A stretch of 64,000 bases of DNA from Antedon mediterranea (taxonomy: Eukaryota; Echinodermata; Crinoidea; Comatulida; Antedonidae). The position numbers were made by a program, and so were the translations under genes. The notes below the pieces were generated by a model. It ran no database searches and had not been told where the DNA came from. It saw only the letters and a program-made list of their open reading frames with translations. Shown here piece after piece: positions 1-64,000 of this stretch; position 1 is the stretch's first letter; the number at the start of each line of letters is the position of its first letter. Location: positions 687,001 through 751,000 of the forward strand of contig NC_092680.1 of the NCBI RefSeq assembly GCF_964355755.1, given 5' to 3'.

Positions 1-748
1 TCACACCACCCATATTGGTCTGGTCCTGTAGACTTATAATTTCGTTTCATATATCAATGTAAAAGTGCAATTTTCGGACACCCAGCAGCTCTATTCTTCA
101 AAAGTATTTTTTTTTCAGTTTTTATAGTCCCGAATTAACAATGTTCGCACCTCCAGACAGCAACCAGCCTACGCCTCGTTTCAATTGAAACTTTTAACTT
201 AAATTATCGTAAATATTTAAATTGTCCATAGGCCTACCTTGTATATGTTATATATTGTGTGCCTCTTTCTATATTATGTCGCGTTGTATATAATAATAGT
301 TTATCCAATTTTAAATCGGTATGGTATTATATAAGCTTTAATTAAAAAAGACATGGCTGTTAAATTTTAGGTGGGTGAGGGGGTTGCTGTTGTTTGGGAG
401 GGGGGGGGGGGGGGTGATTCTAAAGCCTGTTTCCTGCCTAAATCAGCTTTAATTAACGAATACGCAGAAATTCTACGTTATCCTAGAATCATTATATGAA
501 TCTTTGATTTCCTAAAGTTGACTTAACCATCCTTATCGTTGTTTCACACGAATACAAAGGGCATCAACCTCTTCACGCACGTATGGAAGAGTCGACGGTA
601 CATTCTGAACGTTACGATAAAGGCTATGATCTGAGTGGACGCCGACATGAAATGTTTAAGTTATTTTGCACAGATTGTCGTTTAACAAAATAAACAATTT
701 CCTTAAATCTATTTTTTATAATATTTCATTATATTATTATTTGCCAAG
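1..748. other. non-coding left edge
   Basis: No convincing exon. Holds a poly-G run near 399-413, a small piece (421-436) matching the end of the MITE at 31559, and AT-rich sequence before the exon at 749. Confidence 0.5.
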
Positions 749-1057
749 GGCATTCTCCAACCCCCACTACGCCTCCTCCGGAAACCATCATACCTACGGA
801 CCTGTCTACTAATTATTGCGTCAATGACACCTATCCACAAGATACTAACTGTAATATGTATGCGGCGGATGCGGCGACTACTGCTAGTCCCGATGAGGCG
901 CAACCTGGAGCCGACGAATCATCATCAGTTAGCTGTAACAGCATATACAACCTTCTAGGCACTGCTTTGATATACATCATTGGTCTATCTAAAGAAAAGT
1001 GTGCTGATGGTGGTCAGGTTTCTATTGGCAGCTGTTTTCATTTGGTCTATGATAATG
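749..1057 (+). CDS. divergent HYR-like type A exon with a Thr/Pro-rich start
   Basis: 309-nt exon; acceptor near 748 (uncertain), donor gtatgt at 1058, phase 1. It begins Thr/Pro-rich and ends with an IYIIGLSKEKC...GSCFHLVYDNG pattern that aligns with the IGLTNVTC...SCMFGVNVTG end of ordinary HYR exons. Paralogous exons lie at 11634 and 38538. Confidence 0.6.
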
Positions 1058-4000
1058 GTATGTAATAAACTTATATTTAACTATTTAATTAAACTTAAAT
1101 GCGTTGGTATTAATACAGAATACAGAAATGTATTGGTCCAAAAGGAAATTCGTTTCGTTGACAAGCTCAAACAATTATAAATATAAATGTCTTGAATACA
1201 AAAATACAAGTGTGATAACAAGATTTAAAAAAAAATACGAATAAACATCGAACATAGACAAAAATATAAAAATACTATATCGTAAACATATAAATATATA
1301 TAAATAAATGAAAGACGCTAGTAAATTACCAACTGAACATTTTATTGCACTACAGGCTGTTTCATGAGTATGAACTCAATCTTCAGGTGCTTGGCTCTGA
1401 ATGATAGTCACAAGTGAATACAAAAAGCTATAATGAAGTCTTAAGGCAAACTGTTTATGTGAACAATAGTATGCTAATTAGCAAGTACAACACATCTCTA
1501 TTTCCTGGACAGTCTATTGTTAACCAAATTCTTATTATCTAAATTACTGATACTTTAGTAGAAACTTTCTCCTATGTCTACATGCACTGACTAATTCGTT
1601 CCTTTGGTTAAGTGAGCTGGTTTCAGGCTTGCATATAATATAATACTTCTCTTGTAAGCATAGATTACACCGTTTGTTAACATTGGAATATGGTTTACAC
1701 TTCTTTATTATTCGCCATTTAATGTTATACTTTATGTTATCATCTTTTAGCTTCCAGATGTAATGGCTAAGTGTTGTGCTGTTTTTGTATTTAACATTAC
1801 GGAATGAACTATTGTGTGCGTTATATCTGCATTTAAATGTGTTTTCGGTTAGTCCGACATATGTTTCAACTTTATCATCATCATTTGTTGTTACTGTAGC
1901 CTGATAAACAACACCACTGGTTAGGCATTTCCCATTTAATGGGCATTCATTTCGACAGTTGCATTGCTTGATGTTATCACAGGGCATATCATTACGTAAT
2001 ACATTTTTGTTGTGGGCCGATATTACAGACCCTATATTAGGCATACAACTATAGCTGATTTTAATTTAGTTTCTATTAAATATTTTTCTTGCTCATGGTT
2101 ATGTGGAAAACATTCATCTACAGTCTTTAAGAACTCGTGCCCTATTTTGGTTTTCACGTTGGCACTGTAAGGCGGGTTGAACCAGATGATATTTCTTTTC
2201 CTTGTCTTCTTCACGTTATTTTGTGCGCTGGTATTGGTCGGGTTGTACTTCAGATTGTGGTCGTATCCACTTTCATACAAGGCTTCTTGGTACGGTTTCT
2301 TTGATTCATTGAAAACAGTTTCATTCAAAGAAATGTTTGATAATCTTTTGTTTATGCCTTCAGAGATGTTCTTAATTATTGATGCTGGATGATTACTTTT
2401 GCAATGAACATAGCGTGGTTTGTTGTTTTCCTTTAAATAAGGCTTATAGCTTCCATCGTCAATACAATACATTACATTGTATTGTATTGACGATTACATT
2501 TGTTCGGTTCAATTTGACCGTCTAAAAAGTGCTCAATACGATAAAGTAGACCTAAAATATACGTTAAGTCTGGAAAAGAAGTAAAAACTACAGTTTGGTC
2601 TCTACAGGCTTGTTTCGTGAGTCGTGCAACTCACTCATCAGGAGACTATAATGGGAAGAATCAATTACAACGTTGCTTATAAGCACATTTACTTGTAGAA
2701 TTAGCATTTACATGTGATATGTTTTGGAATGTCAGCTGTTATGTAACAATGCTTTCTTTCTGTGCCGGCAGGCGGACACAAGTTCGTTACGTTTGTTTAA
2801 TGTCGATAATTCAGGGTGGCGGATGATAAATAATTTCTCTTTGAGGTAGAGGTTGCATTTTTTGTTTGCGCTACTATATGCTTTAGTAGATGCCAAGATG
2901 CGCCATGAGATTGAATAGTCTGTGTTGTTGTCCTTGAGTGTCCAAATATGTTTACTGAGTTCGGTTGAGTTTCTAGAACGTGTATTACGGAATGATGAGG
3001 TGTGATTTCTGTATCGTGTTTTAAAATCATTTTCAGTGAGTCCGATATAAGTTTCCGAGGTGGATTTGTCTTTGCGTGTAGGCCTAACTGTGGCTTGGTA
3101 TATTACAGATGATTGTAAGCAATTTCCGTTTAGCGGGCATGTGTTTTTCTGTCGGCAGTTGCATGATTTGTTTTCTTGCGTGTTTTCCACGGATGTTGTT
3201 TCGGGCTGGTTGAGTATTCTCTTGTTGTGACTGTCTATTATCTGTTTCATATTGTTCATACAACTGTAGCTAATCTTGATAGTGTTTCGGTTGAAGATTT
3301 TTCTTAGTTTGTTATCTTTTGGAAAATGTTTGTCTACTAGGGATAGGAATTTCTGTCCAATGTTTGTGCTGACGTTTTTGCTGAACGGTGGGTTGTACCA
3401 CAGAATGTCGTTTCGTTGTCTGTTTTTTCGTCTTGTCTGGGTTACCGGCTCGTATTTTAGTGTGTACTGGTATCCACTGTCGTTGAGAGTTTTCTGGTAT
3501 ACTTACTTCTTCTTCTTTCCCTTTTCAGGGAATTTATTGGTTCAACGTATATTGGCCTTTGGCCCTAATACAAACAAATAAAATATAACTATAACTTAAG
3601 ATAATGGTTTCTTCTTTCAAAAGCAAAGTAGACGTATTTTCCTAAATTATAAGTAAAATTTGTGTTGGAAAGTAATAAACAAAGCTTATTAATAGAAGGA
3701 AAAACACGAATAAATCTTGGAATAAAACTTTTTCTTAAATCATTATAAAATGTGCATTGCAAAATAAAATGATATTCATCCTCAACAATATTCTTTTTAC
3801 ATAATTTACACGTTCTCTTATATCTTTCTACACCCTCCCATCTGCCCTTTTCAATTTATAGCTCTAATATCCCTAAAACGTAACTTAGTTAATAATCTTC
3901 TTTGTTTAAAATTAATGATGTTGGTCAAGTGATAACTTAAACATATTTCTTTTTTATAAAGAAAAAAGAGCCTTAACTTATTATGTAAACTAAATTTTTG

Positions 4001-7000
4001 AATGCATTTTTGTTTTTCAATATCACATAAGCGCAACTTAAATTCTCTCAAAAATAAACCTTTACTATTAACATATTGTTGTAACCATATATAACCAAAA
4101 CCAGTAGAAAAGAGTAAGTGTTTGACCTGTTGTGCCCAACAATTCTCATTACGGTTAACTTTTCTAAGTTGAAACTCATAACACTTAAAAATGAATCTGT
4201 CATGATCTAAAGTAATAATATGTAACCAAAATCTTATAACTGTAACTAAACAATCCAAAGAAAGTGGTAATCTACCTAACTCAGAAGTAACAGCGGCATT
4301 TGGTGCATTTTTTCCAACTTGCAATAAATAATTATCTACAAAATTTAGTATGTGTTTTTTCTATAATAATAATAATAATAATAATATTTATTCGGTCATC
4401 AATGTAAAAATAACCAGGAATGAGAATAGGCTAAAGCCCAAACAGATTCTGCACTCACTCCATAAAAAAAGGTTTCGTCCGGGCTCAAACCAGGTACCTT
4501 CTGCGTGTTAAGCAAACGTGATAACCACTACGCCAAGAATCCGCATATAATGTTTGTGCTATCTGACATGCCCCAGATTTCGCTTCCATACGTTAAAATA
4601 GGAAGTATTTTCACATCAAAAATATTGTTCCATGTATTAATTGGAAGAAAAGATAAGTTACGATAAATAAATGATTTTAAGCAGAATAAACTTTGATTTG
4701 CTTTTTGTTGATTATGTTGTGTTGAGTTGTTCCATGCACCATTTGAACTAAAAATAACACCAAGATAATTATACGAATTAACAATTTTTAATTGAATATT
4801 TTTATACTTCCATTTGTCAATGTTCCTTAAATTGCGGCCATTTTTAAAAACCATAATTTTGGATTTTGTAGTGTTTACAGTAAGTTTCCAGGTATCACGA
4901 TAAAGTTCAAGTTATGAATCATCTGCATAAAGAAGATGATTCATATGACAATCTCCAATTTGAATGAAATCGTTTACCTGATTAAGTATACCACTCAAAT
5001 CATTAATGTAAATATTAAAGAGTAAAGACGACAACGGAGAACCTTGTTGTACTCCAATCGAACAATTAAAAGATGGACTAAGTTTGTTGCCAATTTTAAC
5101 ATGAGCAGATAAGTTTTGGTATAAGGAATTTATTATGTGTAACATTCTGCCTGAAACACCGATACATTTCAACTTATGTAGTAAAAGTGTATGATTTATA
5201 GAGTCAAAGGCAGGTTTAAGATCAACAAAACAAACAAAAATCCTACCCCGCTTTTAAGTATTTAGAGATGAGGGTATCTAAAATGAATATATTATCTGTC
5301 GTTCTATATCCCTTACGAAAGCCTGCTTGTTCCTCATGATTTAACTTTTTACTATTTGTAAATTGTGTTAACCTAGAATTAAGAATATGTAAAAATATTT
5401 TTCCTAGGATTGGAATTAAAGAAATACCTCTATAATTTTCAGGTTTGTTTTTATCTCCATTTTTAAAAATTGGAACGATTAAGCTTGTTGCCCATTGTTT
5501 GGGAAATTTTCCAACTAAAAATATGGCGTTAAAAAGAATTTTTAAAATATTAAAAATAATGTTGGGGGCGTTTAGCAAAAATTCAAAATTCATTCCATCA
5601 ATGCCGGGAGCTTTTCCACTATTTTGAGAATTAAATGCTTTTTTTATTTCATCCAACGTTATGTCGTGGTCTAAATTATCATCGTCTTCATTCTGTTGGC
5701 ATTCTGTGATTTTTGGCAACTCAGCGCTACCAATAGACTCATCGTTTTTAAATAGGTTCTTAAAATGAATATAACATTGATTAATAGAAAGTTCGCAAGA
5801 TAATTTCTGTTTTGTCTTCAACTTCATCCAAAACGTTTTGCTATCCTTTGTATTGAGTGAATCGATAATTTATTTGCGTATTCTTTTATGAAAGTAATTT
5901 TTTTTGCATTTTAATAGCGATTTATATTGCTTTTTTATCTGAATATAATTATTTAAAAAAGGTTGAGTGCGCATAATTCTAAATCTCTTTAATGATTGTT
6001 TAACCTGCATTTTAAGGTTCTTACAATCTTGATCAAACCATTCGTTTCGTTTTGTAGAAGTTGAAGATTTACTTGTTTGTGTATACTTAATTCCTTTACA
6101 TACGTATTCAAAAATTTTACATAAATGTGAAACTGCCTCATCAATTTTATTTTGAGAGATAGCATTCATAAAATCATTATCAATAGTTTCAATGATATCA
6201 TGTTCCCATCTGACTTTGGATGCATTAATGTAACTGTTGAACCATTTGAACGTACTCTGAGTAAACGTGTCATCTTCATTGACAATCAATTTGGTGTGTT
6301 CTTTGTCTTTGAATTGAATACTAAAGGCAATTGGCATATGATCCGATTCAACACGGTCATCAATTCTTAAATAAGATATTAGTTTAAAGTTGTTTGAGTA
6401 GTATACAGGGGCGGCTTGGTTGAATGAATTCTTGTCGGATGACAAGGACGAGAGTCGTTTGTTTATTCCGGCGGGTATATTCTTTAGGATGGTCGGTGGG
6501 TGGTTACTTTGTTGATGGATATACTTTAACGTGGCGTTTGGTTTGGTGTAGCGCTGGTGTGTGTTCTTCGCTAGGTTGAGTGTGACGTCTAAGAAGTTGA
6601 TGACTTGTTTGTTTGCTTCTATGGTAATGCGTAGGCCGTTATCTTTGAATATTTGGCATATGTCTTTTTTGATATTTTCTGTGCTTTTAGGTGTGGTGTC
6701 TGTGACTGCAAGGCCGTCATCTCTGTAAAGTCCTATTTTGATTCCTAGTTTCTATTGTAATTGGTGTAACAGGAAGCTTCCAACAAGTTCATATGTTTCT
6801 GCGCCATCATAACTACCCATAGTCACATCGAATGCTGCGGGGCCTTTCAAGATTCAAGATTCAAGAAATTTTATTTGTCCATAAAAATGGAAATTCACTT
6901 TGCTTGGTAGATTAAAACAACAATATTGCAACAATTTAAGAACGTGCAGTATTATAACAGATTAAAAATACAAGATAAAAAGTTAAAAATACTGTTAAAA

Positions 7001-10000
7001 ATGTAAAACTATTAAAAATTGCATTAACGTCTTACATTAGAATTAAAAATATGAATGCTATTTACAACGAAGGATTTTCTAGTTCTACAAAGATTTGCTC
7101 TTGGAGGTCGTAGCCTAATGCCTGATCTATTTAAGTTATAACAGTAATGTAACGGATGAGTGGGGTCTTTCATAATATTGTTTACTTTTTTTAGAATACT
7201 CTTTTCATATATAAATGAACAAGGCGTAAGATCAGCTTTAATAATACGTTGTGCAATTTTACGTGGTCTCTCAATATTTTTCTTATCATTTTCAGTAAAG
7301 TTACCATAAAAACATCCAATGCTAAAAGATAGAATACTTTGAATAATACTTTGATAAAATAGAATTAAAATAGTGTTATCAACTCTAATTTGCTTGAGTT
7401 TTCTGAGAAAGTAGAGCCTTTGAGATGCCTTCTTGGACATCATTAGAGAGTTTGACTCCCATTTTAATTTGTTGTCAATTATAGTACCTAAGTATTTGTA
7501 TTCGGTTACTCTTTCAACCTCGGTTTCTTTAATAATTATTACATTATGTTCAAAATCTATTATCATCTCTTTGGTTTTAGTAATATTAAGTATTAAGTTC
7601 ATATCTTCACACCAATTAACAAATCTTCCAACTTCATTAACAAATTCATTTACATTATGCTTACTATCGCAAAGAAAACCACTAATTACAGTATCGTCAG
7701 CGTATTTTACAATATTGCAATCTTTACTTAAAATATTAAAACTACTAGAATAAAAAGAGAACAAAATTGGAGAGATAACACATCCTTGAGGAGCTCCAAC
7801 ACTGGTAGATTTCTTTTGCCATGGTTGCTGTTTGTGTGATAGTACTGATTTTTTGGAATGTACGATGATGTCTCTTTCGTCGTTGGTAATATCATCGTAT
7901 CTATTAGCGAAGTCTAGTGCTTTATTCAGCAGGTCATTGCTGATAGAGGGGTAAAATTCTACGATGTCGAAGCATATAAAGTTGTGTTGTTGTTTCTTGT
8001 CGATGCTCTTAAACCATTCGATGACCGATGAGGTATTTTTCCATTGATTGGTGCGAAGTTTTGATGTAATTTTGCTGTTAATACGATCGAGTAAAGTTTT
8101 GTAATTTTTTCAGTAATTTGCCTTTGGATTTATATATTAGCAGCATTATATAAATAAATATACGTTCTTTAGCCCATATCGTCCTACTGATGGGCAAAGG
8201 CCTCTCTTAATTGGTGCCAGCTGTTCCTGTTCCTGTCTTTCGCAAATTTTGCCGTGGACCGGTCTGTCTAACGACTCATCCCTCCATCTTGAATGAGGTC
8301 TACCCCTCTTTCTTTTCTCATATAATGGTTGCCACTCCGTTGTCTATTGCGTCCATCTAGCATCGTGTATCCTTCCTAGATGCCCTGCCCACCTCCATTT
8401 TGTATATTTTGCTGTCTTTACTGCGTCGTTCATTCTTTATATACAAAATGCGTAAATACAGACTTCTTCACCTTAGCTGCTCAAGGCACTTTTTTGAACA
8501 CTTGCAAAATAGAGAAAGCTCATTGATGTTTTAAATTAAATTGTAGTAAATGTATTTGACATCATGAAATCTATTTATCATATTTGTTCTGATTTATGTA
8601 ATCCATCATAATATTTTGAATAATAATAATTTTACTATTAAAAAAAATTATTAACTTAAAAAAAATACGTGTACATAAATAAAATAAATAAATAATGTGT
8701 ACAATTTTATTGAAAATCTTTACAGTTAATTCTCGGAATTGGGATATATTCTTACTAAAGACAAATAACTATATAAAAAAAAACTATGTTATACAGTACA
8801 TGGGAATGGGTGTACATCTTATTAAAAAAATTAAATTTGATACTACAGTTAAACATTTTCGAGTCTTGATTTGGATCGCCTAATGCTATAGTCTATGTTA
8901 AACTTGAGTTGGTTAGGGAGCTTTCGAATTCCAACGACAGACGACCAAACAACCTCACATGATTGGTCGACGGTCATCGCAAATCTAAAACTTCTTAATA
9001 TATACCAAAATATCACGGAATTTGTAGGACTTTCATTATATATTTGAAAGTATAAAGTAACAAGTTGCCCTCGAATGGGAAATTTTACCCACGACTTTTA
9101 GATTACTAGTCACTAATAATAGAAATTTTTCATTTATTTTTCACATCAGCTTCAAGTTATTACAATACCTGTCCACACGACAATCAACTTGATGCGAACG
9201 AGAATGCTACGTTAGAAGTATGGGATGACCACCAGCCTAGTTTGAATGTCTCTACAGCTAATTGTAGCTTAAGGTCTACACATTCACATTCGTCATTCAA
9301 CGTTAATTGTAGGCCTACCATTGTTGGTAATGACAATTTTACGTTTTTCACTCGTGTAAAAGGTAAGTTACGTAACTATGCATTTATGTATGTGACATGG
9401 TTAAGCGTTTTCTCCTCCATGTATGTATAGAAGTCAAACATTCATGTAGGTCGTTTGTATACTGAATGTTATCTTAAAACAAATCAGAGATCCCATTTTG
9501 GAAAGAATGTTCTCGTTTTAGATTCATCATCCCTCTTCCAAAATCTAACCGTCTTACGTGCTAGAAATTCGATTGAGTGGATTTTTAAATTACAGGCCTT
9601 TTAAAATAATAGTATGCTCCTATTTTACTCCATATGTATGAGTATCCATACCTCGTAAGTAGACAGCAACAGATATTTTGTTGACCAAATAATTTGGGGT
9701 TAAACGATAACCTATACCACATCTTGTATAAAGCCACCTAATTTTACTGAATTGTAACAAATGGAATCAGGGACTCAAGTGGGAACAGTTTTTGGGATAT
9801 TTGCGGATTGGACTCGAACCCACGAACTAATAATAACATTTTTATTTTTACACACAAGCTTCAATTCATTACAATACTTGTCCATATGACAATTGGATTG
9901 ATGCAAGTGATAGTGTTTCGTTAACATGGGATCATCGCCAGCGCAAACATGGTAATGGCGTTGTAACGACTTGTACTTTAACGTCTGTAAGTTCGCTTTC

Positions 10001-10776
10001 GTCATTTAAAGTAATCTGTACCGATGATGATGATGATGATGATGAAGATTGCACGTTTTTCGCTCTTGTAAAAGGCAAGTAACTATAGCATCCACTGTAT
10101 TAGGAATGTACAGATTACCATACGATGACTGTAGATGGAAATATTAACATTTGTGGCCTGTGTGTGAAAATGTACTATTAACTGTATTATGTTACATTTT
10201 GTAGCCGCTACACATCTTAGGCGATTTGGCTTTATGTATTACATTACGTAATCAATAAGCCAGTTTATTAGAATATGGCTTGATTCTGCTGCCAAAACGT
10301 CGAGTAAGGACTTTAAGCCACATCGACACTTAATATAAATATTCTCATTCCATGTAAGCACCAGGCACGGCCTTGTGACAATTAAGCTAGAATTAAATTC
10401 ATCAACACAATTCCGCTACCGTAGTTGTTATCTTTTATTTCGACAGATAAATTTCCTGTGTATTTTCCCGTTCGATTACAACACGAGAATGATACTTGTT
10501 TTGGCCGTGTTGAAGTTTACGTTGGAGGAGTATGGGGCACGATTTGCAAAATAGGTTGGGATATAAAAGATGCAGAGGTTGCGTGTCGACAATTGGGGTA
10601 CAGAGGAGCCATGAGAGCCAAGAAATACGGTGGCGGTAGCGGATCTATATACTTTAAGTCATTTATGTGTAACGGATCTGAACACTACCTGAGTGCGTGT
10701 AAATATAGGCCTATACCCACCACTGACAATGATGACAAATGTAGTCATAGCAATGACGCTGGGGTATTATGCGTAG
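749..10776 (+). CDS. partial HYR/SRCR modular receptor gene (exons 749-1057, 9150-9362, 9859-10074, 10447-10776)
   Basis: Four phase-1 exons on the same strand as the downstream receptor: a divergent HYR-like type A exon, two divergent HYR-like type B exons and an SRCR exon. All lengths are multiples of three and the splice sites are good. No signal-peptide exon precedes them in the window, and no stop-containing last exon was recognised. They may be the 3' part of a gene that starts to the left, or extra ectodomain exons of the receptor at 11634. The A then B order is repeated in both downstream genes, so these are paralogous modules. An ~8-kb intron between the first two exons is full of retroelements. 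The gene boundary is unresolved without transcript data. Confidence 0.55.
1347..1390 (-). ncRNA. hammerhead ribozyme-like motif, decayed
   Basis: Minus strand reads GCAC, CUGAAGA core, stem II UGAGU/ACUCA with loop UCAU, GAAA, CAGCCUG mini stem III, UA cleavage site, then GUGC pairing with the 5' GCAC. The usual G10.1-C11.1 pair is a U-U mismatch, so activity is doubtful. The position, 3' of a Penelope endonuclease, is where such ribozymes occur. Confidence 0.65.
1347..2472 (-). mobile_element. Penelope-like element, 5'-truncated copy
   Basis: On the minus strand, 2032-2472 encodes the region after the RT domain (SNHPASIIKNISEGINKRLS, NIIWFNPPYSANV). A frame break near 2040 leads into a GIY-YIG endonuclease domain at 1544-2044: CNCRNECPLNGKC zinc-binding motif, VYQATV, ETYVGLTE, FKCRYNAHNSSF and a closing CRHRRKF. 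GIY-YIG fused to RT is specific to Penelope-like elements. The RT itself is missing. A hammerhead-like motif lies 3' of the endonuclease. It sits head-to-tail behind a second copy. Confidence 0.82.
2598..2646 (-). ncRNA. hammerhead ribozyme (Penelope type, minimal stem III)
   Basis: Minus strand: stem I GUCUC/GAGAC, core CUGAUGA, stem II GUGAGU/ACUCAC with loop UGCACG, GAAA, short stem III (ACA...UGU closing) and cleavage after UGUA. All conserved core nucleotides are present. Hammerheads in the terminal regions of Penelope-like elements are an established association. It lies between the two tandem element copies. Confidence 0.82.
3503..6400 (-). mobile_element. non-LTR retrotransposon (5'-truncated), inserted in the Penelope element
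   Basis: Flanked by the 6-bp target duplication GTATAC (3497-3502 and 6401-6406). The minus strand encodes the end of an endonuclease domain (ESDHMPIAFS), an RT (SGKAPGIDGMNFEFL, EEQAGFRKGYRTTDN, VQQGSPLSSLLFNIY, LLYADDS) and a C-terminal zinc-binding end (CKLCKKNIVEDEYHF). The 3' tail is a GAA-type repeat. A frame break near 5240 and a SINE insertion at 4360-4543 show it is dead. Jockey/CR1-like; the family is not settled. Confidence 0.85.
4360..4543 (-). mobile_element. tRNA-Val(AAC)-derived SINE
   Basis: The minus strand begins GGCGTAGTGGTTATCACGTT (A box region), has TAACACGC (AAC anticodon loop) and GGTTTGAGCCC (B box), followed by a unique body and an (ATT)n tail at 4362-4385. It splits the C-terminal coding part of the LINE, so it is the youngest layer of this nest. 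Confidence 0.82.
6849..7809 (-). mobile_element. second LINE, severely 5'-truncated, inserted in the Penelope RT
   Basis: Minus-strand RT C-terminal part: VGAPQGCVISPILFS, VKYADDTVISGFL, VTEYKYLGTIIDNKLKW and ILSFSIGCFYGN, open from 7809 to ~7024. The 3' end is a (TTGAATC)n-like tail (CAAGATT repeats at 6849-6864). The flanks carry TTTC at 6845-6848 and 7810-7813. The long open frame suggests a young insertion. It differs from the first LINE in sequence and tail. Confidence 0.82.
8150..8450 (-). mobile_element. LINE 3'-end remnant
   Basis: Minus-strand translation shows a broken C-terminal LINE pattern (RWRDESLDRP, then a frame change to FAKDRNRNSWHQLREAF), typical of RT-encoding elements whose last domain ends W-x-x-L-x-x-A. 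Frameshifted. The family is uncertain. Confidence 0.4.
9150..9362 (+). CDS. divergent HYR-like type B exon
   Basis: 213-nt phase-1 exon between cag at 9147-9149 and donor gtaagt. It shows YYNTCP near the start, then inner cysteines and an FFTRVKG end, matching the CP...C...C...VxG spacing of HYR domains. One terminal Cys is replaced (DNFTFF where siblings have DxCxF). It is a sibling of the exons at 9859, 12629 and 39041. Confidence 0.65.
9859..10074 (+). CDS. divergent HYR-like type B exon with a GC donor
   Basis: 216-nt phase-1 exon starting HYNTCPYDN and ending CTFFALVKG, with a run of acidic Asp/Glu codons from a GAT repeat at 10022-10048. The 5' splice site reads AG|gcaagt, a GC-AG type. 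The intron just upstream holds a tRNA-B-box-like sequence. Confidence 0.65.
10447..10776 (+). CDS. SRCR domain exon
   Basis: 330-nt phase-1 exon encoding one scavenger receptor cysteine-rich domain. Visible hallmarks are RVEVYVGGVWGTIC, the W-x-x-x-x-A-x-V-A-C-R-Q-L-G-Y block (DAEVACRQLGY), the MCNGSE-x-x-L-x-x-C block and the closing GVLCVG. SRCR domains are extracellular ligand-binding modules, much expanded in echinoderm immune receptors. Donor gtgagt at 10777; reading through the donor would give a stop at 10839-10841. No other SRCR exon is seen in the window. Confidence 0.88.
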
Positions 10777-11633
10777 GTGAGTTACATTTTCCGAGAAAAC
10801 AAGAGAATATACGTTTATTCAAAATTTTTCGCATGGTCTGACGTGTACTGAGACACAATTATTAGTGTGTCTCGCATATCCATATTACACCATATCATAT
10901 TTTAATTACTTCAATTAATATTCATTTATAAAGTATTTTTGCTTTAAATTACCGTACACTTTTCAGGTAAATACATTTTTTTTTATTCAGTTTTTGGTAA
11001 AAGTGAATAACTATTATGTGACATTAAAGTGGAAAGATAATCGTCATTGTCTAGCTGATTACTTTTTTTTACTTTGTTATTACTTAAAAACCTGATGTTT
11101 CCATTGTTTTTCTAGGTCATGATATGGAAAAACAGCGTAAGATTTATACATTTTGGAAACACGCCGATTGTGTTGCAATTTTTGTTTGTATTTTGTAACT
11201 ACTACAGGAATAGAATAGTACTATTAATCTCACATCTTCACCCAAAAATGGAAACATTTTTAGGTGTGCTAAAAATCACCAAAATAGATTTACATACAGA
11301 CAGACAAATATGGGTTTTCGTAAAAATCCCTTGGCGAGTGTAAATAATAAATTCTATATTGACTATTAATAGGCTACCTGATACACTACCCGTTTTATAA
11401 CAAAAAAGTGTCCGTGTTCTTTACTAGGCCTATAGGTATTAAGTGTAAAGTAGATAAGAACAAACGTGCATTTTTGGTTGGGACTGTAGTATATTAGTGA
11501 TCGGTTTCGAATAATTTTCCTTCAACTTCTTAGTTTAACATTACATCTTTCTTTTTTGCTATCACCTTTTTTTCAATAATCAATAATAGTAATTATATGT
11601 CAAATCCATTGACTTTTCTCCCAACTAGCAGAT
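10777..11633. other. spacer between SRCR exon and the receptor start
   Basis: AT-rich; no exon recognised. A 74-codon open frame at 11119-11343 has no visible motif. Either an intron or the promoter and 5' region of the receptor. A pyrimidine-rich acceptor-like sequence ends at 11631, three bases before the ATG. Confidence 0.45.
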
Positions 11634-11934
11634 ATGCCTTATACACTTTCTCCCAATGTAGTACAATTGTTACCGTTGTTCATTGTAATGCTTTTATTAG
11701 TTCATGTCGACGTGACCTGTCCAGAAAACTTTACCATTACGACGCAAGAAAATCTAACTAGTAGAGTGATACACATACGTAACGACGGAACTTTGTCAGA
11801 GGCAACACGTATCTCATGTGACGTCATTCCTTACTCCACATACTATACTTTGGTCATTGGTCTATCGAAAAACTTGTGTTTTGATGGTGAGGTTTCTACT
11901 ACTGGCAGCTGTTTACTGTTGATATATGTTAACG
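11634..11934 (+). CDS. first coding exon: signal peptide plus divergent HYR type A
   Basis: ATG at 11634, a strongly hydrophobic segment about residues 12-25, then VTCPENF as the start of the extracellular part. The end (LVIGLSKNLC...GSCLLLIYVNG) matches type A exons at 749 and 38538. Donor gtaggt, phase 1. The signal peptide is fused directly to the A domain, unlike the paralogue, where it has its own exon. Confidence 0.7.
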
Positions 11935-14900
11935 GTAGGTAGCATTGTCAACTATTTCAATTCAATACGTTAGAATACAATATTTTTTCGTATTATAAAC
12001 ATATCATAATGTGAATGGAAATGGTTAAAATTACTAATCGAAATCGAAAGTTTAAGAAGGTGTTTAGTCGAATAATGCATTATGTACATTTGAGAATACT
12101 AAAACATTTGTAAGTTGTACGCGAGTGTGATCGAACCCACGAACTTCATTCGTTAAATAGAACAGCGTTACCTAATAAATATCTCCGCCTACTCTAAAAT
12201 TCCCCTTCCATTACATTCCAATTCCATACGATTCCTCCCGAAAATGTATACTTCTTTATTTTTGTGTGAATGCTGTGTGTGATTAAGATAATTTTATTGT
12301 TATTATTATTTTGTATTATTAATAATATTGTTAATTTTGTTTTACTATGAACCTACGTTACTTAAGACAGCTCAGTACTAGATCCAAGGCTATTGAAAGT
12401 TGTCTCCTAAATTTGGATCCTGGTCCGGATTGCCTCCAAATTTAACGGAGTGGTCCTTGACCCCATATCTATGTGGTTTCAATTTGGTAAAGATCTAGCA
12501 ATAATGTTTTGAGTAATCCTGCTAAAAACAACACACAGAAACACGCGATCGACTACACAACCTCTTTTGCGGAGGTAAATATTGTTGAAATAAAAATTAA
12601 CAAATATATTTGTTATTCTCTTCACAAGATGCTCTCAACAAATTCCATAAATGTCCAGCGTACATTCGAATTGATGATGTGAAGGACGAAGTTATCTTAA
12701 GAAGTAGGGGCCAGCAGCTAATCCAACGTTCGCACGAAATTAGAGCTACTTGTAATCCACTGTCTTCAAATGGAAATTCGTTTAAAGTGACCTGTATGTC
12801 TACCTATAATAATGATGGCTGTATGTTTTTCCCTGATATAATAGGTAAGTTATATAACTATATACTTTACAGTGCGCTCTGTTACAACATTAACAGCCGT
12901 TAATGCAGAAACACCAACTTATGTTAAATAAAAATCAACACCATGGTAATGTAACACGGACAACAGCGATTGTTGTAACGAAAATTGCCTCACAGCTGTG
13001 TCAACCTATGTCTAAATGTGTAAATACATATCTTTACTTCTATCAGTCTAACCACATCTCGTAAGCGACCGCCTTCTAAAAAGCGACCATCTGTTAAGAC
13101 CACCTACCCAAAACAGATCATAATCGACTACTCTTCCAGTAACCGCTGCCGTGGACCGTGTTTAGCCGTGAAATGTGCAAATAACCACATTTGTGCAAAC
13201 ATGGCACCCTCAAATGTGCAAATCTGTAAACATGAATGCAGTACTCCACTAATGTGCAATACGGAAGCTTCTATGCAAACATAACGCCGTTAAATGTATA
13301 AACGATCTGTTTTGACCTTAAATGACCGCTCATAATATAATAATACTGCTTATATTTCTATTAAACTCAGACAAAACAAAGCCGCATATAACGTGTCCAG
13401 CCTCTATGGAAACTGATGCGGAGTCCAATCTAACTACGGTGACATGGGATGACCCAGTGGTTAGTGACAACGTTGATATCGAAAAACTTTCAGCTACTTG
13501 TACTCCAGGAAAGGAAACTCAATTTGATATTGGTTTAACAAATGTCACGTGCATCGTGAATGACATTTTTGGTAATGAAAACAGTTGTATGTTTAGTATC
13601 AATATTAAAGGTGAGAAAATATTTACGGATACATAAACATGGCATAAGACATACATAAAACTTTATAAATAAAACAATTTTTAGGTCAAATTAAAAGAAA
13701 ATTATTAGATAAAGAATGAATAAATACAAATATATTTATTCATCAAATCAAAATAAAATAATAGTATGTACAATGATTCAGAAAATGATAAAATGGTGAA
13801 ATGGGGTCTCAGGAAACCAGCAGGTTTGAGTGATAGAGACCCCGCAAATTACTTTGAAAAAAATGATTTAATAAAAAGAGGAGAAGAAGGGAAAAGACCA
13901 AAAAATAGACAAGAAATTTGCAAATTATTTAGAAACAAAATAAACGAAAACATATATATTTATACAGTGTTGTTTATAAAAATATTATAGCAATTTTAAG
14001 ATAATATTATTTACGAAACAAGGATTTGTGTTTTACATGCATACTAATAAGTGACTGATGTAACACATGAAGGAGAGTAAATGTACAAATTAACAAAGTA
14101 ATGAAATAATGTATATTATAGGCCTATACATTATGGCTGAATCGGTTCTTATATTAAAACTATTCTTTAATCCATGGTTGGGGCGAGATTGTTAGAGGCT
14201 CGATAGTCAGCGCGTTGAGAAACGGTAAGAGTAGAAATGGTGTTAAAAAGTTGACAGGAATGAGTAGTGTAAGGAACTTGGAGAATAGTTCGGAGAGCTC
14301 TATTTTAAAGTTTCTGAATCTTAGAGATGTGACTAGGTCCCTTGAGCCCCACACCGTGATGCAGTAATCGATGTGGGGTAAGAATAAAGAATGTAGGTTG
14401 CATGTAATATAAATGATTGAGTGGACGAATAACAGGATGGGAGCTTCGAATAAATGGATGAAGAAATGAATTACCATATATTGCATATACCATTGTGGAT
14501 TTCCTTATAAAAGAAAATATATTTTAAATAAATGAGGTAGGGTCTATATAGATCTTGAAGAATCAAGATTCGATACACTGATGGGTAAATAAATGACACT
14601 GTCACTAGTAATACTGTACAAATCAAATTACCTTACTGGCATCATTTACTTAATTGATTCCTACTATTTATAGACAATAAAAAGCCGAATATAACGTGTC
14701 CAAAGTCTGTGCAAGTTAACGCATGGTCTAATCTAACTACGGTGACATGGGATGACCCAGTGGTTACTGACAACGTTGATAACGAAGGACTTTCAGCTAC
14801 TTGTGATCCAAAGAACCAATCACAATTTGAAATTGGTTTAACAAATGTCACTTGTACCGTTAATGACACTGCTGGTAATATTGGGAGTTGTATGTTTGGT

Positions 14901-17900
14901 GTCAACGTTACAGGTAAGAAATAGAATGTAGGTAATTGCATGTAATTGTTTATGAAAGTTAAGGCGAATTCCAGTCTAACTACGGTGACATGGGATGACC
15001 CAGTGGTTACTGACAACGTTGACATTGAGGAGCTTTCAGCTACTTTGTAGTCCAACAAACCAATCAACAATTGAAATCGGTTTAACAAATGTCACGTGTA
15101 TCGTTACTGATACTACTGGTAATACTAACAGCTGTAGGTTTGGTGTCCTAGTTAAAGGTAAGAACAAATTTACCAATAAATAAACCGATTATAGATTGGA
15201 CATTTTTAACCTACGCTTATTTAAAAAAAAGGACATACCGCTGTAAAAACAACCTAGACCTATATCTTTATGTAATTTAGAAATTTCGCATTTGAGACCA
15301 AATGGATATTACTGGATTTATAGACGAATAGATATAAAAAAAAACATATCTATAAATATTATTGTTTAATATCTATAGACAAAACAAAGCCGAATATAAC
15401 TTGTCCGGAGTCTATGCAAGTTAACGCATGGTCTAATCTAACTACGGTGATATGGGATGACCCAGTGGTTACTGATAACGTTGATTACGAAGGACTTTCA
15501 GCTACTTGTAGCCCAAGAAACGAATCTCTTTTTCAAATTGGTTTAACAAATGTCACTTGTACCGTTTATGACACTGCTGGTAATAATGACACTTGTATGT
15601 TTGGTGTCAACGTTACAGGTAAGAAATAGAATGTAGGTTACATGTAATATAAATGATTGAGTGGACAAATTAATACAGGATGGAAGTTCGAATAAATTGA
15701 TGAAGAAACGAATTACCATATAGTGCATACCATTGTACCATTTCTTTATAAAACTAGAGGGTACTCCGAGAGTACAAACCTCCGCCTACTGTAAAATTCC
15801 CCTACATAAAATGTCCCCGGAAAAAATATATATATATTTTTTTAAATTTTGTTTATTAGTTTTAAGTGTAAATAGGCTAACTGCACACTACGACGTTGTA
15901 GATGAGAGTTTGGTATAATGGTTATGTATCCAGCCTCTCACAATTGAGATCGCTGGTTCAAATCCCACTGAGGTTTTTTTTTTAATTATTATTATTTTTT
16001 TTTTGTGGACCTTGATCTTTGACCCTGACCCTTCTAAATTTAACCACAATTATATGATGAGTCATTGATCATTGTGGCTAAGTTTGGTGAGATTTGAATA
16101 AAAACTGTGGTCTCTAGGCAGTAAAATAGTTTTTATTAGTTGTGACCTTGACCTATGACCTTTTTCCTTTCAAATTCGAACTCGTCCGAGCTTTTGAGGC
16201 ATAGATAATTGTGGCCACATTTGGTGAGAATCGGATAAAAATTGTGGCCTCCAGGCTGTTCACAGGCACACCCCCACACACACACCCCAACACACGCACA
16301 CAACCTCCTTGGCGGAGGTAATAAAACACATTTTAAATAAATGAGGTAGGGTCTATATAGATCTTGAAGATCTAGACAATACAAAGCCGAATATAACGTG
16401 TCCAGAAGTATAATCTAACTACAATGACATGGAGTGACCCAGTGGTTATCTCTATGGACTCGGTGATTTAACGAATAAACTATTTTATTCTATTTAGTTT
16501 TTACTGCTTAATTTTCTTTCAAACTCAGACAATACAAAGCCGAACATCACTTGTCCAAAGTCTATGGACGTTGATGCGAAGTTCAATCTAACTACGGTGA
16601 CATGGGATGACCCAGTGGTTATTGACAACGTTGATACCGAAGGACTATTGGCTACTTGTAGTCCAAGAAACCAATCACAATTTGAAATTGGTTTAACACA
16701 TGTCACTTGTACCGTTTATGACACTGCTGGTAATAATGACACTTGTATGTTTTACATCCGAGTTGCAGGTAAGAGTAACGATCGATTAATAAAGAAATAT
16801 TATTATTACAATTAATCGACAATGTATGAAGACATAATAGCTATGCATATATTCTGGACAGCAATTTTGAAAAATAGATCTGCTGGTCTCCAGAAAATGG
16901 CACTTTAGATGAGTTGAAATTATATGAAACAAACAATATAAGACTTACCAATCACAATTTTGAAAAATAGAGCTGCCAGAATGTTGTACCCCACTCCAGC
17001 CAGTCACAGATTGCAACTCCCTCCTCTCTATCTTCAAGTATACTTGTTTGAAGAGATTCGTAGGAATATGTCACTTTGCAATTTCGAACTACTTTAGTAA
17101 AATTGAAAAGTGAGTGGTTGAGTGTGTGATTTCTATTTTTTTTTACTGCTTAATTTTCTTTCAAACTCAGACAACACAAAGCCAAACATAATGTGTCCAG
17201 AATATATGCAAATTGACGCGGAGTCCAATCTAACAACGGTGACATGGGATGACCCAGTGGTTACTCACAATGTTGATAACGAAGGACTTTCAGCTACTTG
17301 TAGCCCAAGAAACGAATCTCTTTTTCAAATTGGTTTAACAAATGTTACTTGTACCGTTAATGACACTGCTGGTAATAATGACACTTGTATGTTTGGTGTC
17401 AACGTTACAGGTAAGAAATAGAATGTAGGTTGCATGTAATATAAATGATTGAGTGGACGAATTAATACAGGATGGAAGTTCGAGAATAAATTTATGAAGA
17501 AACGAATGATCATATAGTGCATATACCATTGTACCATTTCCTTATAAAATAAAACACATTTTAAATAAATGAGGTAGGGTTTATATAGATCTTGAAGAAT
17601 CAAGATTCGATACACTGATGGGTTAATAAGTAACACTGTCACTGGTCACCGGTGCACTGGTAATACAGTACAAACAAAATTACCTTACTGGCATCATTTA
17701 CTTAATTGATTCCTACTATGTATAGACAATACAAAGCCGAATATAACTTGTCCAGAGTCTGTGCATTTTGATGTGAAGTACAATCTATCTACTGTGACAT
17801 GGGATGACCCAGTGGTTATCTCTATGGACACGGTCAAGCTCAGTGATTTAACGAATAAACTACTTTATTCTATTTAGTTTTTACTGCTTAATTTTCTTTC

Positions 17901-20900
17901 AAACTCAGACAATACAAAGCCGAACATAACGTGTCCAGAGTATATGAACATTGGTGCGGAGTCCAGTCAAACTACGGTGACATGGGATGACCCAGTGGTT
18001 ACTGACAACGTTGACATTAAAACACTTTCAGCTACTTGTGATCCAAAGAACCAATCACAATTTGAAATTGGTTTAACAAATGTTACTTGTATCGTTTATG
18101 ACACTGCTGGTAATAATGACACTTGTATGTTTGGTATCAACGTTACAGGTAAGAAATAGAATTTAGGTTACATGTAATATAAATGATTGAGTGGACGAAT
18201 TAATACAGGATGGAAGTTCGAATAAATTGATGCAGAAATGAATGGCCATATGCATATACTAAAAGAGTAGGCTATTATGCCATTTCCTTATAAAAGAAAA
18301 CACATTTTAAATAAATAATGTAAATAAATGAGGTAGGGCCTATATAGATCTTGAAGAATCAAATTATTCGATACACTGATGGGTAAATAAATAAGACTGT
18401 CACTAGTAATACAGCACAAATCAAATTGACCATATGCCATAATTTACTTAATTGATTCCTACTATTTATAGATGATATCAAGCCGAATATAACTTGTTTA
18501 GAGTTTATGGAAGTTTATGCGAAGGCCAATCTAACTACGGTGACATGGAGTGACCCAGTGGTTAGTGACAACGTTGCTATTGTAGGACGAGCTACTTGTC
18601 GTCCAGGAAAGGAATCTCCGTTTAAAATTGGTTTAACAAATGTGATATGCAATGTTAATGACATTGCTGGTAACCATGACAGCTGTATGTTTGATGTCAT
18701 AGTTACAGGCAAGTAAATATCGATCAATACACTATATTGTTCAAATTAATGGACATTCATGCTATACATGTATTAACAGATAATTAATATATAAGGAATG
18801 GTAAACGGATGTTATATAGGCCTAGGCCTAAATAAATGAAAAGTGAGTGGCAGGTGGAAGTGTGAGTTAACATTTAGTTTATACTAAAATATAGCTTGCT
18901 TTTTTTTAAACTCAGACAATACAAAGCCGAATATAACGTGTCCAGAGTCTGTGCAAGTTAACGCATGGTCTAATCTAACTACGGTGACATGGGATGACCC
19001 AGTGGTTACTGACAACGTTGATACCAAAGGACTTTTGGCTACTTGTAGTCCCGGAAAGGAATCTCCGTTTGAAATTGGTTTAACAAATGTCACTTGTACC
19101 ATTTTTGACACTGCTGGTAATAATGAAACTTGCATGTTTGATGTCATTGTTACGGGTAACTATATGATTACAATTATTTATATCTTTTGGTACTTCTCGC
19201 AATTACTCATTTTTATTTTTTTTTTAGCAATATTATTATTATTTTTTGTTCATTGTATCTTACTCTTTTATGGACTCGGGCAGGCTCAGTAGTTTAACCG
19301 GATGCGATTTTTTTTCGTCCATAATTTGGGGACCACTTATGTGAAAGATAGGCGATCTACTTCCATCGACTACACAGACGGCTCGACAAAAAGCGTTTGC
19401 ATTTGTGAATTGTAGTTTGCTCAATTCTTACGTTACACCTTATGGATATGGCTAATGAATATTCATGTTCATTTTGTGACGTTTCATGTGGGGTCTCCAA
19501 TTTATGTACGAAAAGAAATATCGTTACCCGTATGACCTACATGAAAGTGAGTGATATTAACCAATATTCACGGGTAAATAATTAAACCCGTCATTACAGA
19601 TTGTACAGAGTACGAAACAACTGGATTTAGCTGTTCAGATCCTACTACTGAGGTTAGTATTCGAGTATGTACGCGTTAAGCGTGGTTCCCACTAGAGACG
19701 CAACGAAAGTGCTATATTGCGTAATCACAAGTGGGAACTGACGACGCAACAGTGCTGCAAACATCGCAGGTTTGATTTCATGCAGGCGGGAGTAAACACA
19801 ATTATTGGAAGGGCATTTGCTTATGTTGCGTATCTAGTGGGAACCAAGCTTAAAATCCTATTTAGCCTATAATCATACAATGCATTTAAGATGCAATTCC
19901 AATGCCGTTTGCGACATATACAATAAGTTTTTTTTAAATATTAAATTCTTTATTTTCAAAATTGATTATTCATCAGGCACATTATTTGCGTTCTGTATGA
20001 CTGTCCAAATCAAGTAATGTTTAGTTAAATAAAAAAACTCATAAAATTGTCATTCTGTTGACAAAATACAACATTTCCAAGGTGACTAGCGATACATTTC
20101 ATGTGTGTAAATTCTCGTGTGTTTTCTTTTAGAACCAAATTGTGAATGATTTCAAGGAGTTTGAAATGCAGGTGTTTTCTCAACTAGAAGACATAAAAAT
20201 AAACAAAGAACTAGTATTTGAAGAAAAAAATTATGGTGAGGAATATTTTTCATATACTATTACTAAGTTGTATACACATAGCATACAGTGAGAGTAAAGC
20301 CTTGCCTACATTATCAAACTTTATGTGACAAACAAATTTGATGTGCCCATATTTAGGAATATCACTACCATATTTGGGCACATTTTTTTTTCAAATTACG
20401 TTAATACTATCCACTTTCAATGTTTTAACAACAATGGGAAAATAATATAATAATATTGTTGAAAGTTTAATTTCCACTTACTTCCAAAAATATTTCTTTC
20501 AAAAATGTTTGCTAGTAACTGAGATTGTACCTCGAGATGGATATGAACCAATTATAGGCCCTCTGGGCCTAATCGACTCCTTGTACCTCGAGATGGATAT
20601 GAACCAATTATAGGCCCACTGGACCTAATCTACTCCTTGTACCTCGACTCCTTATAGGCCCACTCTACTCATTGTACATCAAAATACAGTAACTCATTTC
20701 TGCAGAACTCGTGGTGATACGTGTAACTATTTGTTATTTCTCACTTTTCTAGTTGGACTTGCTAAAGTACAGAAAGCTAACGGTAGTGAATTGATAAGAG
20801 GTGAAATGAACCTTTATAATGAAAGTAACATGGCGTTTACTCTTGAAATACAAAGCAATAAAGAAGGTAGGTTTAACTCTTAAATATCATTGTTACTATT

Positions 20901-23900
20901 TTTCGGCTTTGTGAAAGTGTCCATTAGGCGAGATCTTTCAACTTTGTCTAAAGAAAAACATATACAATATATTGATGGTTCATTGAGTGTCATACATTAA
21001 TAGAAGCCAGAAGAAAATGTTTTTACTAATATACAATATATTATTATTTATATCTTGAATGTAGCATGATTGGTATTAAAAAATAAGATATTATAATAAA
21101 ACTCTGCGGAATTGCATAAAGATGGAAGAATATTTTATTTTATTTTTGTTTACACTTTAGTTGACTTACTTGTTATTGCAACATGGAGTTATAACCAAAT
21201 TACCAAAAACAAGACTGTAAACGAAAGCGTTTATATTAATGAATTGTGAGTTGTTTTTTTAATTTAGGGGCAACTGACTCTTTGAGTTAGGCCCTATAGT
21301 TTTTTTTTTTATTTAGTTGCCCCTGACCATTGTGCTTTGCTTCTGTTCTGTTCTGTATTATTTTAATGTTTATTTGTCGAATGAAATGAAAATGAAATAA
21401 ATAAGGCATCGTGGCTTCTGCAGCAACCTCATGCCGAGAAATATGCAGACCCTGTACTTTCTCATTGTTTTAGTTTCAAATATAATAATACAGATATTAT
21501 ATTAAAACAGGGAAAACTTACTCTATTTTATAAACTTTAACTATTCTTTCAAAATATAATTGATAACTTCTTAAATCATGATTAAAATAGGCCTATTATT
21601 GATATTATTATTATTGATGGTATTAATGTAAATCTGTATATGTAGTTTAAACCTTATAAATACACTTTACCTTGACTGTTTAAATATACCCATATCGTCA
21701 ACAAATAAATATGTTTTATTCATGATTATTTAGGAAAGAAGACAAGGCTGAATTTCGCTATTTGACGGAGATGTTCTCATGCAGTGTTTACATTATCGGA
21801 AACAACATAATAAAATTAAAGGCGTCATTAAACTTTCATGAAAATAAGGTAAATTGTTAGTGATATATGTTAGGGATATATCATTCACAGCCCTTACATG
21901 TAACGGCCCGTTTACAAAAGAAATCTAAAAAGTTTTTATCCTAGAACTAGGATAACCATCTATGCTGCCTTTGATGAAAATAATATTTCCACACGTCCAA
22001 TATATTGACGTCATGATTAGTATGAGCAATAATATAATGACAATGCGATTTTATTGTTTGTATTGATCATGACGTCATTTGATTAGATTTTGTTAAATAT
22101 TAAAATGATCAAAGACAGCATTACATGATTATCTTATAGTGGTAGAAGAAAAACTTTTCCAATTTATTTTGTTTTATGTAAGAAAAATGTATGTTTATCT
22201 ATTTATCATAGATCGTTATCGTCCTAGTATAAACGGGTGCTTATTAGCCTATCCGATACACGAGCAATATCATGTCTGTAGCGACAAAACATCGTACATT
22301 ATCACGTTTTCTGGCAGCAACCTTCATCCTCTCCTGACATTACATTACATATCCTTAGGCAAGATACTTTACTTGCGTTAGCCTCTCTCCACCCAGGTGT
22401 ATAAATGGGTACCGGTTAGTTAGATCAAGACACAACTTTGCGCTGATTGCTAGCTGAATTATGGGAGTATGTTTCCATACGTGTTTGATTCTGGGGTAAT
22501 AATGTTCAGCGCTTAGAGGTTTAACAACATTAGGCGCTATACAAATCCAGGATATTATTATTAATATATCTTAATATATGTGGTCGTGTTTTTTTTTATA
22601 ATGAGAGATTATTTAGAGCGTTACTGTTAGTAAAGTAGGAGTAACTTTAGGCGATGCTTAAACTTCTGATTCTAATTTAAACCTTTACTATTTTAGACAT
22701 TGCTGACAGAAATCGGAAATAGAAATGAGACAATTTGCCTATTTTACGATGAAAACAAACGGTGAGATTTTTTGTGCACAAATTAAACGTATCCGTTCAG
22801 GTCACTACAGTCTCATGAATCCAATTATTTGAAAGATTAATCTAACTCCTACCTAATAATGAAGCTAAATCCTTTCGAGGAATGTCTAGTAGAGGCCACC
22901 AGTTCCAACCAGTTACTTCCTTAAAAAGAGTATAAGAAGATAAGTTAGTGCACATGCTCCACTCAAGTTAAGCTTGAGGACAAATAACATTTTTATCCTT
23001 TTAAAACTGCTCAACGTCTGTTCCTCATCTAATTTTATTAAATATTATAGTGGTTGGAGTGATAGAGGTATGACAACTAACAACACTAAAGACAGAATAA
23101 ATTGCTCTTCGGATCATATCACCAGCTTTGGTGTATTTATGAAGATTAGTAATTCACCAGAGGTACTGAAATAATTAAATTTCACTTCTACTGATCTCGA
23201 TTACCCACTTTGTACCCGATTCTTGGGTACTGTATCTAGATTTCTTTTGTATCATAGGAATATTGGTAAAACAGCATTACATGTGTTTCACATACCTCCG
23301 GGTATGATAGACCTTAAATAACTCTTAACCTAAGCTTACATCATACACACACCGTGTGCTACACATGTGGTGCTGTATTGCAGACTGTTTCTATGATACT
23401 TGGCAAAAGTTGTTGTATGTGGAAATACAACACTGAGAATATTGTACACATTTTGTATTATAGGCTAGAATAATATTATGAGAAAAGGTTACACGCGGTA
23501 TATTGGTATATTTAACTCAAAACTGTAACGTTTTCTTTAGACGTTTTTAACAATTGTTATATCCTATAGCCTCTTGAAAGTAATAAAGGCCTACATAAGT
23601 TGTCGAAAATTTGTATCTACTGTGTTAACATTATTATATCCCATAGCCTCTTGAGAGTAATAAAGGCCTACGTAAGTTGTCGAAAATTTGTATCTACTGC
23701 TCGCTCATTGCTCTGAGTGTTACTCTTGGAACCTACTGCTATTTCTCGTAAGTTGTTTGTGCATACTTTTGCCATTTACCGATCAAATTGTTCGGTTCTT
23801 CTTCTCAACATAGGCATACATCCAGATTAGTAATCCTTGGCTTAGCCGGATTAATACTCGGGGTTGTACCTCTTTAATGTACCCTTAACCCAATATATTG

Positions 23901-26900
23901 CGCCTACGAAATCTATATTTTTTTTTCTCAAATAACTAATCTCATATGAAAACGTTTCTAGAGAATTATGGAAATCTCAACGCAATTCGATACACAAGAA
24001 CTTGGTTATCAATCTGATTCTGATGCAGTTTCTATTTCTTTTCGGAATTGAAAAGACTGAATATAAGGTAACACTAAATACATCTTCAATATTTTTAGGA
24101 GGTAAACATTAATTATTTGCAAAATGATGTTGTGTCGGTATCTTCCTTGTTTGCTTTATTAAAATGCTTGTAAAGCTCTGTCTACACTATCAAACTTGAT
24201 GTGACAAAACAGAATGTGATGTGCTCATATATGGACATGATGATGTCATATCACTACCATATTTGGGCACATGAATCTTTTGTTGTCAAACTAGTTTGAT
24301 AGTGTATACAGAGCTTAAATGACAAAAATACAATATATTGTATATAAAAGCTGATTAAAACTTAGTAGTAGTTTTGAAATGAGACGTTCCAAATTAATTT
24401 TACCATTTCAGTTCATCAGCAAAATAAAACAATCATCGGAGAGAATACAGACGTTTTTTTTACGTGGTCGACAAAATGTTGTTTCTGTAGGTCCACATTG
24501 GGTAGTCGCTGTTATATTTATGTTTCTTTGAATATTATGTGATAGGTACAGTATATGACAACCCAACTCTTCTATTTTTACAGACAGCGTGTAAGATAAT
24601 CAGCATATTTCTTCATCTGACTTCTCTAAATGCTTTTACCTGGATGTGTGGCGAAGCTGTATACTTATATTTTAAAGTATCTCCAAAACCAAGCCGACAT
24701 AACCGACTTAGATATTATATGTTCCTGTGCTATGGAATCCCACTAGTCATTGTGTTTTGTACTTCTGTGGCAAGATCAGTGGTTGGGACCTACATACAAA
24801 ACATGTCAGTTTTTTTAATTGTTTTACTTTAAAGATGTATTTTCCCCCTGAAAAAAATATATTTTGTTAAATATGCCATTTTAATGTCACATAATAGTTA
24901 TTCACTTTGACAAAAAATAGTTACCTAAAAAATCTGTAATTTTAAGTAAAATTGTCAGCCAATAGAATTTTGGTTGAATTTAACCATTTATTATAAGTTT
25001 TAATATTTTTGTAAGGAAGTGATTAACTTTATTAGAACTACAAAATAACCTATTCAAAGTCTGATTTAATTAATCTTTATTTGTCATGTTTTTGGGGGAC
25101 AATACATCTTTAACACAGTATACATCTTGCTCCATCGCTATCAAGAAATCATCAAATCATGAATTCCCTCTAATATTAGGAGTAAGCATATTATTCAAAC
25201 ATGATCAGTTTTTTTTTACAACAAACAACATTGAAGTAATAACATTGTGATTACTTCTTTGACCATTGTGATTGTATGGTACGCTCTTGATACGAAGATA
25301 TGGGTTCCGAAAATAGTGATTACAATTGTATATTAAAATAATAACTTACGGATAATCTAATTTATTAGTATTATTAAATTTCAATGATTTGAACATAGTT
25401 GCAGTTCAGTACGAGGATTCGTAATATATTAAAAACAAATTGTTTCTTTTAATTTCAAAGCTGCTGGCTAGAATCGACAATGAGATGGGCCTTCATAGCA
25501 CCTGCCATACTGATTATTACGGTAAATATTGCTTGAATGTTTCTTTTATTCTATACGCAACAGCTATATATATAAAAAAAATAATATTGTTTATTTTTAT
25601 TTATTTTTTCAAGATTAACACTGTTGTCATGGGAATTGTTGTGAACGTTATTTACAAACGATCTAAGACAATGGTTGGAAAATCAAGAGGAGAGACGCTA
25701 AAATCGAAACAAATGCGGTAAATATTATTTTAAGTTATTATTTTTTAGTATGGCATCGTTCCTATAAACATAACGAAATTCTCCGTGTGAAAACAGAGCT
25801 TTATAAATGTGCGCATGGTATGTTATAGTAGGGCCTATAGAACGGGAAAAGATTTTTTTTTCGTACTCGAAAAAAGTACTATTGAATAACCGTTCAATAG
25901 TGCGTACTATTGTACGCCATGTTATCCACAATCGTCCAATCAAATGACAGGAATTTATTTAGGTGTTATATAATATGGAATAAAAGTTAAGATATAGCAG
26001 AAACATCTTTATCTCAAAGCATATTACCCGATTCTCAGTGCTCTCCACATACAGTACAGGTACTATGATATTACCCAGTACTTGTATAATACAGCACCTC
26101 ATTTATATCAAGGTTATGTGAATTATATAATAGGAGATACTTGTAAAACACATGTGATACCAAATATTCCTATGATTCTGGAGAAATCAAGTAGAGTACC
26201 GAGATAAATATTAATACAATTTTGACATAGTAAATATCAATTATTTTTGTTATTCTCTTGATCAATAGAAAAGCTGCTAAAGGCACGGCTATGCTATTGC
26301 CAATCATGGGAACAACCTGGCTGATTGGTCCGTTTCTTCTCACGACGCCAGTCATGGAATATCTATTTGTCCTGCTTAACGGTAGTCAGGGAATCTTCAT
26401 ATTCTTTGTCTATTGTGTTTTTGACAAAGAGGTACGTCATATTATAATATATATATCATTAATATACATCCTCCAATGCATATATGTACTTTGTTAACAT
26501 AATAAAGTTTTCTGAAGACAGAATAAATTGTGTGAAAAAATATATTTATCTTGCCAAAAAAGTATTCTATCTTACCAAACGGTATTTTGTTGGCAAAATT
26601 AAAAATGATTAATAATTAAAATAATTAACAAGGCCATATACATGGCTGCAGTCGCGTGTGCAAATTTGAGTTAGTGTTTACCGACCGACCGACCGATATA
26701 GTGAGCAGAGTCGCCTTTGCTAACTAAAAACTAAAAAAAAAAGTTAAAAATGTCCAAAACGACGCCTTGCAACTTTGCGCGTCACTGTACACATAATAAT
26801 ACTATATACCGTTTCTTTTCAGGTAAAGGAATGTTTTCAGAAACGTAACAAAAACCGAGTGTCCTCCTCGGCTACCACTATGACAATGTCCCATACTGTT

Positions 26901-26903
26901 TAA
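11634..26903 (+). CDS. HYR-repeat adhesion G-protein-coupled receptor, complete gene model
   Basis: Predicted cell-surface receptor of 1305 residues. Exons: 11634-11934, 12629-12844, 13371-13610, 14674-14913, 15379-15618, 16529-16768, 17171-17410, 17909-18148, 18472-18708, 18916-19155, 19600-19652, 20133-20235, 20753-20866, 21161-21245, 21734-21848, 22697-22761, 23051-23162, 23647-23747, 23962-24067, 24584-24804, 25461-25521, 25614-25717, 26269-26431, 26823-26903. They total 3918 nt, divisible by three, ending in TAA. Order: signal peptide, divergent HYR A and B, eight HYR domains, GAIN region, GPS, seven TM helices, short cytoplasmic tail. TM3 has WMCGEAVYLY, ECL2 has CWLES, TM6 has GTTWLIGP and TM7 has GSQGIFIF, all adhesion/secretin-class hallmarks. 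The ATG precedes a hydrophobic stretch (LLPLFIVMLLLVH). An acceptor-like cag sits just before it, so a 5'UTR intron, or joining to the upstream SRCR exon, is possible. Ligand and G-protein coupling are unknown. Confidence 0.8.
12181..12587. repeat. CCTCCGCC/GGCGGAGG-ended repeat
   Basis: Starts ctccgcctactctaaaattc and ends ttttgcggaggt. It contains tccggattgcctccaaattt and an ACAC-rich stretch shared with the repeat at 15755-16321 and with 61835-62130. A minus-strand tRNA-B-box-like stretch lies just left (12122-12150). Non-coding. Confidence 0.5.
12629..12844 (+). CDS. divergent HYR type B exon
   Basis: 216-nt phase-1 exon after acaag, donor gtaagt. It encodes KFHKCPAYIRID and later SFKVTC and GCMFFPDIIG. 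It pairs with the A exon at 11634, as 39041 pairs with 38538. Confidence 0.7.
13371..13610 (+). CDS. HYR domain exon 1
   Basis: 240-nt phase-1 exon encoding one ~80-residue hyalin repeat: TKPHITCP, TVTWDDPVVSDNVD, SATC, IGLTNVTC, NSCMF. HYR is an Ig-like adhesion fold found in hyalin and in complement-like proteins. Donor gtgaga. Confidence 0.85.
13611..14159. other. intron between HYR exons 1 and 2, left part
   Basis: AT-rich. A 74-codon open frame at 13766-13990 (Lys/Glu/Asn-rich) was not recognised and is probably not a gene. Confidence 0.4.
14160..14385 (-). mobile_element. LINE RT C-terminal remnant in a HYR intron
   Basis: The minus strand has LPHIDYCITVWGS, a recurrent LINE RT C-terminal motif. 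In a neighbouring frame it has THSCQLFNTISTLTVSQRAD, also LINE-like, so at least one frameshift. It abuts a HYR-type intron copy starting at 14383. Confidence 0.55.
14674..14913 (+). CDS. HYR domain exon 2
   Basis: 240-nt phase-1 exon with KKPNITCP, TVTWDDPVVTDNVD, IGLTNVTCTVNDTAGN and GSCMFGVNVTG. The intron before it carries a minus-strand LINE remnant next to an orphan copy of a HYR-type intron. Confidence 0.87.
14955..15157 (+). pseudogene. truncated and frameshifted HYR exon
   Basis: Retains the WDDPVVTDNVD block through the VLVKG end and the gtaaga donor, but lacks the first ~50 nt including the CP motif and an acceptor. One extra T in the SATC codon region (gctactttgtag against gctacttgtag in siblings, about 15044) shifts the frame. 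It is close in sequence, including the flanking intron, to the intact right half of the HYR exon at 55400-55577 in the paralogue. Confidence 0.75.
15379..15618 (+). CDS. HYR domain exon 3
   Basis: 240-nt phase-1 exon (TKPNITCPESMQVNAWSN start, DTCMFGVNVTG end), with one Trp-to-Ile-like change (TVIWDD). The downstream intron starts with the same sequence as the introns after exons 5 and 6, showing exon-plus-intron duplication. Confidence 0.86.
15755..16321. mobile_element. non-autonomous element with CCTCCGCC/GGCGGAGG ends and a tRNA-Glu-like segment
   Basis: Interrupts a duplicated HYR intron: the flanks rejoin to match the intact intron copy at 17537 onward. A 6-bp TAAAAC repeat at 15749-15754 and 16322-16327 may be the target duplication. 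The element starts near cctccgcc and ends ggcggagg. Positions 15905-15975 look like a tRNA (B box GGTTCAAATCC, CTC anticodon region), followed by tgacc-rich and CA-rich sequence. Partial relatives lie at 12181-12587 and 61835-62130. Class uncertain: SINE or MITE. Confidence 0.55.
16375..16455 (+). pseudogene. HYR half-exon remnant a
   Basis: The acceptor side and first part of a HYR exon (acaatacaaagccgaa...cgtgtccaga), then an internal deletion, then gtgacccagtggttatctctatggac. The homology stops at the same breakpoint as two other half-exons (17729 and 57258). An intact HYR exon follows ~75 bp downstream. Not coding. Confidence 0.75.
16529..16768 (+). CDS. HYR domain exon 4
   Basis: 240-nt phase-1 exon (SMDVDAKFNLTTVTWDDPVV; GLTHVTC; end FYIRVAG). 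Its end differs from the VNVTG of its neighbours and resembles the RVAG end of the exon at 56894 in the paralogue. Confidence 0.87.
17171..17410 (+). CDS. HYR domain exon 5
   Basis: 240-nt phase-1 exon (TKPNIMCPEYMQIDAESN start; IGLTNVTC; end FGVNVTG). It is nearly identical to HYR exon 3 from the SATCSPRNES block onward, which suggests recent duplication or conversion. Confidence 0.87.
17729..17825 (+). pseudogene. HYR half-exon remnant b
   Basis: A good acceptor and an open first half (NTKPNITCPE ... TVTWDDPVV), then switches to tctctatggacacggtcaagctcag, the breakpoint shared with remnants a and c. The frame then meets a stop (tttagttttt), and no donor is seen. The intact HYR exon 6 follows. 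Confidence 0.75.
17909..18148 (+). CDS. HYR domain exon 6
   Basis: 240-nt phase-1 exon (YMNIGAESSQTTVTWDDPVV; IGLTNVTCIVYDTAGN; FGINVTG). Its closest sibling in this window is the exon at 57443 in the paralogue, with which it shares the upstream half-exon and intron. Confidence 0.87.
18472..18708 (+). CDS. HYR domain exon 7, divergent, GC donor
   Basis: 237-nt phase-1 exon. The usual NITCP is NITCL, one residue is missing in the NVAIVGRATC block, and the donor is AG|gcaagt (GC-AG intron). Otherwise typical: TVTWSDPVVSDNV, IGLTNVIC, DSCMFDVIVTG. Confidence 0.82.
18916..19155 (+). CDS. HYR domain exon 8, last before the GAIN region
   Basis: 240-nt phase-1 exon; NITCPESVQVNAWSN, TVTWDDPVVTDNVD, IGLTNVTCTIFDTAGN, ETCMFDVIVTG. 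The donor gtaact is weaker than its siblings. The first half matches HYR exon 2. Confidence 0.86.
19600..20866 (+). CDS. pre-GAIN linker and first GAIN exons (19600-19652, 20133-20235, 20753-20866)
   Basis: Three exons (53, 103 and 114 nt) between the HYR array and the GPS. The first encodes two Cys in DCTEYETTGFSC, the second an acidic, probably helical stretch (IVNDFKEFEMQVF), the third VGLAKVQKANGSELIRGEMN. Each has a close counterpart in the paralogue (58059, 58403, 58869). By position they form the start of the GAIN domain, which cradles the autoproteolysis site. This is inferred from context, since GAIN sequence is poorly conserved. Confidence 0.75.
19677..19852. repeat. MITE with CTAGTGGGAACC termini, copy 1
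   Basis: The ends gcgtggttcccactag and ctagtgggaaccaagctt are inverted repeats. The interior has gcaaacatcgcaggtttgat and gggcatttgc. Other copies at 38223-38415 and 39271-39482. Internal features suggest a non-autonomous DNA transposon; the superfamily is unknown. Confidence 0.65.
21161..22761 (+). CDS. GAIN domain exons (21161-21245, 21734-21848, 22697-22761)
   Basis: Exons of 85, 115 and 65 nt encode ATWSYNQITKNKTVNESVYI, RYLTEMFSCSV and TICLFYDENKR. The last supplies the first GPS cysteine (CLFYDE, matching the C-x-x-W/Y start of a GPS). The phases link cleanly. Counterparts lie at 59292, 60129 and 60549. N-glycosylation sequons NKT and NES are visible. Confidence 0.77.
22335..22570 (+). 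mobile_element. SINE with ancient-domain tail
   Basis: Contains ccttaggcaagatactttac, cacccaggtgtataaatggg and a tail gcgctatacaaatccaggat followed by (ATT)n. This order is typical of deuterostome SINEs that share a 3' end with an L2-like LINE. No clear tRNA head is visible. Sits in a GAIN intron. Confidence 0.55.
23051..23162 (+). CDS. GPS motif exon
   Basis: 112-nt exon encoding GWSDRGM...INCSSDHITSFGVFM. It is the GPCR proteolysis site: His-Ile-Thr stands where autocatalytic cleavage occurs (H-x|T). Compared with canonical GPS motifs, the second and fourth cysteines are replaced (GC to GM; CNH to SDH), while the first and third are kept. The paralogue shows the same replacements. Confidence 0.88.
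23549..23702 (+). repeat. 77-bp tandem duplication covering the start of the TM1 exon
   Basis: Two units, 23549-23625 and 23626-23702, each with ttaaca...ttatatcc-ata g acceptor and cctcttga-agtaataaaggc exon sequence. The second leads into the real TM1 exon. The first copy has an acceptor and ~55 nt of exon but no donor. The paralogue has a single copy. Confidence 0.8.
23647..23747 (+). CDS. TM1 exon
   Basis: 101-nt exon after tatag, donor gtaagt. It encodes LRKLSKICIYCSLIALSVTL, the first transmembrane helix. The paralogue exon at 61340 has the same length. A partial tandem copy of its first part lies 77 bp upstream. Confidence 0.8.
23962..24067 (+). CDS. TM2 exon
   Basis: 106-nt exon encoding LWKSQRNSIHKNLVINLILM and QFLFLFGIEKT, matching intracellular loop 1 and TM2 of adhesion GPCRs (R-x-x-IHKNL-x-x-NL). 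Counterpart at 61652. Confidence 0.85.
24173..24316. repeat. MITE with AAGCTCTGTCTACAC termini, copy 1
   Basis: Left end aagctctgtctacactatca, right end gatagtgtatacagagctt form inverted repeats around an interior that itself contains ATATGGACATGATGATG. Lies in the TM2-TM3 intron of the complete receptor. A degenerate copy is at 20287-20400. Confidence 0.7.
24584..24804 (+). CDS. TM3-TM4 exon
   Basis: 221-nt exon with the conserved extracellular-end Cys of TM3 (TACKIISIFLHL), then AFTWMCGEAVYLYFKV, the family-B TM3 hallmark, and a TM4 helix (YGIPLVIVFCTSVA). Donor gtcagt. The counterpart at 62152 is nearly identical over its core. Confidence 0.9.
25461..25717 (+). CDS. ECL2-TM5 exons (25461-25521, 25614-25717)
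   Basis: A 61-nt exon encodes CWLESTMRWAFIAPAILI; its Cys is the ECL2 partner of the TM3 cysteine. A 104-nt exon completes TM5 and begins intracellular loop 3 (VVNVIYKRSKTMVGKSRGET). The 92-bp intron between them is the shortest in the gene. Confidence 0.85.
26269..26903 (+). CDS. TM6-TM7 and C-terminal tail exons (26269-26431, 26823-26903)
   Basis: The 163-nt exon encodes KGTAMLLPIMGTTWLIGP (TM6), EYLFVLLNGSQGIFIF and VYCVFDKE (TM7 and helix 8 start). The last exon starts VKECFQKRNKN and ends after a Ser/Thr-rich tail with TAA at 26901-26903. The cytoplasmic tail is only ~26 residues. Confidence 0.87.
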
Positions 26904-27334
26904 AGGTTGATTTAAAATGTTACTTCAGTATTTAAGATATGGGACAAGATACACTGCAACTGTGAGCTACCTTACCTGACTGGCCGCTTGAAGAAAAACA
27001 TATCTGCCTACAACATTTAATTACATAGCTAATTAGTGTATTGAATTAATGTAAGACAATTTAGTAATTTTTATACAATTTTTTTGCATCGGGTTTTTTC
27101 TTCTAATATTGATAATAATTGTATATGTATACATTTTTTTATTTATTTATTCTGGTTTATTAAAAACAAAGACATGGCAGTACAAAACTGAATTGCGTCC
27201 AGTAACATAAACATAAAAAATATATCAAAAACGAGCAAGATTTACACAAACATCCAATATAAAAATATATATATATACATTTATAATAGATCATACGTCA
27301 CCTTTCTTAGTGTTAAACATTCGTAATTCTAATT

Positions 27335-27490
27335 TATTTATTTATTTTATTCATTTCGGCAATAAACATAAAATAATAATTACAAAAAACATAAAAAAAA
27401 TATATATATATATGAAAAACAAGACACGAGGCCGAGGAAAGACAAAAGCATTAAACAAACGCTGTCACCGGTAAGGTGTGTCTCTCCAAT
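27335..27490 (-). mobile_element. LINE 3'-end remnant
   Basis: Minus strand: gagagacacaccttaccggt ... ctcggcctcgtgtcttg ... atatatatat ... tttattgccgaaatgaataa. The same sequence occurs on the + strand at 62822-62985. The AATAAA-rich 3' tail and lack of an ORF suggest a LINE 3' UTR. Confidence 0.5.
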
Positions 27491-27838
27491 TAATTTAATT
27501 GTTACTTTGTATAAGAGTCGCACAATTTGTATATCTGTGTGTAATTGATATATTAGGTATGGACTGTACAATCTTATTCAATATCTGGTCTGTTTTAATT
27601 CAAATTAATACATTAATTATTCAATCATTCAATTATTTATTTAATCGTTAATATAAGATGATAAGGCAATGAAAGCATGCAGAATTGCAGAGTTCTAGGA
27701 CAGAAATGTATTTGGTAACAAATTCAATTCAATATAACATTTATTCAATATTGGTAAGACAAATAATACAAGAACAGTAAACACGGGAGTAAACAATAAG
27801 AAACATATTGCTTGAAGGTTTGCATGGTGAAATCAAAT

Positions 27839-28067
27839 GTTGATATAACGTTTGTGGTACACCACGTGTATTAGTTCTGAAAAGAACTATTGAGTTTATC
27901 GACGTTTGGATCAATATGCTTTGATCGTACTCAGGAGTGAGAATGGGTTATGGAAATATTTATTCTCACTCCTGAAGAGGATCAAAGCATATTAATCGAA
28001 ACGTCGAGAAACTCAACAGTTCTTTTCAGAACTAATACACGTGGTGTACCGCAAACTTTATATCAAC
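27839..28067. repeat. palindromic repeat with Penelope-like terminal sequence
   Basis: Arms 27839-27945 and 27960-28067 are inverted copies (gttgatataacgtttgtggt against cgcaaactttatatcaac at the outer ends; actcaggagtgagaat against attctcactcctgaag at the centre). The right arm has aatcgaaacgtcgagaaact, like the GATCGAAACGTCG ends often seen with Penelope-like elements. A related single-arm copy lies at 52215-52385. Confidence 0.65.
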
Positions 28068-28520
28068 AATAAGAAACAGTTAAAGAGGAAATAAGAAGAG
28101 GTAAACAACGAAAAGGGAATGCCATCATTGGGGTCATGATTAGAAGTAAAAAAGTGTCTCACCATGACCAAGACAGAGAGAGAGAAAAAAGATATAAAAA
28201 GCTACCTTAATTAATGCTATATAAAATTATTGATGATACAGTAATAAATATTTATTTGTTACTTTACTTTTAAAAGCTGATAAAGAAACAGAATTTTTGA
28301 TTAGTGATATTTTTAAAAATTATTTTTTGTTATAATTATCTCATTTATAGTAATGGTTATCGTCAATATTACACATTTTGTTTATTATTTTGTTTCTATA
28401 ATAATTGTAAACTCATAATGAAAATAGTCAAAGATAATTATGTTGATGGATCACTATGGAATCTACATGTTGACAGTCAAATTTGACCGTAATAAATACA
28501 GGTAATATATTATATATTAC

Positions 28521-30961
28521 AATTCCGCTCCCGTAAGGCAAACTAATGGCGTTAAAGACATAATTCCTCGAGTGACAAACAAATATTGCCGTACGGACAC
28601 AAACACACACATTGCCATATGAACAAATTGCCGTATGGTTAAATTGGCGTAAGGAAAAAAATTGGCGTAAGGACAAAAATTGGCGTAAGGACAAAAATTG
28701 GCGTAAGGACAACAATTGCCTTAAGGACAAAATTGCCGTAAGGACAAAAATTGGCGTAAGGACAAAAATTGGCGTAAGGACAAAAATTGGCGTACAATCT
28801 AACTAAATATAAACGTTGAGGGCAGCATAGTATTTTAAAACCACGTGACTGAAACCACTCTGTGTCCAGTCCTGCTGGGGATTAAAAACATAATCGATCA
28901 TTGAAGGCCTGATGGTATTAGAAAATAAATATTTGTGAGAAAACGGCGGATTGCTCCTGGGAGTCACTTTGGTGGGATTATACTAGGGTACCTCCTTAGT
29001 CGTCCAGTATAAGTTAAGAGTAGGACCACTGGTCCCGTTTTTACTCGGCATTTATTTTTTAAATCTGAGTGTAACTCAATTACGTTTTTTTATATATAGT
29101 GAAATTTGATACTGTATTTGTGAGAAAACGGCAGATTGCTCCTGGGTGGTGTCACTTGGTGGGATTATACTAGGGTACCTAGTCGTCCAGTAAAAGTTAG
29201 AGTAGGACCGCTGGTCCTGTTTACTCAGCCCTCATCTTTTAAATCTGAGTGTAACTCAATTACGATTTATTAATATTATAGTGAAATTTGATACTGCATT
29301 TGTGAGAAAACGGCGGATTGCTCCTGGGAGTTACTTGGTGCATGGATTAAAGAATAGAATAATATTCCTTAATCTATGCTTGGTGGGATTATACTAGGGT
29401 ACCTCCTTAGTCCAGTATAAGTTAAAGTGGAACTGCTGGTCCCGTTTACTCAGCATTTATCTTTTAAATCTGAGTGTAACTCAATTACGATTTTTTTATA
29501 TATAGTGGAATTTTATACTGTATTTGTGAGAAAACGGCGGATAATTGCTCCTGGGTGGTGTCACTTGGTGGGATTATACTAGGGTAGCCTACCTAGTCGT
29601 CCAGTAAAAGTTAGAGTAGGACCGCTGGTCCTGTTTACTCAGCCCTCATCTTTTAAATCTGAGTGTAACTCAATTACGATTTATTAATATTATAGTGAAA
29701 TTCGATACTGTATTTGTGAGAAAACGGCGGATTGCTCCTGGTAGTCACTTAGTGGGATTGTACTGGGGTACCTCCTTAGTCGTCCAGATGTTAGAGTAGG
29801 ACCACTAGTCCCGTTTACTCAGCATTTATCTTTTAGATGAATATGACTTGGACAAGTATACCAAAATGACTACCGGTATAGTTGAAAACAGTGTTAAACG
29901 GTATCGTACATTAATGTTATTTGTTGTATTTTATTAAGTTTATCCTATTCTTTATCACTGTGCTCAAGTAGACCAAAATGACTATAGTTGAGAACAGTGT
30001 TAAACGGGATCGTACATTTTTGTTGTATATTGTTAAGTTTATCCTATTCTTTATCACTGTGCTCAAGTATACCAAAATGACTATAGTTGAGAACAGTGTT
30101 AAACGGGATCGTACATTAATTTTATTTGTTGTATATTGTTAAGTTTATCCTATTTCTTTATCAATGTTCTCAAGTATACCAAAATGACTATAGTTGAGAA
30201 CAGTGTTAAACTACATTGTACATTAATGTTATTTGTTATATTGTTAAGTGTAGGCCTATTCTTTATTCTTAATAATTGTACTAAATTACTAAGAAAGAAA
30301 CAGTAGTAAGCATAACATTTCCCCACTCCTACATTAGCATGGTAAGACACTGTAATGGTCGCAGGTGGCTCAACTTTATTTATTACTGCAATGGGATGGA
30401 CATGGTCCTACTACCACCTTACCATCCAATAGGATTCCAGTAAATTTCCTTTAGGGCCTACTACCTTTAGGGCCTACTACCATGCCAATCAGAATTCAGT
30501 AATTAAATGAACCCTAAGTTAACGAGGAAATCAGCCTATCCGAATATACCAGTAGACTTCGTCGTACAGTCGTACTGTGGTAATAGTTGAGAATTCTCAA
30601 TAGTCAATTTGGTATATTTTATATACCTGGCAGGACTGGACACAGAGTGGTTTCAGTCACGTGGTTTTAAAATACTATGCTGCCCTCAACGTTTATATTT
30701 AGTTAGACTGTACGCCAATTTGTCCTTACGCCAATTTTTGTCCTTTCGGCAATTTTGTCCTTTCGGAAATTTTTGTCCTTACGCCAATTTTTGTCCTTAC
30801 GCCAATTTGTGTCCTTACGCCAATTTTTGTCCTTACGCCAATTTAACCATACGGCAATTTGTTCATATGGCATATGTTTGTGTGTCCGTACGGCAATATT
30901 TGTTTGTCACTCGAGGAATTATGTCTTTAACGCCATTATTTTGCCTTACGGGAGCGGAATT
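28521..30961. mobile_element. 2.4-kb non-autonomous element with ~350-bp inverted repeats
   Basis: Left arm 28521-28877 and right arm 30628-30961 are inverted copies (aattccgctcccgtaaggca against tgccttacgggagcggaatt). Each arm holds an 18-bp minisatellite ggcgtaaggacaaaaatt. The centre has five ~182-224-bp tandem units starting gtgagaaaacggcgg (28935, 29120, 29302, 29526, 29716), then four ~100-bp units with ccaaaatgactatagttgag (29871-30240). No transposase is visible. ORFs over the arms are repeat translations (WRKDKN), not genes. Confidence 0.78.
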
Positions 30962-31438
30962 GTTCGTACGGCAACGTTTGTCTATTTTGGCCCTAATGGC
31001 CGCCCATAATTTATTGCCATCACGAATTGATGTATTAATGAGACAGAAAGAATACAATACTATCAAAAGATGTATACAGTACCACTTCATTAAACATATG
31101 AATATCTTTGTTATCTCGTCGTACTTGGTATAAGTCGTAGTTTGTCTGTAAATTTGTAGTAGTAATTAACTTTTTGAAAACTACAATGAAAAATATTGGC
31201 ATTTGGATTAATTTTGTATTTTATCCTCGAACAAACTGTAATTGTAGATATGAATTTCGTCGGACAATATAAAATGAATAATACAAATTGAATTAATGGT
31301 TAGTAGTACTCAATGCATAATATAAATAAGAAAATACAATCAATACTATAGTCATTTTATCGAAATTTTCGTAGGATGCACTTGTACACTGAAGTGTGTT
31401 ATCCATTCTAATGATTAAAAATTTACTTAGAAGTAAAA

Positions 31439-31523
31439 ATGAATGTGGCAGAGCATGTTGTTGCTGTTCTTTTGATTACATTACATGTTGTCTCATGCTG
31501 CACCGGCGGTAGTTCAGCTACGG
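31439..31523 (+). CDS. signal peptide exon
   Basis: 85-nt first coding exon. ATG at 31439-31441 is followed by a hydrophobic core (VVAVLLITLHVVSCC) and a small-residue region fitting signal peptidase cleavage. Donor gtaagc, phase 1, compatible with the EGF exon at 34154. Confidence 0.72.
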
Positions 31524-34500
31524 GTAAGCAACAATTACTTTCGTTTCTTGATGTTCTAAAGCCTGTTTTCCTGTCGACGTTGAGTTGCGTTGAGTTGACA
31601 TATTCAACGATTTAACAGGAAAAGGGGGTAAAAATTAACGTTGAAAATCGTTAAAATCTTAAATCGTTAAAGTTCAACTCCGTTCAACTTTAACGATTAC
31701 GATCGTTACGATCGTTAAAACTGACCAATCAAATGGTCCACAAATTACGTCATTGCAGTTTGTGAAAAAATAGGTACGCGCTGACAATTCTTGAATGTTT
31801 ACAACGCGACGATGTTTTTCACCTTTTTTGTACACTTTTAAGGTCTGATATTAAAAAAAACAAGTGTAAGTTAAATTAAATTATAATATTAAACCAATTA
31901 AATTTAATGTTTGTCTTTAGTGTAAACCTAGATTAAGATATCAACGAAATGTCCTAGGCTGGGTTTAAGCATCAAAACCCGTAACTTTTTCAATTTTCAC
32001 ACGGTCCCGGCTGCGCGTGGCCGGCCTTAGTTTTGCAACACTTCACGTCTGCGTGTGTCTCAGCAACGCTCGAGAGAACCAAGAAACTATGAACGATCGC
32101 GTAAAAATGTGTAAATATTAGCGGTCCGACTCGATCATTGTCATCGCTATTTTATTTTCAACTTTAACGATTTTAAACTCAACGCAACTCAACGTATTTC
32201 AACGTCGACAGGAAAACAGGCTTTAGTTAATTGGAAATATTCACTTAACACGTGGAGTCGAACGCCTAAATATAACAATACACTATACTAATACCATTAG
32301 TAAGATGAACTCATAGTTCAAGGGTTGGTTGCAGGCGCTAAAATATGGAATAACCTACCAACTGAAATTAAATATACCCAACAATTGCTTCATTCAAAGC
32401 TAGATATCGATTTCATTTGTTTTTCACAAAACTAAACATTTTTTTCTCTGATTTTTTTTTTTGTATTTAAGACAGGACCACAATGCAAATCAGGATTTAT
32501 TTTACCTGATTGTATAATCATGTTTAAGGATGTTGTTAAATAAATAATAATAATAATATTATTACCAAATCCGAATGCGCAAATGACTTCAACTTCGGTT
32601 TTTAGAAAATTAACATTCACCGGACTAGATTTCACATAGTATCTATGCGCGGACGCATATCAACCAACTTTAAAAAATGGACACAAAACCACACATTTTT
32701 ATACATCTAAATGGTTGTTCTTGTTCAAAATGGTATATAAAATGATTAATTGTTTTAAAGTTCTTTGATTTACTAAAATTTACAACGCAAAACCAAACGA
32801 AGAAATCGAAATTAGTTTTTCTTAAACTTTCTTGGATTATCCTCAGTTCAATGGCTATCTTTAAAATCGATTTTGTCTTCTGTGTTGAAATTTGTTTCAC
32901 ATTTAGCAGTAGTATTATCCTTAAATATAAATTGATTATTTCCCGGTCAGTGCTACCAGATATAACTTGCATTTTTATAATCTTTTTTTATAATCATTAA
33001 CCATAGAATCCACATTTATTTTTTTTTAAATGAACTCTACATTCTCCAGACCAAGGTTCTGGAACTCAACATTCTTTAGGTACGTGCTATTTTTCCTTTC
33101 TTAAACGAAATAATTCAACATGATAGTAATACTGAAGTCCCCAGCATGGAGTTAACTCAGCAAGGGGGAAGGGGGTAAAGCAAAGCATCATTGAGTTAAT
33201 CAAACAGAGAGGTACAACTACTCGACAAGGAAATGACGTAGATGACGTCATGATCAAAAGGAACAATAACATCATTGTATCATTCTGTCGTTTCGTTTAT
33301 TTATTCGACCAGCATAAAATCAATACATTACAAAGATTTGTTAGATAGTTCTTTTTTCCCTTTAGCCTATATTTATTTAAGGCAAGCCAAAATATGAGCA
33401 CTGCAATTTCCATTATATTGGATAATATAAAAGAAATCTGTATATGTATATAAATACTTCTTACTTCAGCTCCCAGGTAGGCTTTCGCTTGACAGTGGTG
33501 CTAGCCTCTTTCTAAAAAAAAGAGATGACAAATGCTGGGCAGGGGCAGGTTATTTAAGCGAAATAACTCAAATGAGCCAGCTACGACTCAATGAAAATCA
33601 TAAGCTCTTATTGCTCTTATTGATCATGACGTAATTTATTTGGGAATCATCTTGTATCTTTTCATTTTGAGATCAAATTAGGCTACTATAACAATCATAA
33701 TTTGTACAATATAGAAGAAATTTAAACAGATAAATAATTGTCACCAAGAACACCTTTATGTATGTTGAGACAGACGCATTGAAGACATCATTCATTATTA
33801 AATTCTATAATAAAAAAAATAGTTTTATATATAATGATTACAAATAGAATGTTGCTTTGTATCCAGGGAAGAGTGAAAGTAATTGTAATTTCACTCTTCC
33901 CTGGTATTACTAACTAATTATGGGTTTCACTAACAACAAACAACAAGCAACACTAATATAAATACAAAGTTAATTAAAATATGTTATTGTTGGTGACTGT
34001 TGAATAATTTAAATACAGTTAAGAGAAACAGGAAGAGGCAGTAAATTTATCGAAATGTTCGTACGATGTCCTCTGATGCTGAAGTAATTCTGTGCAGTTT
34101 ATTCTGTTTATTTTAATGATTTATGAATAATTATTGTGATTTGAACAAATTAGAAAACTGTATGTCAATGCCTTGTAAGAATGGCGGAACATGCCTAACA
34201 CATGGTGATATGTTCTCGTGCACATGCGCCACTGGTTTCTATGGAAGTTTCTGTAACGGTATGTATGATTTCTTATTCATTTTTCCAAATTGTGTTAATG
34301 ATGCTGGGAGTGACGTTAGATTTGGTAATTATGGTAGGGTAGGGTGAGATTGGGTGTGGGATTATGGTAGGGTGCGATTGGGTGTGGGATTATGGTAGGG
34401 TGAGATTGGGTGTGGGATTATGGTAGGGTGAGATTGGGTGTGGGATTATGATAGTGTGAGATTGGGTGTGAGATTATAGTAGGGTGAGATTGGGTGTGGG

Positions 34501-37500
34501 ATTATGGTAGGTGAGATTGGGTGTGGGATTATGATAGGGTGAGGTTGGGTGTGGGATTATGGTATGGTGAGGTAGGGTGTGGGATTATGGTAGGGTGAGG
34601 TTGGGTGTGGGATTATGGTATGGTGAGGTTGGGTGTGGGATTATGGTAGGGTTAGGTTGGGTGTGGGATTATGATAGGGTGAGGTTGGGTGTGGGATTAT
34701 GGTATGGTGAGGTTGGGTGTGGGATTATGGTATGGTGAGGTTGGGTGTGGGATTATGGTAGGGTGAGGTTGGATGTGGGATTATGGTATGGTTAGGTTGG
34801 ATGTGGGATTATGGTAGGATTATGGTAAGGTTAGGTTGGGTGTGGGATTATGGTAGGGTGAGGTTGGGTGTGGGATTATGGTAGGGTTAGGTTGGGTGTG
34901 GGATTATGGTAGGGTGAGGTTGAGTGGGGGATTATGGTAGGGTGAGGTTGAGTGTAGGATTATGGTAGGGTGAGGTTGGGTGTGGGATTATGGTAGGGTG
35001 AGGTTGAGTGGGGGATTATGGTAGGGTGAGGTTGGGTGTGGAAACAATAGAATGTGGTGTGATGATGATGGTAGGAGAGAGGTTTGGTGTGACAATGGCT
35101 GCCTAGCTTTCAAAGCTATGAACAATATTTCCCCTTGGTACATCACCCAACGATTTTCCACTGTTCCGATACGCTCTATGAGGACTAGGGCTGCTTCCAG
35201 AGGCGACTTACTGGTACCCAAAGTCAAATTGGAATGTTTCAGGCTTTTTAGGTTATATGCATGATATGCATATAACCTCTTGATTCTGTAAAAATCTTTA
35301 TTTATTTATTTATTTATTTATTTATTCTTTCCTTAGCACTATTTTGTCCGTGCATTATCTTGGCATCAGTTTAATCTAGCTAAGTCAAGTTTTCAGAGTA
35401 TATTCCTCATGGCCAGGAATCGATGTGGTTATATTTTCACGATGCGTAATCAAAAGTTACGCGGTCTACGCGCGATTTTACGAAATCACGTTTGTAATCA
35501 TATCTTCACAAGCATAAATCACAATTAAACAAAATTTGGTACTCATAAATTTCAGGTCATATTTCATCATATGGCAATAAAATTACGTGCGTAGCGCATA
35601 TAACGCTTGCGTACGCGCGCTTAAAATGTTCAAAATTGTCAAAATTTATTTTCGATGAAATTAGAGTACGTTTCAGGCAATTTTAAGCGTTTAAAAAATT
35701 GCCATGAGTGCGCAGATTTTTGCACGCGCACTGCGCGTTAAACGTTAATGCGCACTCTTTTTGCCCGATTTCTGTTTTACAATCTTTCTTTAATAATATC
35801 ATCATATTTGATTCAGGTTTCAACTCGAAATTGCGTTATACGAGCACGTCAAAAGTGACTGGCTACGCACGTATAAGTTAACAAAATGGTGAAAATATGC
35901 TAAATTTTAAAATTAATATATATCGTCAGAATGCAGGGGAACACCTATTTTTTATTTTATTTTCTTGAAGTGTATGTATCATATGTATGATTTATTATCA
36001 AATAAAGAGAACAAAAGTTGATTAAGTCATCATTAATTGCATATTAAATTTAAAAAAAATAATTTCGACAATCAAACAATTTATGACATTTTCTTAGGCC
36101 AAAATAACAAAACTTAACATTAACTTTCTTCCTTCAAAAATTCATATATTAAAGTTAAAAGTATGTAGTTTGACAGTGCATCATTTGTATACAGTTTAAA
36201 GATGTCATCATAGTAAAAAATTATAATTCATTTCGGTATGTAATAATCTATTTGCATCAAAGTGGTTACTGCACAGTAAATACACGGAGGAATTTTTCTA
36301 CAACTTTTAGTCAGTTGTGTACGGCTCGGTGGTCTGTGCTCGTGTCTATGGCATTCAAGGTACCGAGATCGAGTCTCACCTTGAGAAACGAAATAAGATT
36401 TTTTTTTATTATCCGTATTGTTTGTTCAAATTTATTTCTTAGTGTATAGATTATACACATGATTTATAATGAAATCTAGATAAAAATTAACTTATGTCTT
36501 TATTATTATGTAACAACAAATGTGGTTTATGACATTATACGCATAATGGATCTTTGATCGGATTATGATACCGGCTATGGTGTTCGCGTTAGCAAGGTCC
36601 TATCATATATTATAAATAATTAAAGATTCTGAGAAAATCAATCAATCAATATATCTTTTAAAAATCAATTATCTTTATTTAAATCAATGCATATAACCTA
36701 TAATTCGTCATAGTGACGAATTAAATCTAGTTTTTATTTATTCTGCTAGTATTTTATATAATTTATTACCTTCTGTTTTAAAAGAATGTACCAATATTAA
36801 CTCGTTTAAATTTAATTTAAAAAAATACATTTTATCGTAATTGTCTAATTGAATATGTTTTTAGATAATCATTTTTTTTAGATAATTGTTTTAAATTTAA
36901 ATAAGTATATAGTAGATTCGTATTAGTTAAGTATAGTTTTATATATTTTGTCATTTTCAAGAGGGCCCCTGGATATCAGTAGGCCTGCGGGTTCAGCTGG
37001 AAGGGTTACCCTCTATAAATAAAGTTGAAATAAAATAATAAACTAAAAAAGATGATGATGTAGGTGGCAATACAGGGATCTCGACTATTGATATTATTGT
37101 GTATAGATACATGTGGTAGTGCATCATGCCAAGACGTAAGTCCATGTAACGGTACTCAAGCACAGCAATGTGGTGAATGCGTTCCAAATACCAATCAGTG
37201 TCAAGATCTCACATACGGTATGACGTCACATTCATACTTTATTTATAAATAAAAACACTTTATGTGATGATCTGTTTCATTTTATTTATATTCATTTCAT
37301 TTTATTTCATTATATCAAAAATGTCATGGGACCCCAAAAGCAACAGAGTCACCATAACATGAAATGTCTGGGGGCCCACAAGAACGTAATTACTTTAAAA
37401 TAAAGTATAAATTATTATTTAAATATAATATTTAGATGTATTACCTAATTTCTGTAGACAGACTTTCATGTATGAAACCATTTGATGCATGGGGGTGTTT

Positions 37501-40500
37501 AGTATAATAAAAAATAAATAAAAACATAGTTAAATTTAATACAAATTGAATGTCTAATAAATTAATTATTGATTTAAAATATTTTTAGGTAAATGTTCAT
37601 CAATTAATTATTGTGTTAATGGTGGTACTTGTGAACCGAATCCCACTCGTGGTTTTGATACATGTGATTGCGATACGTATTACGATGGATTTTATTGCCA
37701 AAAAAGTGATGGTAAGCGTCGTTTTGATATCTAATTGCAAACATGTCAATTTCGTGTTTTACGAATATTTTATTATTGATACTGACCATAAAAGAAAATG
37801 AGAAACTGGTACAGATCAATTTCCACTAAAGAGGAGTCTTCATAAAAGCATCATGACTAGGCCTACTGCAGGATAAGTACTATATAATAATAATAATGTT
37901 ACACACAATAATAACAATAATAATAATCATAATCATAATCATAATAATTTATTTGAACATACACTTTTGTAACCGTGGCACACTTTGATATAAAAGTGCG
38001 TTCTACATCAATATTTACTAAAACCACATTACAATGCTAACTATAAAACGACTATAAAAATGTAATAATAATGAAAACCAAACAGTACCCTGATATTTAA
38101 AAAAAATCACAAGATCAATGTCCACTTCTATGTAAGCATCATGCAATAGCTTACTACAGGCTATTATAAGTACTGTATACAGGTAATCTGTTTACGAGTT
38201 TAATGGTATTATTTGTCTTATAAAGCTTGGTAACGTAACGCAACCTACGCAACGTAAGAAAATGCCCTTCCAAAAAATGTGTTTGCTCCCGCCTGCGTAA
38301 AATCAAACCCGCGATGTTTGCATCGTCGGTTCCCACAAGCGATTACGCAATTCAGAACTTTGCGTCAATACGTCGTAGCGTTGCGTTACGTAGCGTCGCT
38401 AGTTCAACCACGCTTCAACAACCTACTGTCCTAATGTTATACTGCATTAAGTATCATCATGAAGAACTCCATGTTATAATTACTATGTAATACCTGTTCA
38501 CGAAGCAGGCAGATCTTAATACTTTTATTATTTAAAGGTGTTTTTGATTATGATGTATTCTGCCCTTGTGATCTGAGCTCTAAGCCTATATATATGAACA
38601 AAACGTCATCTACAGTCAAATATGAGGATGAGGATGTATCGGAGATATTTACCTGTAACGGCATCAATGGCCTAACCACTAATATATACATCATTGGTCT
38701 ATCTAAACTATTTTGTAATGAATATATGTCTAATGGTAGCTGTTTGCTGTTGATCTATGGTGATGGTATGTAAGGAAGATTATCGATTTAATTTAAATAT
38801 ACCTCCTATGCATAATATCCAGTGTTGTTTTTTATATTAAAAGTATAAAATAATGTATAAATTTGTCAATTTTGCAACAGCTGCTTTTGAATGACGTAGC
38901 AATGAATTTTCCATCGACGTGATATTTACGAGACTTGCGAAAAAGGTCTCAAAGTTGCTCTCGGATGAGATTCGAAGCCACAAACTTCAGACCACTTTTC
39001 CTTGATTTAACTTATAAAGTTTTATTTCATTTTTATAAAGCTTCAACTCATTACAATACTTGCCCACAATTTATTCGGATTAATTATATGAATAATGACG
39101 TCACGTTAAAATGGGACCAAAACCATCTCATCAAAAGCAGGCATGAATATACTGCTACAGCTACTTGTGTTGTATCATCGTCAACGCCGACAAGTACGAC
39201 TCCTATGTTTCAAATTAAGTGCAAGTTTGAAGGATGTGATTTTTCCGTTGGTGTAAAAGGTAATTTATCTCTTGGTTCTCACTAGTGACGCAACGTAACG
39301 CAATCTACACAACATTAGAACATGCCCTTCCAATCATTTTGTTTTCCACCTTCCTGTGTGAAATCAAACCAGCTATACGATGTTTGCAGTACTATTGCGT
39401 CGTCGGTTCCCACTTGTGATTACGCAATACAGTACTTTGCGTCGATACGTAACTGCGTCGCGTTCTAGTGGGAACCAAGCTTAAATAATGCATTAAATAA
39501 CCGGGCATGTAAAGTGGGGAGGGGGGGGGGGTGCGGGAGTAAAAAAGAGTGTGTATGTTACTACAGTAGAACCTCTTCTTTAGGACACCCCAATTCATCT
39601 GTCACTTTCACAATGTGAAACGAACAATGGATATTTTAACACTGCACGGTCAACTCTTATTAAGGAGACACCCGCATTATGGGGACACGTTATTTGGTCC
39701 ACATGTGCCAAAAAGTACACCTGCATGATTCACTTAAGAATTGGGTACATATTAGGAACAATCCCATCAAATCAATTTTGCTTTACTACCAATATTATTA
39801 TTATTTATAGATAATACAAAGCCGAATATAACGTGTCCAAAGTCTATGGACGTTGATGCAAAGTCCAGTCTACCCAGCTAGCAATTTGACATTGGCCCGA
39901 CGTCGGCAAGCGTCGGCAGACGTCGACAAAGTCGCGGGCAAATTGCCGACGTTATTACAACGTTATTACAACGTGTACTATAAGTCGTGAATTTAATGGT
40001 TGTTAACCTAACGTCCTGCCGACGTCGTATTTACGTTGAAAAATTGACAAAAAAATGTGCCTTGCGATTACATAAATCCAACGTCAGTTTGACGTCGTTA
40101 TCATTGGTTGGCACAACGTCTGCAAACGTCAACATATTAAAGTAATTTTGACACGTCGCATCAACGTTGGCAAAACGTTGTAAAGAGTTGTCAACAATCA
40201 AACGTCGTCACAACGTTGACAATTTGCCAATATATGACAACTTATCAAGTCGGCAAATTATTGTTGGTTTAACGTCGCCATTAGTCGTTGGTTCACCGTT
40301 AGCGAATGTCGACACACTAAAGTCATTTTCCTCACGTTGCACCGACATCGGCTAATGGTTGTAAAATTTATGTAGGCATTTTAACGTCTACCCAACGTTT
40401 GAAATTGGATACAAGACTTTAAGCATTTGGGTTGTTCATTTATGTCGATTCAACGTCAAATAAAAGTTGTTAAGCCAACGTCAGCAATTGTCAACAACAT

Positions 40501-43500
40501 TACATTGACTTGTTCCACGTCATACAGACGTTGGCTTATAGTTGTATACGTTAAGTCGGATATCAAACGTCGTGCCAACGCTTGAAATTGACGCAAAATA
40601 CTATCATTTATGGTCACTATTCTAGCGTCAGTTTAACGTCAAATAAAAGTTGTTAAGCCAACGTCAGCAATTGTCAAAAATATTACATTGACTTGTTCCA
40701 CGTCATGCAGACGTTGGCTAATAGTTGTATACGTTAAGTCTGATATCAAACGTCGTGCCAACGCTTGAAATTGACGCAAAATACTATCATTTATGGTCAC
40801 TATTCTAGCGTCAGTTTAACGTCAAATAAAAGTTGTTAAGCCAACGTCAGCAATTGTCAAAAATATTACATTGACTTGTTCCACGTCATACAGACGTTGG
40901 CTTATAGTTGTATACGTTAAGTCTGATATCAAACGTCATACCAACGCTTGAAATTGACGCAAAATACAATCATTTATGGTCACTATTCTAGCGTCAGTTT
41001 AACGTCAAATAAAAGTTGTTAAGCCAACGTCAGCAATTGTCAACAACATTACATTGACTTGTTCCACGTCATGCAGACGTTGGCTAAACGTTGTATACGT
41101 TAAGTCTGATATCAAACGTCGTGCCAACGCTTGAAATTGACGCAAAATACTAGCATTTATGGTCACTATTCTAGCGTCAGTTTAACGTCAAATAAAAGTT
41201 GTTAAGCCAACATCAGCAATTGTCAACAACATTACATTGACTTGTTCCACGTCATACAGACGTTGGCTAATAGTTGTATACGTTAAGTCTGATATCAAAC
41301 GTCGTGCCAACGCTTGAAATTGACGCAAAATACAATCATTTATGGTCACTATTCTAGCGTCAGTTTAACGTCAAATAAAAGTTGTTAAGCCAACGTCAGC
41401 AATTGTCAACAACATTACATTGACTTGTTCCACGTCATGCAGACGTTGGCTAAAAGTTGTATACGTTAAGTCTGATATCAAACGTCGTGCCAACGCTTGA
41501 AATTGACGCAAAATACTAGCATTTATGGTCACTATTCTAGCGTCAGTTTAACGTCAAATAAAAGTTGTTAAGCCAACGTCAGCAATTGTCAACAACATTA
41601 CATTGACTTGTTCCACGTCATACAGACGTTGGCTAATAGTTGTATACGTTAAGTCTGATATCAAACGTCGTGCCAACGCTTGAAATTGACGCAAAATACA
41701 ATCATTTATGGTCACTATTCTAGCGTCAGTTTAACGTCAAATAAAAGTTGTTAAGCCAACGTCAGCAATTGTCAACAACATTACATTGACTTGTTCCACG
41801 TCATGCAGACGTTGGCTAATAGTTGTATACGTTAAGTCTGATATCAAACGTCGTGCCAACGCTTGAAATTGACGCAAAATACTAGCATTTATGGTCACTA
41901 TTCTAGCGTCAGTTTAACGTCAAATAAAAGTTGTTAAGCCAACGTCAGCAATTGTCAAAAATATTACATTGACTTGTTCCACGTCATGCAGACGTTGGCT
42001 AATAGTTGTATACGTTAAGTCTGATATCAAACGTCATACCAACGCTTGAAATTGACGCAAAATACAATCATTTATGGTCACTATTCTAGCGTCAGTTTAA
42101 CGTCAAATAAAAGTTGTTAAGCCAACGTCAGCAATTGTCAACAACATTACATTGACTTGTTCCACGTCATGCAGACGTTGGCTAATAGTTGTATACGTTA
42201 AGTCTGATATCAAACGTCGTGCCAACGCTTGAAATTGACGCAAAATACTAGCATTTATGGTCACTATTCTAGCGTCAGTTTAACGTCAAATGAAAGTTGT
42301 TAAGCCAACGTCAGCAATTGTCAAAAATATTACATTGACTTGTTCCACGTCATGCAGACGTTGGCTAATAGTTGTATACGTTAAGTCTGATATCAAACGT
42401 CATACCAACGCTTGAAATTGACGCAAAATACAATCATTTATGGTCACTATTCTAGCGTCAGTTTAACGTCAAATAAAAGTTGTTAAGCCAACGTCAGCAA
42501 TTGTCAACAACATTACATTGACTTGTTCCACGTCATGCAGACGTTGGCTTATAGTTGTATACGTTAAGTCTGATATCAAACGTCGTGCCAACGCTTGAAA
42601 TTGACGCAAAATACAATCATTTATGGTCACTATTCTAGCGTCAGTTTAACGTCAAATAAAAGTTTGTTAAGCCAACGTCAGCAATTGTCAACGACATTAC
42701 ATTGACTTGTTTCACATTGACTTTATAGTAACAATTGTATTACTGGTTAAGTCGGATTTTAAACGTCGTACCAACGCTTAAATATTACAAACATATCGTG
42801 TTTATTCCAAACTTGATAGAGTAACTGATTGACAACTTACTAAATAATACAATACCCCACATAGAAAAGTTGATTCAAACAAAATGCAATATTATGTTTT
42901 GATATGGATATTAAAGAAAAGTAGGCCTATATTCTTCTTTAGATTGTTTCTAAATATTTTTGAACATTAATTAGGACATCTAACTTTATATATTAAGAGA
43001 ATGTCTGTACACTTATCGTTTGAATGCAGCTATTGAAATGGAATGATTGATTTAATGATGGTCATCCTAATTATGGTTCCATTTAAAATAAATGGCGCCC
43101 CCATTCAAGAAACTGAATGGAATCAAAGATCTTATAAAATTAATGAAAATACAAAATCTACAATTTACAAGGAACCAATTATTGGTATTAAAAGATAAAT
43201 ATTGAAATATGTACTTGGCTATTTTTCTAAACGGAAAAATGCAACCATACCACCATACATCATAAATGCAAAATAAAGAAAAACGATTAAGTTCATTCCA
43301 CTGATAATACGTTTAATTGCATTTTCATTTCAACAGCCTAACATTAAATTTATTTAAAAACATTTGTCAAGATAGATATTGGGAATACACCTCCATTTTT
43401 TCGCAATATAAGAGAAGCTAATAACGAATTGACAAATGGTCAAACAATAAACGGTCTCAGAAAACGATGTTATAACGTTCATGATCTGTAATGTTCGCTG

Positions 43501-46500
43501 ATATTATAAAAACTAAAAAGTAGGCATAGGTTAAGTTTAATTCGTAGTAAGATATATGTGTGTATTATATTATATACTCCAAAGTAACTAAATTCTACAG
43601 AGGCTTCAAATTTAATTTATGTAAAAATAAAAATTGTACATGAATGTTAATGAACTATTTGGGCTTATAAACTTATGTTATGTTATGTTCTAAATTACCG
43701 AACGTAAAACAAAAAATGATGAGATACAAAAATGTGGATAAAGAAAGAAATAATGCGCAAGACATAAAATTAAAATAATACATTATTATGTAAGCAGTGT
43801 ATAAATTGTTGAACAAAGTATTAATATAGTTCATATGTTATATATTATTTGTCTTGTTAAATAAATTTGTAAGGCCCTATACTGTTATTCTTTAAGGAAA
43901 GTTGATATACCCTATTATTTTATGCCTATTAATAGTATTAATATTGTTTAAGTAAATATTTTGTCTAATTGCCTTGATTTTGTGTATAGGCCAATGGCAT
44001 CAAATTTGTCTCAAAGCAAATTAAAGACACTTTTAGACACATGATTCATTGATTTCTGATATAATATTCTGTACTTGTGTATGCATTACTAAAATAGTTA
44101 TATTATGTTTCATTTATAATGTATGTAAACATTTATTCATTTTTTTAAAACAAATCGGTGCACTTTTTCTGTTGTTTTTGTTTAATTAATTTTAATTAAA
44201 ATTATGACAACAATTCCTATCTAACCTAGATTCACACAAAAACAATTACTTCCTAATAAAATTGTATAATGGTATACATTACAGAGCATTGAATAAACTC
44301 GAGCGGAATATTAACGCACATAAAAAAACATTCATTTTCTTGTCGAAAAGTGCCCTCTCTAGTTTTCTATTGATTTAATAATTATTAATAATTAATTAAT
44401 GGGTAATATTAAAATATTTTTAACTTTTAATGTTAGAAGTTGGTTCTACTCCTAACCAAGTTTCATATCTCCAAATTTCAACAAGGTAGACAAAGCACTT
44501 CAATAAATATCACATTTAACATCACAAATTAGGGTTATGGATTGAATTTTTGCTAATAATTTTCGATAAAAAATACTTTTCGTATTTAAAAACATTTGAT
44601 ACTTGGTGTGAATATTCAATATAAGTTGCTCTATCCATATTGCTAAAGAAAAATAAATATCAAACCATAATTCACTGATTGTTGTGATTTACGTTTTTAC
44701 AAAATTTACACTTATGAACGACCATACAATTCCAACTCATTTTTTCAACCTAAGAACGATTTAAAAAAAAAAAACCAACAGAAAAGGGTTATGAAAGCAA
44801 TTTTGTTTCTGTGAATAGAGCAACCTATATTGAACATATAAAACGAGTTTCAACTGTTTTTAAATACGAAAAGTATTTTTTATCGACGTTTTTTATATAT
44901 GTTTTTAGGCAAAAATTTCTTCAATAACCCTAATTTGTGATGTTAAATATGATATTTATTGAAGTAATTAGACAACGTTGTTGAAATTTGGAGATATGAA
45001 ATTTTGTTAGGAGTAGATCCAACTTCCTACATTAAATGTTAAAAACATGTTAACCTTACCCATTAATTAATTATAAATAATTAATAAATCAATAGAAAAC
45101 TAGAGAGGGCACTTTTCGATAAGAAAATGATTATGTTTTTATGTACGTTATTATTCCGCTCGAGTTTATTCAACATACTGTATTGTATACTACAGTAATA
45201 TACTATTTTATTGGAAAGTAAATATTTTTGTGTGAATCTTCTTGGAGTTCTTTGAAAGAGTATCCGCTTATACTTCTTTTCTTCAGATTCAACATCTGAT
45301 TTAGGTCTTAAATGTGCACACACACTTCCTGAACCAACATAGTACATTGAAAGTCAAATGAATTGTTTTAACTTTTTTTATTGAAAACAATCTGACTCAA
45401 AACATATTATCAGTGACAATAATAGAAAGGTTAGATAGGTTTGTTGTAATAATTTTTAATTAAAATTAATTAAACAAAAAACAACAGAAAAGTGCACTTT
45501 TTTGTTTTAAAAAATGTAAAAAAATGAATAAATATTTACTTACATTATAAATGTAAACATTTCGATAAGAAAATGATTATGTTTTTTATGTACGGTATTA
45601 TTCCGCCCGAGTTTATTCAACATACTGTATTATTATACTATTTTATTGGGAATACATTAATTTACACATTCATAGAAATATATGGTTCATACTTTTTTAA
45701 CATAAATATTTAGCCATTTACTTTGATCGATACATTTATAATTTATACCGATAATAGTACACCTATTATTGTATAGCATTACCATGTTTTCACCCATATT
45801 AATAATTCTGCATTTTCAATTCAATAATCAATTTCATTTATTTATTTCAACACACATTTAAATCGGTGATTGACAGCAAAATAAATAAACAACAGGCGCG
45901 TATCTTAATACATGTATACTATTTGTAAATATTATAAACAAAAAACATATATATAGAAAATGAAATGAAGTACATTTAGACCATTTTGAGCATATTTTCA
46001 CTTATTATTAGGCCTATGTCAAAAACCGAAATTGAAAATGATAAAAAAAAAAGCTGAATGAAAAAATATTTAGGCCTACACATGTTGCGGGGATATATTA
46101 AAAAATGATTTCGTAATTGGTACTTCTCTTTAAAATGTACTAATTTCACTATTTATTTTGTTTGGATTTTGAAATTATTAAATACGAATTATACTACTTT
46201 TATCCATATGTACTGTACGATATTTGTACTAAATCATTTCTCCAAATAAACATTGTGTTTAAAAACTTAAATTGCTCTCTGTTTGCGCTGTATGCAACAT
46301 TACATATACGCATTGGCTTCGGTTGGGGGAGGAGGGGGAATTACCAACCTGACGTTTATTACAATATCGGAGCAACAGATACTGTAATGCGTAAGTTCAA
46401 CAAAAGATGCGCGTAGGCCTACACAGTGTTTGTGCGAAATGTGTGTTTCATTAAAAATGCGAGACCCGTGACGTGTTAAAACTCTGTGAGCTGATATTAT

Positions 46501-49500
46501 AGTTTGACAATAGGGAATGGTGTGTGGGGTGCTACAGTCCGCAGTAAATTGGAGGGATACGTGGGACTATGGGCAGTAGCGAATTAAAAGTTCACACCAT
46601 ATTAATTCTAAAAATAATTGATGAGATGCTCTTTAGTTTTCGTTTTAGCTATTAATGTATTTCATTCAGCAGAACATTTTATTTAAATTACATTCGTATA
46701 CCCCTTCAGTTAAGATACATAAAAAGTGTGTGCGGGTGGCCGTTTCGAAAACGCGGATGTTAAGTTTTGATGGATGTAACTGAACATATTTGGAGGTGCG
46801 AAAAAGTCTCCACGACATTGGCCCATCATGTTTTTTACTTCATTTCCAAATAAACATATAGTGTTTTAAGGATGAATGATAAAATAATTTGATTTTTTTT
46901 TTATTTGATTTGAGTATTTAAAAACTTTAATTACTCTCTGTTTTTGCATACGCTGTTTTTTGATACTTTATTCACATGCCGATGTAAATGTCCTTCAATC
47001 CTGTCGGTTGTTTACGAAAACCGAATGCCAATGCTTATATCGTAAACAACCGACAGGATTGAAGGACATTCGCATCGGCATGTGAATAAAGTATCAAAAA
47101 CAGCGTATGCAAAAACAGAGAGTAATTAAAGTTTTTATATACTCAAATCAAATAAAAAAAAAACTCCTACCAGCGTGCAAAAATGCATTACTGTAGGTAT
47201 TCTTGGGAATGGGATATGTAACTAATTCCACGTGTAAATCGAGTCGACTTGACACGGATGCCCGGATGTACTCTCCTAAATGTTTTAAAAAAAAGCCAGA
47301 GACGATATATATATATATAAATCACTTGCACTGATGAAGGGCTAGTGTTGGCCGAAAGCTCTGCTAACTTTTCTGACTGTTTTACTTATCGTTTTGATTT
47401 AGCTTTCTCTTTTTTTTGTATCTCCATTGAGATCCAGCCACAGCATTGTCATTTTTTCAGTAATTTGCCTTTGGATTTATAAATCAATACATACTTTAAT
47501 GTCCAATCATACTCAATTCATTCTATTGAATGTTTTAAGTAGAATTGGGCAATTGTAATAATTCATAATTATATTATTAGACCTATGTACAGAAAAATGA
47601 AAGAAATGTATCGGTTCAAATATATACAGCCCAAACAACACATTTGAAATGTAACACAAACACACACACCCCAGACCCACTGTAGGTACAGAACATTCAT
47701 TCTTAGCCGCCCGGTGATATAATTTAATTAACTAATTATTTTAAAACGATCATGTAATGAGGAAATCTGTGAGAATAAGAACAATTTAGGAACCCTCGCT
47801 TGATATGCTGGTGCTTTCATAGTGTTTTTCAAATTCGACTGGGCATAATCAACAAACAAAAGCCCTAATGAGGTTTCGTAAAATAATACAGTGATATTTT
47901 ATTTTACAAATACAATCAATTTTAGGATTTTCTTATACATAATAGTTTGGTTCTTTATCAGTATTGGATAGTGTAATAAATGGTCATTAATATTATACAT
48001 AGAAATTATTTATTTAATTATAAATAGAAAATTAGGCCATATCAAATACCAGTGAACATCCGTTTAGCCCGTTTGAAATTCAATCAAACCTATTTGGTTA
48101 ATAATAATTTAATGAGTTCAGAATGTATACCTTTTTATCCGCATACGATATTTGACTATGTATTTATGTAAATTATTTGATATGTTTTCCAATAAACAAT
48201 GTACTGATTTTTGTTTTAACACTTTGCAATGATGAATGATAAAAGGGTCTATTTTTTGTAATTGATTTGGGTATTTGTAACTTTCCATAGCTCTCTGTTT
48301 TTTACTTTATTCACATGCCGATATGAATGTCCTGGAGTCCAATCGGTCATTTACGAAAACAGAATACACTGTAATAAGCATGATTTGCATAGAATTCTCA
48401 TAAAATCCTGTGTTTATATCTCAAAGGTCACTAAACAGTCCCAGAAGACAGATCATTCAAGGTTATGATATGAATGGTGAACTAGCAAATAGCTCAACAT
48501 TTTGATTACAAAATGCTTAATTTAAACACAAAGGAGAATGTACATAGGTATACAACTCCCTGGGTAGACATTCTGTGAACACCACTACTCGTAGATTTGA
48601 ATGTATAGATAGATAAATAATATATAATGTGATGATCAATGAAGAATGATAATCTCATGTAAAATCGAAACCTTGCATTGAATTGACAATGATTTTTAAT
48701 ACAACAAATTCAATCAAGGTGCTTGATATAAATATTCTTTTACATTTCACATTAACATTATACCGACGATAATGATGGTGTATAATTATATGTGACTTGG
48801 TGGAGACTCTTACCCCAACCCGGTTTATAAATTACAATTCCGTCTGCTGTATTGCTTATTGTTATTGGATATACTCTTGTTTTTAAACCGTAAATATTAA
48901 AAAAACGACGAACTCTTTCATGGTAAAGAAATAACCATCATCCATACAAAAAGATAGATCTCGCAGATTTTTCTTTGTTTAAAGGTTCATGTACAAAAAT
49001 AAGGAAAAACTGGCATTTAGGGGTAATGTTGTATCAAAATAATCTGATTTAAAGTGTACATTTGAACCATCTCAAGGATGTATGGTATGTGGATGTTGGT
49101 TGAGAATGAGAGGATGAGCTGAGGTGGGGTTGGTGGTTAGATGGGGATTCAGAGATAATGAATCAAAATGAATTCTTCTGTGAAGGATTTAACCTGTGAT
49201 TTCAATCATTGCAATCATGCATGGTCTCCATGAAGCAAATAACTCCCACCCTGGGGCAGGTATTTGTATCTGCTACCTTCTAATAAATATAAGAAGTCTG
49301 ACAGTTTAGCATACCAGATGATTTTAATGCATTTTTATTTTATACTTTACTTTTAACTTTATTAAATTGTACAATCATTTTCATAAATCATAATAAATAA
49401 ATAAGTCTATATGCAGACTTTTGTACTAGGTTCTCCCAACCAAAGGGCCAATAAATTTACCTGTCATGGACACTTGTTGTGTGCTATACCAATTAAGGGA

Positions 49501-52500
49501 TTGTGACTTAAAGTAAGATGTCATCTTTTTTGTGGCACGCCTAATTGGCGACAGAAGCTGTGTTAGCCTCTTTTGTTGCTCCATGGCGCAAAATCTAGCT
49601 ATTTTTTGTATTGTTATGTTTGTATAATTGTTTTTGCCGAAATTAATAAAATAAAATATAATAATCTAAATTTCTTCTTAAAGATGATGAGTTATTTAAG
49701 TTTGATCAAAAACTAACTCATATATATCAAAGTTATGCGATGAGGTCATAATTGCTACACCCATTTTACAATCTTAGTTTGTGTACATTTTATCATCGAG
49801 TTGAACAACAACTAAAATACAACTGTATCACACATTCATCAAACAATACTGTATAAGTAATAATAATCCCTTCTACATTGTAGTTGTGGGCCCTGTACTC
49901 TGCTAAAGTTACTTTAAATACACGTAATACATTTGACATATGCCTACAATCATGTACTGTACGTGTACTTGAACAAAGCATGTATTTGTGTTTATTCTGC
50001 ATGTTGTCAACCCCGATATCTACTCGCAGTTTCCGACTCGCAACTCGCACTTTCCGACTCGCAACTCGCACTTTCCGACTAGCAACTCGCAGTTTCTGAC
50101 CCGCAACTCGCACTTTCTGACTCACAATTCGCACTTTCCGACCCGCAACTCGCACTTTCTGACTCGCAATTCGCACTTTCCGACTCGCAACTCACACTTT
50201 CCGACCCGCAACTCCTAATAGGAGTTATCGCGGGAAAAACGAATACTGTAAGCCTATACTACAATGAATCATAATTTATCTGGACTCAAGAAAATTTGAT
50301 TCTATTTTGTATCTATACATACTGCTCTTATTCCGTTCTCTCATTCGGCTAGGATGTACTTGATGTAATACTTTTTTGTATGGAATCTCTGCCTCGACCA
50401 AATGATGCTTTTTGTTTTTGTTTTTATTTTTATTATTATATTTTTGTTTATTAAATATACATATGTTGATGTTTGATTTGGTAGAAATAAATGTTGAATT
50501 GAATGTTTGCGATATACTATGATATGACCTGATGCATATCTGATGCATATACAGTATATACACTTTTAGTACTGAGTGCCTATATTATTTGTACGTGTCA
50601 TCTAGTTGATGAGCCTAGTACAGTATAATAATATATAGAATACAAATCCAACATTCTTCAAAATTCTATGATGTGGGTAACATGGGTACCTTACTGTCAA
50701 ACTACTTTACATTGCATTCGTTTATCATGAACGGATTGTGATTGACTTTCCAGTCCGCGAATGTCCTTGCCTGTTGGAATTTGATTTACAAGCGTGATTG
50801 ATTTTGACGGTAGCTTACCATTGAAAAGACCAAAAAACATTCTAGCACACGCTGTCGTCCCTGTATCACGCTCAGAACTTGCTGCTCAAAAACTTTTTGT
50901 CATCGAAACTGTAGGCCTACTGAAATTTTATTTAAAAGTTCCTGATTGACCTTTTCTGTTTCATCAATTGTTCGACTTCTTCAAATACAGTGAGTAATAA
51001 TAGAACATTTGTATTATATTAATTTGAACAACATTTTACAATTATTAAAACAGTACTGTATTACTGTAACTATGAATGTAAATAGTAAAATTTACTGTAA
51101 AAGAACTCTCCGCAATAGAGCCAAAAGAAGGGCTAATGAGATTGTAGGGCAAATTGGTAGGCCTAGGCCTAATGTGAATTTTGATACGGATAATGTAATT
51201 AGGCCTATTAATCCACGTTATTATAATGATGAACACGTTGACGACGGAAGTGTCAATATTACTCCGTCTCTACCTCCTTCTGATAATAGCCAAACTGACA
51301 ATGTCACTACTAGTACTACTAGTCATGATGACCAGAGTGTTAGTAGTCTTAATAAAGCAAGTAGTAGTAGTGTTACTTCCAGTTGTAGCCTAACTAAAAA
51401 TAGTCCCAAACGTTGTAGTAATATCAGCAGAATTGAAATTAGTAGCAGCAGTAGTAGCAGCAGTAGTATAAATGATATTGATCGTAGTAATAGTAGTACT
51501 AGTTCTACTATTATTAATACTACCACTACTACCAGTGGTGGGGGTAGTAGTAATTTTAGCCTATCTCATCCTCCTTATTTTTCAAGTAGTCCGGGCAATA
51601 CTTCCTCTAGTTCTCTGTCCGATGATGAGGAAGACAACATTAATCCTTCAACTACGATAAGAAATGAACTCTGTAGATGGGCTATTGAGAGCCAAACACC
51701 ATCATGTCATGTTACTTCACTTCTTAGTATTCTTAAAACTTGTGTACCAAATCTTCCAAAAGATGCATGAACATTAAAACATACCCTTACTTCATACCGA
51801 CTAGAGGACATTGCAGGAGGGACATACCATCATTTCGGAATTGCCAAAAATGTAATTTCTATTCTTTCTGTCGATGACAAGTTTTGTGGTATCACTAGTT
51901 TACGTCTACAAATCTTCGTTGATGGTTTACCACTTTTTAAAAGTAGTAATGTCCAATTTTGGCCAATACTTGGCCGACTGGAATTGTATGAAAGTACTGG
52001 CCCCTTCATAATTGGGTTGTATGTTGGAACTTGGATGACATCCAGAATATTGAAGAAAGCCTTAAAGAAAGGGCAAATCAAAAGGCCCTAGTAGGTTTAA
52101 TATTTTACTTAAAATAATAATAACAACGTTCTCAATTAATTAATCATTCTGCTTTACATAGGATGTATTCAAATATTTCAATTAATGTTAAACCAAATTG
52201 ATTAATGTATTGTTTGAAGGTTTGCATGGCGAAATCAAATTTGCGTTTTGTGCTTTGATCATCCTCATGAGTGAGAATGGGCCTCCTGAGGAAGATTAAA
52301 GCACATTGATCGAAACGTCGAGAAACTCAACAGTTCTTTTCAGAACTAATTTACGTGGTGTGCCGCAAACTTTAATCAACAATATTAACTAATGTTTTTC
52401 ATCTACGTTATGTTGAAAATGTCTTGTTTTAACAATTTCTTTATTTTTATATTTTAGATTTTGCGATTATGCAGTCTTGGTGGCCACAATGAAACAGATG

Positions 52501-55500
52501 TCCTCAATAGGATAATGGGTCATCTGCTTTCAAACACACTTGCCTCAGAATTTAATTGGATGGGAAGAGGGGATAAGAAGGGATTCAGAGGACTAAAGCT
52601 TTCAAAAATTGTAAAAGGTAAATACTCTAATAAACAGCACCCGCCATTCCAAGATATACACTGGTCCCAACATTGCTTCGGTGATTTGACGAGAACTGGT
52701 GTTTCAAAGTGTGTATATGAATTACCGTCTGACTGATTTTGGACGGAGATGCACACATAAAATTGGATGTCTCTTCCTCGTTTTCAAAATAATATTTTAA
52801 AAATCTTATTTAGTATTATTAAAATAATTATTTCAAATGCATAATTGCTTGTTTTATCTTGCTAATAGGGAAGCAAGAGGCTTTTGATTATATATTTTTC
52901 ACATGAGATAAAGTATTCTGTTGATGCACAATGTTTGTACACTTTGCAGTTTCAGCTAGAAGATCATGGACCGGAATGACGGAGGCCACATGTGAAAATA
53001 AAATAAAATCTTGGCTGAAATACAGCAAGGACAGAGCTGGGGGAAGAAAACTTAGGGAACAAAAGAAGAAAGGTCAGTTCAATAGTTAAATTTAGTATTT
53101 AAAGATGTTTGTACTTTACTTGTAAATCAGGTATCAAGTCATTTTAAACCACCATCATGACGGCAACAACAATAATCCATGCTGGTGGTTATTTATTACG
53201 ACTACTAATTTTCAAACTAGAATTTAATTCGTCTCTTTAACGAATTATAAGTGATGTCATTTTATAATTTTACTGACATTTATTTTAAAACAAATCATGC
53301 ACTTACGTTAAAATACCATCGCAAAATGTTGATACTGTATAATTATGGCATCTTTTGACCTGATGCATTTACGCTTATAGTGCTGAGTTATAATTATCTA
53401 CAGCATATGTACATCTATATATAGCATAGGTGAAATTTTTTTTTTTTGGTATGATGGCGTTATCAAAGTAAACATGAAGATGATGAATTGAGCAAAAAGA
53501 TAAAAGATTTGGAATAAAATTAATTGGGCACGTAAAAGGGCGGCGGTGCGCGCTTTTTGAAATTTGTACAACTTTTACTAAAAACTAACATTGTGTTAAA
53601 TAAATTGCAATGCGATAAGCTTTCTACTATAGCTTATGGTTTGTAATCACTATGTGTGTATTTAGTAAACGTATATAATTTACAGTTAATTGACAATAAC
53701 TTGCTTTTCTTTTCTCTTTGTAGCAGCTGCAGCAGCAGCAAACACCGACGAAGCCGAAGATACCATAGATGATGATGATGAACTTTTTATTTGAATTGTT
53801 GGTTATCCGTATACTGGATGCTTTTACGGCATCATATTGCCAGTAGATTTTGTAAAATAGGATTTGTTTTTTCTTTGGTACTATTATTCATATTTAAAAG
53901 AGCGCATCTCGCTTATCGATACCCCATTTCTCCCAGCTTTAAATATTTTCTTATTCAATAAATCATTCCTCGCATGAGTAGTAAACTTTTTAATTTTGAT
54001 GACCTCATTATGTCTCAACATTTGAACAACATGGGTTAATTAATTTAATCTATATAGTAAATTGTAATCTATAGCCCCTCAGGATGAAAAGTGGCCCTCA
54101 TGATTAAATGTGTGCTCAAATTAACTTCCGAATTGATGAAATGTTAAAAACTTGATTAAAATGTAATCAAACGTTGCAATTAATTATACATTTTTACATT
54201 CTTAAGAGACGAGTTCAAATCTATATAGTTTATTTGATTTTTAATTGTCTAGTTTTTAAATGTTTTACTTAAATTGTTTATCATTAAATAAGTATACCTT
54301 TAATAAAAACAATTTCCAATCCAATATTTGCAGAGTACCGGCATTATTTAATTGTTAAGTTTCATTCATATTCATTCGATGGTACAATCTATTTACTACG
54401 GTGAATCGATGTAAATTAACACAGCTACTCCAACACGTTGTGCTCACGCATAACCGACGAATACAAAATACGATGACCGACGTAATCTATGACTTTAAGC
54501 CGACGTTGACCCAACACATTGGGCGAACTAATGCCCAACGAAGAACAATTACGTTAAACCAACGTCATCAAAAGTTGTTAGACCAATGTAATATAAATGA
54601 CGTTAAGCCGACATCAACCCAACACGTTGAGCCAACCTAGACACGACAAATAAAAAAATACGTTGAACCAACGTCATCAAAAGTTATTAGACCAACGTAA
54701 TGTATATGACGTTAAGCCGACGTCAACCAAACACATGTCGGGCCAACATCGTTAAAAGATGTTAAGCCAACCATAAATGACGACGTTTGTCCGACGTTGC
54801 CCGAACACGTTGTGGCAATGTCTGTCCAACGCGTTGGGCCCACTAAGGGCCGATGTAAAAAATAACGTTGGGCCTACGTCGGTAAAAGTAACGTCGGGCC
54901 TACGTCGGTAAAAGTTGTTAAGCCAACCATAAATAACGACGTTTGTCCGACGTCGCCCCAACACGTTGTTCCGATGTCTGTCCAACGCGTTGGGCCCACT
55001 AAGGGCCGACGGAAAATATTACGTCGGGCCTATGTCGCGGTATAAGATGTCGAGCCAACCATAAACGACGACGTTTGGCCGACGTCGCCCCAACACGTTG
55101 TTCCAATGTCTGTTCAACGCGTTGGGCCCACTAAGGGCCGATGGAAAAAATTACGTCGGGCCTACGTTGGTAACAGTAACGTCGGGCCTACGTCGGTAAA
55201 AGATGTCAAGCCAACCATAAACGACGACGTTTGGCCGACGTCGCCCCAACACGTTGTTCCGATGTCTGTACAACGCGTTGGGCCCACTAAGGGCCGATGG
55301 AAAAAATTACGTCGGGCCTACGTCGCCTAAAGTTGTTGGCCCAACGTAACTGTTGACCTTACGCCAACGTCGGTACAACGTGTGATTGCTAGCTGGGTAA
55401 CTACGGTGACATGGGATGACCCAGTGGTTAGTGACAACGTTGACATTGAGGAGCTTTCAGCTACTTGTAGTCCAAGAAACCAATCAACATTTGAAATCGG

Positions 55501-58500
55501 TTTAACAAAGGTCACTTGTACCGTTAATGATACTGCTGGTAATACTAACAGCTGTAGATTTGGTGTCCTAGTTAAAGGTAAGAACAAATTGACCAATAAA
55601 TAAACCGATTATAGATTGGACATTTTTATACCACTAGTAAAAATAACCTAGACCTATTTCTTTATGTAAAGGATGGAAACCTAACAAATAAAGTTTTATG
55701 ACATTTTTTAAAACCACTTTGATCTTCAATTAAAGGTTTTATATTTCATAGTCTTTTTAAATTCTTATTGGAGACAAATTAACAGATAATTAAAACATGA
55801 TTAATAATTGACTATAAATAGATCAAATAAAATAAATCATCTCCTTCTAACAAATATTATTATGATAACGCATGGAACGTTGAGTAAGTTTCAACGTAAC
55901 CTTTTCCTTCACCATAAATGAAATTATTATCAAATGAATAGATTATTTATTTTATTTTATTTTATTCACTCGAAACCAACAGCGATAATTACCGCCACTA
56001 ACAGGTTTGATACAAACAAAGCCAGGACTGTTTAAAGCACCTTGATTGGTCCTGACATTGATCAAGGGCTTCTCTCGTCCAGTTCCCACCTTGACCAGAG
56101 GTCTGAGGCAGATACTAGATGCAGGGGCTGCCATAAGAGTCATCAGTGCTTATTTCAAATGCCTAACGGGACCCAGCTCCGTATACAGCACCCGCTATTC
56201 CCAGATGGTCTCCCATCCAAGCTCTAACCAGGCCGAACATTGCTTAACTTCGGTGATCTGACGAGAACCGGTGTTTCAACGTGGTAAAGCCGTATACAAT
56301 TATTATGAACTAAGCCACTGAACGAGATACAAAAGAGGAAAACAAACTTAAATTTGATTATTTGTATTCCCTTGTAGACAATACAAAACCGACTATAACA
56401 TGTCCAGAGTCGATGCAAATTGATGCTGAATCCCGTCTAACTACGGTGACATGGAGTGACCCAATGATTACTGACAATGTTGATACCGAAGGACTTTCAG
56501 CTACTTGTAGTCCAAGGCAATCGCCATTTGGAATTGGTTTAACAAATGTCACATGCACCGTTAATGACACTGCTGGTAATATTGGGAAATGTGTGTTTGT
56601 TGTTCAAGTTACAGGTAAGACAAAATCGATCAGTTAAATAAACAAATGAAACAATTATACAGCAAACAATCATTGTATTTAATTAACCTTGGAATAGGAA
56701 GGCAATCACGTTAACCACAAAGTAACATATCCACTAAATGTTGCTACAATAATAAACTATTTTTGGAAAAAATGAAAGAGAAAATAGGAATATTGGCAGC
56801 TAAATAAATAACAAGGAATTGAACGAAATACAAGAGAGGAAAACAAAATTAAATTCTTGCAGATTGAATTTGCATATTTTCATTCCTTGGTAGATAATAC
56901 AAAGCCGAATATAACGTGTCCAAAGTCTATGGACGTTGATGCAAAGTCCAGTCTAACTACGGTGACATGGAGTGACCCAGTGGTTAGTGACAACGTTGAT
57001 ATTGAAGGAGTATCGACTATATGTGATCCAGGAAAGGAATCTCAATTTGAAATTGGTTTAACAAATGTCACTTGTACCGTTTATGACAATGCTGGTAATA
57101 TTGCCAGTTGTAGTTTTGGCGTCCGAGTTGCAGGTAAGATAATAATAAATGAATTAGCAGTTAACGATACATAAAACATGTCACTCAATATAATACACGG
57201 AATGGTGGTTGCATATTAGAAACATCATACAACAATATAATTTGCTTCATTTTACAGACAATACAGAGCCGAACATAACGTTTCCAGAGTATAATGGACA
57301 TTGATGCGAAGTCCAATCTAACTACGGTGACATGGGATGACCCAGTGGTTATCTCTATGGACACGGTCAAGCTCAGTGATTTAACGAATAAACTACTTTA
57401 TTCTATTTAGTTTTTACTACTTAATTTTTTTTTCAAACTCAGACAATACAAAGCCGAACATAACTTGTCCAGAGTATATGAACATTGATGCGGAGTCCAG
57501 TCAAACCACGGTGACATGGGATGACCCAGTAGTTAGTGACAACGTTGATGCCAATGGACTATTGGCTACTTGTCGTCCAGGAAAGAAATCTCAATTTAAA
57601 GTTGGTTTAACAATTGTCACGTGTACCGTTACTGATGCTGCTGATAATATTGGCAGTTGTAGTTTTGATGTGCTAGTTACAGGTGGTACAGGTAGGCATA
57701 TTTTATTCATTATAATAGTGCTTTAAATATAAAATTTTTCAAAAGCATAATGAAATATTAACTTACACTATACATTAAACTGTGATAATTATTTACTGAT
57801 TGTGTTTCTATTTAGAGTATGCTATATTTAATACAATTTGTGTTTATTTAAGTCCTATTTATATTGTTGTGTCCTCTTATATTATCTACACTACTTACTT
57901 AATCAGTAAACTACCTAGAAAGTAGGTATAGCGCTAAATGCACCTTTTTGACTTACACTTTCTTGTTTACCAAAAATCATAATTTGAGCATCATTTATAT
58001 AAATTTATAAATATAAGAATTAAATACATATAAAACCTGAATCTAATTGTTTTTACAGAATGCCAAGACGAAGAAAAAGAACTGAATTGTTATACACCTA
58101 CTGTGGTTAGTATCAACTAATTATGGAAAGAAACGTTTCAAACATATTGAATAAAATATAATAATAATTAATGACTCAATCCTCAACGAGAACTTTCCAA
58201 AACTCTTTCGTTCGGTGGTTGTATGTTCACTCGTTTTTTAGCCAAATTAAAATTCAAAATAATATCAGAATGAAATACTCTAGAAGAGCGCATTAGATTA
58301 CTATACTTGCGAGTTAGATTCAGAGAGAATTGCTTTGTTTTATTTCTGTTTCCTGAACAGTGAAAGACATATTCAAAGCTATTCTCATGTGTTACCTTAT
58401 AGGACCCGATTGTGAATGATTTTAAGGAATTTGAAAGTCAAGTACTTTCTCTAATAGCAGACATAGAAGTCGGCGAAGAAATAGTATTTGAAGAGCAAGA

Positions 58501-61500
58501 TTATGGTATAAAATACATATTTTGTGAATTTAACTGGAATTGTAGAAAATGAAAAAATATTCTATAGGCCTAATGATGTTGAATTTATTCTCTTTTATTT
58601 TCGTTTTTCTCGATTACTGGGTACTAGCAAAACTTGTCTAAAGCTAACTGGAGATTCCATCTTTGATTTTTAAATTACTTCAAAAAGAAGAATAATTTGA
58701 TGAAAATGTTTGTTATTCACGAATTGCACTCGTAGATGGATAATCTATCTGAAAGAATTCAAAATGCTTTGGTTTTTTAATTTAATTTTAATCTCAATCT
58801 TTGATCAAATCTCAAATATGGTAAAATGTTTTTGGCTGCTATTAATGTATCATTTCTCACTTTTCTAGTTGGACTTGCTAAAGTACAGAAAGTTAACGGT
58901 AGTGAATTGATAAGAGGTGAAATAAACCTTCCTGACAATAGTAACATGGAGTTTATTCTTCAAGTACAAACTAATGATGAAGGTAACGAATTGCAAATCG
59001 CAAATCGATAATGTATATTGTTACTATTAAACCACATTTAAGCTCTGTCTACACTATCAAATTTGATGTGACAACAAAATGTGATGTGCCCATATATGGA
59101 CATGATGATGACATATCACTACCATATTTAGGCACACCACACTTGTTTGTCAAACTGTGTTAACAGAGCATTTGTCGACCACTTAAATCGGTCGACGATC
59201 TTGCATCCAGAATCTGACATTGTAGCAGATTATTATCTTACACGCGTGCCTAAATAATTCCTAAAAAATATTATATTGTGCTGTATTTTAGTTGACTTAC
59301 TAATAGTTGCTTCGTGGACTTACAACCAAGTTACTGAGAACCAAACTGTGAAAGAAAGCGTTTTTATTGACGGCTCGTGAGTATACTAATATAGTATGAG
59401 TTTATGAATGGTATTCTTATTGTAGCATGGTAATGGATAAATCTAATTCTCACAATATAAACATCGCATTCAACCCATCAACTCTAACTATAAAAGAGAA
59501 GGAGTGGAAAAAATACATTTAATTTGTGGAATAAAAATTGCCAAAACAGACGCCACTTGCTTATCTTTTGAAACCGATATTTGAAACATTCAAGCATATC
59601 TGATTTAAAGATGTATTGTCCTTTTGACTAATTCCAAAAAAATAAAAAATAAAAGTTTAAAAAAAAGTGGGTCATTTTGAAGTATCATAATAGTTTAATT
59701 AACTTTCACCAAAAATTAGTCGAAAAAAAAATCATGCATAATGCATACCCGTGGTTTGAAATCTTTACTTTACTTTACTAGCGACGATTTCCTGACGAAA
59801 TGTAATCAAATTAATTTACCTGTTAATTACGTAAACTTGTTGTTTTTGGCTTGAATTTTCCACTTAAAGTGAATAAGTTTAATATTACTTTGATATGGCC
59901 AATTAAATTAAAAATATTTCGACCTTTGTGTTTGAAGGGACAATACATCTTTGATACATCATCAAATGTTATCAATAATATAAACTTATTTATATTGTAG
60001 AAGTACAAGTTAATCCTGGTCTTGCATGTTTGTATTTAAATATTTTAACTGTAACTTTATTTTTCCTCAACAAAGCCTGGGTCACTTTTTATTTTGACAC
60101 ATTGATGGATAATTTTGTTTTTTTATAGACAATCTAAGGATGAATTTCGATATTTTACGGATATGTTCTCATGCAGTGTTTTTGATATCGAAAACAACTT
60201 AATTAAGTTAAACGCAACATTAAACTTTCATGAAAATAAGGTAGATGATATAGTTTATAGTATTCAATTAGGCCTACCAGGGAAGACTGTCACTATTCTC
60301 TGGGTCTACAATAATAAGAATAAGTGGGTAGGTGTAGTGTATGTGATGAACATGCACGCTAAATCCTCGACAGATTATAAACTTTAATTTGAGACTAATA
60401 ATATTATTACTACTGTATATTCCTATATTCTATTCATTTTAGAAAATATCAAATTTAATTTAAAAGGCATGAGTGTTATATATTAATAATAGTTTGTATT
60501 TGTTTACATATGCTAAACCTGATTCTACTCTACGTTATACAATTACAGATGGCGCCAACAGAAAGTGACAAAGTAATTGAAACAATATGCCTCTTTTATG
60601 ATGAAACACTACGGTAAGATTTTTCCACAGACGAGTACGGGGTTACCCCGGTGTCCACACCCCCACTGTCGTGCACAGACTCTTTTGTAAGAGTAAGAGT
60701 TTAATAGAGTATTTATTGAATATCATGTGACCCACAATCCTCCAATGAAATGACAAGAATCTAATCAGGTGTGTTATACCGATAGTCAATCTCTCAGTAT
60801 TTTAAATAAAATATAAAGTTGTTTCCTGTGATTACTAGTACAGTAGCTCACAGTGGATTTCCAGAAGAAAATAAATAAACCTTCTGTCTATGACATTTCT
60901 ATACTTCATTTATATTTTATTGAATAAGGGGTTGGAGTGATAGAGGTATGACAACTTACAATACCAATGACAGACTAAATTGCTCTTCGAACCATATCAC
61001 CAGCTTTGGAGTATTTATGAAGATTAGTAATTCACCAGAGGTAAAACATGTGTTCATTACTTACAAATTAACGAAAGAAAAGAAAAACGTCCCACTCGCT
61101 AAATTTGTTGTAGGTATACATTGCTATTTTGGTAAAAATTTACAGTACAATGAAATACTTACAAAATGTTATAATCTAATGTGGAATATACCGAAATGTT
61201 TATTTTGAGACAAAGAATACAAGCCGTATTTGGAATTTGAAGTATCTTGTTTAGGCATATTTGTGTTTAGAAGTGTTAACTGAAGTTCTTCTTTATTTTG
61301 TGTTTTATGTAAAAGTTTTAACATTATTATATCCTATAGCCTCTTGAGAGTGATACAGGCTTAAGTAGGTTGTCGAGAATTTGTATCTACTGCTCACTCA
61401 CTGCTTTGTGTGTTACTCTTGGAATGTACTGTTCATTTTCGTAAGTTTATTTTAATAACAACTGATAAGTGTGAAATTATCGTGTACATTTATTGGTTAT

Positions 61501-63900
61501 TCTTGGTAACTTATCCATTAAAATATCAAATCATAAGTGCATTGTTGCATTGGGCTTAATGTGCTGTCGAATACTTAAGATTGTGTTTTATATTGTTATT
61601 GTTGTAATTCTATGTGCGGTCAACATATCTTAATTATATTTTTCCTCCTAGAAAATTATGGAAATCTCAACGCAATTCGATACACAAGAACTTGGTCATC
61701 AATATGATTCTGATGCAGTTTCTATTTCTCTTCGGAATTGAAAAGACTGGAAATAAGGTAAATACAATCTAAAAATACATGTTTTGTATACAACAATGCA
61801 TATTTTGTTGACACATTACTAATAAGAAGAGTTGCAACCTCCGCCAGGAGTAAAACGAGAAAAAAGATCAAGAATCGTGTTAAAGATTTATTTTATAGTT
61901 TTGACGTATTACCTAAAATTAGTAAAATTTATAAGAGTTCCAGAAATTGGGATCCGTGTCCGGTTTATTTCCAAAATATAATGGAGTATTCCGTGACCAT
62001 ATATCTATCTGTGGTTTAAAAGTGGTAGGCCTAAAGATCCGTTTTTTTAAAATGTTGATGTACAACCTAAGATAAAGTGGTCCAGAATTGGGATCCTCAT
62101 CCGGATTGCCTCCAAACATTTATTGGCTATCCACTTGTCATATTTTTTCAGACGATTTGTACGATAGTAAGCATATGTCTTCATCTTACTTCTCTCAATG
62201 CTTTTACTTGGATGTGTGGCGAAGCTGTATACTTGTATTTTAAAGTATCTCCAAAACCAAGCCGACATAACCGACTTAGATATTATATGTTCTTGTGCTA
62301 TGGAATCCCACTAGTCATTGTGTTTTGTACTTCTGTGGCAAGATCCGTATCCGAGACCAACATTCGTAACATGTAAGTTTTGCTTATATTTATTCATTTT
62401 CAATCAATTTCTCTCAATAAAAAGCATTGGAAGAAGTTTAAAAGAAGGCCAAGACCCATCAAAGGAAGTTCAAAAAGTAACAATGGTGAAGGCATTGATA
62501 TATATTCTAATTTATTCTGGAAAAAATTTCCACATTTTAGAGAAAGATGAATTTCTTTATTGGAAAGTTTCTCTATTTTGGACACAACTGTCGATATTCT
62601 CATTTTAAAAAAAAATCTGAATTTGTCTACATTGGACAGTTTTTGGACGTAAAAAATACCTCATTTGGAAAAAAATATTTTGGACATTCACAACACACAT
62701 TGACTAATTTATTAAAGTTGTTTGAATTGATCATATTAATTATGGCTTTATGTACATTTTTTTTTATCTTGTGAAAAGTCTATGTTATTATAGTATATAT
62801 TCTTGTTAATTGTAATTTTTGTGTTAGAGAGACACACCTTACCGGTGACAGCGTTTTGTTTGGTGCTTTTGTCTCTCCTCGGCTTCGTGTCTTGTACTTC
62901 ATATATATATATATATACATTTCTATGTTTTGTAATTATTATTTCATGTTTATTGTCGAAATGAATAAGATAAAATAAAATAAACAATATAATTATATAA
63001 AAATAAATATAATTAATTTTAAAGCTGCTGGCTAGAGTCGACAATGAGATGGGCCTTCATAGCACCTGCAATACTGATTGTCATGGTAAATATTACATTT
63101 TATATTATGTATAAACTCTTCTCTGGTATAATACAGTAGTGAATCTTATCAGCTGTTTCGCTAACAATGAATACTATTCTTACGTATAAAAGTGTGATTC
63201 GTTACAATGTTTAATGAATATTAATGCAAAAATTAGGAAAATATGGCCCTTCAGTATATATAAATTGATTATTGTTTACCTCATAATTACTTATATTATT
63301 GTTTTTAAAGATTAACACAGTTATCATGGGTCTTGTTGTAAACATAATTTACCAACGATCTGGGAAAATGATGGGAAATTCAAGCAGAGAGACGCCCAAA
63401 CTCAAACGACTGCGGTAATTTATTTATTATAATTATTATTTTAAAGAACTTATTATTTTACATTCTTCTTATAAATATCGATTCGTTATTTTTAAGCTAT
63501 CTGCACATTGCTTTTTAAAGTTAGGCCTATATTATCGTCCTGAACAAATTATTTTCGAGATGGCCTACTTATGAGCGAGAACTGGCATAAATAAGAAAAA
63601 TGATTTTAATTTAACGAAAGACGAGTAGACAAGGGGCACGACGAAACTATATTAATCTGATCTATATCTGGAGGATACTATACTTACTATTTATAAAACA
63701 CCATAACTGTAATTACCGTTATATTGTTGATCAATAGAAAAGCTGCTAAAGGCACGGCTATGCTATTGCCAATTATGGGAACAACCTGGCTTATTGGTCC
63801 GTTTGTTCTCACGACGCCAGTCATGGAATATCTATTTGTCCTGCTTACCGGTAGTCAGGGAATCTTCATATTTCTTGTCTATTGTCTTTTTGACAGTGAG
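31439..63900 (+). CDS. EGF/HYR adhesion GPCR paralogue, 3' end outside the window, one exon disrupted by a transposon
   Basis: Exons: 31439-31523, 34154-34258, 37107-37217, 37589-37711, 38538-38765, 39041-39259, a split exon 39811-39872 plus 55400-55577, 56378-56614, 56894-57133, 57443-57682 (or 57691), 58059-58105, 58403-58505, 58869-58982, 59292-59376, 60129-60240, 60549-60613, 60929-61040, 61340-61440, 61652-61757, 62152-62372, 63025-63085, 63311-63414, 63738-63900. Product: signal peptide, EGF, Cys-rich module, EGF, divergent HYR A and B, four HYR, GAIN, GPS, 7TM. The GAIN-to-TM7 exons match the complete receptor one for one in order and phase, and in length except two (47 against 53 nt and 112 against 115 nt, both in-frame differences). 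The last coding exon should lie beyond 64000. Because the split exon is phase 1-1, skipping it would keep the frame, so the locus may still make a receptor with three HYR domains. Whether it does is not visible here. Confidence 0.75.
31559..32223. mobile_element. ~665-bp MITE with TA target duplication
   Basis: Ends aagcctgttttcctgtcgac and gtcgacaggaaaacaggctt are perfect inverted repeats, flanked by TA at 31557-31558 and 32224-32225. The inverted homology continues through cgttgagttgcgttgagtt. Non-coding. TA duplication fits Tc1/mariner-like mobilisation. A short related piece lies at 421-436. Confidence 0.78.
32310..32435 (+). mobile_element. LINE C-terminal remnant
   Basis: The + strand encodes GAKIWNNLPTEIKYTQQLLH, matching the recurrent LINE RT ending IWN-x-LP-x-x-IK. 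Nothing upstream in frame. Intron of the paralogue. Confidence 0.55.
32436..34153. other. intron between signal-peptide and EGF exons
   Basis: AT-rich; open frames of up to 100 codons on the minus strand (32670-32972) show no domain. Contains only the hairpin at 33863. Confidence 0.4.
33863..33904. repeat. perfect 16-bp hairpin
   Basis: CCAGGGAAGAGTGAAA at 33863-33878 and its exact reverse complement at 33889-33904, with a 10-nt spacer. Lies alone in the intron between the signal-peptide and EGF exons. It could be the ends of a tiny MITE. Confidence 0.7.
34154..34258 (+). CDS. EGF-like domain exon
   Basis: 105-nt phase-1 exon with six cysteines in EGF spacing: ENCMSMPCKNGGTC, then FSCTCATGFYGSFCNG. 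It is an extracellular adhesion module. Acceptor aaattag, donor gtatgt, followed directly by a 29-bp minisatellite in the intron. Confidence 0.87.
34325..35042. repeat. 29-bp minisatellite
   Basis: About 25 copies of gattatggtagggtgaggtt + gggtgtggg, G-rich on the + strand, with a few shortened or substituted units. It starts ~65 bp after the EGF exon donor. Confidence 0.9.
35055..35262 (+). mobile_element. LINE C-terminal remnant
   Basis: Encodes CLAFKAMNNISPWYI, then TRAASRGDLLVPKVKLECFR, a common ending of LINE RT proteins (FK-x-LN-x-x-AP-x-Y; R-x-x-GDL-x-x-P). Follows the minisatellite directly. Confidence 0.6.
36280..36405 (+). repeat. possible tRNA-derived SINE fragment
   Basis: gtacggctcggtggtctgtg resembles an A box region and gagatcgagtctcacc a B box ~45 nt later. 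No well-paired tRNA fold was established. Confidence 0.3.
36725..37042 (+). mobile_element. LINE 3' end with 3' UTR
   Basis: Encodes ASILYNLLPSVLKECTNINS followed by stops, then agggcccctggatatcagta, ggttcagctggaagggttac and ctctataaataaagttgaaa. This order is typical of a CR1/L2-like LINE 3' end. Confidence 0.55.
37107..37217 (+). CDS. Cys-rich exon
   Basis: 111-nt phase-1 exon with seven cysteines (DTCGSASCQD, PCNGTQAQQCGECVPNTNQC). The spacing is not a clear EGF; the domain was not identified. Position between two EGF exons and correct splice sites support it. Confidence 0.68.
37589..37711 (+). CDS. EGF-like domain exon 2
   Basis: 123-nt phase-1 exon: KCSSINYCVNGGTCEPNP then FDTCDCDTYYDGFYC. 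Six-Cys EGF pattern with a long third loop. Acceptor tttttag, donor gtaagc. Confidence 0.84.
38223..38415. repeat. MITE with CTAGTGGGAACC termini, copy 2
   Basis: Starts aagcttggtaacgtaacgca, contains tgcccttccaaaaaa, ctcccgcctgcgtaaaatca and cggttcccacaagcgattac, and ends in a diverged terminus (ttcaaccacgctt). Confidence 0.62.
38538..38765 (+). CDS. divergent HYR type A exon
   Basis: 228-nt phase-1 exon starting DYDVFCPCDLSSKPIYMNKT and ending IYIIGLSKLFC...GSCLLLIYGDG. Sibling of 749-1057 and 11634-11934. Confidence 0.72.
39041..39259 (+). CDS. divergent HYR type B exon
   Basis: 219-nt phase-1 exon starting STHYNTCPQFIRINYMNNDV and ending FEGCDFSVGVKG. Paired with the A exon just upstream, as in the neighbouring gene. 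Confidence 0.72.
39271..39482. repeat. MITE with CTAGTGGGAACC termini, copy 3
   Basis: Starts cttggttctcactagtgacg and ends ttctagtgggaaccaagctt. It begins 11 bp after the donor of the type B exon ending at 39259. Confidence 0.68.
39811..39872 (+). pseudogene. left half of a HYR exon, interrupted by a 15.5-kb transposon
   Basis: Acceptor tatag then 62 nt of a standard HYR exon (NTKPNITCPKSMDVDAKSS). The sequence runs into the transposon terminus after cagtcTA. The right half resumes at 55400 after the duplicated TA. 62 plus 178 equals 240 nt, the length of intact siblings, and the frame is open across the join. Confidence 0.9.
39886..40460. repeat. left subterminal ACGT-rich repeats
   Basis: Irregular short repeats around the words cgacgtcggc, aacgtcg and caacgttg, directly inside the left inverted repeat. 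They resemble the right subterminal region in composition and words. Such clustered short motifs are typical transposase-binding regions. Confidence 0.65.
40461..42720. repeat. 183-bp satellite, mostly in 366-bp dimers
   Basis: taaaagttgttaagccaacg recurs at 40461, 40644, 40827, 41010 and so on to 42657, a period of exactly 183 bp over 12 intervals. Variant words alternate between neighbours (atacaatcat against atactagcat; catacag against catgcag) through most of the array, giving a two-unit higher-order repeat. The array breaks down after ~42690. Confidence 0.93.
42760..44089. other. transposon interior, unexplained
   Basis: AT-rich sequence after the 183-bp satellite. No ORF, domain or clear repeat seen. 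Confidence 0.4.
44090..45570. repeat. large imperfect palindrome
   Basis: The left arm (44160-44640) and right arm (44810-45190, then 45430-45560) are inverted copies: gtgccctctctagttttcta against tagaaaactagagagggcac; aatacttttcgtatttaaaa against ttttaaatacgaaaagtatt. A segment near 45250-45420 interrupts the right arm, and 45560-45650 repeats the 45113-45210 sequence. Probably a foldback element within the large transposon. Confidence 0.75.
46889..47165. repeat. ~125-bp-arm palindrome
   Basis: Near-perfect inverted repeat centred near 47033 (atactttattcacatgccga against tcggcatgtgaataaagtat; ccttcaatcctgtcggttgt against acaaccgacaggattgaagg). Single diverged arms lie at 46195-46330 and 48240-48370. 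Confidence 0.85.
47281..47483. repeat. Penelope-related terminal fragment
   Basis: ctgatgaagggctagtgttg followed by gccgaaagctctgct resembles Penelope-type terminal hairpins. The last 33 bp (attttttcagtaatttgcct + ttggatttata) are shared with 8105-8137 at the edge of the Penelope element. Confidence 0.45.
50028..50215. repeat. 21-bp minisatellite
   Basis: About nine copies of ccgactcgcaactcgcactt + t with few substitutions. Open in several frames on both strands only because the period is a multiple of three. Not a gene. Confidence 0.88.
51072..51770 (+). CDS. transposon-encoded N-terminal ORF (Ser-rich), ends at a probable nonsense mutation
   Basis: 232 codons from ATG 51072. Basic start (KRTLRNRAKRRANE), a long Ser/Thr/Asn-rich low-complexity centre coded largely by AGT/ACT repeats, an acidic SDDEEDN patch and a conserved-looking end (RNELCRWAIESQTPSCHVTS, LPKDA). 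The TGA at 51768-51770 is followed in the same frame by transposase-like sequence. Related transposon proteins, as I recall them, continue LPKDART, so CGA to TGA at a CpG is likely. Not a host gene, by location inside the element. Confidence 0.6.
   Translation: MNVNSKIYCKRTLRNRAKRRANEIVGQIGRPRPNVNFDTDNVIRPINPRYYNDEHVDDGSVNITPSLPPSDNSQTDNVTTSTTSHDDQSVSSLNKASSSSVTSSCSLTKNSPKRCSNISRIEISSSSSSSSSINDIDRSNSSTSSTIINTTTTTSGGGSSNFSLSHPPYFSSSPGNTSSSSLSDDEEDNINPSTTIRNELCRWAIESQTPSCHVTSLLSILKTCVPNLPKDA
51771..52035 (+). pseudogene. transposase-like fragment
   Basis: Open in the frame of the upstream ORF: GGTYHHFGIAKNVISIL, LRLQIFVDGLPLFKSSN, QFWPILGRLELYES, PFIIGLYVG. The DGLPLFKSS-x-x-x-FWPIL block recurs in uncharacterised transposase-like proteins of cnidarians and other invertebrates (from memory). 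It loses homology after LYVG, and the downstream DUF4806 sequence is in another frame, pointing to an internal deletion. The complete catalytic region is absent. Confidence 0.6.
52033..53794 (+). CDS. DUF4806-like gene of the transposon (exons ~52033-52090, 52458-52617, 52950-53072, 53724-53794)
   Basis: Spliced reading: IQNIEESLKERANQKAL, ILRLCSLGGHNETDVLNRIM, EFNWMGRGDKKGFRGLKLSK, VSARRSWTGMTEATCENKIK, then a Lys-rich and Ala/Asp-rich tail with TGA at 53792-53794. Donors gtaggt, gtaaat and gtcagt and acceptors ttttag, ttgcag and ttgtag join in frame. The pattern (L-x-x-LGG, FNW-x-G, K-x-x-F-x-x-L) fits DUF4806, a domain of unknown function common in invertebrate transposon-like proteins. 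The start of the protein is unclear because of the fusion with transposase remnants. Confidence 0.6.
52215..52390. repeat. Penelope-like terminal fragment in a transposon intron
   Basis: gaaggtttgcatggcgaaat, ctcctgaggaagattaaagc, ttgatcgaaacgtcgagaaa and gtggtgtgccgcaaacttta match the palindromic element at 27817-28067, with the left arm missing. Confidence 0.6.
52634..52715 (-). repeat. 5S rRNA-derived fragment
   Basis: The minus strand reads like 5S rRNA from the box C side: TTTGAAACACCAGTTCTCGT, ATCACCGAAGCAATGTTGGG, then after an internal deletion GGAATGGCGGGTGCTG. Lies just after the donor of a DUF4806 exon. Too damaged to be a gene. Confidence 0.7.
54400..55384. repeat. right subterminal ACGT-rich tandem repeats
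   Basis: Units of 132-156 bp marked by cactaagggccga at 54841, 54997, 55129 and 55285, with acgtcgggcctacgtcggta blocks. To the left, shorter aacgtcatcaaaagttgtta-type repeats. Mirrors the left end of the transposon in words such as cgacgt and aacgttg. Confidence 0.82.
55400..55577 (+). pseudogene. right half of the interrupted HYR exon
   Basis: 178 nt from actacggtgacatggg through FGVLVKG with donor gtaaga. Open frame, no decay. Alone it has no acceptor, since the transposon end precedes it. The truncated exon at 14955-15157 and its downstream intron are its closest relative in the window. Confidence 0.9.
55945..56295 (-). mobile_element. 5S rRNA-derived SINE (SINE3-like)
   Basis: The minus strand from ~56293 reads like a nearly full 5S rRNA: TACCACGTTGAAACACCGGT, TCTCGTCAGATCACCGAAGT, TAAGCAATGTTCGGCC, GGTTAGAGCTTGGATGGGAG, CATCTGGGAATAGCGGGTGC. 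A ~200-bp unrelated body and an (AAATA)n-like tail (55950-55970) follow. 5S head plus tail defines SINE3 elements. Intron of the paralogue. Confidence 0.82.
56378..56614 (+). CDS. HYR domain exon (second of the paralogue)
   Basis: 237-nt phase-1 exon: NTKPTITCPESMQIDAES, TVTWSDPMITDNVD, then SPRQSPFGIGLTNVTC (one residue shorter than siblings) and CVFVVQVTG. Acceptor cttgtag, donor gtaaga. Confidence 0.86.
56894..57133 (+). CDS. HYR domain exon (third of the paralogue)
   Basis: 240-nt phase-1 exon. Its first ~70 nt are nearly identical to the interrupted exon at 39811. Ends SCSFGVRVAG, donor gtaaga. Confidence 0.87.
57258..57355 (+). pseudogene. HYR half-exon remnant c
   Basis: Third copy of the truncated HYR exon with breakpoint at ggttatctctatggacacgg. 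It also has an ATAA-for-TCT change that shifts the frame, and TFP for the usual TCP. An intact exon follows at 57443. Confidence 0.75.
57443..57691 (+). CDS. HYR domain exon (fourth of the paralogue) with tandem donors
   Basis: Phase-1 exon: NTKPNITCPEYMNIDAESSQ, TVTWDDPVVSDNVD, VGLTIVTC, SCSFDVLVTG. Two possible donors lie 9 nt apart: acag|gtggta gives 240 nt (end 57682), acag|gtaggc gives 249 nt (end 57691) and adds Gly-Gly-Thr. The second fits the consensus better. Confidence 0.82.
58059..58982 (+). CDS. pre-GAIN and first GAIN exons (58059-58105, 58403-58505, 58869-58982)
   Basis: Counterparts of 19600, 20133 and 20753, with lengths 47, 103 and 114 nt. They encode ECQDEEKELNC, IVNDFKEFESQVL and VGLAKVQKVNGSELIRGEIN. 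The first exon is 6 nt shorter than its sibling but in the same phase. Confidence 0.75.
59040..59169. repeat. MITE with AAGCTCTGTCTACAC termini, copy 2
   Basis: Same family as 24173-24316, but in a GAIN-region intron of the paralogue, so it inserted independently. The right end is diverged (gtgttaacagagca). Confidence 0.68.
59292..60613 (+). CDS. GAIN domain exons (59292-59376, 60129-60240, 60549-60613)
   Basis: Lengths 85, 112 and 65 nt. They encode ASWTYNQVTENQTVKESVFI, RYFTDMFSCSV and TICLFYDETLR. Same phases as the sibling gene; the middle exon is one codon shorter. Confidence 0.77.
60929..61040 (+). CDS. GPS motif exon
   Basis: 112-nt exon: GWSDRGM...LNCSSNHITSFGVFM. The cleavage tripeptide HIT is retained. 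The second and fourth canonical GPS cysteines are absent, exactly as in the sibling receptor. Acceptor aataag. Confidence 0.87.
61340..61757 (+). CDS. TM1 and TM2 exons (61340-61440, 61652-61757)
   Basis: 101- and 106-nt exons: ICIYCSLTALCVTLGM (TM1) and LWKSQRNSIHKNLVINMILM with FLFGIEKT (TM2). Lengths identical to the sibling gene. Confidence 0.83.
61835..62130. repeat. CCTCCGCC-family repeat, fragment
   Basis: Starts gttgcaacctccgccaggag and contains attgggatcctcatccggat + tgcctccaaac, shared with 12400-12445. Occupies most of the TM2-TM3 intron of the paralogue. Confidence 0.5.
62152..62372 (+). CDS. TM3-TM4 exon
   Basis: 221-nt exon: TICTIVSICLHL, AFTWMCGEAVYLYFKV, YGIPLVIVFCTSVA. Donor gtaagt. 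Confidence 0.9.
62822..62985 (+). mobile_element. LINE 3'-end remnant
   Basis: Same repeat as 27335-27490 in the opposite orientation, in the TM4-TM5 intron of the paralogue. Ends tttattgtcgaaatgaataa. Confidence 0.5.
63025..63414 (+). CDS. ECL2-TM5 exons (63025-63085, 63311-63414)
   Basis: CWLESTMRWAFIAPAILI and INTVIMGLVVNIIYQRSGKM. Lengths 61 and 104 nt match the sibling. Confidence 0.85.
63738..63900 (+). CDS. TM6-TM7 exon, last coding exon inside the window
   Basis: 163-nt exon: KGTAMLLPIMGTTWLIGP, EYLFVLLTGSQGIFIF, VYCLFDSE. Donor gtaata. The tail exon (counterpart of 26823-26903) should lie just beyond the window. Confidence 0.87.
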
Positions 63901-64000
63901 GTAATACTATATTATTAATACTCATCATCTCTAATGAAAATAAAACAATATTTTCTTTTACACTTTCAATTGGTGTACCAATTGAAATTAATACATTTTT

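Follow-up and report, generated by a model that had tools for sequence, protein, structure and literature searches.

A HYR exon in an adhesion-GPCR-like gene of Antedon mediterranea is split by a 15.5-kb copy of a CACTA/EnSpm-like transposon

Introduction

In the 64,000-nucleotide stretch of Antedon mediterranea DNA analysed here (the window), a 15.5-kb element at 39873-55397 interrupts one of the HYR exons in an adhesion-receptor gene. This raises the question of what kind of element it is, how it came to lie inside a coding exon, and what becomes of the receptor gene that carries it.

The insertion site

The split exon and the borders of the element are laid out as follows.

39811..39872, + strand: split HYR exon, 5' half, 62 nt
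39871..39872, unstranded: target site duplication TA, left copy
39873..39885, + strand: left terminal inverted repeat CCCAGCTAGCAAT
55385..55397, - strand: right terminal inverted repeat
55398..55399, unstranded: target site duplication TA, right copy
55400..55577, + strand: split HYR exon, 3' half, 178 nt, followed by a GT donor; HYR match in Pfam

The 13-bp terminal inverted repeats are perfect, and a scan of the window for TACCCAGCTAGCAAT gave two hits and no more, at 39871-39885 on the + strand and, inverted, at 55385-55399 on the - strand; the chance expectation is 0.09 even with two mismatches allowed. When the flanks were joined by script, the two halves gave an exon of phase 1-1 with an AG acceptor and a GT donor, translating as NTKPNITCPKSMDVDAKSSL followed directly by TTVTWDDPVVSDNVD...VLVK without any stop, and the 3' half matched the Pfam HYR domain with an E value of 3.8e-9. 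Thus, the exact transposon insertion claimed in the initial annotation was borne out by the inverted ends, the TA duplication and the open 62 + 178 = 240 nt exon, and its coordinates were correct to the base, including the skip junction from 39259 to 56378. Comparison with sibling exons, named there as a possible refutation, likewise supported a lost 240-nt exon, as the siblings in the window are also 240 nt long and run uninterrupted through CTAACTACGG at the site, reading CAGTCTAACTACGG or AATCTAACTACGG across it.

One sibling exon is identical over 65 nt to the 5' side of the split exon (39808-39872 versus 56891-56955), while the introns preceding the two differ, which suggests a recent exon-level gene conversion or duplication.

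The host gene and its tandem paralogue

Downstream of an EGF domain at 34159-34248, the host gene carries HYR exons, a GPS motif and 7TM-like exons, and a tandem paralogue upstream carries SRCR, HYR, GPS and similar transmembrane exons. From the order and strand of these domains we infer that each set forms a single gene, and the host would accordingly be adhesion-GPCR-like (EGF, HYR repeats, GPS, 7TM-like exons). The host EGF exon is adjoined at 34244-35153 by a tandem array of 28-bp units in which GC skew is strong. The parts of both genes that bear on the split exon are listed here.

14948..15157, + strand: dead exon of the paralogue that corresponds to the split exon; lacks the acceptor and the 5' end and has an extra base near 15045
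39058..39259, + strand: diverged HYR-like exon that precedes the insertion in the host gene, with an approximate start and a donor at 39260
56378..56615, + strand: next intact host HYR exon, end approximate
57258..57350, + strand: truncated relic of a HYR exon, present in the host gene and, at 17725-17853, in the paralogue
60927..61013, + strand: GPS motif of the host gene, E 2.3e-4, just under the cut-off
62071..63918, + strand: exons resembling adhesion-GPCR transmembrane segments, recognised by eye

The initial annotation regarded the gene as otherwise intact, which is too strong a description, as the truncated HYR relic is present and the check covered part of the gene. Among related exons, the split exon is closest to its counterpart in the paralogue, with 95% identity over 230 nt, of which about 50 nt belong to the intron that follows. 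Since this counterpart has lost its 5' end and acceptor and has gained an extra base, the exon was lost there by separate lesions. This loss, together with the HYR relic common to both genes, indicates that losing one HYR domain is tolerable in principle, and it is plausible that the host tolerates the loss of the domain encoded by the split exon.

The element and its family

When the genome that contains the window (one assembly of 354 Mb in 18 contigs) was searched by paired ends, it gave at least nine copies with both ends, the window copy included, on C1, C2, C3, C4, C5, C6, C7, C9 and C11. All nine are flanked by perfect 2-bp duplications (C1 AA, C2 TT, C3 AT, C4 TA, C5 CA, C6 TC, C7 TT, C9 AC and C11 TA). 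The TA duplication previously proposed is therefore right for the window copy and does not hold as a family rule, since the 2-bp duplications vary in sequence. A Tc1/mariner element, which inserts at TA only, was rejected on the basis of the AA, TT, CA, TC, AC and AT duplications found besides TA. A further element of about 4 kb with similar ends, flanked by AA and AG (C1:11197888-11201900), is probably an older short derivative.

The copies differ in size, with 19,910 bp for C2, 19.4 kb for C6, 15.5 kb for the window copy and 14.3 kb for C4, and the transposase frame of C2 is open over 800 residues. The window copy contains the following parts.

40452..42715, unstranded: left subterminal array, 183-bp unit x 12.4, ACGT-rich
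51074..52032, + strand: transposase remnant, start of the main exon, broken by a TGA at 51768-51770
52032..52033, unstranded: internal deletion junction, about 3.6 kb (C2 positions 12933-16523) absent
52458..52617, + strand: predicted downstream exon of the transposase gene, with a weak DUF4806-like stretch (E 0.13, not significant)
52950..53072, + strand: predicted downstream exon of the transposase gene, splice sites placed by eye
53724..53795, + strand: predicted last exon of the transposase gene (by eye), ending in TGA, with AATAAA about 160 nt downstream
54737..55326, unstranded: right subterminal array, 132/156-bp units, ACGT-rich

Apart from the missing block and a smaller number of 183-bp units in the left array, the window copy is colinear with C2. 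ACGT motifs number 11-21 per 500 bp at both ends of the element compared to 0-4 in the middle. The in-frame TGA of the window copy is an arginine at the same place in C2 and C6. Because the 3.6-kb internal block is absent and this stop codon is present, the window copy cannot make an intact transposase. None of the six frames of its 3' part matched Pfam, since the catalytic exon is deleted. The earlier view of a single DNA transposon hence stands in a refined form: the element derives from a 19.9-kb CACTA/EnSpm-like transposon by internal deletion and is non-autonomous. C1, C3, C5 and C4/C9 carry other deletions across this stretch, where the copies on C1, C3, C5, C7 and C9 were compared at their ends and around the deletions; one deletion is common to C4 and C9, indicating that deleted copies multiply.

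Within the element, nested inverted repeats at 44108-45629 and 46893-48365 suggest that further transposons had inserted into an ancestor of the element; C2, C6 and C4 are colinear across both.

The transposase and its superfamily

Transposase_21 and DUF4218 are two domains of CACTA/EnSpm transposases. The C2 protein was aligned with three distant relatives from the genome, which are 31-36% identical. Transposase_21 was matched by these three relatives (E 1.4e-5 to 6.2e-4, below the curated cut-off of 28.6 bits) and was without a match in the element's own protein. DUF4218 was matched at the expected place, after the catalytic core, by three proteins, with E values of 0.002 for C2 and of 1.8e-4 and 1.6e-5 for two relatives; none of these matches reaches the 27-bit cut-off. 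Among the acidic residues considered for a DDE arrangement, D285 and D363 are invariant in the four sequences, and each directly follows a predicted strand in an RNase H-like order. The AlphaFold model has a confidence of about 50-80 at these places and low values elsewhere (mean pLDDT 38), and is too weak to confirm a catalytic fold; a profile search of solved structures gave no match.

The CMCT clade is described (PMC12730594) with the motifs C(2)C and H(3-4)H between the second D and the last E, with duplications of 2-5 bp, and with ends that are in most cases CA..TG. A C(2)C motif follows the second D of our alignment, with C382 and C385 invariant in all four sequences, while for H(3-4)H we found by eye only the single conserved H419 and H443, which are not 3-4 residues apart. 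The ends begin with CCC and are neither CACTA/CACTG nor CA..TG, forms that CACTA/EnSpm elements usually but not always have, being CCCAGCTAGCAAT in the nine copies and CCCAGCTAACA in a distant relative, and the 2-bp duplication, seen in nine copies of the family and two of the distant relative, falls within the CMCT range. We therefore consider the family CACTA/EnSpm-like, with Pfam matches that are weak and a lineage assignment that is left tentative.

The distant relative with CCCAGCTAACA ends (C4:23784644-23800143 and C8:7974279-7989782, duplications TA and AA) constitutes another EnSpm-like family, whose transposase shows about 31% identity and in which each copy has an open frame of 684 residues and the two copies are 99.4-99.8% identical over the parts compared. 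Since its ends are related to those of the element, such ends mark a lineage rather than a single family.

Age of the insertion

Outside the arrays, the cores of the copies diverge by 0.14-0.25% over about 7.1 kb, in which the window copy has seven private substitutions. These values support the young insertion previously claimed and indicate that the family has been mobile in this genome until very recently; we estimate that the insertion is very young, with its age bounded by this divergence. Allelic diversity in marine invertebrates commonly exceeds such divergence, and it is thus plausible that the insertion still segregates and that the sequenced animal may carry it on only one of its haplotypes. 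This would extend the preferred explanation rather than compete with it. The few private substitutions speak for it; on the other hand, a search for an empty site in the single assembly found none. We consider the chances of a segregating allele to be even. A more far-reaching proposal, which we find doubtful, is that a distinct animal EnSpm-like lineage with CCCAGCTA[A/G]CA ends and varied 2-bp duplications is active now and that the split exon segregates, altering HYR number.

Fate of the receptor transcript

The reading frame of the split exon runs into a TAG just inside the element (CTA CCC AGC TAG). The transposase gene lies in the sense of the host, and the AATAAA near 53957, past its last exon, may cause an early transcript end. 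Both features would speak against the receptor being rescued easily, and are consistent with a dead gene whose transcript ends inside the element, so that the receptor is lost and the similar receptor gene upstream covers its role. However, the remaining HYR exons appear open, as do the transmembrane exons, and an insertion this young would not yet show decay, whichever way the gene has gone. We regard a dead gene as possible but less likely than not.

Proposed origin of the split exon

We are highly confident in the overall explanation that the element goes back to a cut-and-paste CACTA/EnSpm-like (CMC-type) transposon of about 20 kb, of which it is a non-autonomous copy with an internal deletion, and that it was inserted at a TA in the HYR exon, probably after mobilisation in trans. 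A transposase from an intact relative in the same genome would have recognised the CCCAGCTAGCAAT ends and probably also the ACGT-rich subterminal arrays, in the manner of subterminal binding sites in CACTA elements, and integration into the adhesion-GPCR-like gene would have created the 2-bp duplication. If the gene survives, it would do so by skipping the exon, with 39259 spliced to 56378 in frame and one HYR domain fewer. With its transposase gene broken, the window copy depends or depended on a relative for movement, unless the deletion followed the insertion; the deletion could indeed be the later event, so that for this particular copy mobilisation in trans is probable rather than certain.

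An assembly artefact, in which a repeat was misplaced inside the exon of this one assembly by an assembler confused by the 65 identical nucleotides, is very improbable because the nine copies each carry a perfect 2-bp duplication of varied sequence, and is further opposed by ends that stop exactly at the inverted repeats as in the eight other copies, halves that join to exactly 240 nt in frame, and a 3' flank that runs into an intron 95% like that of the paralogue. The 15.5-kb exon insertion is real and precise, but is an event of a well-known kind.

The locus allows a test, exact to the base, of whether a gene in which domain exons are repeated and matched in phase tolerates 15 kb inserted into one of them, and the tandem paralogue can serve as control. 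With near-identical full-length copies and several deletion derivatives, the family may be a large animal DNA transposon that is still active. What deserves to be followed is the ends and duplications of the lineage and the state of the paralogous exon.

Comparison with known systems

Deletion derivatives of the dSpm/Ds type keep their ends, have lost the middle of the transposase gene and require an intact relative for movement. The window copy resembles them in its kept ends and lost transposase middle, but at 14-15.5 kb the deleted copies here exceed them in size, owing to the arrays and to a left part that is long and non-coding.

Literature searches found nothing relevant on the end sequence or on CACTA elements of animals that make 2-bp duplications. 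Like CACTA/EnSpm elements, which are placed with Mirage and Chapaev in CMC and belong to the CMCT clade (PMC12730594), the family consists of large cut-and-paste elements with short inverted ends, subterminal repeat arrays and internally deleted non-autonomous copies, and its transposase lineage has the C(2)C after the second D and weak similarity to Transposase_21 and DUF4218. In contrast, its ends are CCCAGCTA[A/G]CA instead of CACTA/CACTG or CA..TG, its duplication is a varied 2 bp instead of 3 bp, and H(3-4)H is not evident. ESTA and Plavaka are CMCT lineages described from fungi that have EnSpm-like transposases, with 2-bp duplications in PlavakaA and TA duplications in ESTA (PMC12730594). 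The family shares such transposases and 2-bp duplications with them; however, the ends reported for Plavaka are TGT..ACA or CATCA..TGATG, and the family is not bound to TA as ESTA is. The ends and duplications described here thus widen the range of CACTA-like elements.
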